A program made the position numbers and the translations under genes. A stretch of 45,673 bases of DNA from Lachnospiraceae bacterium (GTDB lineage Bacteria; Bacillota; Clostridia; Lachnospirales; Lachnospiraceae), in assembly GCA_023663945.1 (NCBI GenBank), contig JAMPGL010000032.1:1-45673 (forward strand), given 5' to 3'. How positions within the stretch are numbered: position 1 is the first letter of the stretch; the number at the start of each line of letters is the position of its first letter. Under the pieces are notes generated by a model. That model made no database searches. It was not told where the DNA came from and saw only the letters and a list, made by a program, of their open reading frames with translations. Below, piece by piece: positions 1 through 45,673 of this stretch.

Positions 1-243
1 AAATTTTCTCTTGAATTTTCAGGGTTGCATTACTGTTTATTTGTCAAGGTTCTATGTCGCATATCTGTTCTTTGTTAAACACGCAACGTTGGTATATTAT
101 CACACTCACCGCAAGCCGTCAATACCTTTTGTTAAAATTTATTAAAGTTTTTTGGATTCTTCATCGGTATTATTTTTTCACGGTAGAGTTACATTTTACC
201 ATTATTTTTATTCGCTTGTCAATAATGAAATCCGAAAATTATC

Positions 244-403
244 TAAAATTCGTAACAGTTCAGCCATGCCATTCATAATTTGCCAGAATATACATTATGC
301 GCAAAGCATTACGAGCTGGCTGGCAAATTATTCATTTCGGGCGCCCACCCTATAGAAATGATTGTACAATCATTTCTGCATGGCTGAACTGTTACTAAAA
401 TTC
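244..403. mobile_element. MITE-like palindromic element with 8-bp target duplication
   Basis: A 144-bp non-coding element (252-395) has an 18-bp perfect terminal inverted repeat, 252-269 against 378-395, starting GTAACAGTTCAGCC. It is flanked by the direct repeat TAAAATTC at 244-251 and 396-403, the signature of an 8-bp target-site duplication. Inside are a second inverted repeat (AATTTGCCAG and its complement) and a perfect 24-bp palindrome at 354-377. There is no ORF for a transposase, so it would be non-autonomous. Ends beginning GTAA with 8-bp duplications are typical of IS66-family elements; assignment to that family is inference. The same terminal motif recurs at other places in this window. 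The rest of 1-426 is AT-rich and shows no credible gene. Confidence 0.75.
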
Positions 404-426
404 ATCGATATTAAAATTTTCTTCAC

Positions 427-2166
427 TCACTCCACTTCACCCGTCTCATACAGGTAAATTGTATACGGCGAATCTTCTTGTGTATACACTCCCCGCAAGG
501 ACAACTCCAACTCGTCTGCATTATCAATCTCTAGCCTCGAAAAGATATATTTTCCGCCTATTTCAGCCAATGCCTCACTGTCAATATACAGATTATGATC
601 GGAAATCTCTAGATTTCTAACCGGCTGATACACGTTTTCATCTACTCCTGCAAAAAGATATGCGCGCGCGCCCCACTCATCATAGTACACGCGGAAACTC
701 TCAACACGCTCAAGTGACGGCTCTATGATTTCTCGAAATTCTTCTTTATACTGCTGCGGATAGTAACTCAAACATCCATCCAACGTAAAAATCTCGTTAT
801 ACTCCAACACGCCTGGATGCATACCGTAAGCCACAGATTTTTCATTTTGATAATGAATGTCGTCTTTGATCTGCTTAAAAAGTTCTTCCGAAAAAAACTC
901 CTTGTACGTCAGACTATTGGATGGCTTTTGTTTAATCAGACGGTAACAATAGTTGAAACCTGTATTATACAGATCATTGTATTTTGAATCCGTAAGCAGA
1001 ATCACCGCAATAGCGATAAAAGCCGCCGTATAAGCCAATTTCCGGCGATCCTGGTCAAACAGCCTTTTCAATATGATAAAAAGAGCGAAATACCACAAAA
1101 AAGGATTAAAAAATACCGTCCGCGTAAGCTGGAATCCTTTTAACGGCGGGACAAGGATCTCGATAAACGTGCGAAAATTTTCCTGATAATAGAAACCATA
1201 AACAACACAGTTAAGTAGAAGAAACAAAATCGTCAGATTAAAAATGTCCGTCCGCATTTCCCGGTAAGCCTTTCTGCGCAGATAACGTATATTTAAACAG
1301 ATCAGATAAATCATGCAGACCGGAAAGATAAACCATGTGTGCACAGATTCAGCATGAAATATTCCCATGGTAAAAGTTTCAAAGATGGTAGAAACGATTT
1401 GCGCCCATGTATAGCTGCCCTGCTCCATCGTATCTCGAATCGTGGATACCGGTTGAAAAAGCATAATATAGAACAATCTGTACTCAAAGACGATAAATCC
1501 GGCGGAAAGTGTAAAAAGTCCGCCCACTAAAGACAAGGAGAGCTTTTTATCTCGAATCCAAAGGATAAGGATCGCCAGTGCCAGATATGCTAAGATAAAA
1601 AAGCCAAAAAATGTAAAATAAGATAACAGCGGGTATAAGAATAAGAGAAAATAATCATATTTCCTTTCCCTTCGGTAGATTCTCCTAAGCAGAAGAATCA
1701 CAAATGGGAGCGAGACAAACGGAAAAGAAAATGCCGGATACAGCGGCAATATGCCATACGCAAACCCAATCAGAACGACAATACCTTCATATTTTGAATA
1801 ATTTTGCGCAAGAATATCTTTCGCCAGGAGCACGGACGAAACAAGCGCGATCACAGTCTTAAGTACAAGACCGATGCAGTAAGCTGTGCAAGTAGGAAAT
1901 AGCATATAAAGCAGGCTGTATGCAGAAAATTCCGATGCAAAATAGTCCCTGCTTATACCATTTAGAAGGGGCAGATCAACGTTGTGAGAAAAAAATGTCC
2001 CTGTGCTGGACAATATGTGATAATCTGTGATGTGAAGCTCCAGATTGTCATGCATACTCACATAAATGTTTTCTCCCAGAAGGCAAAACAATATTGTTTC
2101 GCATACCAAAAACAAGAGTACTAGAAAATAGTACCAAGGAAGTGTGAATCTCTTTTGAATTTTCAT
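427..2166 (-). CDS. Large polytopic membrane protein, DUF6044-like
   Basis: This is a protein of about 579 residues with roughly ten hydrophobic segments covering the first two thirds and a soluble C-terminal region of about 170 residues. The first membrane segment (LPWYYFLVLLFLVCETILF) is followed by an acidic loop containing MHDNLELH. A conserved Asp-Asn in the first extracytoplasmic loop is a feature of DUF6044 (YkoS-like) and of GT-C-type membrane enzymes. The start at 2166 was chosen because ATG there follows GGAG at proper spacing; upstream in-frame sequence is Cys- and Arg-rich and does not look coding. It stands alone behind a promoter at 2443-2471. Substrate and role are unknown, and the family call rests on overall layout only. 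Confidence 0.7.
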   Translation of the reverse strand: MKIQKRFTLPWYYFLVLLFLVCETILFCLLGENIYVSMHDNLELHITDYHILSSTGTFFSHNVDLPLLNGISRDYFASEFSAYSLLYMLFPTCTAYCIGLVLKTVIALVSSVLLAKDILAQNYSKYEGIVVLIGFAYGILPLYPAFSFPFVSLPFVILLLRRIYRRERKYDYFLLFLYPLLSYFTFFGFFILAYLALAILILWIRDKKLSLSLVGGLFTLSAGFIVFEYRLFYIMLFQPVSTIRDTMEQGSYTWAQIVSTIFETFTMGIFHAESVHTWFIFPVCMIYLICLNIRYLRRKAYREMRTDIFNLTILFLLLNCVVYGFYYQENFRTFIEILVPPLKGFQLTRTVFFNPFLWYFALFIILKRLFDQDRRKLAYTAAFIAIAVILLTDSKYNDLYNTGFNYCYRLIKQKPSNSLTYKEFFSEELFKQIKDDIHYQNEKSVAYGMHPGVLEYNEIFTLDGCLSYYPQQYKEEFREIIEPSLERVESFRVYYDEWGARAYLFAGVDENVYQPVRNLEISDHNLYIDSEALAEIGGKYIFSRLEIDNADELELSLRGVYTQEDSPYTIYLYETGEVE

Positions 2167-2442
2167 AAAATCTCCGTAAAAGCAACCAAATTGATAGTAA
2201 CAATCCGCGTATTGCCAAGATTCACATTTCTTTTCACAAGTAATATATGTGGCGTGCAGTCTGCGACATATACTTCTCTTAAAAGCTTTGACCCAAGACA
2301 GAATAGCTATCCCAAGCTGTGAATATAAGCATAGGAATTTCCTATAACATAACAAACAGTATTCTCACTGTTCGGCGGTTTCTATAGTCAATCAACTGTT
2401 CTGACTATGAAAAACTACCGTTTCACGATCTAAACTAGTTTC

Positions 2443-2471
2443 ATTATATCATCATTGGCTGCCACAGACAA
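2443..2471 (-). promoter_or_regulatory. Sigma-A-type promoter for the DUF6044-like gene
   Basis: Read on the minus strand: TTGTCT (2466-2471), a 17-bp spacer, TATAAT (2443-2448). It lies just past the stop codon of the upstream hydrolase gene and gives the membrane protein gene its own transcript with a leader of about 270 nt. Confidence 0.6.
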
Positions 2472-2483
2472 GTATAACTATTC

Positions 2484-3428
2484 TTATATTTCATGCTGCC
2501 GCTCTACAATCTCACACACCGCTCTCCGGTACTCCACCACGTTGTCAATCATTGCCGCGTGCCCCGCATTGGGAATCAGATAGAGTTTTTTCTCAGGCGC
2601 GTCCAGTTTCTCAAAATATCGCATACTGATCTCAATCGGCGTCTGGCAATCTTTTTCCCCAAGCACATAGTAAACTGGAACTTGATAGCACATTCCTTCT
2701 TTTCTTAAATCAAAAGACATCAGCTCTTTCATGAGCTGCATATTGACCATCATTCCGGCTGCAAAGGGGAGCAGGTCTTTCATGCCCATCACCGGAGATT
2801 CCCTCCACAGCTTAATTACTGTCCTGCTAAAGTTCTGGGCTAGCCCATACTTTCCTTGCAGGCTTCTGACCTGCCCCATCTTACGGTATACATTCATGTC
2901 AAAATAGTCTGCGGGATATTCCCCGATCTTCTGTAATTTCCGGATATCTTTCGTATTGCCGCTTTTCATAACGGCATCTTTGAGAAGCGCATAACCCGTC
3001 TGCTCGTTTTCCACGATATTGATTACCTGTCCACATCCGATATAGCAAAGCGTATGTTCGGGGTGTTCTAACGCGAACATACTGCCCAGCACACTTCCCC
3101 ATGAATGACCGAGAATGATGATCTTTTCCTTGTTATAAAGTTTCTTGATATACTTCACGATTTCCAGCAAATCCTTTTTCAAGGTTGTTGTGTCGGGCTT
3201 GCTTTTCTTATTTTTCAGCCATGTTTTACCTGCGCCGCGCTGATCGTAATAAACAATGTTGTAATTGCGCTCTGTATATTCTTCTACTACATGGGCGAAA
3301 AAGCTCTCCGTCTGACCCGGTCCTCCATGAATAAAAAGGATTACCGGATCTTCCGGCTGCGACTTATAATGAAGCAGATAATGATCAATTCCCGCGATAG
3401 CTGCATATTCTTCCGTGTAGGTTTTCAT
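2484..3428 (-). CDS. Alpha/beta hydrolase, proline iminopeptidase-like (S33)
   Basis: This 314-residue cytoplasmic hydrolase has the oxyanion-hole motif HGGPG at 34-38, the DQRG motif at 62-65 and the nucleophile elbow GHSWGS at 107-112 (Ser109). Further on are an acidic residue in LGEKD and a His in NAGHAAMID that complete a Ser-Asp-His triad. HGGPG plus DQRGAGKT is the hallmark of the S33 proline iminopeptidase branch, so release of an N-terminal residue from peptides is the likely activity, but esterase relatives share these motifs. No signal peptide is visible. ATG follows GGGAG. It lies 24 bp downstream of the aldo/keto reductase gene and is probably co-transcribed with it. Confidence 0.85.
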   Translation of the reverse strand: MKTYTEEYAAIAGIDHYLLHYKSQPEDPVILFIHGGPGQTESFFAHVVEEYTERNYNIVYYDQRGAGKTWLKNKKSKPDTTTLKKDLLEIVKYIKKLYNKEKIIILGHSWGSVLGSMFALEHPEHTLCYIGCGQVINIVENEQTGYALLKDAVMKSGNTKDIRKLQKIGEYPADYFDMNVYRKMGQVRSLQGKYGLAQNFSRTVIKLWRESPVMGMKDLLPFAAGMMVNMQLMKELMSFDLRKEGMCYQVPVYYVLGEKDCQTPIEISMRYFEKLDAPEKKLYLIPNAGHAAMIDNVVEYRRAVCEIVERQHEI

Positions 3429-3452
3429 GACAATCTCCCATCTTTTCTATTT

Positions 3453-4604
3453 TCAATAACCGAATACTTTTGCCGCCTTCTGCATTCTCTGAATCACTTC
3501 AACCCCGAACGGGCAGTTGCGCACACAGCTTCCGCAAGCAATACACTCCGACGCATGATGTTCCAACAGTTTATAATGATCCGCTACCGTCTCCGGAACT
3601 TCGCCCTGTGCCAAGGCAAGATTCAGATACTTATTGACATCCGCCACGTTGATTCCCACGCTGCACGGCGCACAATGTCCGCAGTACATGCAGTTGCCGT
3701 GAAATTGAAACTTTTCCATGCGGGATAACACGATGGAATAGTCCTTCTCTTCCCTTGTGGCTGCAAAATAAGATGCCGCTTTCTCCACCTCTGCAATACT
3801 GCGGCACCCTGCCATCACCGAGACAACCGCCGGTCTTGTCAGACAATATTCGATACATTGATACTCATTAAACGCCACACCAAAAGGAGACAGTTCTTCA
3901 TTCAGCATATCGCCGCCGCCAAACGCTTTCATGACATCGATCGCCACATTTTCCCTCCCGCACAGTTCGTACAATGCTTTCCGTTCCGGGTCCATGCCGA
4001 TACGCCCGTCCTGATAACTCTTCGGGTCCCACAAGTCGTTACAATCTTCACTTGCCGGCTGCATGTCGTAAGCCGCATTCACAGAGAACATTAACACATC
4101 AACAAGCCCTGTCTCGACCGCCCTGCGCGCTACGACCGGATTGTGGGAACTCAAGCCGATGGCGCGGATCGTCCCCGCCGCTTTCAGTTCCTTGCAATAC
4201 TCAATGATTCCGCCGCCAAACACTTCCTCAAAGTCATTTTCCCCATCTACATAATGAATCATGCCGATATCCAGATAGTCCGTTCCAAGCCTTTGAAGCT
4301 GGTCATTTAGCGCCGCTTTTACCTTGGGAAGCTCTCTGGTACGCAGATATTGTCCATTCTCCCAGACGGAACAGATATGACCCTGCAATACAATCTGATC
4401 CCGCCTGCCCGCAATCGCCGCTCCCATATTGTCACGAAACTCCGGATTCGGGGTATACATGTCAATAAAATTGATTCCAAGCTCCATGGCACGATCAAGC
4501 ATTTCCCTAAAATCTTCACGCGATTTTCCTATAAATCCTTCACAGCCAAGAGCGATCTCACTCACTTTCTGCCCGCCACACCGCTGTAATGTCCTATATT
4601 TCAT
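3453..4604 (-). CDS. Aldo/keto reductase with C-terminal 4Fe-4S ferredoxin domain
   Basis: The protein has 383 residues. Residues 1-300 form an aldo/keto reductase barrel with the usual Asp48 and Tyr50 (FIDMY) and His117 (MIHY). The position of the catalytic Lys appears to be Gln74 (IVLQGH), so classical carbonyl reduction may not apply. The C-terminus carries two cysteine clusters: Cys305, 308, 311, 314 and Cys354, 357, 360, 364 (CIACGSC..CPFG), a bacterial ferredoxin arrangement that should bind 4Fe-4S clusters. Such fusions occur mainly in anaerobes; their substrates are mostly unknown. ATG is preceded by AGGAGG. It is followed closely by the S33-type hydrolase gene. Confidence 0.88.
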   Translation of the reverse strand: MKYRTLQRCGGQKVSEIALGCEGFIGKSREDFREMLDRAMELGINFIDMYTPNPEFRDNMGAAIAGRRDQIVLQGHICSVWENGQYLRTRELPKVKAALNDQLQRLGTDYLDIGMIHYVDGENDFEEVFGGGIIEYCKELKAAGTIRAIGLSSHNPVVARRAVETGLVDVLMFSVNAAYDMQPASEDCNDLWDPKSYQDGRIGMDPERKALYELCGRENVAIDVMKAFGGGDMLNEELSPFGVAFNEYQCIEYCLTRPAVVSVMAGCRSIAEVEKAASYFAATREEKDYSIVLSRMEKFQFHGNCMYCGHCAPCSVGINVADVNKYLNLALAQGEVPETVADHYKLLEHHASECIACGSCVRNCPFGVEVIQRMQKAAKVFGY

Positions 4605-4644
4605 ACCCTGCCTCCTATTATATTAAGAAATTTCTGTATTGTTC

Positions 4645-4676
4645 GAGTCCATGAAGGGAATCCCGCAGATGGACTC
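4645..4676. other. Hairpin in the leader of the aldo/keto reductase gene
   Basis: GAGTCCAT at 4645-4652 pairs perfectly with ATGGACTC at 4669-4676, and GGGA/TCCC lies inside the loop. It sits about 40 nt upstream of the reductase start in the transcribed direction. No poly-T follows it in either direction, so it is not an obvious terminator; a regulatory or protein-binding role is only a guess. Confidence 0.4.
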
Positions 4677-4701
4677 TGTACGTTTAAAATACCACGAATA
4701 A

Positions 4702-4734
4702 CGCCCGCTATGTTATTCGGAAACATAGCGGGCG
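4702..4734 (-). terminator. Intrinsic terminator-like hairpin downstream of the cofE-like gene
   Basis: A perfect 13-bp GC-rich stem, CGCCCGCTATGTT (4702-4714) against its complement at 4722-4734, encloses a 7-nt loop. It lies about 32 bp past the stop codon of the CofE-like gene. On the minus strand it is followed by a moderately T-rich stretch without a long T-run, so termination is likely but not certain. Confidence 0.6.
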
Positions 4735-4765
4735 CATTTCATATGTATGTGTCCTAAACAGATAT

Positions 4766-5956
4766 TTAACTCGTATAGTTATCAAAATATCCTTGAATCA
4801 AGATCACTGGAGTTCCCTTATCCCCCGAACCGCTGGTCAGGTCACACAGGGAACCGATTAAATCTGTCAGTCTTCTTGGTGTGGTGCCTTGGGATGCCAT
4901 ATCGCCTACCAGATTGTCTTTTTTCTCTCGGATGCGATTGGAGATCGCCTCCTTGAGCGCCTCGCCGGACAAATCCTTGAAATCATTATCGGCAAGATAT
5001 TTCAATTTCACCTCGTTCGGCGTGCCTTCCAAACCGGGCGTGCTGGCGGGAGATACGCAAGGATCTGCAAGCTCCCAGATCTTGCCTACCGGATCTTTGA
5101 ATGCGCCGTCGCCATATACCATAACTTCCACATGTTTCCCGGTCTTATTAAGAATCTCTTTCTGGATATTCATCACCAAATCGGTACACTCTCTTGGGAA
5201 TAATTTGATTGTATCCTCCGTAGATTTATTGGAGCCCAGCAGACCATACTTCTCATTGCATCCGCTGCCATTTACAGGCGATGTGAGAATATCGTCCATT
5301 CCCATGACTACTTCTGCTCCCGCCGCTTTCAACAATCTCTTCGTGCGAGCCCTCGTATGAATGTCGCAGTTCAATACTTTCTTGGCATAAGGGAGAATAC
5401 TGCGGCAGTCGTTTGCAAAAATAATCTCTACTTCTGCGCCTGCCTCCCTAATCAGCTCACCGTAATAAGCTACATAGTCTACTCCCGTAAACGGATGTTT
5501 GTTCTCTCCGAAAAGTTCACGGTATTTCTCTAATGTCAACACATCGCTGTACGGGTTGATGCCCGCCTCATCAAGCTGGTCTAAGGAGACAAGCTCATTT
5601 CCTACCTCGTCGCTGGGGTAACTGAGCATCAGCACTACCTTCTTAGCGCCCATGGCGATTCCCCTTAAGCAGATCGCAAAACGATTTCTGGACAAGATCG
5701 GGAAGATAACGCCGATCGTCTCACCGCCAAGTTTCTCTCTTACATCCTGCGCGATCGCTTCCACCGATGCGTAATTGCCCTGAGACCTCGCCACGACAGA
5801 CTCCGTCACCGCAATCACGTCCCTATCGCGGAGCGCAAACCCTTCCGACTCAACCGCCTCCAAAACACTATCTACTACTATTTTCGCCAGATCGTCACCT
5901 TTACGGATAATCGGGCATCGTATACCTCTTGATACAGTTCCAACTTTTCTTTCCAT
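4766..5956 (-). CDS. CofE-like F420-0:gamma-glutamyl ligase family protein
   Basis: The protein has 396 residues and resembles PF01996 (F420 ligase). The family adds L-glutamate to F420-0 with GTP in F420-making organisms. The N-terminal region (GIRCPIIRKGDDL, then RDRDVIAVTESVVARSQG) matches the family start, and the acidic motif VYGDGAFKDPVGKIWELADP fits the metal and nucleotide region. It is longer than archaeal CofE (about 250 residues). No other F420 gene is visible here, and Clostridia generally lack F420, so this clostridial branch probably glutamylates some other acceptor. It appears monocistronic, with a weak SD (AGAAGGGA) before ATG and a hairpin downstream. Confidence 0.75.
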   Translation of the reverse strand: MERKVGTVSRGIRCPIIRKGDDLAKIVVDSVLEAVESEGFALRDRDVIAVTESVVARSQGNYASVEAIAQDVREKLGGETIGVIFPILSRNRFAICLRGIAMGAKKVVLMLSYPSDEVGNELVSLDQLDEAGINPYSDVLTLEKYRELFGENKHPFTGVDYVAYYGELIREAGAEVEIIFANDCRSILPYAKKVLNCDIHTRARTKRLLKAAGAEVVMGMDDILTSPVNGSGCNEKYGLLGSNKSTEDTIKLFPRECTDLVMNIQKEILNKTGKHVEVMVYGDGAFKDPVGKIWELADPCVSPASTPGLEGTPNEVKLKYLADNDFKDLSGEALKEAISNRIREKKDNLVGDMASQGTTPRRLTDLIGSLCDLTSGSGDKGTPVILIQGYFDNYTS

Positions 5957-6057
5957 CTGATATCCCTTCTCTCTTTATAAGTTACTTCCTCTCCCATTTT
6001 GCCAAAAAAAAGCAGAAAAATCAACCTTATTCATCATATGCATAAAATTTCTTCCTC

Positions 6058-7719
6058 TCACATCTCCACCACCCGCGTTGCGATCTTTTCGCGGAATCTC
6101 ACATCATGCTCCACGATCAGCATGGTGGGCTGATACTGCAGAATCAGATCCTCGATCTGCATTCTGGAAAAAACATCGATATAGTTTAACGGTTCGTCCC
6201 AGATATACAGATGCGCGGATCTTAAAAGGCTGGCGGCAATCAATACTTTTTTCTTCTGTCCTTCGGAGTAATCCTCAATCTTCTTGGCAAACTGTACGCG
6301 TTCAAGATCGAGCTGTCTTAAAATCGCCAGAAAAAGGCTTTCGTCCAAGCCATTCTGTCTGCTGTACTCCTTGAGACTGCCCCGAAGATGCGAAGTGTCC
6401 TGATTGATATAAGATATGATAAGCCCCGATGCCAGTGTCAGCGTGCCTGATTCCTGCATGTTTTCCGGCAGTTTCACAGCTTCGCATAAATCGTATTCGT
6501 TCGGTTCTCCGCCTTTTGGCGCACCCATCTGTCGTTCCGCATCATGCGCCAGAATTGCCCTGATCAGACTAGACTTCCCACAGCCATTCTCTCCATGCAG
6601 GAAAACCCTCTCTCCTCGGCGCAGTTCAAAATTTAAGTTGGTGAATACCTCCCGTGTGCCTGCCGTTTCTGATTTTGCATCCTGCAATTTCTTTTTAGAC
6701 AATCCGCTGTCTGTCAAAGTGTTGCCTCGGTTCTCCGTGTAATAACTGATTCCGTAATCCTTCGCCAAAATCAATACTTCTTTGTGATGTTTCATCGGCA
6801 TAATCTTTAAATCCACCGGGTGTTCGATGTCCTGTAATAATCCTTCCTTCTGTTCTATCTCGTCCGCAATCCGTCTCTCCATCTGCATTCTTCTACTCTG
6901 CATTTTCTTAGTCTTTGCGCCGATATAGGGGCGCATACCCATACCTCTGTCATGCTCCTTCACCGGATCGAAGCCAATCTTTGTCCGTTCGCTCTTGTCC
7001 GCCCACTCGTGAACCCTGTCCGCCGCCTTGTTAAGACGGCGAATCTCCTTTTTGTGCTTCTCATTCTCCGCTTCGTGAAAAGCGTCCATGCGACTTTTGT
7101 TTTCCCACCATGAGGAAAAGTTTCCGCTCTGCACCTCGATCGTGCACCGGTTCAGTACCAAGACATGATCGATGCACGCGTCTAACAGATCGCGATCGTG
7201 GGATACAAGAATAAATCCTTTTTTCTGCTGCAAGTACTCTTTGACGATGTCTCTGGAACGTTGGTCTAAATGGTTCGTCGGTTCATCGATCAGCAGGAAA
7301 TCATTTTCTCCACAAAAAAGGATGGCAAGCATCACCTTCGTCCGCTCCCCATGGCTCAGCGTCCGAAAAGGTCTGTAGAGCACATCCGCCTCAAGATGCA
7401 GTTTCTCCAGCTCGCACATGACCCGCCAAGGCTCGCACTCCGGTTTTAACTGTTCCAGAAAGTCTATACTGCATTGTTCCATCTGCCGTTCCGTAATCTG
7501 ATATGGGAAATAATCAAACACCGCTGACGTACTGATGTGCCCTTGATATTCACATATTTTTCCCATCAAAAGATTGAGGAACGTGGTTTTTCCCTTGCCG
7601 TTTCTCCCGATGAATCCCAGTTTCCAGTCGGTATCGATCAAAAACGAGACGTCTTCAAATATATTGTCAAAACTGCCTTCATAACAAAAGGTAAGGTTTG
7701 ATACGCTGATTTGTGCCAT
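6058..7719 (-). CDS. ABC-F ATPase, antibiotic-resistance ribosomal protection type (Lsa-like)
   Basis: The protein has about 553 residues, two ABC domains and no membrane segment. NBD1 has Walker A GRNGKGKTT (38-46), signature LSHGERTK and Walker B LLIDEPTNHLD. NBD2 has GENGCGKSS, signature YSEGQKKK and WDEPLNYID. The linker between them is charged, as in ABC-F proteins that displace drugs from the peptidyl-transferase centre. The N-terminus MAQISVSNLTF is typical of the Lsa group, whose members give resistance to lincosamides, pleuromutilins and streptogramin A. NBD2 has an extra low-conservation insertion after the Walker A region. ATG at 7719 was chosen for its GGAGG ten bases upstream. 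The leader strongly suggests drug-responsive attenuation. Confidence 0.88.
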   Translation of the reverse strand: MAQISVSNLTFCYEGSFDNIFEDVSFLIDTDWKLGFIGRNGKGKTTFLNLLMGKICEYQGHISTSAVFDYFPYQITERQMEQCSIDFLEQLKPECEPWRVMCELEKLHLEADVLYRPFRTLSHGERTKVMLAILFCGENDFLLIDEPTNHLDQRSRDIVKEYLQQKKGFILVSHDRDLLDACIDHVLVLNRCTIEVQSGNFSSWWENKSRMDAFHEAENEKHKKEIRRLNKAADRVHEWADKSERTKIGFDPVKEHDRGMGMRPYIGAKTKKMQSRRMQMERRIADEIEQKEGLLQDIEHPVDLKIMPMKHHKEVLILAKDYGISYYTENRGNTLTDSGLSKKKLQDAKSETAGTREVFTNLNFELRRGERVFLHGENGCGKSSLIRAILAHDAERQMGAPKGGEPNEYDLCEAVKLPENMQESGTLTLASGLIISYINQDTSHLRGSLKEYSRQNGLDESLFLAILRQLDLERVQFAKKIEDYSEGQKKKVLIAASLLRSAHLYIWDEPLNYIDVFSRMQIEDLILQYQPTMLIVEHDVRFREKIATRVVEM

Positions 7720-7750
7720 CGTGTTTATTCCTCCGTTCATCCTGCCATTT

Positions 7751-7857
7751 GCATAAGCAGACTCGTAAGGCTTCGCGTTGCTCGTCGGAAGACATATAAG
7801 CCCGTCTCTCGTGCAAGCACGGTTCCGTTCTTATATGTTTTCCAACTCTGCTTATGC
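7751..7857 (-). other. Long hairpin in the ABC-F leader next to the ribosome binding site
   Basis: Three nested inverted repeats can form one long stem: GCATAAGCAGA (7751-7761) with its complement at 7847-7857, GGAAGACATATAAG (7787-7800) with 7830-7843 (one mismatch), and an apical CGTGCAAGCACG (7810-7821). In the RNA it begins straight after the second terminator and ends about 20 nt before the SD, so it may influence translation of the ABC-F gene or the alternative folds of the leader. Confidence 0.6.
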
Positions 7858-7861
7858 GCGC

Positions 7862-7892
7862 AAAAAAAGAATCATCTGCTGCCAAATGATTC
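7862..7892 (-). terminator. Second candidate attenuator of the ABC-F leader
   Basis: On the minus strand GAATCAT and ATGATTC (7-bp perfect stem, 10-nt loop, 7869-7892) are followed by seven T residues (7868-7862). It lies about 140 nt upstream of the ABC-F start codon, so transcription must pass it. The sequence AAGAATC just upstream (7906-7912) is complementary to the 3' arm GATTCTT and could form a competing antiterminator. Confidence 0.7.
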
Positions 7893-8057
7893 CGGATGGA
7901 TTTCTGATTCTTATTCATAAACACTGTTTATTGGTCGATCGACGCACGCCACACACTGCTTAGTCGGTGACGGTCGGATCGAATGTCGATTGTTAAATAC
8001 ATAAATAAAGAGCGGTTATGAGAATGAGAAACATAATCCACTTTTGGCAACATGACT

Positions 8058-8077
8058 AAAAACGGGCAAGCCCGTTT
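8058..8077 (-). terminator. First candidate attenuator of the ABC-F leader
   Basis: On the minus strand the sequence AAACGGGCTTGCCCGTTTTT forms a tight 7-bp GC-rich hairpin with a four-base loop, running into a five-T tail. It lies about 45 nt after the three-codon leader ORF. The leader ORF's SD region starts with AAAACGGG (8145-8152), exactly complementary to the 3' arm CCCGTTTT, so an antiterminator pairing is possible when the leader ORF region is exposed or its ribosome is stalled. Confidence 0.65.
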
Positions 8078-8120
8078 GCGAGATTCTTTGTAAACTCGAA
8101 ATTTCATGTTTCAAAAGCGA

Positions 8121-8132
8121 TTACTGCCTCAT
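8121..8132 (-). CDS. Three-codon leader peptide (MRQ) upstream of the ABC-F gene
   Basis: ATG AGG CAG TAA on the minus strand is preceded at ideal spacing by a very strong Shine-Dalgarno, GGGAGAGGTG (8138-8147). It begins about 25 nt after the predicted transcription start. Very short leader ORFs upstream of terminator/antiterminator structures are known for ABC-F genes such as Listeria lmo0919, where antibiotic-stalled ribosomes let RNA polymerase pass. Here the function is inferred from layout; the strong SD on a three-codon ORF is what is seen. Confidence 0.6.
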   Translation of the reverse strand: MRQ

Positions 8133-8164
8133 CTTTTCACCTCTCCCGTTTTGTGATAGGTTTT

Positions 8165-8193
8165 ATTATAAGGACTTTGGCTGAAGCTGTCAA
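8165..8193 (-). promoter_or_regulatory. Perfect-consensus promoter of the ABC-F gene
   Basis: On the minus strand TTGACA (8188-8193), a 17-bp spacer, TATAAT (8165-8170). Both hexamers match the sigma-A consensus exactly. Such a strong constitutive promoter in front of a leader of about 440 nt with two terminators fits control by premature termination rather than by initiation. Confidence 0.85.
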
Positions 8194-8224
8194 CGGTTGT
8201 TTGAATTATACAAAATTTAATTTC

Positions 8225-8253
8225 TTGACGCTTTCAGACAATACAACTATGAT
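8225..8253 (+). promoter_or_regulatory. Promoter of the carboxylesterase gene
   Basis: TTGACG (8225-8230), a 17-bp spacer, TATGAT (8248-8253), with the start codon 33 bp further on. It is divergent from the ABC-F promoter, the two -35 regions being about 30 bp apart, so the two transcripts start back to back. Confidence 0.75.
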
Positions 8254-8286
8254 AAAAACAAATATCAAGAATGTGGGGTTCGTATT

Positions 8287-9849
8287 ATGTTAAGAAAAGT
8301 TCAGACAGAAAGCGGGACGCTGCAGGGATTGGTCGGAAAAGACCCAAGGATTACGGTATTTCGCGGCGTGCCTTATGCAAAACCACCGATCGGAGAACTG
8401 AGGTGGAGACCGCCGCAACCAACGGAGCCATGGGAAGGCGTTCGGACATGCTACGAATATGGAGATATGCCTATGATGCGCGTCCACCCCGGAACGGATG
8501 ACAGTTTTTATAAAAGGGAATTGCATCCGACTTCTGCAGATTATGGAATGAGCGAAGATTGTCTTTATCTGAATATTTTTTCACCTGCGGAGACGACAAA
8601 AGACCATCTACCGGTATTCTGTTATATTCACGGCGGCGGACTGCAGGATGGTTATAGTTATGAAGTGGAATTTGACGGGGAGCGAGTTGCCAGAAGGGGC
8701 GTGATTGTGGTTATGATCGGTTATCGCCTTGGGCTGTTCGGATTTCTGGCGCATCCGGAAATTACTGCAGAAACATCGGATGAAGAAATCGTCTCAAATT
8801 TCGGTATGCAGGATCAGTCCATGGCTCTGCATTGGATCGCACGGAACATACAAAATTTCGGCGGAGACCCGGCGCGCATCGTGATATGCGGGCAGAGCGC
8901 CGGAGCAAGCAGTGTACAGGCGCAGTTGTGTAGTCCTTTAAATAAAGGAATTATCGCAGGTGCAATCTGTCAATCCGCAGTCACCATGGGATTTGGAGAC
9001 GGCGAATCCTTTATGGAACAGACAATGACACTGACGGAAGCGGAGCAATATGGAGCAGACTTTTTCCGTAAATCTGGAATTGACAGTCTGGCACAGGCAA
9101 GGGCGATGAATGCGGGGGAACTCATGCGCCTTGTAGATGCTGCATCTCCGAAAGACGCTATGTTTGGTCTCTCTTTCGGAACATGCATTGACGGAAAGTT
9201 TATCAGAGAGCCGATAACTACGTCCTACTATAATGACCGTTTACCAGATGTGCCTATGATCGTGGGCGTGTGCATGGGCGAAACGCAGGGCATGTTTGGC
9301 AAGGTAACTTTGTCCTATGAAGATATTCTGCAAAAAGCGGAAATCTACGGCGATAAGAAAGAAGAGTTTCTTGCCATTGCAAAAGTAAGCAATGATGCAG
9401 ATGCAGCAACGCTCGCAGACAGTGACGCTTTTAATACCTTTCTCGCCTCAAGCCGCGGTTTCTGCGAACTGAGATCCAGCATGGGAAAAAGAGTATACTA
9501 TTACATATTCGACCATGACATTCCGGGTGATGATGCAGGTTCTTTCCATGGTTCCGACCTGTGGTTTATGTTTGACTCCCTCGGCAACAGTTGGCGTCCT
9601 TTTGAAGGAAAACATTATGATCTGGCACGACAAGTATGCTCCTACTGGACAAACTTCGTGAAAACAGGCGACCCGAACGGCAAAGATTATAACGGGAATG
9701 AACTGCCGGAGTGGAAGCCCTATCAACATGAGGAAAAGAACATCATGAAATTCTATGACAAAGCAACGCCGGAATTACTACCCGAATGTCCGATCATCGA
9801 TTTCCGGCTCGCCTTCGGAAAAGAAAAATTAACAAAACCTTTAAAGTAG
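8287..9849 (+). CDS. Carboxylesterase type B family protein
   Basis: The protein has 520 residues with the type-B carboxylesterase plan. FRGVPYAKPPIGELRW occurs near residue 25, the EDCLYLNI motif at 90-97, the oxyanion-hole HGGG at 115-118 and the nucleophile GQSAGA around Ser204. An acidic residue (GVCMGET) and a His near the C-terminal third (FHGSDLWFMF) would complete the triad. No signal peptide is seen, so it is likely cytoplasmic, acting on small esters. The start codon is preceded by a weak GGGG. It lies 68 bp before a BceR-like regulator on the same strand; whether they share a transcript is unclear. Confidence 0.9.
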   Translation: MLRKVQTESGTLQGLVGKDPRITVFRGVPYAKPPIGELRWRPPQPTEPWEGVRTCYEYGDMPMMRVHPGTDDSFYKRELHPTSADYGMSEDCLYLNIFSPAETTKDHLPVFCYIHGGGLQDGYSYEVEFDGERVARRGVIVVMIGYRLGLFGFLAHPEITAETSDEEIVSNFGMQDQSMALHWIARNIQNFGGDPARIVICGQSAGASSVQAQLCSPLNKGIIAGAICQSAVTMGFGDGESFMEQTMTLTEAEQYGADFFRKSGIDSLAQARAMNAGELMRLVDAASPKDAMFGLSFGTCIDGKFIREPITTSYYNDRLPDVPMIVGVCMGETQGMFGKVTLSYEDILQKAEIYGDKKEEFLAIAKVSNDADAATLADSDAFNTFLASSRGFCELRSSMGKRVYYYIFDHDIPGDDAGSFHGSDLWFMFDSLGNSWRPFEGKHYDLARQVCSYWTNFVKTGDPNGKDYNGNELPEWKPYQHEEKNIMKFYDKATPELLPECPIIDFRLAFGKEKLTKPLK

Positions 9850-9917
9850 TAGTCTAATAACAAAAGAAATGCGATATGCTATCAAAAAGCTCATTTACAC
9901 CGGAAGGAACACAGAGC

Positions 9918-10580
9918 ATGAAAATATTTATCGTCGAAGACGAAATGGAAATTTGCAAAGAACTTTCTATCCTGTTACAGAACTATGGTTACTCATTTGA
10001 GAGCAGCACAGACTTTGCACATATTACAGAGCACATTATAGAAGCGAAACCAGACCTTGTTTTGCTGGATATCAATCTACCATACCAAGACGGCTATACG
10101 ATATGCCGTGAGATTAGAAAACAGTCCGATATCCCAATCATTGTCTTGACAAGCAGAAGCACTGATCTTGACGAACTAATGAGCCTTAATATCGGTGCAG
10201 ACGATTTTATATCGAAACCATACAATGCACAGATATTAATTGCGCGTATTCAAAAAATATTGGAACGAACTTATAATGCGCAGGCAAATTCCGTCTTAAT
10301 CCATAAAGGATTAACTATCAACCTGTTGCATGCCACCGCTGCTTATGGCAATAAAGAAGTGGATTTAACCAAAAATGAGCTTGGCATATTACGTCTTCTC
10401 ATGACAAACAAAGGAAATGTGATACCGAGGGATGCCATCATCGATGAATTATGGCAAAGCAATGAATTTATAGACGAAAATACACTTAATGTAAATATTG
10501 TCCGGCTGCGTAAAAAACTATCAGAGATTGGCGCACCCAATTATCTGGAAACCAAACGGGGATTGGGGTATCGAGTATGA
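9918..10580 (+). CDS. OmpR-family response regulator, BceR-like
   Basis: A receiver domain (residues 1-115) has the acidic pair in VEDE, phospho-acceptor Asp51 in LLDINLP, a conserved Thr in VLTSRS and Lys in SKPYNA. A C-terminal winged-helix DNA-binding domain ends in RLRKKL...TKRGLGYRV. The start at 9918 was preferred over an in-frame ATG 42 bp upstream because the receiver fold begins directly at MKIFIVEDE and a GGAAGGA precedes it. It overlaps the kinase gene by 4 bp (ATGA), indicating translational coupling. With the adjacent ABC transporter it forms a Bce-type module, in which the regulator normally activates the transporter promoter in response to cell-wall-active peptides. Confidence 0.9.
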   Translation: MKIFIVEDEMEICKELSILLQNYGYSFESSTDFAHITEHIIEAKPDLVLLDINLPYQDGYTICREIRKQSDIPIIVLTSRSTDLDELMSLNIGADDFISKPYNAQILIARIQKILERTYNAQANSVLIHKGLTINLLHATAAYGNKEVDLTKNELGILRLLMTNKGNVIPRDAIIDELWQSNEFIDENTLNVNIVRLRKKLSEIGAPNYLETKRGLGYRV

Positions 10581-11590
10581 AATTAGCGGATTATCTGATT
10601 GACCGGATTTTTTCTATCATAATTTTTATGACAGCCGTCGCCTTTTCTACCGGACTTCTTTGGCTAATAGGATTGCAGGGTGAATTTATCATTTATATAG
10701 AACTAATATTTGCACTCTCCTTTGTTACCGTTTTTGCTTGGGATTACATGAGGAAAAAGAAATATTATCGTGAGCTTATTGCCATGTTTGATCGATTGGA
10801 CGACAAAACCTTATTTGCAGAACTCATGGAAAAACCGAGATTTTTGGATGGGAAAATACTGTTTCAAATTCTACGGTTATCCGACAAGCATATGAATGAC
10901 AAATTGGCAGAAGCATATGTTGCGAATCAGGAATACAGGGAATATGTAGAAATGTGGGTGCATGAAATCAAAACACCTATCACTTCCGCGCACTTAATGA
11001 TTGAGAACGATAAAAATATGTCTACCATCCGCATAGATGATGAATTAAACAAAATAGACCATTATGTAGAACAAGCTCTTTTTTATGCAAGAAGCACTTC
11101 CTTAGAAAAAGATTTTAAGATCGAGCAGACAACAATGAATGAATTAGTGCAAGAAGCATTAAAAAGTTACTCCAGACAAATCATCAAAGCTGGCGGAAAA
11201 CCTGTATTTGAAAATTTAGATATTCCTGTCTTTGCCGACCGCAAATGGTGTGTATTCATCATCGGACAGATCCTAGCTAATTCTGTAAAATACGCCAAAG
11301 GAAATCTAGTTATTTCTTTTGCCGGAACGTCTTTTGCGCATGCCTGCTGCCTTTCTATTTCTGATAATGGAATTGGTATCGCTAAGGCAGATATCCCACG
11401 GATTTTTGAGAAAGGGTTCACCGGGGAAAATGGACGGAAATATCAAAAGTCAACAGGCATCGGATTATATTTAAGCCGGAAATTGTGTGACAAAATGAAT
11501 ATGGAAATATCCGCAGAAAGCAGCTTACAAAACGGTACGACCATAAAGATTCTATTTCCTAAACAAGACCTTTCTTTCGAGCAGGCGTAA
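10577..11590 (+). CDS. Intramembrane-sensing histidine kinase, BceS-like
   Basis: This kinase of 337 residues has two N-terminal membrane helices joined by only a few residues (about 12-32 and 37-56), so it has no extracellular sensor domain. This is the mark of kinases that sense through a partner ABC transporter. The phosphoacceptor is His129 in the HEIKTP motif. An N-box (GQILANSVKYA), G1 box (DNGIGI) and the GIGLYLSRKL motif form the ATPase domain. It overlaps the regulator gene by 4 bp. The transporter genes follow after a 187-bp gap containing a probable operator and promoter. Confidence 0.9.
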   Translation: MKLADYLIDRIFSIIIFMTAVAFSTGLLWLIGLQGEFIIYIELIFALSFVTVFAWDYMRKKKYYRELIAMFDRLDDKTLFAELMEKPRFLDGKILFQILRLSDKHMNDKLAEAYVANQEYREYVEMWVHEIKTPITSAHLMIENDKNMSTIRIDDELNKIDHYVEQALFYARSTSLEKDFKIEQTTMNELVQEALKSYSRQIIKAGGKPVFENLDIPVFADRKWCVFIIGQILANSVKYAKGNLVISFAGTSFAHACCLSISDNGIGIAKADIPRIFEKGFTGENGRKYQKSTGIGLYLSRKLCDKMNMEISAESSLQNGTTIKILFPKQDLSFEQA

Positions 11591-11617
11591 CAATGTCTGC
11601 TTATTTTTTGCATAACC

Positions 11618-11681
11618 TTACATTTTAGTAATGTAAATGTAATCTAACTTAATGGCACATGTCAGTCACCAGCGGTACAAT
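11618..11681 (+). promoter_or_regulatory. Likely BceR operator and promoter of the ABC transporter genes
   Basis: A 7-bp inverted repeat, TTACATT (11618-11624) and AATGTAA (11630-11636), is followed by a further TGTAA at 11638-11642. This resembles the TNACA-N4-TGTAA type box known for Bce-like regulators. A TACAAT -10 lies at 11676-11681 without a good -35, as expected for an activator-dependent promoter. The long leader then runs to an AAAGGAGG just before the transporter ATPase gene. Confidence 0.55.
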
Positions 11682-11777
11682 AGAAAAAAGCAAAACCGCA
11701 AAACAATTTTCATGTTTCGACGAAAGAAAAGGCATCACATTTTCTTGTGTCCGACTAAATAAAGGAGGCGTAAATTT

Positions 11778-12566
11778 ATGAGCACCCCTCTCTTAGAGGT
11801 TTCAAACATTCAAAAATATTACGGAAACAGGGGAAACATCACAAAAGCAGTCAATCAAATTTCTTTCTCGGTGGATAAAGGAGAATTTGTCGGCATTATG
11901 GGTGCGTCCGGCTCTGGAAAAACCACATTGCTGAACTGTATTTCCACAATCGACACTGTTACCAGCGGGAAAATTCTTGTCGAAGGAAAAGACATTACCA
12001 CGCTGCGCGGAAAACAGTTATCCGCTTTCAGACGGGAAAAACTGGGATTTATCTTTCAAAACTTCAATCTGCTTGACACCCTGACTGCTTATGAGAATAT
12101 CTCTCTTGCCCTATCCATTTTGAGCATAAAGGCTAAAGAAATCGACCAGAGGGTGCAGGAAATTGCAAGGGCATTAAATATCGCGGAAGTTTTAGACAAA
12201 TATCCTTATCAAATGTCCGGCGGACAGCAGCAGCGTGTAGCTGCCGCCCGTGCAATGGTGACAAGACCAGCTCTTGTTCTGGCGGACGAACCGACAGGAG
12301 CATTGGACTCCCGTTCCTCACATATGCTTTTAGATATGCTAGAAGAATTGAACCAAAAACTTTCTGCAACCATTCTCATGGTGACACATGATCCTTTTAC
12401 CGCCAGTTATTGCCAGCGTATTCTCTTTATCAAAGACGGGAAAATATTTAACGAAATCCGCCGTGGGACAAAACCACGGAAAGAATTGTTTGATGAAATC
12501 ATGGAAGTAATTTCTGTATTGGGAGGTGAAAAAAATGAATCATATCCACTTAGCAACAGAGGGTAA
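11778..12566 (+). CDS. Bce-type ABC transporter, ATP-binding protein
   Basis: This single 262-residue ABC domain has Walker A GASGSGKTT (42-50), Q-loop FIFQNFNLLD, signature MSGGQQQR, Walker B LVLADEPTGALD and switch His in MVTHD. The sequence is of the LolD/MacB-like subclass used by BceAB transporters, which free cell-wall lipid intermediates from peptides such as bacitracin or lantibiotics. The start codon follows AAAGGAGGCG. The 3' end overlaps the permease gene by 32 bp, showing tight coupling. Confidence 0.92.
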   Translation: MSTPLLEVSNIQKYYGNRGNITKAVNQISFSVDKGEFVGIMGASGSGKTTLLNCISTIDTVTSGKILVEGKDITTLRGKQLSAFRREKLGFIFQNFNLLDTLTAYENISLALSILSIKAKEIDQRVQEIARALNIAEVLDKYPYQMSGGQQQRVAAARAMVTRPALVLADEPTGALDSRSSHMLLDMLEELNQKLSATILMVTHDPFTASYCQRILFIKDGKIFNEIRRGTKPRKELFDEIMEVISVLGGEKNESYPLSNRG

Positions 12567-14601
12567 ATTGATTTTTCGCAACGTGCGGAAAAATCTGCAG
12601 GATTACACGATATATTTTTTAACGCTGACGATTTCGGTCAGTATGTTTTATGCTTTTAATTCTGTCCAGACACAGCCGGCATTAAATGATCTAGACGCGA
12701 CAAAGCAGTTGCTTTCTGACCAATTAGGGATATTGCTTTCCGCATTATCCGTTGTAGTTGCCATTGTGCTTGCCTTTCTCATCCTATATGCAAATCAATT
12801 TTTATTGCGGCGCAGGAAAAAGGAGTTCGGAATCTATACACTGTTGGGAATGGAAAAAGGGAAAATATCGCAGATTTTTGCAGGCGAAACCTTATGCGTG
12901 GGTGTGATTTCCCTTGTATCCGGACTCCTATTGGGATTGTTATTATCGCAAGGATTGTCTATCTTTTCTTTACGTTTGTTTGCAATCGACATGAGTCATT
13001 TTCAGATTGTCTTTTCCATGAGCGCATTCAAAAAGACAATCGGATGCTTCGCACTGATTTTTTTGATTGTTATGGTCTTTAATGTGCGGACAATTTCATC
13101 TGTCAAATTGATCGACCTGCTGACTGCCAGCCGGAAAAACGAAGGCAATCACACAAAGAAACGACCAGGTGCTCGATTGCGAGACTCGCTTTGCAAACTC
13201 GGACTAACCATACTTTCTGTGATATGCATAGTTTCTTCCGGCGCAATCATCCAGCACTACGGCATCCTTCCCAGCCGGGAAAACTCGTGGTTTCAAACTG
13301 CTGTCATATTATTGGCTGTTGGCACGATTCTTTTCTTCTTTTCTATATCAACAGTAGTACTTACTGCAATACAGGCAGATAGGAATCTTTACCTAAAAGG
13401 ATTGAATACCTTTTTAAGCCGGCAGATCGGAAGCAAAATACAGACAAATTTTTTGACAATGAGCATCGTCTGCGGTTTGCTGACCATTTCTATCTGCAGT
13501 TTATCCGTAGGGATAAGCTCTGCATTGACAATGAATGAAACTTCTAAAGCTGTGCTTCCCTATGACTTAAATGTCGTCGCTGATATCGATGTTTCGGGGG
13601 AAACAGACATTGCATCCTATCTGAAAACTAAAGGTGTAAACATGGACATTTATGCCGAAAATACAGCACAGATTAGTCTTTATGAAACGAATATAACTTA
13701 TGGCAGCTTGTTTGAAGGACAAGAATTAAATTTATGGAACATCGATAATGAAATTCCGGGGATAGAAGTTTCTGCAATCTCTGTCTCGGATTTTAACAAG
13801 GCATTGGCATTACAGGGGAAAGCTCCCGTAGAGCTTGCGAATAATGAATTTCTTCTAAATTGTAATTACAAAGGTACGATGCAATATATTGATGCTTTCC
13901 TGCAATCCGGCAAAGAAGTTGTTTGGGACGGAACAGTCTTGCAACCGGGCAGAGATAAACCTCTCACAGAAACTTACTTGATGACATCGGTTGGGAACAA
14001 TGACCGGGGAACTCTTATTGTCCCAGACCATGTAGCCATTTCCTTAATGAAAGACGCGAATATTTTGCTGGTACAGTATAAGCCGAGTACAAACACAGAT
14101 GAAGTTTTGCAAAAGATGATACCGATAGGGTTGGAATGGGAAACGGAGGGGTATCGCTATACAGAAAAAACTATGTTGAGCGGTATGTACTATGGTTCTT
14201 GCGCATTGCTGGTGTTTTTATGCTGCTATATCGGCTTGGTATTTCTTCTGATCTGTACCGCCCTCTTATCCTTAAAGCAGTTGACAGAAACGGCAGATAA
14301 TATTTACCGCTACGGATTGTTGCAAAAGTTAGGCGCAGACAGCCGACTGATTTTCGGCGCGTTATTTAAGCAGATTGCAATATTTTTTGTCATTCCTCTC
14401 TTGCTGGCAGGAATATATTCAGCCTTCGGGATCAGGAAAATCACTGCGATTGTCGAGGAATTTCTGAATATGCATATTTCTACCAACATTGGCGTTACTG
14501 TTTTAATGTTCTTGATTGTGTATGGTGGATATTTCATTGCCACATATTTATCTTGTAAACATATGGTTATGGAAAAGCAGGTTGAGGAATTGGAAATATA
14601 A
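12535..14601 (+). CDS. Bce-type ABC transporter permease (FtsX-like, large extracellular domain)
   Basis: This permease of about 688 residues has the BceB layout of ten membrane helices: one near the N-terminus, FtsX-like groups of helices on both sides, and an extracellular domain of roughly 200 residues between helices VII and VIII (about residues 340-545). The large domain is thought to bind peptide substrate and to signal to the kinase. ATG at 12535 is preceded by GGGAGGTG; an in-frame GTG nine bases earlier lies inside this SD and is not used. The substrate cannot be told from sequence. Confidence 0.9.
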   Translation: MNHIHLATEGKLIFRNVRKNLQDYTIYFLTLTISVSMFYAFNSVQTQPALNDLDATKQLLSDQLGILLSALSVVVAIVLAFLILYANQFLLRRRKKEFGIYTLLGMEKGKISQIFAGETLCVGVISLVSGLLLGLLLSQGLSIFSLRLFAIDMSHFQIVFSMSAFKKTIGCFALIFLIVMVFNVRTISSVKLIDLLTASRKNEGNHTKKRPGARLRDSLCKLGLTILSVICIVSSGAIIQHYGILPSRENSWFQTAVILLAVGTILFFFSISTVVLTAIQADRNLYLKGLNTFLSRQIGSKIQTNFLTMSIVCGLLTISICSLSVGISSALTMNETSKAVLPYDLNVVADIDVSGETDIASYLKTKGVNMDIYAENTAQISLYETNITYGSLFEGQELNLWNIDNEIPGIEVSAISVSDFNKALALQGKAPVELANNEFLLNCNYKGTMQYIDAFLQSGKEVVWDGTVLQPGRDKPLTETYLMTSVGNNDRGTLIVPDHVAISLMKDANILLVQYKPSTNTDEVLQKMIPIGLEWETEGYRYTEKTMLSGMYYGSCALLVFLCCYIGLVFLLICTALLSLKQLTETADNIYRYGLLQKLGADSRLIFGALFKQIAIFFVIPLLLAGIYSAFGIRKITAIVEEFLNMHISTNIGVTVLMFLIVYGGYFIATYLSCKHMVMEKQVEELEI

Positions 14602-14632
14602 AATATATTGCAAGTTCGGGGAAACTTAAATA

Positions 14633-14660
14633 ATGATTGTCCCGATTGGGAAAAATCATA
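14633..14660 (+). terminator. Weak hairpin after the permease gene
   Basis: ATGATT...CCC-gatt-GGG...AATCAT forms an interrupted 9-bp hairpin about 30 bp past the permease stop. It has no following T-run, so it is at best a weak terminator or RNA-stability element. Confidence 0.3.
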
Positions 14661-14694
14661 ATTCCGCTTCTGTTTATCTTCTTTCCTATTTAAC

Positions 14695-14734
14695 AAAAAT
14701 AGAGCATATAGTTTTTTCGTTTCTATATGCTCTA
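14695..14734 (-). terminator. Intrinsic terminator of the first Rpn gene, possibly bidirectional
   Basis: A perfect 12-bp stem TAGAGCATATAG (14700-14711) pairs with 14723-14734. On the minus strand it is followed by TTTTTG and lies about 40 bp after the stop codon of the Rpn-family gene. It could also stop read-through from the convergent permease gene. Confidence 0.75.
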
Positions 14735-14773
14735 ACGCTGTTATTGTATTTAATTTTGATTGATATGATTGAT

Positions 14774-15652
14774 TTATACCAACTGCATTGATTGGCTTTC
14801 CAACTCCTTAATTATGTCAAGAGATAACTCTGTATAATCAGCTATATCCTCCAATGACATTTTGCCAGCCCTTATCATGCGGATAGCTGTCTTTTTTGCC
14901 TTGTTCTGCTCAGCTTCATAACGCTCACTCTTGATATAAGAGCGCATGACTTCTTCCTCGTCATATAAACTCATCATAATTGAAACAACCTCCTTTTCCC
15001 TGTCCTCTAAATATTCTCGTAACACATTCCTGTCTTTGCATATGCGGATAGTTTCTGTAATGGCTTTCTTTGTCCTTTCGTATTTCTTTCTCTGTTCATC
15101 ATACACCTTTGAAAATATGATGTACTGATTGATAATGCTGTCCGTATCACTCTCACAAATAACTTTGACTTTTACATCAATAGCAATATCATCAGCATCA
15201 CCAAAAAACTCTTTTGACAAGGAAATTGTATCGGGTATATTCTTTTGATTACCTACATACACCACATACAATTCCGGTTTCGGCATTTTTGCTTTCTTGC
15301 TCTTGTATAGATTTTGATTTGTGCGTTCAAAATAATCATGATATGTCTGCGCCAAATATAACAATGCCCGAATGATAATGTTTAACGTCCAAACGGATTG
15401 CGCTTCGACGAGAATAAAAATTTTTTCTCCCAAACTGAATCCTAAATCATTATAAAGATTGTCCGTCAAAACATTCCTTATCGTTATGTCTGTCAATTCG
15501 TCCTCTGTCGCTGCTGTATCCTCTGGGTGAAGTGCCTTATATAACTGTAATAGATATTTTTTCATCTTAAATAAATCAGAAAATACGCTATCTTTGATAG
15601 TATATTTGGCAATGTTTTCTTCTGTTTCTGCTTGTTTCACATCGTCCTGCAC
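14774..15652 (-). CDS. Rpn-family PD-(D/E)XK nuclease/putative transposase
   Basis: This protein of about 292 residues belongs to the Rpn/PDDEXK_2 group common in Lachnospiraceae. YTIKDSVFSDLF marks the start of the domain, and the nuclease core is seen as DLGFSLGEKIFILVEAQS, the E-x-Q of the PD-(D/E)XK fold. The C-terminus has the usual charged helix and the small motif SLEDIADYTELSLDIIKEL. Related proteins promote RecA-independent recombination and act as DNA endonucleases. The start is uncertain: a GTG at 15652 after GGGGTGATAAG was chosen, an in-frame TTG lies 33 bp upstream. It is monocistronic, with its own promoter and terminator. Confidence 0.85.
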   Translation of the reverse strand: MQDDVKQAETEENIAKYTIKDSVFSDLFKMKKYLLQLYKALHPEDTAATEDELTDITIRNVLTDNLYNDLGFSLGEKIFILVEAQSVWTLNIIIRALLYLAQTYHDYFERTNQNLYKSKKAKMPKPELYVVYVGNQKNIPDTISLSKEFFGDADDIAIDVKVKVICESDTDSIINQYIIFSKVYDEQRKKYERTKKAITETIRICKDRNVLREYLEDREKEVVSIMMSLYDEEEVMRSYIKSERYEAEQNKAKKTAIRMIRAGKMSLEDIADYTELSLDIIKELESQSMQLV

Positions 15653-15717
15653 CTTATCACCCCGGTTTCTTAAAATCTGTGACAAAAGATAGTATAGATT
15701 ACTCCTATCACACCTTA

Positions 15718-15746
15718 ATTATACAGAAAAATGTTTGTATTTACAA
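15718..15746 (-). promoter_or_regulatory. Promoter of the first Rpn gene
   Basis: On the minus strand TTGTAA (15741-15746), a 17-bp spacer and TATAAT (15718-15723), about 65 bp upstream of the chosen start. Confidence 0.65.
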
Positions 15747-15776
15747 TAAAATTCACATTAAAGATTTCTTCCTCGG

Positions 15777-15790
15777 TAACAGTTCAACCT
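15777..15790 (+). repeat. Solo terminal motif GTAACAGTTCAACC
   Basis: Differs by one base from the end of the palindromic element at 252-395. No matching inverted partner was found nearby, so it may be a remnant end. Confidence 0.4.
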
Positions 15791-15862
15791 TTTTGTATGT
15801 GTTAAACTTAAATCACCCATAAAAAGCTGCGTCCCCTTACCATCCTCTTCCCCTCAAAAAAA

Positions 15863-16798
15863 TCAAGTGGAACTTCTCCCTCTCCTTTTTTTCCATATAA
15901 ACAAATTAGCCGGCATTAAAAATTTATTAAGCATTGCTCCCATCAGCACAATATACATGCACATATACAGCCAAAGCATTAAAATAATAATGGTTGCAAG
16001 GCTTCCATACATGGTATAGCCGCCAAAATATTCCAGATAAATACTAAATCCCCATGAATATACTACCCACACAAGACTTGAAAAGACAGCTCCCGGAATC
16101 TGGGTATACCATTTCTGCCTTTCATTGGGCAGCCATGTAAATAAAAACATAAGAAAAATAAACAACAAAAAGGATACGATAAAAAGCTTAAGGCTTGACA
16201 AAAAATCCATCAAATACCTGCTCTGGGGGATGGAAGTCCTGATAAATGCAACTACTGTATCTCCATATACCGTAATAGTCAAAGACATCATAATGGAGCA
16301 AATCAGTATGATAGTATAAATACAGGAACGAAATTTAAGTGCAAAGTACCCTTTTGTTTCCACATCATTGATTACATTCAGACCTCTGTTCAAAGCCCAT
16401 ATTCCTCTTGCACCAGCCCATATAGCTGCTATTGCTGTAACAGATAAAAGCGTTGTGGATTTTCCGTAAACTTCATTTACCACGCTGACTGCAATCGGAT
16501 CGATGCTGTCAGGCATAAAATCTACAAGTGCATTCATCAAGGTAGCCTTTGTAATAGGTGTATATGGAATAATGGAACAAAGCAGCAATAAAATGGGAAT
16601 CAAGGATAAAAACATAAAAAATGCTGCACTGGAAGCATAAGCCCCAATATGATTATCATTAATCTGCTTTGCAAATTCCTTGCTCAGAATATATAATTTC
16701 TTCCACATAGCTTTCTTATCTTCTCCCCACTTTTCTAATCTGTTTTTATCTGTCCGTTTTCCTACTTCAATCAGTTTCTTTCCCTGTTGCCACTCCAT
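15863..16798 (-). CDS. YihY/BrkB-family membrane protein
   Basis: The protein has 311 residues with about six membrane helices and the family signature near the first helix (GAYASSAAFFMFLSLIPILLLL). WAGARGIWALNRGLN and the PGAVFSSLVWVVYSWGFS segment follow. The family was once called ribonuclease BN, but it has no convincing nuclease residues and its function is unknown; roles in envelope or transport have been proposed. A basic cytoplasmic N-terminal extension of about 30 residues precedes the domain. The start lies 3 bp after the SpoIID-domain gene's stop without a good SD, suggesting translational coupling; ATG at 16708 after GGGGAG is an alternative. Confidence 0.88.
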   Translation of the reverse strand: MEWQQGKKLIEVGKRTDKNRLEKWGEDKKAMWKKLYILSKEFAKQINDNHIGAYASSAAFFMFLSLIPILLLLCSIIPYTPITKATLMNALVDFMPDSIDPIAVSVVNEVYGKSTTLLSVTAIAAIWAGARGIWALNRGLNVINDVETKGYFALKFRSCIYTIILICSIMMSLTITVYGDTVVAFIRTSIPQSRYLMDFLSSLKLFIVSFLLFIFLMFLFTWLPNERQKWYTQIPGAVFSSLVWVVYSWGFSIYLEYFGGYTMYGSLATIIILMLWLYMCMYIVLMGAMLNKFLMPANLFIWKKRRGRSST

Positions 16799-16801
16799 AA
16801 T

Positions 16802-19123
16802 TTATAATTTGGAAAGCGTAATTTTGTCATAAAAAAACTGTAATATTTCTTCATATGTATAGCCAAGATTGCCCATAGCCCTAGCTCCGTTCTGGCTCAT
16901 GCCGATTCCATGTCCAAAGCCGCCTCCAATAACCACATAGCTTTCCACCTTTTCTTCCCCTTCTGTTATCACAATGGCAAAAGCGCTTGGAAGCATACCC
17001 GAAATCTTAGACGTATCTCCGCTCTTGCGAAGTACCTGTGTCCCTTCGTTAGCAAGCACGTAACGTACATTATGTTCCGAAAGTACCTTATAGGTTCCTT
17101 TTGTTCCTTCAATCAAAAGCTCATGTATGGCTCCACCGCTGCTCCTTTCCAATACAGAAATGCTCTTTACATCTCCTAGCTTGCCGATTTCCTTTGACAC
17201 AAAGGAACCATCCTCGCATTTTGTCAATACCTGATCCGGTTTTGCTGCATATCTTGCCTTTAGCTGCTTTAATACAATATCCGGATCCAGCCTTGATGAA
17301 TAGCTCCAGCGGTACCAGCCCTCTTCCTTTTCAAAATCCCCTTCTCCAACTGACTGGATAAATGCACGAAACTCTTCTTCCTGCTTCATGTCTTCTGCAG
17401 ACTTTATACAATCGGAGCCGATATTTTTGGCTGTCAGGTGCGCTTCTTCTTCTCCCTGACTGCTTTTCCATGCAAGGATATCCGTTCCATAGCCGCAGGA
17501 GGTAGAATAAAAGTAAGTGTCTGCTACCTGTCCCTTCGACATCACAACCTGCCCTTCCGTTTCGCGTACTGCACTAAGCGCCGCATCACTTTCCGTTATA
17601 TTATTATATACCTGAAAAGCAGCGCTGTCATCCACATGTGCCCCATAGGATTGCAGACCGGATTTTTGCATATGTTTATAGGCATAGCTTCTGGCGCTGA
17701 CTGCCTGCGCCTTTAATGCCTCCTTTGGATAGGAGGACGGCATTTCACTTGGGACTACTGAATACAAATATTCTTCCAGCAAAAGTTCATTAATCAGCAA
17801 TAATCCCTGATCGGTCTTTTCAATTTCCATAGTCCCCCGATATGCAGGCGTCCCCTGTCCTCTTTCAATAGAATAGACTGTAGTTTTGGAGGTAAGGGCA
17901 TCTGGCAGAACGAAAATACGGTTAGAAGTAAACAACTCACTTTCTTTTGAAACGGTTACCTTTTCTCCCGGTTCAAACCGCTTCTCATAGCCTTCTCCTT
18001 TTATCATAAAGGCAGTATCCACACTAAATACGATTTCCTCATGATATGCTCCGGAAAATCCCGTTGTTTTCACTACTACCCGAATATTTTTCATATTTTC
18101 TTCCCTTGTTACAAGGGCAGCCACGATTTCCTTCCCATCCAGCACAAAATCCGTAAAGTCATATCCAATCTTCAAATCGGATAGCTGATAGTCCTCGCTT
18201 TCTCCATAAAGCTTATAAACCTGAATGTCATCTCCATAAGAAAGCTTCCCATAGCCTTCGATTTCCATTTGATTTTCTTTAATGCTTAACAATTTTCCGT
18301 TTATTTTCTCATTATACGGTATAATATCGGAAAGCCTTCCCTCTGAAAATGCCACATCACCTATTACCTGTCTTTCCTCATAAGCCAAGCCTTCCTTATC
18401 CAGTGTCATCTCATATCCCTTCCACAATATGGAAACCGTCTCCGGCAGGTTGCTGCTTATCCATGCTTTTTTCAAGGTAATGGTTCCGGGGCTTTTTTCC
18501 AGCAAAAGCACCAGTTTTTCCTTCGTGGTAATGGCAGTTACCTGGCTGACGCTGTCTGTTTCTTCCTTTTGAGGCTGCCAGCCCTGCTCCTGTAAATTAA
18601 GAATACGCACATCCGATAAATCTTTTGAAGCTGCCAGTACCTGCTCCGGCTTTAAAGGATTTTTTTCTAAATCCAGAGTCTTGTCTCCTGCTGACAGAAA
18701 AATCAGCTCTTCCTGTTTGATTTCCAACTGAGGCGCAAGCAGGTCAGCCGTCAAAAAATAAAATTCCAGAAAATCCTCCCAAAGCAGATAATGCCTTTTT
18801 TTATATTTGGCTGAAAGACCCTCAAGCCACTCTCTGCCAATTCCCGAAAGTCTGTCATCCTCTTTCATCCACGCATCTATCAGCTTTTCATATTCCCCAT
18901 AGGTAAGGCTTTCTTCCTCCCCTTCCAGTTCTTCTAGCTGTTTTAAAGCAGAAGAATCTGCCAATTCCTTTATGAGCACAGCCGCCTCCTTCTTTTTTAC
19001 ATATGTACCTTCCACCTGTCTGCCTGATATCTGGTTCAGAATTGTAACAGTACCAACAATCATAATCCCAATTAAAAATATAAATCCCACTAACTGCCAA
19101 ATAAGTTTCTTTTTTCGATTCAC
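16802..19123 (-). CDS. SpoIID/LytB-domain protein, membrane anchored
   Basis: This protein of 773 residues has one N-terminal membrane helix (about 9-29) after a Lys-rich start, so it is probably anchored with its bulk outside. The SpoIID domain occupies the C-terminal half: YRGTMEIE...EEYLYSVVPSEMPSSYPKEALKAQAVSARSYAYKHM, then DTYFYSTSCGYG and the final FGHGIGMSQNGARAMG. SpoIID proteins are lytic transglycosylases for peptidoglycan lacking stem peptides during engulfment; this long version is probably a vegetative or sporulation cell-wall enzyme. The start is GTG with SD AAGGG. It is coupled to the BrkB gene downstream. Confidence 0.85.
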   Translation of the reverse strand: MNRKKKLIWQLVGFIFLIGIMIVGTVTILNQISGRQVEGTYVKKKEAAVLIKELADSSALKQLEELEGEEESLTYGEYEKLIDAWMKEDDRLSGIGREWLEGLSAKYKKRHYLLWEDFLEFYFLTADLLAPQLEIKQEELIFLSAGDKTLDLEKNPLKPEQVLAASKDLSDVRILNLQEQGWQPQKEETDSVSQVTAITTKEKLVLLLEKSPGTITLKKAWISSNLPETVSILWKGYEMTLDKEGLAYEERQVIGDVAFSEGRLSDIIPYNEKINGKLLSIKENQMEIEGYGKLSYGDDIQVYKLYGESEDYQLSDLKIGYDFTDFVLDGKEIVAALVTREENMKNIRVVVKTTGFSGAYHEEIVFSVDTAFMIKGEGYEKRFEPGEKVTVSKESELFTSNRIFVLPDALTSKTTVYSIERGQGTPAYRGTMEIEKTDQGLLLINELLLEEYLYSVVPSEMPSSYPKEALKAQAVSARSYAYKHMQKSGLQSYGAHVDDSAAFQVYNNITESDAALSAVRETEGQVVMSKGQVADTYFYSTSCGYGTDILAWKSSQGEEEAHLTAKNIGSDCIKSAEDMKQEEEFRAFIQSVGEGDFEKEEGWYRWSYSSRLDPDIVLKQLKARYAAKPDQVLTKCEDGSFVSKEIGKLGDVKSISVLERSSGGAIHELLIEGTKGTYKVLSEHNVRYVLANEGTQVLRKSGDTSKISGMLPSAFAIVITEGEEKVESYVVIGGGFGHGIGMSQNGARAMGNLGYTYEEILQFFYDKITLSKL

Positions 19124-19154
19124 AGCTTTTCCCTTATCCTTATTTTTTCTTAAT

Positions 19155-19186
19155 CATATAAAAAACAGCCCGAAAGGACTGTTTTT
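19155..19186 (-). terminator. Terminator of the candidate 6S RNA
   Basis: On the minus strand AAAAACAG...CTGTTTTTT forms a hairpin (19161-19186) with a run of six T residues. It lies only about 35 bp upstream of the SpoIID-domain gene. Confidence 0.75.
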
Positions 19187-19369
19187 CATTTGTAGCCCGA
19201 AATGCCGGTTCTTGTATTTTGACTCCTAGCAAAGCTAGGTGGGCAACCGCAGGAAACACTTCTGCCTTCCTCTGCGCAATGAAGGCTTGGCATCCATGCC
19301 CCAATATAAGAATCCCGTTTAAAGTAAATGTAGGTTCAAAATGACAAGAGTTATCGCACATTTCAGGAT
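19160..19369 (-). ncRNA. ssrS: Candidate 6S RNA
   Basis: This 210-nt non-coding unit has its own promoter and terminator. The predicted 5' end CCTGAAATG pairs with CATTTCGGG near the 3' end (19196-19204), closing the molecule. An inner pair ATTTTGA/TCAAAAT, the hairpins GCCTTC...GAAGGC and CCTAGC-TTT-GCTAGG, and long unpaired strands between them give the closing stem, large central bubble and terminal arm of 6S RNA. 6S RNA binds the sigma-A holoenzyme as a promoter mimic. Motifs such as TTGAACCTACA and GTTGCCCACC look familiar from clostridial 6S genes, but this is from memory and not from a covariance search. Confidence 0.65.
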
Positions 19370-19375
19370 ATAATT

Positions 19376-19404
19376 ATTATACTCAAAAACGAAAGATATT
19401 ACAA
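19376..19404 (-). promoter_or_regulatory. Promoter of the candidate 6S RNA
   Basis: On the minus strand TTGTAA (19399-19404), 17-bp spacer, TATAAT (19376-19381), with the predicted start at the ATCCTG that begins the RNA's closing stem. Confidence 0.7.
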
Positions 19405-19446
19405 CTGATTTTCTCTATAATTTTTAGATATAATTTTTGGATATCT

Positions 19447-19463
19447 GTAACAATTCAGCCTGC
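19447..19463 (+). repeat. Repeat terminal motif overlapping the phoR stop codon
   Basis: GTAACAATTCAGCCTGC is close to the terminal inverted repeat of the element at 252-395. The phoR stop codon (minus-strand TGA, 19455-19457) lies inside it, so the last codons of phoR are made of repeat sequence. Confidence 0.4.
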
Positions 19464-21113
19464 TTTATTAAAATGAATCGTTACAGTCGTTCCCCTGCCC
19501 TCCACACTCTCCAGACTAATTTTGGCATTATGACAAATCGCACCATGCTTTACAATTGCAAGTCCAAGCCCTGTCCCGCCGATTTTTTTGGAGTGACTTT
19601 TATCTACTCTATAAAAACGCTCAAACACTCTGTCCTGATGGGCGGCGGGAATGCCGATTCCTGTATCCCTTACCATAACATTTACACTGTTTTCTGTCTC
19701 ATTGATAAGGAAATCCACCATCCCGTTTTCTTTATTATACTTGATTGCATTATCGCAGAGATTGTAAAGCATTTCATCAACAATTTTCCGTACACCTGTA
19801 ATTTCCGTTTTGCCGCCAATCAGATTGAGGGTAATATTCCTTTTAACAGCTGCCGGCTGAAGACGGCTGATAATTTCTTTTGATAATTCATATAAATCAA
19901 TGGGCTCACTTGGAAACGGAATACTCTTCCCATCCAGCTCTGATATTTTTATAATGTCGTTTACCAGCGTAATCAGTCGCTGCGCCTCCTCATAAATGGA
20001 CTCTGAAAAATCAATTATCGTATCTTCAGAAACATCTCCTTCCTTCATCAGCTCTGCAAAACCGGAAATAGAGGTAAGCGGAGTTTTTAATTCATGGGAA
20101 ACATTGGCGGTAAATTCACGACGGAGTGTTTCCCTCTTTTCCCTCTCGGTAATATCAAGAATAATAATAACAGCGCCAATCACTTCTTTATCCTCAAAAA
20201 CTGGATTCGCCATCATGCTGTAACAGCGCACATCCCGCATCATGATATTTTCCACCTTTTCTCCGGAAAGAACCTTTGATACCGTATCACGGAAATCTTT
20301 TGTCCGGCAGAACGAAAGCACACTGCCTTCGGCGGGCGCAGTAATGTCAAACAGTCGCAAAACAGATGAATTGTATGTCAAAAGGTCTGCCTCTTTATCG
20401 ATAACAAGAAAACCCTCACTCATATTTTCTGTAATCAGGTTAAATTCAACCTGCTTTTTATGTGCATCTGCCAACTGCTTTTCAATAGTCCTGTTCTGCT
20501 CCGCCAGCTTTCGCAAAAGCGGCGTCAGCTCCTCATACGTTTCATTGTTCTCCGGATGTTTCAAATCAAGTGCATTGATTGGTTCTATAATCGCCCTTGA
20601 CACCCTTTGGGAAAGAAGCACTGTCAAAACCAATGCTGCCAGCATAACAATAAAAACCGGCTGGAGCATTCCAAGCAAAACCGTTATAACCGTATACTGT
20701 GTCGTGGAAATCCGCAGGATACTGCCATCTGAAAGCCTTACAGCATAATTCACCGTTTTTTCTGTTAAAGTGCGGGAATACCGGATACTCTTCCCTTTTC
20801 CCGCTTTCATTGCCTCATTAATTTCTTCCCTGTCGGCATGGTTATCAAGCTTCCCTGCATCTGCCTCACTGTCAAATAACACATTTCCATTGCAGTCAAT
20901 CAATGTTACCCGATTATTCTGTTTTTCAAATCCGTCAAAGAAACGGATTCCTTCCTTCTCAATGGCAAACGAAAGATAGTTCGCCTCATTTTCAAGCTCT
21001 GTCTGTATTTGCATCTCAAAGAAATGAAAAAGAATCCCCATAATAAATGCAAGCGTTGCAATCAGGACAAGAAACGCTGTAAAAAAGGAAGAACGGAATA
21101 TTTTTCTATTCAT
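19455..21113 (-). CDS. phoR: Phosphate-regulon sensor histidine kinase PhoR
   Basis: The protein has about 552 residues. Two membrane helices near residues 10-30 and 145-170 frame an extracytoplasmic domain. A HAMP-like linker, a PAS domain (about 225-325, ENMSEGFLVIDKEADLLTYN) and a kinase core follow, with phosphoacceptor His340 in HELKTPLTS, then N-box, DTGIGIP and the GGTGLGLAIVKH motif. It senses phosphate supply together with PstSCAB and PhoU and phosphorylates PhoP. The ATG at 21113 overlaps the end of phoP by 8 bp and reads into the membrane helix at once, so the longer reading was rejected. It is the last gene of the operon. Confidence 0.92.
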   Translation of the reverse strand: MNRKIFRSSFFTAFLVLIATLAFIMGILFHFFEMQIQTELENEANYLSFAIEKEGIRFFDGFEKQNNRVTLIDCNGNVLFDSEADAGKLDNHADREEINEAMKAGKGKSIRYSRTLTEKTVNYAVRLSDGSILRISTTQYTVITVLLGMLQPVFIVMLAALVLTVLLSQRVSRAIIEPINALDLKHPENNETYEELTPLLRKLAEQNRTIEKQLADAHKKQVEFNLITENMSEGFLVIDKEADLLTYNSSVLRLFDITAPAEGSVLSFCRTKDFRDTVSKVLSGEKVENIMMRDVRCYSMMANPVFEDKEVIGAVIIILDITEREKRETLRREFTANVSHELKTPLTSISGFAELMKEGDVSEDTIIDFSESIYEEAQRLITLVNDIIKISELDGKSIPFPSEPIDLYELSKEIISRLQPAAVKRNITLNLIGGKTEITGVRKIVDEMLYNLCDNAIKYNKENGMVDFLINETENSVNVMVRDTGIGIPAAHQDRVFERFYRVDKSHSKKIGGTGLGLAIVKHGAICHNAKISLESVEGRGTTVTIHFNKAG

Positions 21114-21783
21114 TCTCCACACCGCCCATCTTATAGCCAATGCCTTTTACTGTCTGAATCATCCTGCCGGCATTGCCCAGCTTTACCCGCAGCTTGCGAA
21201 TATGGACATCCAGTGTTCTTGACTCGGTATAGTATTCACCCCACACCTTAGTAAGCAGTGTGTCCCGCCATACCACATTGCCTTCTGCTTCCAGAAGAAC
21301 AAGCAGAAGCAGGTATTCCTTATAGGAAAGCTGTATTTCCTTTCCTGACACTAGGATAATATGTTTTGCAGGCTCTACATACAATTCTCCCATTTGAAAT
21401 ATCTTCTTTGAGTGAGTTTTATCATAACGCCGAATTACCGCACGTACTCTTGAAATGAGTTCCATTGTCCCAAAAGGCTTTGCGACATAATCATCTGCCC
21501 CCATGTCAAGACCCGTTACTTTGTCAAATTCGCTGTTTTTAGCCGTGAGCATAATCACAGGAATATGCTCTGTCTCTGCATGTTCCTTCAATTTTTTCAA
21601 AACAGATAACCCATCTTCTTCCGGAAGCATAATATCCAGCAAAACAAGCTCCGGTATCATGGAATGCATATGTTCCCAAAATTCTTTCGGTGAAGGAAAG
21701 CCTGTTACTTCATATCCCTCCTTTGTCAAGGCATATTTTACAAGTTTTCTGATATTATCGTCATCTTCTACCAGATAAATCAT
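21106..21783 (-). CDS. phoP: Phosphate-regulon response regulator PhoP/PhoB
   Basis: This OmpR-type regulator has 225 residues: acidic EDDD near the start, phospho-acceptor Asp50 (VLLDIMLPEEDG), conserved Thr (MLTAKN) and Lys (VAKPFG), and a C-terminal winged helix (TLDVHIRKLRVKLG...VKGIGYKMG). It overlaps phoU by 4 bp (ATGA) and has GGAGG in the end of phoU. It probably activates the operon through the repeats at 25896-25934. Confidence 0.93.
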   Translation of the reverse strand: MIYLVEDDDNIRKLVKYALTKEGYEVTGFPSPKEFWEHMHSMIPELVLLDIMLPEEDGLSVLKKLKEHAETEHIPVIMLTAKNSEFDKVTGLDMGADDYVAKPFGTMELISRVRAVIRRYDKTHSKKIFQMGELYVEPAKHIILVSGKEIQLSYKEYLLLLVLLEAEGNVVWRDTLLTKVWGEYYTESRTLDVHIRKLRVKLGNAGRMIQTVKGIGYKMGGVENE

Positions 21784-22454
21784 GGGTTTTCCTCCTTAGC
21801 CTGACGCCGGGACTGATTCTGATGTTTCCCTGTTATCGAATATACGACCCACCCGGCTATGTTTTCCGCATGGTCGCCAATGCGTTCCAGATATTTTGCA
21901 ATCATAAGCAAATCAATCAGCGCCTCTGCATTGCTGTATCCTCCCGCTATTGATTTTATCAACTCGCCCTTTACCTTGTCAAACAATTCATCTACCAGAT
22001 TATCGTGTTCCATTACCAGATAAGCAATATCCATGTCCATCTTTACAAAAGATTCAATGCTTTCCGAAACCATTTTAATAGTGGCATCTGCCATATCCCT
22101 GATATGTGTATTGCTCTCAATTCCACTTTCCGCCACATAAGGCGCTATTTCTACAATGTCGGATGCCTGATCGCCAATCCGCTCCATATCAGAAATCATT
22201 TTCAGTGCTGCGGAAACCACCCGTAAATCCTTTGCCACCGGCTGCTGCTGTAAAATCAGTTTCAGGCAGAGCGTCTCTATATCACGTTCCTTTTCATCAA
22301 TCTGCCTATCCGCAGCAAGGCAGGCGTTTTTACTATCCTCATCGCCGGCTGTAAGATATTTTACAGCATTTGTAATGGCTTCCTCACATAGCGCTCCCAT
22401 AGTTATCAGTTCTGAATTAAGCTGCGCTAACTGCTGGTTAAATTGATTACGCAT
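21780..22454 (-). CDS. phoU: Phosphate transport regulatory protein PhoU
   Basis: This all-helical protein of 224 residues consists of two PhoU repeats, each ending in a metal-binding acidic motif (MERIGDQASDI near 115-125 and LERIGDHAENIAGWVVY near 190-205). PhoU links the Pst transporter to PhoR and represses signalling at high phosphate. The start ATG shares a base with the pstB stop codon (TAATG), so the genes are translationally coupled. Confidence 0.95.
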   Translation of the reverse strand: MRNQFNQQLAQLNSELITMGALCEEAITNAVKYLTAGDEDSKNACLAADRQIDEKERDIETLCLKLILQQQPVAKDLRVVSAALKMISDMERIGDQASDIVEIAPYVAESGIESNTHIRDMADATIKMVSESIESFVKMDMDIAYLVMEHDNLVDELFDKVKGELIKSIAGGYSNAEALIDLLMIAKYLERIGDHAENIAGWVVYSITGKHQNQSRRQAKEENP

Positions 22455-23206
22455 TATCCGAACCTCCCTGTAATGTAATCCTCTGTTCTCTTATCTGAAG
22501 GCGCTGAGAACATTTTTTCAGTATCATCAAATTCTACCACCTCTCCCAAAAGAAAAAATGCAGTTTTATCCGCAATCCGCACAGCCTGCTGCATATTGTG
22601 CGTTACCATAATAATCGTGTACTTCTCTTTCAGCTCCATTGCTAAATCTTCAATCTTGGAAGTAGAAATCGGATCCAGCGCCGATGTGGGTTCATCCATA
22701 AGGAGTACTTCCGGTTCCACGGCAAGCGCCCTTGCAATACAAAGCCGCTGCTGCTGTCCCCCACTCATTCCCAACGCACTCTTTTTTAGCCGATCCTTAC
22801 ATTCATCCCAAATGGCAGCCTGCGTCAGGGAACGCTCTACGATTTCATCCAGCTTCACTCTCGATTTGATTCCATGTATTCTTGGTCCGTATGCAATATT
22901 ATCATAAATGCTCATAGGAAAGGGATTTGGTTTCTGAAACACCATTCCCACACGCTTCCTTAGAATATTTACATCCATATCCCTGTAAACATCCGTATCA
23001 GATAACCTGATTTCTCCCTCAATCCGACAATTGTCCACCAAATCATTCATACGGTTCAGCGTCTTTAAATATGTAGACTTTCCACAGCCGGAAGGTCCGA
23101 TTAGCGCTGTAATTTTCTTTTCAGAAAGAGATATATTGATATTTTTCAAGGCATGATGGGCTCCATACCATAAATTCAAATTTTTTGTGGTTATTATATC
23201 ATTCAT
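22454..23206 (-). CDS. pstB: Phosphate ABC transporter ATP-binding protein PstB
   Basis: The protein has 250 residues with Walker [10 protein letters not shown] (37-45), Q-loop [21 protein letters not shown], signature [10 protein letters not shown], Walker [14 protein letters not shown] and switch His in MVTHNM. The [11 protein letters not shown] stretch is diagnostic for PstB. It powers phosphate import by PstCA. ATG follows AAAGGAGG, and the gene lies 38 bp after pstA. Confidence 0.97.
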
Positions 23207-23244
23207 ATGTTAACCTCCTTTCATAAACTTCCAGTTCTCATATT

Positions 23245-24102
23245 TTATGTCTTTTTCAGTTTTTTTGCTGTCAGCTTTGCTGACATATTGATAAGGAATG
23301 TCAGTACAAGCAGTATTAAGGCAATAGCAAAGGCAACATCAAACTGCCCCCGCTCCTTTGCATACATATAAAGTGCAACGGTAAGAGAAGAACCGGCATT
23401 CCCCGGCTGTACCGCCTCCAGTGCATTTAACATTTCATTCGCCATTCCAGCAGTGAAAAGCAGTGCTGCACTTTCCCCTACCACTCTTCCCACAGACAGA
23501 ATGCATCCCGTTACAATTCCATCAATGACACAGGGCAGGACAACTGTACGAATCATATACCATTTTCCGGCTCCCAGTCCCAACGCTCCTTCACGGTATG
23601 CTGCCGGCACCGTTTTTAAGCTTTCTTCCGTTGTGCGGATAATTGTCGGAAGCGTCATAATAACAAGAGTAAGCGCTCCTGCCAGCAGACTTGTCCCCAG
23701 CGAAAAAAACTGTACAAACACCAGCATCCCAACCAGCCCGTATATAATGGAAGGGATTCCTGCAAGCGTTTCCGTTGCCAATTCAATTATTTTCACAAGT
23801 TTTCTGTTTTTTGTATATTCGTTAAGATAAATAGCTGCGCCTACTCCCAGCGGCAGCACAAGGATCAGCGTCAGGATGATAATATACAGCGTATTCAAAA
23901 TATTAGGCAGGATTCCAACCGTCCCTTTAAGAAGACTGGATTTCGTGGAAATAAGCTTCCATGAAACAAAAGGGATTCCACGATATAGGATATATCCAAT
24001 CAAACCGAACAAAAGAACACAAATCAGCCCTGCCGCCAAATACATCATCATGTTTAAAAACAATCCCTTGATTTTTCTTGCTGTCGATATGGTATCAGTC
24101 AT
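23245..24102 (-). CDS. pstA: Phosphate ABC transporter permease PstA
   Basis: The protein has about 285 residues, six membrane helices and the ABC permease EAA-type loop (YREGALGLGAGKWYMIRTVVLP). IPSIIYGLVGM is characteristic of PstA/PstC. It forms the channel with PstC. The start at 24102 was chosen because AAGGGG is nine bases upstream; another ATG 9 bp earlier touches that SD. The start overlaps pstC by 8 bp. Confidence 0.93.
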   Translation of the reverse strand: MTDTISTARKIKGLFLNMMMYLAAGLICVLLFGLIGYILYRGIPFVSWKLISTKSSLLKGTVGILPNILNTLYIIILTLILVLPLGVGAAIYLNEYTKNRKLVKIIELATETLAGIPSIIYGLVGMLVFVQFFSLGTSLLAGALTLVIMTLPTIIRTTEESLKTVPAAYREGALGLGAGKWYMIRTVVLPCVIDGIVTGCILSVGRVVGESAALLFTAGMANEMLNALEAVQPGNAGSSLTVALYMYAKERGQFDVAFAIALILLVLTFLINMSAKLTAKKLKKT

Positions 24103-24976
24103 TTCGCCCATCCCCTTTCACAATCAGATTTAAAATAAGATTGATGGCCATAATAAACAAAAATAATACAAGTGCAATGGAAAACAGCGCCTGCCGCTGC
24201 AGCCCGGAGGAATAAGACATCTCACTTGCCACAGCCGTTGTCAGAAAGCGGACGCTTCCAAAAAGCCTTGGCATGTTAGAGACATTTCCTGCAACCATCA
24301 TAACTGCCATTGCCTCGCCAATTGCCCTGCCGATGCCAAGCACAACTGCGGTTATAATACCGCTCTTTGCTGCCGGGACGACTACCTTAAATACTGTTTC
24401 CGTCTTTGTTGCGCCAAGTGCAAGGGATGCCTCTTCGTATTCTTTCGGCACTGCCTTAATAGCTGTTTCCGAAACAGATATGACCGAAGGCAGAATCATA
24501 ATGGCAAGAACAAGAATTGCTGAAAACAGAGTTGCACCGTCTGGAAGCAGAAATGCCTTGCGGACACACGGCACAATAAGTATCATGCCCACAAGCCCGT
24601 AAACCACAGAAGGTATTCCTGCAAGCAAATCAACTATATTTCTTACTGTATTGCCTATTCCCCGTGGAGACATTTTCGCCAGAAAGACAGCACATAAAAG
24701 CCCAACCGGCACGCCTATGATAATCGCCCCACATGTTCCATATAGGGAAGTCAGGATAAAAGGCAGTATACCATAAGAAGCTTCGACAGCAGTAGAAGCC
24801 CAAGTGGTCCCAAACAGGAAATCAGACAGCCCGATTTCCTTTATTGCCGGAATACCGCTTATTACAAGAAATATGGTAATGAGTATGACAAACAGTATCG
24901 TAAGGATTCCACATGCCAGAAATATCAGATTCATGGCTTTTTCCATCAGCTTTGCCGTCTTTTTTATTTTTTTCAT
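24095..24976 (-). CDS. pstC: Phosphate ABC transporter permease PstC
   Basis: This inner-membrane subunit has about 293 residues and six helices. It contains IPSVVYGLVGMILIVP and the EAA loop EYEEASLALGATKTETVFKV, and it pairs with PstA. ATG at 24976 has GGAGG five bases upstream; a more upstream ATG overlaps the SD and was rejected. The gene begins 13 bp after pstS, within the same operon. Confidence 0.93.
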   Translation of the reverse strand: MKKIKKTAKLMEKAMNLIFLACGILTILFVILITIFLVISGIPAIKEIGLSDFLFGTTWASTAVEASYGILPFILTSLYGTCGAIIIGVPVGLLCAVFLAKMSPRGIGNTVRNIVDLLAGIPSVVYGLVGMILIVPCVRKAFLLPDGATLFSAILVLAIMILPSVISVSETAIKAVPKEYEEASLALGATKTETVFKVVVPAAKSGIITAVVLGIGRAIGEAMAVMMVAGNVSNMPRLFGSVRFLTTAVASEMSYSSGLQRQALFSIALVLFLFIMAINLILNLIVKGDGRND

Positions 24977-24989
24977 GACAACCTCCATT

Positions 24990-25838
24990 TTACCTGATTA
25001 CAGGTACTGCTCCTGCCTCCGTAATCAGGTCATCTGCCTGTTCGCTTGTGGCAAAATCAAAAAAATCCTGTGCCGCTTTGGAAAGAGGGACATCTTTTTT
25101 GGTAACAAGTACAAAGTTTCTTTGGATTTTGTACTGTCCGTTCTGAATCGCATCCGTTGTCGGAACTACGCCTTCAATACTGATTACTTTGACACTGTCA
25201 TTTACCGAGGCAACGGAAGCATAGCCAACGGCATTGGGATTGCCGGATACTGTTTGTACGACGTCTCCTGTAGAGGTAAGCTCCTGAGAATACTTACAGT
25301 TATCTTTTGTACCTGTAATCTCCTCAAAACCATCCCTTGTTCCGGAAGCTGCCTCACGTCCAATACAGACAATTGGCGCATCCTCGCCGCCAACCTCTTT
25401 CCAGTTCGCAATCTCACCGGTATAAATCTTTCCAACCTGTTCCACGTTCAAATCAGTAATCGGGTTAGCCGGATTTACAATAATTGCAATCCCATCAATG
25501 GCAACCACTATAGCCGTCAAGCCTGCCTGCTCCTCCTCTTTCAAATCACGGCTTGCCAGCCCTATATCACATCTTCCCTCAGACACTGCCTGAATACCAG
25601 AGCTGGAGCCTGTAGGATTATAGGTAACCTTTATGTCCCCATGCTCTTCCATATAAGCCTCACTCAGAAATCCGATTACCTTTTCCATCGAGGTGGAACC
25701 ATCTGTTGATACGGTTTGGGAACTATCTGTTTTCTTTTCATCCACCTTACCCCCACCAGTTGAACGCTCTGTGCCGCATCCGGTTACTGTTCCTATAAGC
25801 ACTGCCAGCACAACTGCAAATACAATTATATTTTTCAT
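24990..25838 (-). CDS. pstS: Phosphate-binding lipoprotein PstS
   Basis: The protein has about 282 residues. A short lipoprotein signal with lipobox VTGC puts the lipidated Cys near residue 21. The mature part is a periplasmic-binding-like fold with the phosphate-loop motif DGSTSMEKVI, then NPTGSSSGIQAV and GREAASGTRDGFEEI, which bind phosphate in PstS. It captures phosphate outside the membrane for PstCA. The start at 25838 was chosen because AAGGAG lies 11 bases upstream and it leads directly into the signal peptide. It is the first gene of the operon, behind Pho-box-like repeats. Confidence 0.94.
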   Translation of the reverse strand: MKNIIVFAVVLAVLIGTVTGCGTERSTGGGKVDEKKTDSSQTVSTDGSTSMEKVIGFLSEAYMEEHGDIKVTYNPTGSSSGIQAVSEGRCDIGLASRDLKEEEQAGLTAIVVAIDGIAIIVNPANPITDLNVEQVGKIYTGEIANWKEVGGEDAPIVCIGREAASGTRDGFEEITGTKDNCKYSQELTSTGDVVQTVSGNPNAVGYASVASVNDSVKVISIEGVVPTTDAIQNGQYKIQRNFVLVTKKDVPLSKAAQDFFDFATSEQADDLITEAGAVPVIR

Positions 25839-25878
25839 AAATAAACACGCTCCTTTGAAATATTTTTTGTACAAGTAC

Positions 25879-25934
25879 ATTGTACCTATGCCAACGTTAA
25901 TTCCAAAAGTGCGTGTATGTTAATTCTAAGTTAA
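25879..25934 (-). promoter_or_regulatory. Pho-box-like promoter of the pst-pho operon
   Basis: On the minus strand the direct repeat TTAAC occurs three times (25930-25934, 25919-25923, 25896-25900), 11 and 23 bp apart, close to one and two turns of a PhoP box made of TTAACA-like units on 11-bp spacing. A TACAAT -10 (25879-25884) follows without a consensus -35, as expected for a PhoP-activated promoter. Confidence 0.7.
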
Positions 25935-25968
25935 TTTTTATAAGACAATTAAAAATCGGGGCAGCTCC

Positions 25969-26694
25969 CTACTTTATAATCAGCTTCGCCACCTTTCTAA
26001 AATCCCCATCTAAGATTTCATAGTCTGCCTGAATCTCCTCTTCCTCTTTCGTATAGCTTTCCGGTGAAATGTTGCTGTGGATATACAGACTATCCATTCC
26101 GCTGTCTTTTGCTACCAGCACATCACTTCTCCTGTCATTTCCTATCATGATGGATTCCTCTTTTTTCAAATGGTATTTTTCTAAAAGCTCCTCCATAATT
26201 CTTATATCCGGCTTACATACCTTTACTTCAGAGGAAATCACGATGCCGTCAAATTTATCGTATAAGCCCAGCTCTTTTAATTCCCCTATGGTAAAAGCAG
26301 TCTGGGCATTGCTTAATAAGTAAAGCCTTTTGCCCTTTTCTTTGCACAGGGCAAAAAACTCCTCCACTCCCTTATAAAGCTTTAAGTAGCTTCTGGACAA
26401 TACCCGGAATATTTGACAGATGACTTCTATCTGCCCTTTTTCCGGATGAACTCCTTTTTTTAAAAAAAGTTCTTCAAACACTCCCCGGATTTCGATTTCA
26501 TAATAAGGTTCTTTTTCGGCTTCCTTTTTCTGTTTGCAGCCTTGCTTATAAGCTTCTTTCCATTCTTTTTTTGTATAAGTGGCTCCCATAGCCGAATATA
26601 TTCCTGACATTTTTTCATAGAGATAGGGCTTCTCTTCGTTTGTATGAATATCCACCAGTGTCCCATACAAGTCAAAAATATAATTCTGATACAT
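25969..26694 (-). CDS. HAD-family hydrolase (haloacid dehalogenase-like phosphatase)
   Basis: This soluble protein has 241 residues. The nucleophile motif is FDLYGTLVD with Asp8, motif II is LLSNAQTAF, motif III is the Lys in VCKPD, and motif IV is IGNDRRSDVLVAKDSGM, so all four HAD motifs are present with a helical cap in between. It likely dephosphorylates a small phosphorylated metabolite; the substrate is unknown. ATG follows GGAG. It starts 30 bp after the ZIP transporter gene and probably shares its transcript. Confidence 0.88.
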   Translation of the reverse strand: MYQNYIFDLYGTLVDIHTNEEKPYLYEKMSGIYSAMGATYTKKEWKEAYKQGCKQKKEAEKEPYYEIEIRGVFEELFLKKGVHPEKGQIEVICQIFRVLSRSYLKLYKGVEEFFALCKEKGKRLYLLSNAQTAFTIGELKELGLYDKFDGIVISSEVKVCKPDIRIMEELLEKYHLKKEESIMIGNDRRSDVLVAKDSGMDSLYIHSNISPESYTKEEEEIQADYEILDGDFRKVAKLIIK

Positions 26695-26724
26695 GTTCTT
26701 TCTCCGTTCTGGTATTTTTCTATG

Positions 26725-27501
26725 TTATCCCAAGGCTACATCCAGAACCATCATAACAAGAAAGCCAACTGCAAAGCCGATGGTTCCAATGTTGCTGTGC
26801 TCTCCCTCTGATGCTTCCGGTAAAAGCTCCTCTACTACTACATATATCATGGCTCCTGCTGCAAAGGCAAGCAGATACGGAAGAACCGGCTCCAAAATGC
26901 TAGTTAGCAAAATGGTAATGCCGGCTGCTATAGGCTCTACCACACCGGAAAGGGTTCCATATACAAAGGCTTTTCCCTTTGTCATGCCTTCACTTCTTAG
27001 AGGGAGGGAAATAATTGCGCCTTCCGGAAAGTTCTGAATGGCAATCCCAATGGCAAGCGCAAGGGCGCCTGCAAAGGTAATGTCCGCATTTCCAGAAAGC
27101 AGTCCTGCAAACACAACCCCAACTGCCATTCCCTCAGGAATATTGTGAAGGGTTACGGCAAGGACAAGCATTGTTGTTTTTTTTAAAGGGGCAGGAAGCC
27201 CTTCCGGTTTTTCACTGTCTAAGTGAATATGGGGAACAAATTCATCCATAAGCAGCAAAAAGCCAATACCAAGCGCAAAGCCTGCTGCTGCCGGAATAAA
27301 TGCAAGTCTTCCCATGCCTTTAGCCATATCAATTGCCGGAATAAGCAAGGACCATACAGAAGCTGCCACCATCACTCCGGAGGCAAAGCCCAACAGGGAC
27401 TTCTGCACTAACGGCTTTATTTCACCTCGCATCATAAAAACACATGCGGCTCCAAGTGTAGTCCCAATAAAGGGGATTAAAACTCCAACTAATATATTCA
27501 T
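26725..27501 (-). CDS. ZIP-family divalent metal transporter
   Basis: The protein has about 258 residues and eight predicted membrane helices. The metal-site motif of helix IV reads TLHNIPEGMAVG and that of helix V QNFPEGAIISLP, the pattern of the GufA/ZupT-like bacterial ZIP branch. The loop between helices III and IV has FVPHIHLDSEK. It likely imports zinc or other divalent metal. ATG at 27501 is preceded by GAGGAG; a TTG 9 bp upstream adjoins the SD and was rejected. Confidence 0.92.
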   Translation of the reverse strand: MNILVGVLIPFIGTTLGAACVFMMRGEIKPLVQKSLLGFASGVMVAASVWSLLIPAIDMAKGMGRLAFIPAAAGFALGIGFLLLMDEFVPHIHLDSEKPEGLPAPLKKTTMLVLAVTLHNIPEGMAVGVVFAGLLSGNADITFAGALALAIGIAIQNFPEGAIISLPLRSEGMTKGKAFVYGTLSGVVEPIAAGITILLTSILEPVLPYLLAFAAGAMIYVVVEELLPEASEGEHSNIGTIGFAVGFLVMMVLDVALG

Positions 27502-27615
27502 ATTTTTCAACTCCTCTTATCACTATATGCCATAGCGGAAATTTTGGCAACCCATAGATTTTTCTTTTTCTGATTACTGGTAACAGTACGGTATGGGGCT
27601 TTTGAAAGTAATGGA

Positions 27616-27865
27616 TAGGGGGGACGCAACAGAGGGATGAGAGGGGAGTGGCTTTCCTGTTTTTGATGGCGATTTTCCTAAACAGCCTTAGAAGATTTTG
27701 GATGCCGTCCGGGTCGTCATATAGCGCCCTCCATGGCGCAATATGACTAAAATTGCCGTCCGTGGCAATTTTCCCCTAGGTGTCGAAAAGGCTGTTAAGG
27801 AAAAGCGCCATCAAAAACAAGGAAGCCAATCCACTCTCATCCCTCTGTTGCTGTTTTGTGGCAGG
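27616..27865 (-). repeat. Cloverleaf palindrome, family 1 copy (E)
   Basis: A long imperfect stem begins with the perfect 17-bp pair 27627-27643/27834-27850 and continues inward for about 40 more bp with few mismatches. Its apex (27700-27781) holds two small hairpins, GCGCC-CTCCAT-GGCGC and AATTGCC-GTCCGT-GGCAATT, with nearly the same loop. The apex matches the copy at 45308-45389 with about nine substitutions over 82 bp, while the arms do not match. It lies in the 763-bp gene-free stretch between the ZIP and cbiC genes; 27866-28062 in that stretch is AT-rich and shows no gene. Confidence 0.8.
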
Positions 27866-28062
27866 CTGTACTAGAAAAGAGTTTGCTTGTTTTTAGAGTG
27901 TCTCTAATATTATTTCAAAATAGATTTATTCTGCGTTTATACATGGGCATGGATAGGACTAAGACTTATATATAGCGCTTTCTCATGTATATGGCTATAC
28001 ATAGGACTTAATAAACAAATAAATATATATGAGTTTCCATACATAGAGCTTACCGATACACA

Positions 28063-28209
28063 GTGGGAGAGGGCAGAGCATAGGATAGTCTTCCGGACCT
28101 TGGCAAAGTCGCCGGCACTTATGCACCGTACTTTGGTGCATTAGTACCGCTGCGTCTTTGCAGAGCGAGAGCGTGTCCGGAAGACTATCCTATACTCTGC
28201 CCCTCCCAC
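28063..28209 (-). repeat. Large palindrome, family 2 (G)
   Basis: Arms 28063-28098 and 28175-28209 pair over about 34 bp with one mismatch and one bulge. The 76-bp apex contains a TGCACC/GGTGCA hairpin (28122-28140 region) and a stem GCAAAGTCGC/GCGTCTTTGC. The right side carries GCTGCGT and AGAGCGAGAGCGTG, identical to the core of family 3, although the other parts differ. Orientation is the same as in all other copies. It lies downstream of cbiC, where it could also protect or end the operon transcript. Confidence 0.75.
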
Positions 28210-28235
28210 GTCCGTTTATACATCTTTACCTGCAA

Positions 28236-28263
28236 AGGCTGAACCGTTACCGTTACCGTTACC
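28236..28263 (-). repeat. Repeat terminus with three GTTACC units abutting the cbiC stop
   Basis: On the written strand GGCTGAAC is followed by CGTTAC three times in tandem (28245-28262). Read on the minus strand this begins two bases after the cbiC stop and resembles the GTAAC-GTTCAGCC terminus of the element at 252-395, with a short tandem expansion. A degenerate partner, GTAACAGTACGG, is at about 27579; whether the two bound one element is doubtful. Confidence 0.4.
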
Positions 28264-28264
28264 A

Positions 28265-28900
28265 TTACTGTGCCGGTCGTTTCCCTTCCATATACAAAAG
28301 TCCATTACAGATTGCCGCTGCCACATTGCTCCCTCCCTTTCTTCCCCTTGCCACAATATACGGCACCTTTAAAGACATAATCAATTCCTTTGCCTCCACC
28401 ACATTTACAAAGCCTACAGGCACTCCAATAATCAAAAGCGGATGGATTTCTCCTGCCTGTATCATCTCATAAAGCCGTATCAGCGCAGTAGGTGCATTTC
28501 CTATTGCAAATATAAAATCTTCCTTTCTGGCGGCGGCCTTCTCCATACTGACGGCAGCTCTGGTAATGCTTCTTGCCTTTGCCTCCTTTGCCACATCCTC
28601 ATCCGCCATAAAGCAATGTACACACCCTCCATATGCTGCCAAAGCTTTTTTATTGATTCCCGCCTTTGCCATATTCGTATCCGTCACAATGGAGGCGCCC
28701 CCCTTTAAAGCAAGAAGAGCCTTGTCCACTGCCCCTTCCGAAAAACATAGAGTATCCTCATAAGAAAAATCCGCCGTTGTATGAATGACCCGTTTTACAA
28801 TAGGCTTAATCTTTGCAGTATGCTCCCTCTTTAACTCCGACTCTATAATTTCAAAGCTCCTTTTCTCAATTTCCATAGGACTTATCTGCTCCAAATCCAT
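28265..28900 (-). CDS. cbiC: Cobalt-precorrin-8 methylmutase CbiC
   Basis: The protein has about 211 residues. The catalytic His lies in KRVIHTTADFSYED (His40); the family motifs GGASIVTDTNMAKAGI and PTALIRLYEMI..HPLLIIGVPVGFVNVVEAKE follow. It moves the methyl group from C11 to C12 to give cobyrinate. ATG at 28900 has GAGGTG eight bases upstream; a GTG 9 bp earlier is less well placed. It is the last gene of the downstream cobalamin operon, 58 bp after cbiP on the other side. Confidence 0.95.
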   Translation of the reverse strand: MDLEQISPMEIEKRSFEIIESELKREHTAKIKPIVKRVIHTTADFSYEDTLCFSEGAVDKALLALKGGASIVTDTNMAKAGINKKALAAYGGCVHCFMADEDVAKEAKARSITRAAVSMEKAAARKEDFIFAIGNAPTALIRLYEMIQAGEIHPLLIIGVPVGFVNVVEAKELIMSLKVPYIVARGRKGGSNVAAAICNGLLYMEGKRPAQ

Positions 28901-28967
28901 CTGCGACACACCTCACCTTTTTACATCTACATTTAAACTCTATATATCAATTTCATAAACCTTTCAT

Positions 28968-30464
28968 CTACAATCCCATTATTTCATAAACAGCCTTCAT
29001 GTCCATATGATTCCGTATAGCATCCGCCAGCAAATCATACTGCCTGTTCTTATATTCCCAGCGGGAAATCCCGCTTCCCTCATGATACACAATCCCTTTT
29101 CTTTCATAAAGCAGTTTCAAAAGCTTCCTTGCAAAATCTCCTTCATCCAATATGCCATGCACATAGGTTCCAGCCCCATTCCTGCCAAAGCACCCTTCTT
29201 CCCTTTCCCCTTCCCCGCTTTTTATGGCAGAAAAGGGCGCTTCTTTTTCCTTTCTGATAGTTTTCCCCATGTGTATTTCATATCCGGTAAAAGAAGCTCC
29301 TGCTAACTGCTTATAGCTTCCCTCACAAGAAAGCACCCTGCCCTCCACTCTCGTCCGGGTCTTTTCCTTTTGAAAAACAGTTCTCACAGGCAGAAGTCCC
29401 ATTCCTGCCATAGTTCCCCCTGCCTCTAGCTGCTTCGGGTCAGATAACTCTTCGCCAAGCATCTGATAGCCGCCACAAATGCCAAAAACAAGGCTCCCCC
29501 CTGCCGCCAGCTTCTTAATGGCAGCTTCCAGCCCGTTTTCCCGCATCCATTTTAAATCTCCCATAGTATTTTTCGTACCCGGAAGAAAAATCAAGTCAGG
29601 CTCCCCCAGCATGGAAACATGGCTTACATATCGAAGAGACACATCCTCCCTGCCCTCCAGACAATTGAAATCCGTGAAATTGGAAATATGGGGAAGCCTG
29701 ATTACTGCAATATCAATCAGTCCTTTTGCCTCCTTTTTGGAAAAACGTTCCGAAAGACTGTCCTCATCATCAATGTCTAGCTGCACATAAGGAACCACTC
29801 CGGTAATGGGAATGCCGCACCTTTCGTAAAGCATGTCCACTCCCGGCTTCAGGATGGATTTATCTCCCCTGAACTTATTGATAATAAGCCCCTTGATTCG
29901 CTCTTTTTCCTGCTTCTCAAGAAGCATAATCGTGCCTATTAGCTGGGCAAATACACCTCCTCTGTCAATATCCCCCACAAGCAGTACCGGAGCATCTACC
30001 AGCTCCGCCATTCCCATATTGACAATATCATCTTTTTTTAAATTGATTTCTGCGGGACTTCCGGCGCCTTCTAATACAATGCAGTCATATTGCTTATCAA
30101 GACTTTCATATGCTTTCACAATTTCCGGAATTAAAGTCTTTTTATAGGAAAAATAATCCTTTGCAGACATATTTCCCACCACTTCCCCATTTACGATTAC
30201 CTGTGAGCCCACATCGCTGGTAGGCTTTAGCAAAATGGGATTCATGGCGGCATCCGGCTCAATGCCTGCCGCCTCCGCCTGCATGACCTGTGCCCTGCCC
30301 ATTTCCAGCCCATCCCTTGTAATAAAGGAATTTAGCGCCATATTCTGGGACTTAAAGGGAGCAGCCTTATATCCATCCTGCATCAGCACCCGTAAAATTC
30401 CAGCCGTTATAATGCTTTTTCCGGCATTTGACATAGTTCCCTGTATCATTAAATTTTTAGCCAT
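28968..30464 (-). CDS. cbiP: Cobyric acid synthase CbiP
   Basis: This amidotransferase of 498 residues has an N-terminal dethiobiotin-synthetase-like ATPase domain ([18 protein letters not shown]; then [13 protein letters not shown] and [12 protein letters not shown]) and a C-terminal class I glutaminase domain with nucleophile Cys in [11 protein letters not shown] and a late His in GTYVHGI. It amidates four side chains of adenosylcobyrinate a,c-diamide. It overlaps the end of cbiB by 16 bp and has GGGAG before ATG. Confidence 0.96.
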
Positions 30465-31417
30465 ATTGAAACTCCCATTATGATAACTTCCAACAGAACC
30501 ACCATAAGCACTGCTGTACTATAAAGCAGTCCATTGGCTCTTTTTATATCTTCTGCTTCTATTTCCCGAAGCTCCTCCCCTATGGTGGGCTTTGAAACTT
30601 TTTTCCCAAAATAATAGGCATCTCCTGCCAGACATACCTGCAGGGCTCCCGCACAAACCGATTCTGTCTGTGCCGAATTAGGGCTGGCATGGTTCCTTCC
30701 ATCCCTTTTATGGATACGGGCTGCATTTTTCCAGTCATATCCCAGAAAAAAGGAAGCGGCTGTCATAAGCATGGCAGCTAATCTGGATGGAATATAATTA
30801 CATAAGTCATCCAACTTTGCCGCTGCCCTTCCAAAATACAGGTAAGCTTCATTTTTATAACCTATCATGGAATCCATCGTATTGACCGCTTTATAAAAAA
30901 AGCCAAAAGCCGCTCCGCCAAGCGCTAAAAAGCATAACGGCGCAATGACTCCATCCGATGTATTTTCCGCCACCGTTTCCACTGCCGCCTTGATAATTCC
31001 TTTTTCATCAAGTGTCATAGTATCCCTTCCCACAATCATGGAAACAGCCTTTCTTGCCCCCTCCAAATCTTTTCCGGAAAGAGCCGCATATACCTTCATG
31101 CTTTCCACTTTTAAGCTTTTTACCGCTAAAATCTGATAACACATTATGGTTTCCAAAAAAAGCCCCAGTACATGATGAATCCGGTAAGCCGCTACTAACA
31201 GCATAAGCGGGACAGCCGTAGAAGCACACAGCACAAAAACCACAAGCACCCCGCCCCGGACCAGCATCTGCCTCTGCCCTTTCCCTTCCTTCCTAAGCCA
31301 TTTTTCCAGCCTGCCTATAAGCGCTCCTATCAGCCTTATGGGATGCGGCAGCCAATAAGGATCGCCTAAAAGTAAGTCCAGCAAAAAACCGGCTAAGATA
31401 CATATTGCCCGATCCAA
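30449..31417 (-). CDS. cbiB: Adenosylcobinamide-phosphate synthase CbiB
   Basis: This polytopic membrane protein of about 322 residues has the CbiB hallmark [20 protein letters not shown] at its start, then [22 protein letters not shown] and [17 protein letters not shown]. It joins the aminopropanol phosphate arm to cobyric acid. A TTG start at 31417 is preferred since GGAGG lies seven bases upstream and typical CbiB proteins begin just before LLDLLLGDP; an ATG 24 bp further upstream is possible. It overlaps the phosphatase gene by 25 bp. Confidence 0.93.
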
Positions 31418-32016
31418 AGCTTTTCCTCCTTCCATGTGCAAAGATAGCCTTCCCCATTCTTTACCTGATAATCAAAGTAGCTTTTTTTAGGGACTGCAAG
31501 CGCCTCTAAAATGGACATAATCGTGCCTCCATGAACAATGCAGGCAACGGTTGTTTCTTCTCTTATTTCTTCTCTTATTCCTTCTTTTCGTTCTTCCTTC
31601 ATTTCTCCCTGCACTTTACTTAGCATTTCAAAAAAGCCACTGACACACCGGCTTTTGAAATGGCTGATTCCTTCCCCTTTTGGAAAGTCCATGGTTCCAT
31701 TGGATAAAAGCCACTTCTGATAAACCGCTTCCTCTTTCAGCTGCTCGTAATTTTTTCCTTCAAACAATCCAAAATCACATTCCACAAAGGATTCCACAAA
31801 ATGTTTTTCCAGAGCCGGGTAAAGCAGCTCGGCAGTTTCCATACAGCGCCTCATGGGGCTTATAAATACCATATCTGCTTTTGGATAACACCCGCCCCGG
31901 CTTTTTTCTAAAAGTCTGTCTTTTTCCTGCGCAAGCAGTCCCTCATCGGTAATCCCAATATATTTTTTTTCCTGATTTCCTTTTGTCATGCCATGACGAA
32001 GCAACAATATCTCCAT
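31393..32016 (-). CDS. cobC: Histidine phosphatase, probable alpha-ribazole phosphatase CobC
   Basis: This protein of about 207 residues belongs to the phosphoglycerate-mutase-like histidine phosphatases, with LLRHGMTKGN at the N-terminus (catalytic His8), the FISPMRRCMETAELL Arg-rich motif, ECDFGLFEGK and the second His in CIVHGGTIMSIL. The cobalamin operon context suggests removal of the phosphate from alpha-ribazole phosphate or adenosylcobalamin phosphate. ATG at 32016 follows AGGAAGG; the region just upstream is the end of repeat copy A. It contains a small charged insertion (KEERKEGIREEIREE). Confidence 0.87.
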   Translation of the reverse strand: MEILLLRHGMTKGNQEKKYIGITDEGLLAQEKDRLLEKSRGGCYPKADMVFISPMRRCMETAELLYPALEKHFVESFVECDFGLFEGKNYEQLKEEAVYQKWLLSNGTMDFPKGEGISHFKSRCVSGFFEMLSKVQGEMKEERKEGIREEIREETTVACIVHGGTIMSILEALAVPKKSYFDYQVKNGEGYLCTWKEEKLWIGQYVS

Positions 32017-32033
32017 ATACCTTCCTCTTTTCA

Positions 32034-32245
32034 TAACAGTTCAGTCCAGTCCACAGGCGTCAGAGCAGGTTTTACACAGAGCATGTTTTCTTAAGGAGCC
32101 CTTATAAAAACGCCAGCGCTTAGCGAGGTATTTTCGAGCTTAGCACTGCTGCGTTTTTATAGAGCGAGAGCGTGGCGACGTAGAAAACATGCTCTGTGTA
32201 AAACCAATTCTGTGTAAAACTGATTCTGCGTAAAACCTGCTTCAG
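32034..32245 (-). repeat. Palindromic element, family 3 copy A
   Basis: The 88-bp core lies at 32093-32180, starting AAGGAGCCCTTATAAAAACG. It is flanked by perfect 24-bp arms, 32068-32091 and 32182-32205. Inside the core TATAAAAACGC pairs with GCGTTTTTATA. The left edge carries TAACAGTTCAG. The right edge has been altered by a 16-bp unit repeated three times (32193-32240, TCTGTGTAAAAC plus four variable bases). The element fills the gap between the cobU-like and cobC genes, all read on the minus strand. Confidence 0.85.
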
Positions 32246-32246
32246 C

Positions 32247-32627
32247 TTACTTGATCTGCCATGGCAGCCCTGCCACAATTCTTACTACCCTATCCGCCTT
32301 CTTTGCTGCAAGACACATAGTGCGTCCCACCATCTCTCTGTAATCCCGTTCTTTTTTTTCAAGGGGCACGATTCCACAGCCAATTTCATCACAAATAATG
32401 ACCATATTGCTGTTAATTTTCGCTAACCTTTCCATAACCTCCAAGGCATCCCCTCCCTCTTCCATCACCTTCTTTATAAAAAGATGAAAATGATTCACCG
32501 CTTTACAGGCCAGCGCCTCTTCCACAGAAGCAACACTTCCTTCCAGAACTTCCTGCTCCTTTAAGCCCAGCCTTCTGCACACATAAAAAAGCTTTCCCTG
32601 TCCTTTTCCACCAATATATAATTCCAT
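32247..32627 (-). CDS. Short CobU-like protein (adenosylcobinamide kinase/guanylyltransferase-like)
   Basis: This protein has only 126 residues, against about 180 for CobU. It keeps a P-loop-like start (YIGGKGQGK), the GTP-site region NMVIICDEIGCGIVP and the CobU C-terminus (GRTMCLAAKKADRVVRIVAGLPWQIK), but much of the middle is missing, including the segment expected to hold the guanylylated His. A full CobU is encoded two genes upstream. It may be a second nucleotide-binding subunit or a specialised kinase; a decaying duplicate is possible but the reading frame and SD (GGGAG) are intact. Confidence 0.8.
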   Translation of the reverse strand: MELYIGGKGQGKLFYVCRRLGLKEQEVLEGSVASVEEALACKAVNHFHLFIKKVMEEGGDALEVMERLAKINSNMVIICDEIGCGIVPLEKKERDYREMVGRTMCLAAKKADRVVRIVAGLPWQIK

Positions 32628-32676
32628 GCCACTCCCTGCCTCCTGTTTCTATGCTGTTTTATACCACTCCCTCTAT

Positions 32677-32697
32677 GCCTGTGGGCTGAACTGTTAC
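32677..32697 (+). repeat. Solo right terminus of the family 3 element
   Basis: GCCTGTGGGCTGAACTGTTAC is identical to the right end of copy B (34228-34248). It sits in the 97-bp gap between cobS and the cobU-like gene with no left half, so it may be a scar or a partly deleted element. Confidence 0.55.
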
Positions 32698-32724
32698 CCT
32701 TTCTTTTTGCTTCTTCGGTATTTT

Positions 32725-33486
32725 TTAAAGCCTGCCCAATATCCATAAACAGAACAATGTCACAAGCTCGCTCAGGCATAAAAACCAGCCTGCCAGATCC
32801 CCGGTAATTCCTCCAAGCTCCAGCCCGGATTTTCTGTAATAATAGCAAAAAAGAATACCATTTCCTATAGCTGCGCCCAATGCTCCTATCGGATATACAT
32901 AGACCATGGCAGCAAAGCAGACAAGCAGGCTGACGGACAAGACTATTCTTACTGCCTTTTTGTGTGCTTTCGAGGAAAACTCATAAAGAAGCCCTTCCTT
33001 TTTTGCTCCCGGAAACCACACAAGGGTAAGTCCGCTTAATATCCGGGAAAGCACAAAGCCAAGGGCAAGCGTAAGCACTGCCTGTTCTTTAGCTATTTCA
33101 GAATACATACCTATATAAGCAAGATAATACATAAGCAAGGTAATCACTGCAAATGCTCCAATATGGGGATCTTTTAATATGGAAAGCTTCTGTTCTCTGC
33201 TGCCATAGGAATGGATGGCGTCCATGGTATCCATATAACCGTCTATATGAATCCCGCCTGTCAATAGCAAAGGAATCAGCGCTCCAAGTAAGCTATAAGC
33301 AACCGTTCCCAAGTGCAATATGCCGGAAAGTTTCCACCAGCCTGCCATACAAAGCCCTATGACTGCTCCCACCATAGGAAAAAAACAAATGGCATATTTC
33401 ATGTTTTTTTCATTCCATTCCACCTTTGGCATGGGAATTTTAGAATACATGGCAAATGCAATTACCATGGATTGTAATATTGTCAT
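32725..33486 (-). CDS. cobS: Adenosylcobinamide-GDP ribazoletransferase CobS
   Basis: This polytopic membrane protein of about 253 residues has the conserved metal-binding motif GGIHIDGYMDTMDA, followed by SILKDPHIGAFAV. It joins alpha-ribazole (phosphate) to adenosylcobinamide-GDP, the last step of cobalamin assembly. Several ATGs compete for the start; the one at 33486 stands six bases after AAGGAG. It lies 10 bp downstream of cobU. Confidence 0.94.
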   Translation of the reverse strand: MTILQSMVIAFAMYSKIPMPKVEWNEKNMKYAICFFPMVGAVIGLCMAGWWKLSGILHLGTVAYSLLGALIPLLLTGGIHIDGYMDTMDAIHSYGSREQKLSILKDPHIGAFAVITLLMYYLAYIGMYSEIAKEQAVLTLALGFVLSRILSGLTLVWFPGAKKEGLLYEFSSKAHKKAVRIVLSVSLLVCFAAMVYVYPIGALGAAIGNGILFCYYYRKSGLELGGITGDLAGWFLCLSELVTLFCLWILGRL

Positions 33487-33496
33487 CATCGTCTCC

Positions 33497-34042
33497 TTAT
33501 TTGTTACCATTGCCCTTCTTCTTTAATAAAACCGGAATCCCGTAAACCGCCTCATATACTTCATCCGCATTGTAAAACAGCTCCGCATTGATATTAGCCA
33601 GATACTGTATATAGCGCTCTGTTTCTTCTTCATAATCCACTCCGTCTGAAAACACCTCATTGGTAATGACGATTAAATTCCTGCACCTTTTCCCTAGCCC
33701 AGCCACTTCTTTGGAAAGTCTCTTCCAGATAGGAATTTCTTCCCTTTCCCTCTTTGTATCCGCATACATTTCATTGGCAAGCAGATTGGACATACATTCC
33801 AGCAAAACGGTGGCTTCCTTTGGAACTATAAGGTTTCCTATATCCCGGTACTGTTCTATCGTCACAAAGCCCTTTCCTTCCCTCATTGCCCTGTGGCGGG
33901 CAATTCGTTCCCTTGCTTCCTCTGAAAAGGGCTCCATGGCGGCCACATATAAAAGAGGGGCTCCCTGTGCAAGTGAAACAGCCCGTTCTTCTCCATATTC
34001 TGATTTCCCGCTTCCACTTCCGCCTGTAATTACAAGAAACAT
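33497..34042 (-). CDS. cobU: Adenosylcobinamide kinase/guanylyltransferase CobU
   Basis: The protein has about 181 residues: P-loop ITGGSGSGKSEYGE at the N-terminus, PLLYVAAMEP, the RIARHRAMR motif with the guanylylated His, TVLLECMSNLLANEM and VITNEVFSDGV, ending VYGIPVLLKKK. It phosphorylates adenosylcobinamide and then transfers GMP. ATG at 34042 follows GGGAGGAAAT; an upstream in-frame extension would be made of repeat B and is rejected. Confidence 0.94.
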   Translation of the reverse strand: MFLVITGGSGSGKSEYGEERAVSLAQGAPLLYVAAMEPFSEEARERIARHRAMREGKGFVTIEQYRDIGNLIVPKEATVLLECMSNLLANEMYADTKREREEIPIWKRLSKEVAGLGKRCRNLIVITNEVFSDGVDYEEETERYIQYLANINAELFYNADEVYEAVYGIPVLLKKKGNGNK

Positions 34043-34054
34043 ATTTCCTCCCTT

Positions 34055-34248
34055 ACAGTTCAGCCCACAGGCGCAGAGATGGTTTCCCACGAAGCACGTT
34101 TTCTGAAGGAGCCCTTATAAAAACGCCAGCGCTTAGCGAGGTAGTTTCGAGCTTAGCACTGCTGCGTTTTTATAGAGCGAAAACGTGGCGACGCAGAAAA
34201 CAGGCTTCGCTGGAAACCATCTCTGCGCCTGTGGGCTGAACTGTTACC
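34055..34248 (-). repeat. Palindromic element, family 3 copy B
   Basis: The 88-bp core at 34106-34193 differs from copy A at three positions. The outer ends form a perfect 33-bp terminal inverted repeat, 34055-34087 against 34212-34244, beginning ACAGTTCAGCCCACAGGCGC. The inner parts of the arms (CACGAAGCACGTTTTCTG and the opposite strand) pair less perfectly. The element separates cobT from cobU and ends just before the cobU SD. No clear target duplication was found. Confidence 0.88.
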
Positions 34249-34256
34249 TTTTTCTT

Positions 34257-35318
34257 CTACTGGAAATGCTGATAGGCTTCTATCTGCACCTGCTCAAAGG
34301 TGGCATTTTCCTTATATACGGAAAGAGCCATATCAAGCATGGGAAAAAGCAGCGCTGCTCCGGTTCCCTCTCCCAATGCTAGATTTCCATGTATGATAGG
34401 GGATAAGCCCAAAGCTTCCATGACTGCCCTGCTTGCCGGCTCCTTTCCCTGATGAGAAGCTATCAGATATCCCTTTACTTTTGGACAAAGCCTTACAGCC
34501 GTAAGCGCCGCCACTGCACTGATAACTCCGTCTATCACAATGGGAATCCCATACAAAGCCCCTCCCAGAAATACCCCTGTAAGACCTGCTATATCCAGTC
34601 CCCCCACACACCTTAATGCTTCAAAGGGCTCCTCCGCCTTTAGCTGATACTTTGAAATTCCTTCTTTGATTACGCTTACTTTTTTCTCTATGCCGCTCCT
34701 GCTAAGCCCTGCGCCCTTTCCTGTCACAAGCTCCGGCGGCAAATCTAAAAGCACGCTTGCCAAAGCGCTGCTTGTTGTAGTATTTCCAATTCCCATTTCC
34801 CCGGTTGCCAGAATTTCATAGCCTTTTTCCTGACACTCCTTTACCAGTTCCATGCCTGTCAAGATTGCCTGTTTTGCTTCCTCTTTTGTCATGGCAGGCT
34901 CCTTTAAGAAATTTTTTGTGCCATAGGCTGCTTTCTTTTGTAAAAGCCCCGTGTCTTTTGTATCCTTATCAATTCCAATATCCACTGCCATCACATCCAC
35001 ACGGGCAATTTGGCACATACGGTTCACACTTGCTAACCCAGCAGCCATATTTGCCGCCACAATTGCCGTAACGCTTTTATCCGTCTGGGTAACTCCCTCT
35101 TCCACAATGCCATTGTCTGCGCACATGGCAATCAAGCCTCTTTTTTCTATGGACACATCTGCCGTTTTCGTCATGCCTGCAATCCGGATAAGGATATCCT
35201 CTAATCTGCCAAGCCCCTCCAAAGGCTTGGCAATGCTGTCCCAATGGGCTTTTGCCTGTTCCATTGCCCGTTTGTTTGGTTCTTTGATTTTTTTATTATA
35301 ATCCTGAAATATGCTCAT
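34257..35318 (-). CDS. cobT: Nicotinate-nucleotide-dimethylbenzimidazole phosphoribosyltransferase CobT
   Basis: The protein has 353 residues with family motifs ADNGIVEEGVTQT (68-80), GEMGIGNTTTSSA (173-185) and the catalytic Glu319 in LALGEGTGAAL. It makes alpha-ribazole phosphate, activating the lower-ligand base. It overlaps the end of cbiA by 4 bp (ATGA). No dimethylbenzimidazole synthesis gene (bluB or bza) is visible, so the base may be scavenged or be another benzimidazole or purine. Confidence 0.96.
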   Translation of the reverse strand: MSIFQDYNKKIKEPNKRAMEQAKAHWDSIAKPLEGLGRLEDILIRIAGMTKTADVSIEKRGLIAMCADNGIVEEGVTQTDKSVTAIVAANMAAGLASVNRMCQIARVDVMAVDIGIDKDTKDTGLLQKKAAYGTKNFLKEPAMTKEEAKQAILTGMELVKECQEKGYEILATGEMGIGNTTTSSALASVLLDLPPELVTGKGAGLSRSGIEKKVSVIKEGISKYQLKAEEPFEALRCVGGLDIAGLTGVFLGGALYGIPIVIDGVISAVAALTAVRLCPKVKGYLIASHQGKEPASRAVMEALGLSPIIHGNLALGEGTGAALLFPMLDMALSVYKENATFEQVQIEAYQHFQ

Positions 35319-36751
35319 GCTTTTCTCTCTTTTTCCTTTTGCGTCCTACTATATTGTCCTGCCTGTTTTATAAACCTTTTTGCCGCCTTTTCATTGCTGT
35401 AAAAATACAAATGAGGAAAGCCTGCATAAAGGGATTCTGTCATAAGGGCAGCCTCCCAGCTTTTTCCATTTCCCGGTTTTACTGCATGAAAGCTGCTGCC
35501 CGGATGTTGACTTTCCCAGTAATGGAACTCATGCGCCGTAAGGAAAGCTCCCTTTTCACAAAGAAGCCCTCCTTCCTTTGCTTCCATAGTAATATATCCA
35601 AACCGGGAAAGCCTGCCAGCAGGAAAACATTTTCCATGCACCACTCCTGCCATGGGATATTCCACACCACTTTCATCAACCAGCCCTTCATGCAGATATA
35701 AAAAGCCACCACATTCTGCAATGCAGGGCATTCCCTGCAAAACCACCCTGTTTATTTCTTCCCTTAAGGGATAATTTTCAGAAAGCTCCTTTGCATACAG
35801 CTCCGGATAGCCCCCGCTAAGAATCAGCCCACTTGTGCCAGCGGGAAGGGACTTATCCTTTAAGGGGCTGAAATATTTGATTTCACAGCCTGCCCTTTTT
35901 AAATAATCCACATTATCCTTGTATAAAAAGCAAAAGGCATGGTCCCTTGCTATGGCTATGACAGGCGCCTGCAGCTCTGTTTCCTTATGGCTGTCTTTAA
36001 CCTGCCGCCCGGAATCTGATTCCTCTGAAAATGACTGCACAGCCTGCCCCTCTATCAGCTCAGCCTTCTGTGCAAGCTGCAAAAGCCCCGGAATGTCCAC
36101 AGTCTTTTCAAGCTCATTGGAAAGCTCCTCTATCTTTTCCCGAAAGCCTTCTATTTCTTCTGCCGTAACAAGCCCAAGATGCCTGCTTTGAAAAAGCTCA
36201 TTTTTCAAAGGGGGCAGATAGCCTAAGGGCATCAATCCATTCTCCTTTGCTAACTGCTTTGCTCCTTCATAAAGCCCCGGAGAAAGCCGGTTAAATATTA
36301 CCCCTTTTATCAGGGAAGGAGAACGGTAGGAAACAAACCCCTTTAATAGAGCGCCAATGGAATTGCTCATTCCCTTGCAGTTTACAATAAGAACCACCGG
36401 AGTTTTTGTAAGCTCTGCAATTTCTTTACTGCTTCCCTTTTCCAAAAATCCTATCCCGTCATAATAGCCCATGACCCCTTCTATGATTGCAATGTCCTTT
36501 CCCTTACTGTTTTCCAATAAAAGCTGGTTCAAAACTGTCCTGTCTGAAAAGAAGCTGTCCAGATTTCCCGTAGGAATATCAAGCACCCTGCTATGAAACA
36601 TAGAATCGATATAATCCGGTCCGCATTTAAAGGATGCCGGCATAAGCCCTCTTTTCTGCAGGCAATTCAAAATCCCACAGGTAATTGTGGTTTTTCCGCT
36701 TCCACTTCCCGTTCCCGCAAGCAGCACTCGATTTACGGCTCTTTTTTCCAT
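35315..36751 (-). CDS. cbiA: Cobyrinate a,c-diamide synthase CbiA
   Basis: The protein has about 478 residues, with P-loop LLAGTGSGSGKTTITCGIL at the N-terminus, KCGPDYIDSMFH, EGVMGYYDG and NRLSPGLYEG, then a glutaminase domain with LILSGGYPELYA and nucleophile Cys in CIAECGGFLYL. It amidates the a and c acetate side chains using glutamine and ATP. ATG at 36751 follows GGGAGAG; the TTG 18 bp upstream lies within the SD and was rejected. Confidence 0.96.
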   Translation of the reverse strand: MEKRAVNRVLLAGTGSGSGKTTITCGILNCLQKRGLMPASFKCGPDYIDSMFHSRVLDIPTGNLDSFFSDRTVLNQLLLENSKGKDIAIIEGVMGYYDGIGFLEKGSSKEIAELTKTPVVLIVNCKGMSNSIGALLKGFVSYRSPSLIKGVIFNRLSPGLYEGAKQLAKENGLMPLGYLPPLKNELFQSRHLGLVTAEEIEGFREKIEELSNELEKTVDIPGLLQLAQKAELIEGQAVQSFSEESDSGRQVKDSHKETELQAPVIAIARDHAFCFLYKDNVDYLKRAGCEIKYFSPLKDKSLPAGTSGLILSGGYPELYAKELSENYPLREEINRVVLQGMPCIAECGGFLYLHEGLVDESGVEYPMAGVVHGKCFPAGRLSRFGYITMEAKEGGLLCEKGAFLTAHEFHYWESQHPGSSFHAVKPGNGKSWEAALMTESLYAGFPHLYFYSNEKAAKRFIKQAGQYSRTQKEKERKA

Positions 36752-36787
36752 AACGGCTCTCCCTTCCAAAAACCTGTAGCTTATCCT

Positions 36788-37981
36788 CTAAGCATTGATA
36801 GTAATGATATATATAGGATTCTGTCCCATGAGCATATGGACATTTCCCATCTCCCTTGCTTTTGAAACTGCCACCTGTACGATTTCCACCTTACTTATGG
36901 ACAATTCCCGGCACAGCTCCAGCACTTTCCCCACCGTTTCAATGGCAATGGCGCTTAAGACAATTCTCACATGGGGATTTTTATGAAGAAGCAATTTGAT
37001 GATTTCATCTATTTTTCCGCTGCTTCCTCCTATAAAAGCGGCATGGGGCTTTTCTAAAGGCTCCATTGCTTTTGGCGCCATTCCTTCTATAATCTCCAGA
37101 TTGGCAAGCCCAAATTTTCTTTTGTTTTCCTTTATAAGACTGATTGCTTCCTCTTTGCCTTCTATGGCATATACCCTTCCACCAAAAGCCGCAAGAGCCA
37201 TTTCTACGGAAACAGAGCCTGTTCCTGCTCCAATGTCATACAGAATTTCGTGGTTTGCAACCGCTAACTTACTCATAGCAACTGCCCTTACTTCACTTTT
37301 CGTAATAGGAACATTTCCCCGGACAAAGCTTTCTTCCGGAATCCCATATGGCATTTTACATTCCGGCTGTTCATTTAAAATCAGCATAACGGATAAAGGC
37401 TCATATTCCTTTTGGGACAGCTCCTGTAAGGTTCCTGTAGAAATCTTTTCTGTTTCATAGGAAAGATTTTCGCCAATATATGCTCTTTTTTCACCCATGC
37501 CACCGTCTACCAACTCTTTTATCGTCTCATGAAAGCTGCCGCCTCCCAAAAGAAATAGCTTCGTATTCCCTTTTACTGCCTGCAGCACATTTTCCCTTCT
37601 GCCATGAATACTGATAATTGCCGCATCCTCCCAAGAAATCCCAAGTCTTGCAGAAAAATAAGAAAGAGACGAAATACCGGGAATCAACCGTACCTGACAG
37701 CTTTCCTTTAACAATGGGTAAAGCCTTTTAGCGCCGCTGTAAAAACCCACGTCTCCAGACATCAGCACAGCAATCCTATCCGCTTTAGACTGCCAGATGG
37801 CTTCTAAAACAGCTTCCTCTTTATATTCCTCCAAAAACTCTTTTCCGGATTCCCTGCTAAAACCTGCTAAAACACGCTTTGCCCCAATAAGCAGCTTTGC
37901 CTGCTCAATTTCCCGCTTTCCCTCTATCGTAAGAGTTGCCTCGGTCCCCATTCCAGTTCCAATAATGCTTACCTGTTTCAT
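36788..37981 (-). CDS. cbiET: Fused CbiE-CbiT, cobalt-precorrin-6B C5,C15-methyltransferase/decarboxylase
   Basis: This 397-residue fusion has two parts. Residues 1 to about 200 are a tetrapyrrole methylase (IIGTGMGTEATLTIEG, VLMSGDVGFYSGA, LIPGISSLSYFSARLG), i.e. CbiE. From about 215 onward is a class I SAM methyltransferase with YDIGAGTGSVSVEMA (248-262) and IFGGSSGKI-like loop AFIGGSSGKIDEI, i.e. CbiT. The CobL-like fusion does both methylations and the loss of the C12 acetate carboxyl. AAGGA precedes ATG, 37 bp upstream of cbiA. Confidence 0.94.
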   Translation of the reverse strand: MKQVSIIGTGMGTEATLTIEGKREIEQAKLLIGAKRVLAGFSRESGKEFLEEYKEEAVLEAIWQSKADRIAVLMSGDVGFYSGAKRLYPLLKESCQVRLIPGISSLSYFSARLGISWEDAAIISIHGRRENVLQAVKGNTKLFLLGGGSFHETIKELVDGGMGEKRAYIGENLSYETEKISTGTLQELSQKEYEPLSVMLILNEQPECKMPYGIPEESFVRGNVPITKSEVRAVAMSKLAVANHEILYDIGAGTGSVSVEMALAAFGGRVYAIEGKEEAISLIKENKRKFGLANLEIIEGMAPKAMEPLEKPHAAFIGGSSGKIDEIIKLLLHKNPHVRIVLSAIAIETVGKVLELCRELSISKVEIVQVAVSKAREMGNVHMLMGQNPIYIITINA

Positions 37982-38024
37982 CCCGTTATCCTTTCTCCGG
38001 CTCTATTCTGCACACCTGCTTCGG

Positions 38025-38903
38025 TTATATGGAGCTTATCCGCATTTTTATCTCTTCCATGGAACAGCCCTTTTCCTCTCTTGGCCTTTTGATTCCTACC
38101 ACTTTGGTTCTCGCTTCTTTTGCCGCAGCTATTTTTTCCGGAAATCCCCCTGCTTTTCCGGATTCCTTTGTTACCATATAGGAAATTTGAAATTCCCTAA
38201 GCATTGCCAAATTCAGCTCTTTGGAAAAGGGACCCTGCATACAAATCAAGTTTTTTCCCTGAATGCCAAGCTCAAGGCACTTTTTTACCATTTCCGGAAC
38301 AGGCAGTATTCTCACATAAATCCGCTCCTCATAAGCAGGAATGCACAGAAATTCTTCCAGCTCCTTGCTTCCGGTGGTTAATAAAATATTGCCTTTCTTT
38401 TCCTTTAGATAAGCAGCCGCTTCCCTACTGTCTTCTACCCAGTAAATTCCCTCATAATGTCCTCCTTCTTCCTCACGTCTTAAACGGATATAAGAACAGC
38501 TAGTTTCCTGACATGCTTTTCTTATATTTTCGGTTACCTCTTTGGCATAAGGATGTGTCCCGTCAATGACAAGCTTTGGAGCATAATATCTCATCTGCTC
38601 CGCCATCTGCTGCCAGTTCAGCCTGCCTGCAGCCACTTTTATCTGGCCGGTTTCCTGCTGGCTTTTCCTCCTGTTTTCCTGTTCGGCTTTCCGTTCCTTT
38701 TTCTGTCCGATATCCTCCATAAGACTTTCGCCATATTCCGTAGCTACATATACCACTGCGCTTTTGCCTGTTTCTTTTATGTATTCACTCAGAAGCCTTC
38801 CTTCTTTTGTTCCTCCAAACAATAAAATATCTGCCATGTATCCTGCTGTTACACTACCCACAGGAAGCTCGGCAATCTGAAAATTTCTATTTTCCGGCTT
38901 CAT
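38025..38903 (-). CDS. cbiJ: Cobalt-precorrin-6A reductase CbiJ
   Basis: The Rossmann-like start ILLFGGTKEGRLLSEYI, DGTHPYAKEVTENIRKAC and TTGSKELEEF match CbiJ/CobK, the NADPH-dependent macrocycle reductase. Length is 292 residues from the first ATG (GAGG seven bases upstream). An ATG 66 bp later, directly before ADILLFGG, would give a more typical length of 270 residues; both are possible. It overlaps the HTH gene by 17 bp, so the two are coupled. A charged insertion (KKERKAEQENRRKSQQETGQ) interrupts the N-terminal half. Confidence 0.92.
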   Translation of the reverse strand: MKPENRNFQIAELPVGSVTAGYMADILLFGGTKEGRLLSEYIKETGKSAVVYVATEYGESLMEDIGQKKERKAEQENRRKSQQETGQIKVAAGRLNWQQMAEQMRYYAPKLVIDGTHPYAKEVTENIRKACQETSCSYIRLRREEEGGHYEGIYWVEDSREAAAYLKEKKGNILLTTGSKELEEFLCIPAYEERIYVRILPVPEMVKKCLELGIQGKNLICMQGPFSKELNLAMLREFQISYMVTKESGKAGGFPEKIAAAKEARTKVVGIKRPREEKGCSMEEIKMRISSI

Positions 38904-39108
38904 CTGATGACCTCTTTCTCCAATTACAGTACTCTCCTGTAACTACCCTGTTATCAGTGGGCTTCTGTGCATCAACCGGAATAGCCCAAGCCTTACCAAA
39001 TTTTGTTACACCCTTAATTTTTCCTTCTGCACACATTATCTGTACGCTTCTTACTGTAATACCCCATTTTTTTGCTGTATCCTGTACCGTTATGTAACCT
39101 TCTATCAT
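38887..39108 (-). CDS. Small helix-turn-helix DNA-binding protein
   Basis: This protein of 73 residues resembles the excisionase/MerR-type HTH_17 domain: GYITVQDTAKKWGITVRSVQIMCAEGKI, then WAIPVDAQKPTDNR, a motif often seen in Lachnospiraceae. It is the first gene of the downstream cobalamin unit, directly behind its promoter and overlapping cbiJ. It may regulate the operon, or be a small mobile-element protein that has become the leader gene. SD AGAGGT precedes ATG. Confidence 0.8.
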   Translation of the reverse strand: MIEGYITVQDTAKKWGITVRSVQIMCAEGKIKGVTKFGKAWAIPVDAQKPTDNRVVTGEYCNWRKRSSDEAGK

Positions 39109-39168
39109 TCTTTACCTCTTATTCTGCCTTTTCTTCAGGCTTAATTATATACTGAATCAATTGTATAT

Positions 39169-39197
39169 ACTATAATCGCTTTTGCGAAAAATGTCAA
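39169..39197 (-). promoter_or_regulatory. Promoter of the downstream cobalamin operon
   Basis: On the minus strand TTGACA (39192-39197), 17-bp spacer, TATAGT (39169-39174), about 60 bp before the HTH gene. No cobalamin riboswitch lies between it and the HTH gene; the leader is too short. The left target repeat of palindrome C begins 9 bp upstream of the -35. Confidence 0.8.
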
Positions 39198-39205
39198 TGT
39201 AGTCT

Positions 39206-39459
39206 CACTTTTACCACGGAAATCAATTTTTAGTCAGCCACTCCCTTCTCACAGGCGCCAAAACGGGTCTTGGACAGAAATATTTCTTAAGGAGCCCTTA
39301 TAAAAACGCCAGCGCTTAGCGAGGTATTTTCGAGCTTAGCACTGCTGCGTTTTTATAGAGCGAAAGCGTGGCGACGAAGAAACATTTCTGTCCAAGACCC
39401 GTTTTGGCGCCTGTGGGAAGGAAGCGGTTGACTAAAAATTGATTTCCGTGCACTTTTAC
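39206..39459 (-). mobile_element. Palindromic element, family 3 copy C, with 9-bp flanking direct repeats
   Basis: The 88-bp core (39289-39376) differs from copy A by one base. A perfect 31-bp pair (39250-39280/39385-39415) and a perfect outer 22-bp pair (39215-39236/39429-39450) form arms of about 75 bp in all, with a mismatched middle. The direct repeat CACTTTTAC abuts both ends (39206-39214 and 39451-39459), as expected for a target-site duplication. The outermost inverted repeat (CACGGAAATC...) is unrelated to the ends of copies A, B and the 252-395 element. Confidence 0.85.
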
Positions 39460-39541
39460 AACCGTTTTCGCAGTCAGTTCAGTTTAAACTCATAAAGCGC
39501 AGAAAATGAGACACGCTAACTATCATAGGAGCTAATATACA

Positions 39542-39690
39542 ATGCCAAAACCACGAACACAAAATGGCAGATTGACTGGGATAATGTAAAGCAATATTTT
39601 GAAGGATATGTCGGGGACTATTACGAAATCGCTGAAAATGCAGAACGTATTTTTATTGGAAATGAACTGCCTGAAGAATATACGGAATCA
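39542..39690 (+). pseudogene. Remnant of an unidentified gene
   Basis: A good SD (AGGAG, about 39528) precedes ATG at 39542, but that frame stops after 15 codons. Another frame across the same stretch reads like a real acidic protein, DWDNVKQYFEGYVGDYYEIA followed by ENAERIFIGNELPEEY, about 45 residues with no related continuation. A frameshift and truncation would explain this. I do not recognise the family with certainty. The rest of 39460-39902 has no further credible gene. Confidence 0.45.
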
Positions 39691-39902
39691 GAGAGCTGGA
39701 AAAGCCCCAAACCCTTGTGTTTACGGCTTAGCTCCGACTATTCGAGCTCGTCTCACGTATATGATTGTAAGATACTTTTGTGTCTGTTTTATATTTTTCA
39801 ATCCATCTATTTCGCATATTATTTCTATTATCGTAAGACTTCTAAAAATTTTAGAAGCAAAATAGAAGCACTACAAATCCGACAGAGTTTAGGCAACAAA
39901 CA

Positions 39903-40694
39903 TTATACTGGTTGCAATTCCTTTTCCAGTTCAAATACTCGTTCAAGAGAAAGTCCAGAATACAATGCGATTTCTTCTGAAGATAATTTTCCTGCTTCTA
40001 TCATCCTCAATGCAGATTGTCTTTTCTCCTGCTCAACACCCTGCTCATATTTTTCCTGATAATTCATCTGCAAAGTCATATAATCCAACCTCCATTTTTC
40101 ATTCTTTCTGACAGACTGCACTGCCTCATCTAATTCTCTGGTAAAGTCATCCTCTGGCTCTTTCCCGTCAATAAAATCAAGCAACTTTTTCATTTCCGGT
40201 GTAACATCATCCATTGTTCCCTTAGTATTTAAAATAATCTTTGTTGTATCGTCACCCAAGCTCAACTCCAGATTTTGAATACAACGGTTTTCAAAGGTAT
40301 AAATGTGCCTTCCCTCGCCAAACAAATCAAAGGTACATACCAAAATAACAAAACTCCGTTTCAAGTCTTTGTAATTATCTCCCTTTTCCAAAATATTCAA
40401 GTCTATCATTCCCTGATAATATCTTGTTCGCTTTGGCAGGTTTCTATTCTCTGTTGTCTGCATTTCAATATTATAAACGGTTTCTTTTCCATCCTCCACA
40501 TAGATATCCAATCGTACGCTTTTTGCATCTGCGGAAATATCTATTATCGCCTGCGACTTAGGATATTCGATGTGGGATATTTTTATGTTAAGTATCCGTT
40601 CTAAAAAAGGTTTACAAAACTTCGGATTTCTCATAATAACACTAAACATGAAATCATCCTTAATTTGCAGTTCCTCAAAGGCCTTCTCTGTCAT
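39903..40694 (-). CDS. Rpn-family PD-(D/E)XK nuclease/putative transposase
   Basis: This protein of 263 residues has the start of the PDDEXK_2 domain (IKDDFMFSVIMRNPKFCKPFLERIL) and core residues RLDIYVED...YNIEMQ, where Asp and E-x-Q form the nuclease site. FVILVCTFDLFGEGRHIYTFENRC is typical of the family. The C-terminus ends LRMIEAGKLSSEEIALYSGLSLERVFELE like the paralogue at 14.8 kb, though the N-terminal halves belong to different branches. It has its own promoter and SD (GGGG) and interrupts the cobalamin cluster between cbiH and the HTH gene. Confidence 0.88.
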   Translation of the reverse strand: MTEKAFEELQIKDDFMFSVIMRNPKFCKPFLERILNIKISHIEYPKSQAIIDISADAKSVRLDIYVEDGKETVYNIEMQTTENRNLPKRTRYYQGMIDLNILEKGDNYKDLKRSFVILVCTFDLFGEGRHIYTFENRCIQNLELSLGDDTTKIILNTKGTMDDVTPEMKKLLDFIDGKEPEDDFTRELDEAVQSVRKNEKWRLDYMTLQMNYQEKYEQGVEQEKRQSALRMIEAGKLSSEEIALYSGLSLERVFELEKELQPV

Positions 40695-40719
40695 AGCATT
40701 TCCCCTTTTCTTTATCTAT

Positions 40720-40748
40720 ATTATAATATGCGTCTGTGTAGTTGACAA
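40720..40748 (-). promoter_or_regulatory. Promoter of the second Rpn gene
   Basis: On the minus strand TTGTCA (40743-40748), 17-bp spacer, TATAAT (40720-40725), about 26 bp upstream of the start codon. Confidence 0.7.
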
Positions 40749-41165
40749 GGACTGATTTTTTCCAGATTGAGTCTAATTCCCCGATACTTGCATTGTTCTA
40801 ACTATACCGTACGAAGTGATGCCGAGTTAATATCCTAAGCACTCTTTTGGGGCTTGAGCTCTTATACTGTTGAAGTTTATTTCTACATCAACAAGCCAGA
40901 GCAGCAAATCAATTTACATACATTTCATATGGCATTTCTAAGTCTATATTTATTATCTTATAATTCATCACGTAGCATAAAACCAATTGTAGAGCCTTTC
41001 TCTACCAAAAAATCTAACACCTGTTCTACTTGAGTTTTAATGGTCTGATTTTTTTGATTTCACATCTATGGTAATCACAATATGTCTCCAAATACTTTTC
41101 AAGATAATATATAGTATTGATTAATAATCGAAAATGGCAGGAAATATCTGTACGACATTCTAGCG
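40749..41165. other. Gene-free stretch with a possible coding remnant
   Basis: AT-rich DNA without an intact gene. On the minus strand 40958-41047 reads, from just after a stop, TIKTQVEQVLDFLVEKG, then STIGFMLRDEL and a stop. This has protein-like composition and may be the last 30 residues of a lost gene. Otherwise I see nothing. Confidence 0.3.
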
Positions 41166-41220
41166 ATAAAAAAAGAAACGAGCAAGCCGTAGCAAAATGT
41201 ACGGTGAAAACCCATTTCTT
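41166..41220 (-). terminator. Terminator of the upstream cobalamin operon
   Basis: On the minus strand AGAAA...CCGTA-loop-TACGG...TTTCT folds into an interrupted stem that runs into a stretch of seven T residues (about 41174-41168). It lies some 110 bp after the cbiH stop codon. Confidence 0.55.
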
Positions 41221-41327
41221 ACTATCAATATTAATTCATTTCTCATGTCCTGCCAATCCCTAATTTTTTTACAATATTTTTTGCAGAATCCCCATAGGGT
41301 ATTTTTAACGCAATGGAGGTTGTCACA

Positions 41328-42089
41328 TTAAGTACCAGAACCTATCACATCACCAAAGTAGCCTCTTGGCGTTACCATTTTTCCGTCTATATTTCTGGTG
41401 GCGCTGTTTCCGATAAACACTGTGGTAAACATATCCACCTTCGCATCCTTTAATTCCTTCAGGGAAAGGACAGCCATTGTTTCTCCTTCTCTTCCGATAT
41501 TTTTTACATAACCACACACTGTTTCCGGCTTCTGATAGGTTAACACAATTTCGCAGGCTCTTTTCAAATAGTCTGCTCTTTTTTTGCTGGAGGGATTGTA
41601 AAGGCAAATAGCCATATCACTCATTGCAGCATGGGCAATCCTTTTTTCAATCAACCAAAGGGGTGTCATCAGGTCGCTTAAGCTGATAACTGCAAAATCA
41701 TGGGATAAAGGCGCTCCTAAAACAGCTCCGCCGCTGCTTGCGGCTGTTACTCCTGCAATTACCTTTACTTCTGTTCCTGAAAAATCCCCCTGCTTCCCCT
41801 TCTGCTCCATCAGCTCATAGATCAGACTTGCCATTCCATAAATACCGCTGTCGCCACTGCACACCAAGGAAACCTGTTTTCCTTCCTCCGCTCTTTCCAA
41901 CGCCCATAAACAGCGTTCTTTTTCCTGCTTCATAGGAGTGGAATAAAATTCCTTTTCCTTATAATACGGCTTTAACAATTCCACATAAACCGAATATCCG
42001 ACTATCATCTGGCTGTTATCCAAAGCCTTTTTTGCTTCCATTGTCATCCCGTTTATACCACCGGGACCAAATCCTATGATGTATAACAT
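41328..42089 (-). CDS. cbiH: Cobalt-precorrin-3 C17-methyltransferase CbiH
   Basis: This tetrapyrrole methylase of 253 residues has the SAM-binding start [67 protein letters not shown]-like segment and a late [11 protein letters not shown], all diagnostic of CobJ/CbiH. It methylates C17 and drives ring contraction. ATG follows AGGTGAAAATAT. A gap of 130 bp separates it from cbiG. Confidence 0.95.
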   Translation of the reverse strand: [253 protein letters not shown]

Positions 42090-42219
42090 ATATTTTCACC
42101 TGATTGCTTTCTTATTATTTCCGATTGCCGTTTACCGTTCATTTCCGGATATCAGCCTGAAATCCTACAATAAATCTGACTCCTCACTGTTTTATATATC
42201 CATTGCCTGCTTTTTCCGC

Positions 42220-43302
42220 TCAAAAACATATTTCAATATCCACCGGCAGCCGATACACCGCAAGGCTCATTCCATCCCTTGTCTGCTTCCGAACCAGAAA
42301 CTCTCCTTTTTCTTCCCCATAGGCTGCACTCCGCTCACAAACATTTTCCACGCCTACTGTCTTTTTTACAAATTCTGAAGAAGAAAAATCCCCTGTAAGG
42401 CTTCCTAATTGCTCCTTTGTATAAGTAACAAAGGGAACCTGCAAATACTCTGCCAGTTTTTTCAGGCCTTCCTCTTCTTTTTTATTTTCGATGGAACAGA
42501 TGCTGCGAATCCTTTTTTCGGAAATGTCCTTTGCCTTTAATGTATCTGCCAGAAAAGAATATAATTCCTCTGCCCCTTTTCCTTTCCTGCATCCCATGCC
42601 AACCATAACATCCATAGGCATTAACCGGCATTCCCATGGATTTGGATTTTCTGCTTCTTCCAGTTCCTGATAAGAAATTCTAATCCGTATTTTACTAAAT
42701 TCCTGTTCTTTGGCTTCATCCTCCATAAAAGCAAGCTCTTTCGGAAGCCTTCCCCTAATTGGGAAATCACTTTTCAGCCGGATTCTCTTTCCCTGCAAAA
42801 TATCACCGGAAATTTCCTTTATCTTTTTCATATCCAGAATGCGTAAATGATTTTCTTTTGCGAAGTTATCCACGGCAAACTTATGGTTTAAATCGGTTGC
42901 CGTAGTAATCACCGGCTTTGCGCCTGTTAGGTAAGCGGTTTCCATGCACCAGCGGTTAGCGCCTCCTAAATGTCCCGACAGCAGGGAAATCACGTGCTCT
43001 CCCATCTCATCCATCACAAGCACCGCCGGGTCTTTCTCTTTTCCCCGCAGGTACGGTGCAATTGCCCTGACTGCAATCCCAGTGCTTCCAATCACTAATA
43101 TCCCATCCACCTTTTGAAAGCATTGCTTTATAACATCATCCAGTTTTTCAAAGCTTTCCAGCCCGTTAGCGGCAAATTTCCAAAAGCTATAGCCTGTTAC
43201 TTCCCTATCCATTCCATCCGGGCAGGATGCTCGCCAAAGCCCGGTAAGCTTCCTGTTCCATTCCATTCCTTTTTTTGTAAAAGAAATAATCACTATTTTC
43301 AT
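42220..43302 (-). CDS. cbiG: Cobalt-precorrin-5A hydrolase CbiG
   Basis: The protein has 360 residues. The N-terminal domain includes GILVIGSTGIAVRAIAPYL and the strongly conserved VISLLSGHLGGAN; a variable middle is followed by the C-terminal domain with VMVGMGCRKGKGAEEL. It opens the delta-lactone of cobalt-precorrin-5A and releases acetaldehyde, a step found only in the anaerobic pathway. It overlaps cbiF by 4 bp (ATGA). Confidence 0.95.
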   Translation of the reverse strand: MKIVIISFTKKGMEWNRKLTGLWRASCPDGMDREVTGYSFWKFAANGLESFEKLDDVIKQCFQKVDGILVIGSTGIAVRAIAPYLRGKEKDPAVLVMDEMGEHVISLLSGHLGGANRWCMETAYLTGAKPVITTATDLNHKFAVDNFAKENHLRILDMKKIKEISGDILQGKRIRLKSDFPIRGRLPKELAFMEDEAKEQEFSKIRIRISYQELEEAENPNPWECRLMPMDVMVGMGCRKGKGAEELYSFLADTLKAKDISEKRIRSICSIENKKEEEGLKKLAEYLQVPFVTYTKEQLGSLTGDFSSSEFVKKTVGVENVCERSAAYGEEKGEFLVRKQTRDGMSLAVYRLPVDIEICF

Positions 43303-44057
43303 TCTTCTATTCCTTGTCGAAACTCTGTAGTAAAGTGTTTATCGTACAGCTTGGAAAGCTGATAATCACTTTTCAAAAAGTCTCCTACCACAATCAAAGC
43401 CGTCTTGCTAATTCCATTTTTTGCCGCCATTTCTGGAAGCTCCCTTAGCTCTCCTCTTATAATTTTTTCTTCCGGCCATGTGGCTTTATATACAATGGCA
43501 CATGGCGTATCCTCCCTGTAACCTCCCAAAAGCAGCCTTTCCTTTACTTCCGGCAAAAGTCCTGTGCTTAAAAATATCACCATGGAAGCCTCATGAGAAG
43601 CAAGAAGCTCCAAGGCTTCCTTTTTTGGCACTTTGGTACGACCTGCCATTCTTGTAATAATAACCGTCTGTGAAACCTCCGGCAGCGTATATTCTTCCTT
43701 CAAGGCCGCAGCAGCTCCACAAAAGCTGCTGACTCCCGGACATACTTCATAGGCAATCCGCTGTTTTTTTAAGGCATCCATCTGCTCCTTTATTGCTCCA
43801 TATAAACAAGGGTCGCCTGTATGGAGCCTGACAGTCAGCTTTCCGGCTTTTTCTCCTTCTATAAGCACCTTCAGCACTTCCTCCAAGGTCATATAGGCGC
43901 TGTTGTATACCTGACAGCCCTCTTTTCTTTCCGCTAACAATTCTTCATTTACCAGAGAGCCTGCATAAACGATAATATCTGCCTCCCTTAAAAGCCTATA
44001 GCCCCTAAGTGTAATCAAATCTGCTGCTCCCGGCCCCGCTCCTACAAAATACACCAT
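43299..44057 (-). CDS. cbiF: Cobalt-precorrin-4 C11-methyltransferase CbiF
   Basis: This tetrapyrrole methylase of about 252 residues has VYFVGAGPGAADLITLRG at the start, IVYAGSLVNEELL, RLHTGDPCLYGAI and VCPGVSSFCGAAAAL. It is CobM/CbiF by these motifs. ATG at 44057, with AAAGGA upstream, lies 2 bp after the cbiD stop; an in-frame TTG 24 bp earlier was rejected. Confidence 0.95.
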   Translation of the reverse strand: MVYFVGAGPGAADLITLRGYRLLREADIIVYAGSLVNEELLAERKEGCQVYNSAYMTLEEVLKVLIEGEKAGKLTVRLHTGDPCLYGAIKEQMDALKKQRIAYEVCPGVSSFCGAAAALKEEYTLPEVSQTVIITRMAGRTKVPKKEALELLASHEASMVIFLSTGLLPEVKERLLLGGYREDTPCAIVYKATWPEEKIIRGELRELPEMAAKNGISKTALIVVGDFLKSDYQLSKLYDKHFTTEFRQGIEE

Positions 44058-44059
44058 AA

Positions 44060-45196
44060 TTATTTTATTTCCTTTCTGCAAAGCTCCAGCAAATCCGCTG
44101 CCTTTGAAGTATGTCCCAAAATACCTTGCTCATTGGAAAAAAAGATGGCTCCTATATGAAGTCCCTGAAAGGCTCTCCTTGTAAGATGTTCTTCCATCTT
44201 CCCAGACAATTCATTCATTGTTTCTTTTAACATTCCTTTTTCTTCCAGCAAGGTCACGGCTTCCTCAGTTGTATTGCAGGCAAGGATTTTTTTTGTGGTT
44301 TCCAAATCACAGCCTGCCCTTAATGCAGCAGCACATAAGGTTTCCATTCTGGCATCCGCCCATTTGGAATGAGTATTCATGACTCCTGCTCCCAGCTTTA
44401 CAAGCTTGCCTATATGTCCTACTAAAAGCAGACCCTCCAGCTTAAATTCATATGCCATGTCAATGGTTTCCCCTATAAAATTACTGCATTTCATACAATG
44501 CTCCAGATTTATATGGAGCACGTCCCTTATAAAATCACTTCCGTAATTTCCCGGTGTGATAATAAGGTATTTTCGCCCTTCCGCCGCCTGCTGCTTCATT
44601 TCTGCATGTATAGTCTCAAGCAGCGCCCTTTCACTCATAGGCTCTACAATGCCGGAAGTTCCAAGAACAGAAATTCCACCTTCAATGCCAAGCCGGGGAT
44701 TAAAGGTTTTCTTTGCAATTTCTATTCCCTCCGGAATCGAAATCACTGCAGACAATCCTCCTTCATAGCCCGCTTCTTCGGCTGCTTCCTGCAAGGCTTC
44801 CAATATCATCTGTCTGGGCACCCGGTTAATGGCTGCAGCCCCTACCGGCTGTTCCAAGCCGGGTCTGGTAACCCTTCCTATACCAATTCCGCCTTCTACC
44901 AGAAATTCCCTTTTTGTTCTGGAAACGGAAGCATACACCAAAATGCCATTAGTGACATCCGCATCATCACCACTGTCTTTTCTTATGGCACAGCTTACTG
45001 CTTCTTTTTGCCTTTCCATCCGCTCTATGGGAAGGGAAAGCAGGATTCCTTTTGGAGTGGTAATGGATACTTCTTTTATTTCGGTTCCTGATAAAAGTAT
45101 ACTTGCGGCAGCTTTGGCAGCAGCAGCGGCACAGGAGCCGGTGGTGAAGCCGCATCTTAGTTTGCGGTTGTTTTTGTAGATGTATTGGTTTAGCAT
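44060..45196 (-). CDS. cbiD: Cobalt-precorrin-5B C1-methyltransferase CbiD
   Basis: The protein has about 378 residues and starts MLNQYIYKNNRKLRCGFTTG followed by SCAAAAAKAA, the CbiD signature. GGIGIGRVTRPGL, INRVPRQMI and GGISVLGTSGIVEPMSERAL follow. It is the SAM-dependent C1 methylase of the anaerobic pathway. ATG at 45196 follows AAGGAG at eight bases. A longer in-frame reading upstream would translate palindrome F and is rejected. Confidence 0.96.
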   Translation of the reverse strand: MLNQYIYKNNRKLRCGFTTGSCAAAAAKAAASILLSGTEIKEVSITTPKGILLSLPIERMERQKEAVSCAIRKDSGDDADVTNGILVYASVSRTKREFLVEGGIGIGRVTRPGLEQPVGAAAINRVPRQMILEALQEAAEEAGYEGGLSAVISIPEGIEIAKKTFNPRLGIEGGISVLGTSGIVEPMSERALLETIHAEMKQQAAEGRKYLIITPGNYGSDFIRDVLHINLEHCMKCSNFIGETIDMAYEFKLEGLLLVGHIGKLVKLGAGVMNTHSKWADARMETLCAAALRAGCDLETTKKILACNTTEEAVTLLEEKGMLKETMNELSGKMEEHLTRRAFQGLHIGAIFFSNEQGILGHTSKAADLLELCRKEIK

Positions 45197-45223
45197 GAGG
45201 AGGTCTCCTTTTGGGGAAAGTGT

Positions 45224-45470
45224 GGAGGGGGACGCAAAAGAGGGGTGTGGCAGGGTGGCGGCATTGTTTTTTATGGCGCTTTTACTAAACAGGCTGGGGA
45301 AGGAAGTGGATGGCTGCCGGGTCGGCATATAGCGCCGTCCGTGGCGCAATATGCCTAAAATTGCCATCCGTGGCAATTTTGCCCTAGGTTATCTAGCAGC
45401 CTGTTAAGTAAAAGCGCCATAAAAAACAATGCCGCCACCCTGCCACACCCCTCTTTTGCTGTTCTTCGGC
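45224..45470 (-). repeat. Cloverleaf palindrome, family 1 copy (F)
   Basis: Arms 45234-45296 and 45397-45459 match over 62 of 63 bp. The apex (45308-45389) holds two hairpins, GCGCC-GTCCGT-GGCGC inside the pair GGCATAT/ATATGCC, and AATTGCC-ATCCGT-GGCAATT. Boundaries GGGGGACGCAA and TTGCTGTT are shared with copy E, but the arms in between are not. It starts about 30 bp upstream of cbiD and would be in its mRNA leader. Confidence 0.85.
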
Positions 45471-45522
45471 TTCCACTACTGGTTGCTTGGTTTAAAGAAG
45501 GATATAATTGCTGATAACATGT

Positions 45523-45552
45523 ACATTTATCATATACATTTACCATATACAT
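45523..45552. repeat. Short 13-bp tandem repeat
   Basis: ACATTTATCATAT and ACATTTACCATAT (45523-45548) are adjacent and followed by ACAT, in AT-rich DNA between palindromes F and D. It may be part of a promoter region or regulator site for cbiD; no clear -35/-10 pair could be assigned. Confidence 0.4.
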
Positions 45553-45590
45553 AAAACTACCTTAAGGCTTTTCGATAACCAGCAGGAGCA

Positions 45591-45673
45591 GCCCACAGGC
45601 GCCAGAGCGGGTTTCGTACAGAGCATGTTTTCTGAAGGAGCCCTTATAAAAACGCCAGCGCTTAGCGAGGTAT
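45591..45673 (-). repeat. Palindromic element, family 3 copy D, cut by the window end
   Basis: The left arm GCCCACAGGCGCCAGAGCGG and onward is followed at 45635 by the first 39 bases of the 88-bp core, identical to copies A and C. The right half lies beyond the window. Its arm is most similar to that of copy A. Confidence 0.8.

Follow-up and report, generated by a model that had tools for sequence, protein, structure and literature searches.

The palindromic repeats that carry an 88-bp core in the window (the whole 45,673-nt stretch of DNA analysed here) are likely to be mobile elements of a non-autonomous, MITE-like kind, probably from Lachnospiraceae, whose arms are kept alike mainly by copying of one arm onto the other at the DNA level and whose core retains a conserved fold. 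In the window the core lies within long palindromes of a Robinsoniella-type bacterium. Across the order, the core model has hits in 63 of 392 genomes, which all belong to one family; 364 profile rows reduce to 290 of near full length and these to 227 distinct sequences, and one 390-kb stretch holds 39 hits of the core element, some of them partial. A widespread element is described here for which scanning brought up no Rfam family: cmscan against Rfam 15 gave no match to the core at gathering score in the window, in 17 loci from other genera or in 140 kb each of genomes G061 and G063. In one scan at E-values up to 1, the sole Rfam overlap with a core was a sub-threshold microRNA match. Among the papers listed on palindromes or MITEs, whether in Lachnospiraceae or in connection with template switching and target duplication, none was an account of the element.

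As originally predicted, copies A, B, C and the partial copy D share the core (Table 1); A and C are 98.8% identical over 86 aligned bases, A and B 96.5%, and the profile scores agree. The arms were predicted to pair perfectly over 24, 33 and 31 bp. They do pair, over other lengths and with some mismatches: 31 nt at 90% in A, 51 nt at 92% in B and 74 nt at 93% in C. The ends assigned to C, at 39206 and 39459, belong not to its arms but to a 9-bp target-site duplication, and it had gone unnoticed that the elements have transposed with such duplications. A further family member in the window is the second-type core of the composite element, and copy D lies next to a TwoAYGGAY hairpin.

Table 1. 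Repeat copies and associated elements in the window
Feature	Position	Strand	Description
Core-free element, 144 bp	252..395		T1 tips, different interior; exact 8-bp duplication TAAAATTC on both sides
Composite element, 683 bp	27580..28262		T1-like tips GTAACAGTACGG ... GGCTGAACCGTTAC
TwoAYGGAY (RF01731) half of composite	27656..27821	-	89.6 bits
Core of composite, second sequence type (F28)	28091..28180	+	95.6 bits
Copy A	32034..32245	+	T1-type left tip (TAACAGTTCAG...), arm, core, arm; degenerate right tip
Core of copy A	32092..32179	+	Three-way junction P1/P2/P3; R1 profile 100.7 bits
Copy B	34055..34244	+	T1-type palindrome; arms 34055-34105 / 34194-34244; core 34105-34192; R1 profile 89.3 bits
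Target-site duplication of copy C, left, 9 bp	39206..39214		CACTTTTAC
Copy C	39215..39450	+	T2-type palindrome, tips CACGGAAATC / GATTTCCGTG; 74-nt arms; core 39288-39375; R1 profile 100.1 bits
Target-site duplication of copy C, right, 9 bp	39451..39459		CACTTTTAC, exact
TwoAYGGAY hairpin	45234..45459	-	RF01731 at 45263-45430; palindrome arms of 63 nt; adjacent to copy D and divergent from it
Partial copy D	45582..45673	+	Truncated by contig end; core from 45634; R1 profile 28.6 bits

Several of these copies have peculiarities of their own. Copy A is asymmetric, with two additional units of about 16 nt in its right arm (read from the sequence), and is flanked by cobalamin-cluster ORFs at 31393-32034 and 32247-32627. 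Since both ORFs lie on the minus strand and the GNRA-loop strand of the core is plus, the core in the orientation shown runs antisense to the cobalamin genes and is not, as had been supposed, co-directional with them. Copy D has, by eye, a T3-like foot (CGATAACCA then GCAGGAGC) outside a T1-like inner arm. In the composite element the TwoAYGGAY half and the core each face outward; its flanks, GATTACTG and CATTACTG, agree at 7 of 8 bases, the arms of its core measure 31-33 nt, and GTCC follows the 3' arm.

The evidence for mobility comes from tips, flanks and empty sites. Tip classes were assigned by text patterns; a number of copies are therefore in the wrong class, and 57 have none. Elements with T1 tips (GTAACAGTTCAGCC) are inserted with 8-bp duplications and those with T2 tips (CACGGAAATCAATTTT) with 9-bp duplications, and the same core is found on differing tips. 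Where both T1 tips were found, an exact 8-bp flanking repeat occurs in 16 of 42 copies and one with at most one mismatch in 22 (shuffled control for 8 bp, 0.8% per copy). The corresponding T2 counts at 9 bp are 5 and 10 of 12 (control 3.5% and 6.8%), these 12 copies having been chosen by the tip that they share, CACGGAAATC. Other lengths gave three exact T1 cases and no T2 case. The duplications of T1 and T2 are thus of fixed length, as in MITEs; the T3 arrangement departs from this, with no target-site duplication seen by eye. Conserved terminal inverted repeats are present in T1 (the outer 15 nt) and T2, and the elements are short and free of transposase genes, at about 180-260 bp for solo T1 and T2 copies and 578 and 683 bp for composites. 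At nine sites the element is present in one genome and a relative has a gap of 9 bp or less (range -23 to 9 bp; five more sites, with gaps of 29-59 bp, were left out). The core-free T1 element of the window has also transposed, so the core is not required for T1 mobility.

The DNA examined yielded no autonomous element, and no transposase, with ends of class T1 or T2 among tip pairs spaced by up to 4 kb; a gapped DNA pattern for tip pairs gave no match. Mobilisation of T1 by IS66 is not supported, as the three host genomes gave one partial, interrupted match; in the genus of genome G000, which may not be that of the host, IS66 tips (GTAAGCGTC or GTAAACGTC) differ from T1 and several loci showed no tip. 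A 1.8-kb T1-tipped locus (L251) considered as an autonomous element is, by eye, an unrelated IS with tips ATGCCATTAAGTTAAG inside a core. A terminator was also rejected, no T-tract following the palindrome on either side (by eye).

The core is a three-way junction closed by the long stem P1, the "arms" of the palindrome. P2 has a CTT joiner and a TTA/TTA internal loop, and P3 is a two-pair stem with a GNRA tetraloop, seen as such in 224 of 227 copies; copy B breaks the rule, with a single C·A in place of a P3 pair. The original prediction had looked to covariation as the measure of a fold, and for the core the outcome is positive for double changes: in an alignment of 41 of 47 representatives (six dropped by hand for spurious leading sequence or long loops), they occur at 13 of 16 pairs of P2 and 14 of 19 pairs overall and fill 99 cells, against 33 in shuffled alignments (0 of 500 reach this) and 4-13 in slid controls. 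Watson-Crick cells number 1014 against a shuffled mean of 740, in a hand-corrected alignment in which a script had reset the registers of P1 and the loops, for this count only. Of the five measures of covariation, one does not exceed the shuffles, namely the count of pair types (223 of 500). Judged from these alignments, the core has a conserved, covarying fold that looks constrained or selected.

There is some indication from the pairing of hairpins that the fold could serve as an end. Elements of the T3 arrangement often consist of two outward-facing hairpins, and in G061 the second is often TwoAYGGAY, a motif absent from the 140-kb G063 sample that has cores. Well-separated core pairs face outward in 12 of 12 cases (18 neighbouring pairs, of which six overlapping ones were not counted) and core/TwoAYGGAY pairs in 9 of 9, a near-uniformity that weighs against the favoured explanation, implying that inversion within two-hairpin elements is rare or selected against. 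The foot ACA[G...C]GTCC is common to T3 and, by eye, to the TwoAYGGAY hairpins of the window. One rival explanation, unlikely though not negligible, takes the outward pairs, the shared foot and a core without strong G·U preference to mean that folded single-stranded DNA or a cruciform is read by a transposase or recombinase, the core being a shape-specific end and the arms being selected for pairing and not for sequence. The attC sites of integrons are recognised by the integrase as folded single-stranded DNA, and the likeness to them is a resemblance only. Against this rival stand at least two same-strand neighbour pairs among the matches listed (G339:C17 and C55) and the transposition of the core-free T1 element. 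Nor was an enzyme found: the only Y1 genes of the three host genomes (loci L255-L258) look by eye like ordinary IS200, and the core with its GNRA motif is absent beside them, so that an IS200 or REP/RAYT arrangement was rejected.

A broader form of this idea is also less likely than not: a family-wide class of transposons may have as ends folded three-way-junction hairpins, core and TwoAYGGAY alike, whose shape is read by an enzyme and whose stems, free in sequence, are kept perfect by arm-to-arm copying. If so, TwoAYGGAY would be a transposon end and not a cis-regulatory RNA.

The structured-RNA alternative, in which the long P1 stem is selected as RNA and the arms change by compensatory mutation through G·U intermediates, appears improbable. 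The covarying core and the GNRA loops and tandem G·A pairs of its plus strand are in its favour, yet at one P2 pair 20 of the 41 sequences have C·A and none has G·T, and the remaining mispair cells of the core are 25 G·T to 17 A·C. T3 arms, the best-kept class at 1.5% mispaired, have no G·T preference (10 G·T to 8 A·C in 67 copies), and all tip classes together give 144 to 119 (p = 0.14). T1 and T2 arms, mispaired at 3.8% and 4.9%, lean modestly towards G·T over A·C (93 to 64, p = 0.025), as would also be expected under RNA-level selection; all arm counts leave out 20 short-armed copies. Orientation tells against RNA as well. The elements lie outside ORFs in 173 of 179 cases, and in tandem gene contexts 47 are on the same strand as the genes and 55 antisense; the claim that all copies point the same way therefore fails beyond the window, and orientation is random, a result that the original prediction had said would make an RNA function unlikely.

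The arms themselves change in a manner that points to correction. Of the 64 copies of the first core type that were classed T1, 21 have gapless arms and a spacing of exactly 49 nt between left tip and core; in these the arms differ by 5.2% within a copy and by 18.8% between copies (core, 3.8%), and the within-copy value was reached in none of 10,000 permutations. At each of the outer 15 positions no more than one of the 21 left arms departs from the shared base, at the next nine 17-21 arms agree, and variation is concentrated at positions 24-38. The arms had been described as the reverse of the MITE pattern; this holds for the mid-arm only, since the outer tips are not variable. Five independent pairs of orthologous T3 sites have 14 concerted substitutions and concerted length differences of 5 and 7 nt, mirrored across both arms, which also argues against the RNA alternative; one clear internal change affects one arm, with a few more one-arm columns at arm edges. 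That correction sometimes fails is seen in the close T1 pairs 92/121, 105/106 and 108/117, where changes in a single arm are more numerous than concerted ones. One orthologous site has the element inverted, an assignment that depends on a right flank of 77 nt; at two others where the orientation is opposite (22/67, 107/15), the insertions may have been independent. Nearly all of these orthology comparisons come from three genomes. According to PMC8604942 (compare PMC8794818), when inverted repeats undergo template switching there are two outcomes, arm homogenisation and spacer inversion.

That the arms match simply because little time has passed since insertion is very improbable: exact target duplications persist in many T1 and T2 copies, for part of which it may hold, but arms differ more than three times as much between copies as within them, and T3 elements at sites common to genomes with 83-94% identical flanks keep near-perfect arms though the arm sequence has changed, which contradicts it for T3.

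Under the favoured explanation of mobile elements with DNA-level correction, mismatches between the arms would be erased by copying one arm onto the other, through template switching at the quasi-palindrome or intramolecular conversion, and the mid-arm could then drift in sequence while its pairing is preserved. Fold selection and template switching had both been proposed for the arms. Concerted changes that include length changes, near-equal pooled G·T and A·C and random orientation fit correction better than selection on an RNA stem; the covarying fold that does exist is that of the core. The asymmetric fold of the core probably accounts for its slower change; it is most likely of use to the element, as a structured end or hairpin. 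A predicted side effect is that within operons the long stem serves as a processing site of RNase III type, whichever way it points. Covariation is usually taken as proof of RNA selection; here arm covariation looks mutational, and the covariation and slow change of the core look selected, so that both can be distinguished within one element.

REP/RAYT systems resemble the element in the GTAG or GTGG at the 5' foot of many T3 hairpins; this foot, however, pairs and is not universal, and no core motif lies beside Y1 genes. The hairpin MITEs of bacteria (Correia/NEMIS, ERIC, RUP, BOX and QMITE2; review PMC10969869) are likewise short, lack a transposase, end in inverted repeats and are flanked by brief target duplications (7-9 bp for QMITE2). 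They too lie in many copies between genes, with transcripts expected to fold into strong stems, and RNase III cleavage is reported in the review for the stems of Correia. The new element differs from them in a covarying three-way-junction core common to differing tips and in a mid-arm whose sequence varies between copies with pairing kept. Template-switching hairpins (PMC8794818, PMC8604942) share with it the homogenisation of arms, concerted changes of several bases and the inversion of spacers; those cases concern RNA genes and yeast coding DNA, the latter with short inverted repeats, whereas the new element has arms of about 20-89 nt, is mobile and exists in many natural copies. TwoAYGGAY RNA (RF01731; PMC2864571) likewise forms the middle of long palindromes whose arms differ, has the same GTCC foot and occurs as divergent partner of the core. 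It differs from the core in sequence, the R1 model and RF01731 match different places, and no RF01731 hit above the gathering threshold overlaps a core in the window or scanned loci. The pairing of the two links an unexplained Rfam motif to a mobile element.

The original prediction placed one 88-bp core at four sites in the window, and sequence comparison bears this out for all of them (copies A to D in the table). The palindromic repeats that carry this core are mobile elements. Cobalamin genes surround copies A to C; CobT, CobB and precorrin-6A reductase score above the NCBIfam cut-offs, and nearby CobC-, CobS- and CobU-like ORFs score below them. By eye, copies A and B each end immediately upstream of the ribosome-binding site of the minus-strand gene that follows. 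Among copies with enough flank, 173 of 179 lie outside ORFs (simple ORF caller, at least 90 aa), with the core in tandem on the same strand (47), in tandem antisense (55), between convergent genes (24) or between divergent ones (47).

Features of the window, with positions and strand where assigned
Feature	Position	Strand	Remark
Copy A	32034-32245
Right arm of copy A	32183-32245		two extra units of ~16 nt (TCTGTGTAAAAC-like); only this arm is expanded
Copy B	34055-34244
Copy C	39215-39450		exact T2 9-bp duplication
Copy D, partial	45582-45673
TwoAYGGAY	27656-27821	minus
TwoAYGGAY	45263-45430	minus
T1-tipped element, 144 bp	252-395		exact 8-bp duplication; different, partly palindromic interior
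Composite element	27580-28262		as in locus L178, but with full core
Rpn-family recombination-promoting nuclease / putative transposase ORF	39903-40694	minus	some 450 bp from copy C
6S RNA	19190-19372	minus
Segment shared with JAMPFB010000057 (16 kb)	29674-45673		100% identical

The window contig (C33) is probably mis-binned in its nominal genome, G000, and its true host, judged from sequence, would be the Robinsoniella MAG G061, because it shares an identical segment with JAMPFB010000057, a contig of that MAG, because full-length core matches above 84% identity in G000 are confined to C33, and because the gene at about window 30618-31189 has a second version in G000, a stretch of contig C13 with 71% identity. 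The repeats of the window contig also differ from those in the rest of G000. A first survey of G061 gave 323 core candidates, 40 of them scored, and on its contig C60 (562 kb) the initial 390 kb hold 39 core places from 41 matches, some partial (~1 per 10 kb). The exact core pattern was found in a Robinsoniella MAG and in two Lachnospiraceae MAGs, and the first core type has matches in 23 of the 37 genomes of the genus of G000. The core model R1 matched 63 of 392 genomes and 31 of 174 genera in an order sample (E <=1e-4) and 10 of 391 genomes in a class sample (E <=1e-5), every one in the family of G000, which we take to be Lachnospiraceae because MAGs of that family carry the exact core pattern. 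Loci from other genera have palindromic arms in 28 of 29 cases (24-79 nt, 0-14 mispairs).

Nine sites hold an element in one genome and are empty in a relative; of three sites inspected, L188/L196 is the clearest. Pattern matching of the element tips divided the 207 copies with arms into classes T1 (68), T2 (15) and T3 (67), with 57 unclassed. Where both T1 tips are present, 16 of 42 copies have exact 8-bp flanking repeats, and 22 of 42 do so with at most one mismatch; the 9-bp repeats of T2 are exact in 5 of 12 and within one mismatch in 10 of 12. Deletion remnants of 62-63 bp are present as well. T1 tips also delimit other contents: the Rfam motif TwoAYGGAY (RF01731) in L166 (partly N), and TwoAYGGAY with a shortened core hairpin in L178. 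By eye, a transposase-bearing IS with tips ATGCCATTAAGTTAAG sits inside the core of a T1-tipped element (L251, 2595-4438), with ~11 bp duplicated. An IS200-like Y1 transposase occurs at one locus in each of the host genomes G061-G063 (L255-L258), split between two frames in G061.

The core is conserved and covarying. In 41 distinct core sequences the long closing stem formed by the arms (P1) leads through a joiner, CTT, into P2, which has a TTA/TTA internal loop and an upper stem, then into P3, two pairs with a GNRA loop, and back to P1. Of 227 distinct copies, 224 have the GNRA loop with two closing pairs, the exceptions being window copy B, L100 and L201; the loop reads GAAA in 105, GAGA in 95 and GGGA in 20, and otherwise in four. 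Across 19 given core pairs 90.9% of cells pair, and double changes occur at 14 of the 19. Double-change cells number 99; shuffles give 33.2, with 0 of 500 reaching the observed value, and slid controls 4-13. Watson-Crick cells in the corrected core alignment number 1014 against a shuffled mean of 740 and maximum of 778; the pair-type count in the core gave no excess over shuffles. Tandem G·A / A·G pairs, presumably sheared, occupy two places in one core type that are Watson-Crick paired in the other; they would mark the plus strand as the one that folds.

Arms match within a copy and differ among copies, as the original prediction described for the window: 21 comparable T1 copies show 5.2% difference within copies against 18.8% between them, with 3.8% in the core. 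At orthologous T3 sites arm change is concerted: 14 substitutions are present in both arms, as are changes in length of 5 nt and of 7 nt, and a single clear internal change affects one arm (pairs 57/74, 211/219, 222/216, 156/157 and 196/170, flanks 83-94% identical; three concerted gap columns at the outer arm end of 222/216 left out). One-arm changes predominate, however, in the T1 orthologues 92/121, 105/106 and 108/117, and about equal the concerted ones in the T2 pair 7/58. Arm mispairs (G·T, A·C, other) number 67, 51 and 22 in T1, 26, 13 and 12 in T2, 10, 8 and 15 in T3, and 41, 47 and 86 in unclassed copies; G·T against A·C is 144 to 119 when pooled (p = 0.14) and 93 to 64 for T1 and T2 (p = 0.025). 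At one orthologous site the element is inverted between shared flanks (L175 4693 and L235 9940), and two further opposite-orientation site pairs may be independent insertions. We suggest that arm matching is caused by copying of one arm onto the other at the DNA level, that the core fold would be under selection as a feature of the element, and that predicted RNase III processing may be a side effect.

The cores also occur in two-hairpin arrangements. Eighteen neighbouring core pairs no more than 700 bp apart lie in the examined loci; all 12 that are well separated face outward, and the other six overlap. These six are cores of G000 that have become palindromic, a form that would fit a two-hairpin MITE having collapsed at the middle of the core. 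L020, L022, L024, L025, L028 and L035 of G000 are MITEs, most with TTTCGGTTTA-like tips, in which two outward hairpins seem to have collapsed at the centre of the core, leaving a single near-perfect hairpin and no interior. Among the R1 matches listed in the order survey there are further outward pairs, and also two same-strand neighbour pairs (G339 C17 and C55). TwoAYGGAY and the core are divergent and outward-facing in all nine pairs found (two in the window, two in L157, and one each in L048, L155, L161, L163 and L262, the last from another genus). Within 140 kb of G061, five of seven TwoAYGGAY matches are partnered in this way, the exceptions being L159 and L165; the partnership is not general, since 140 kb of G063 lack TwoAYGGAY though at least seven core matches lie there. 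The foot ACA[G...C]GTCC is common to T3 hairpins and, by eye, is found at the TwoAYGGAY hairpins of the window as well.
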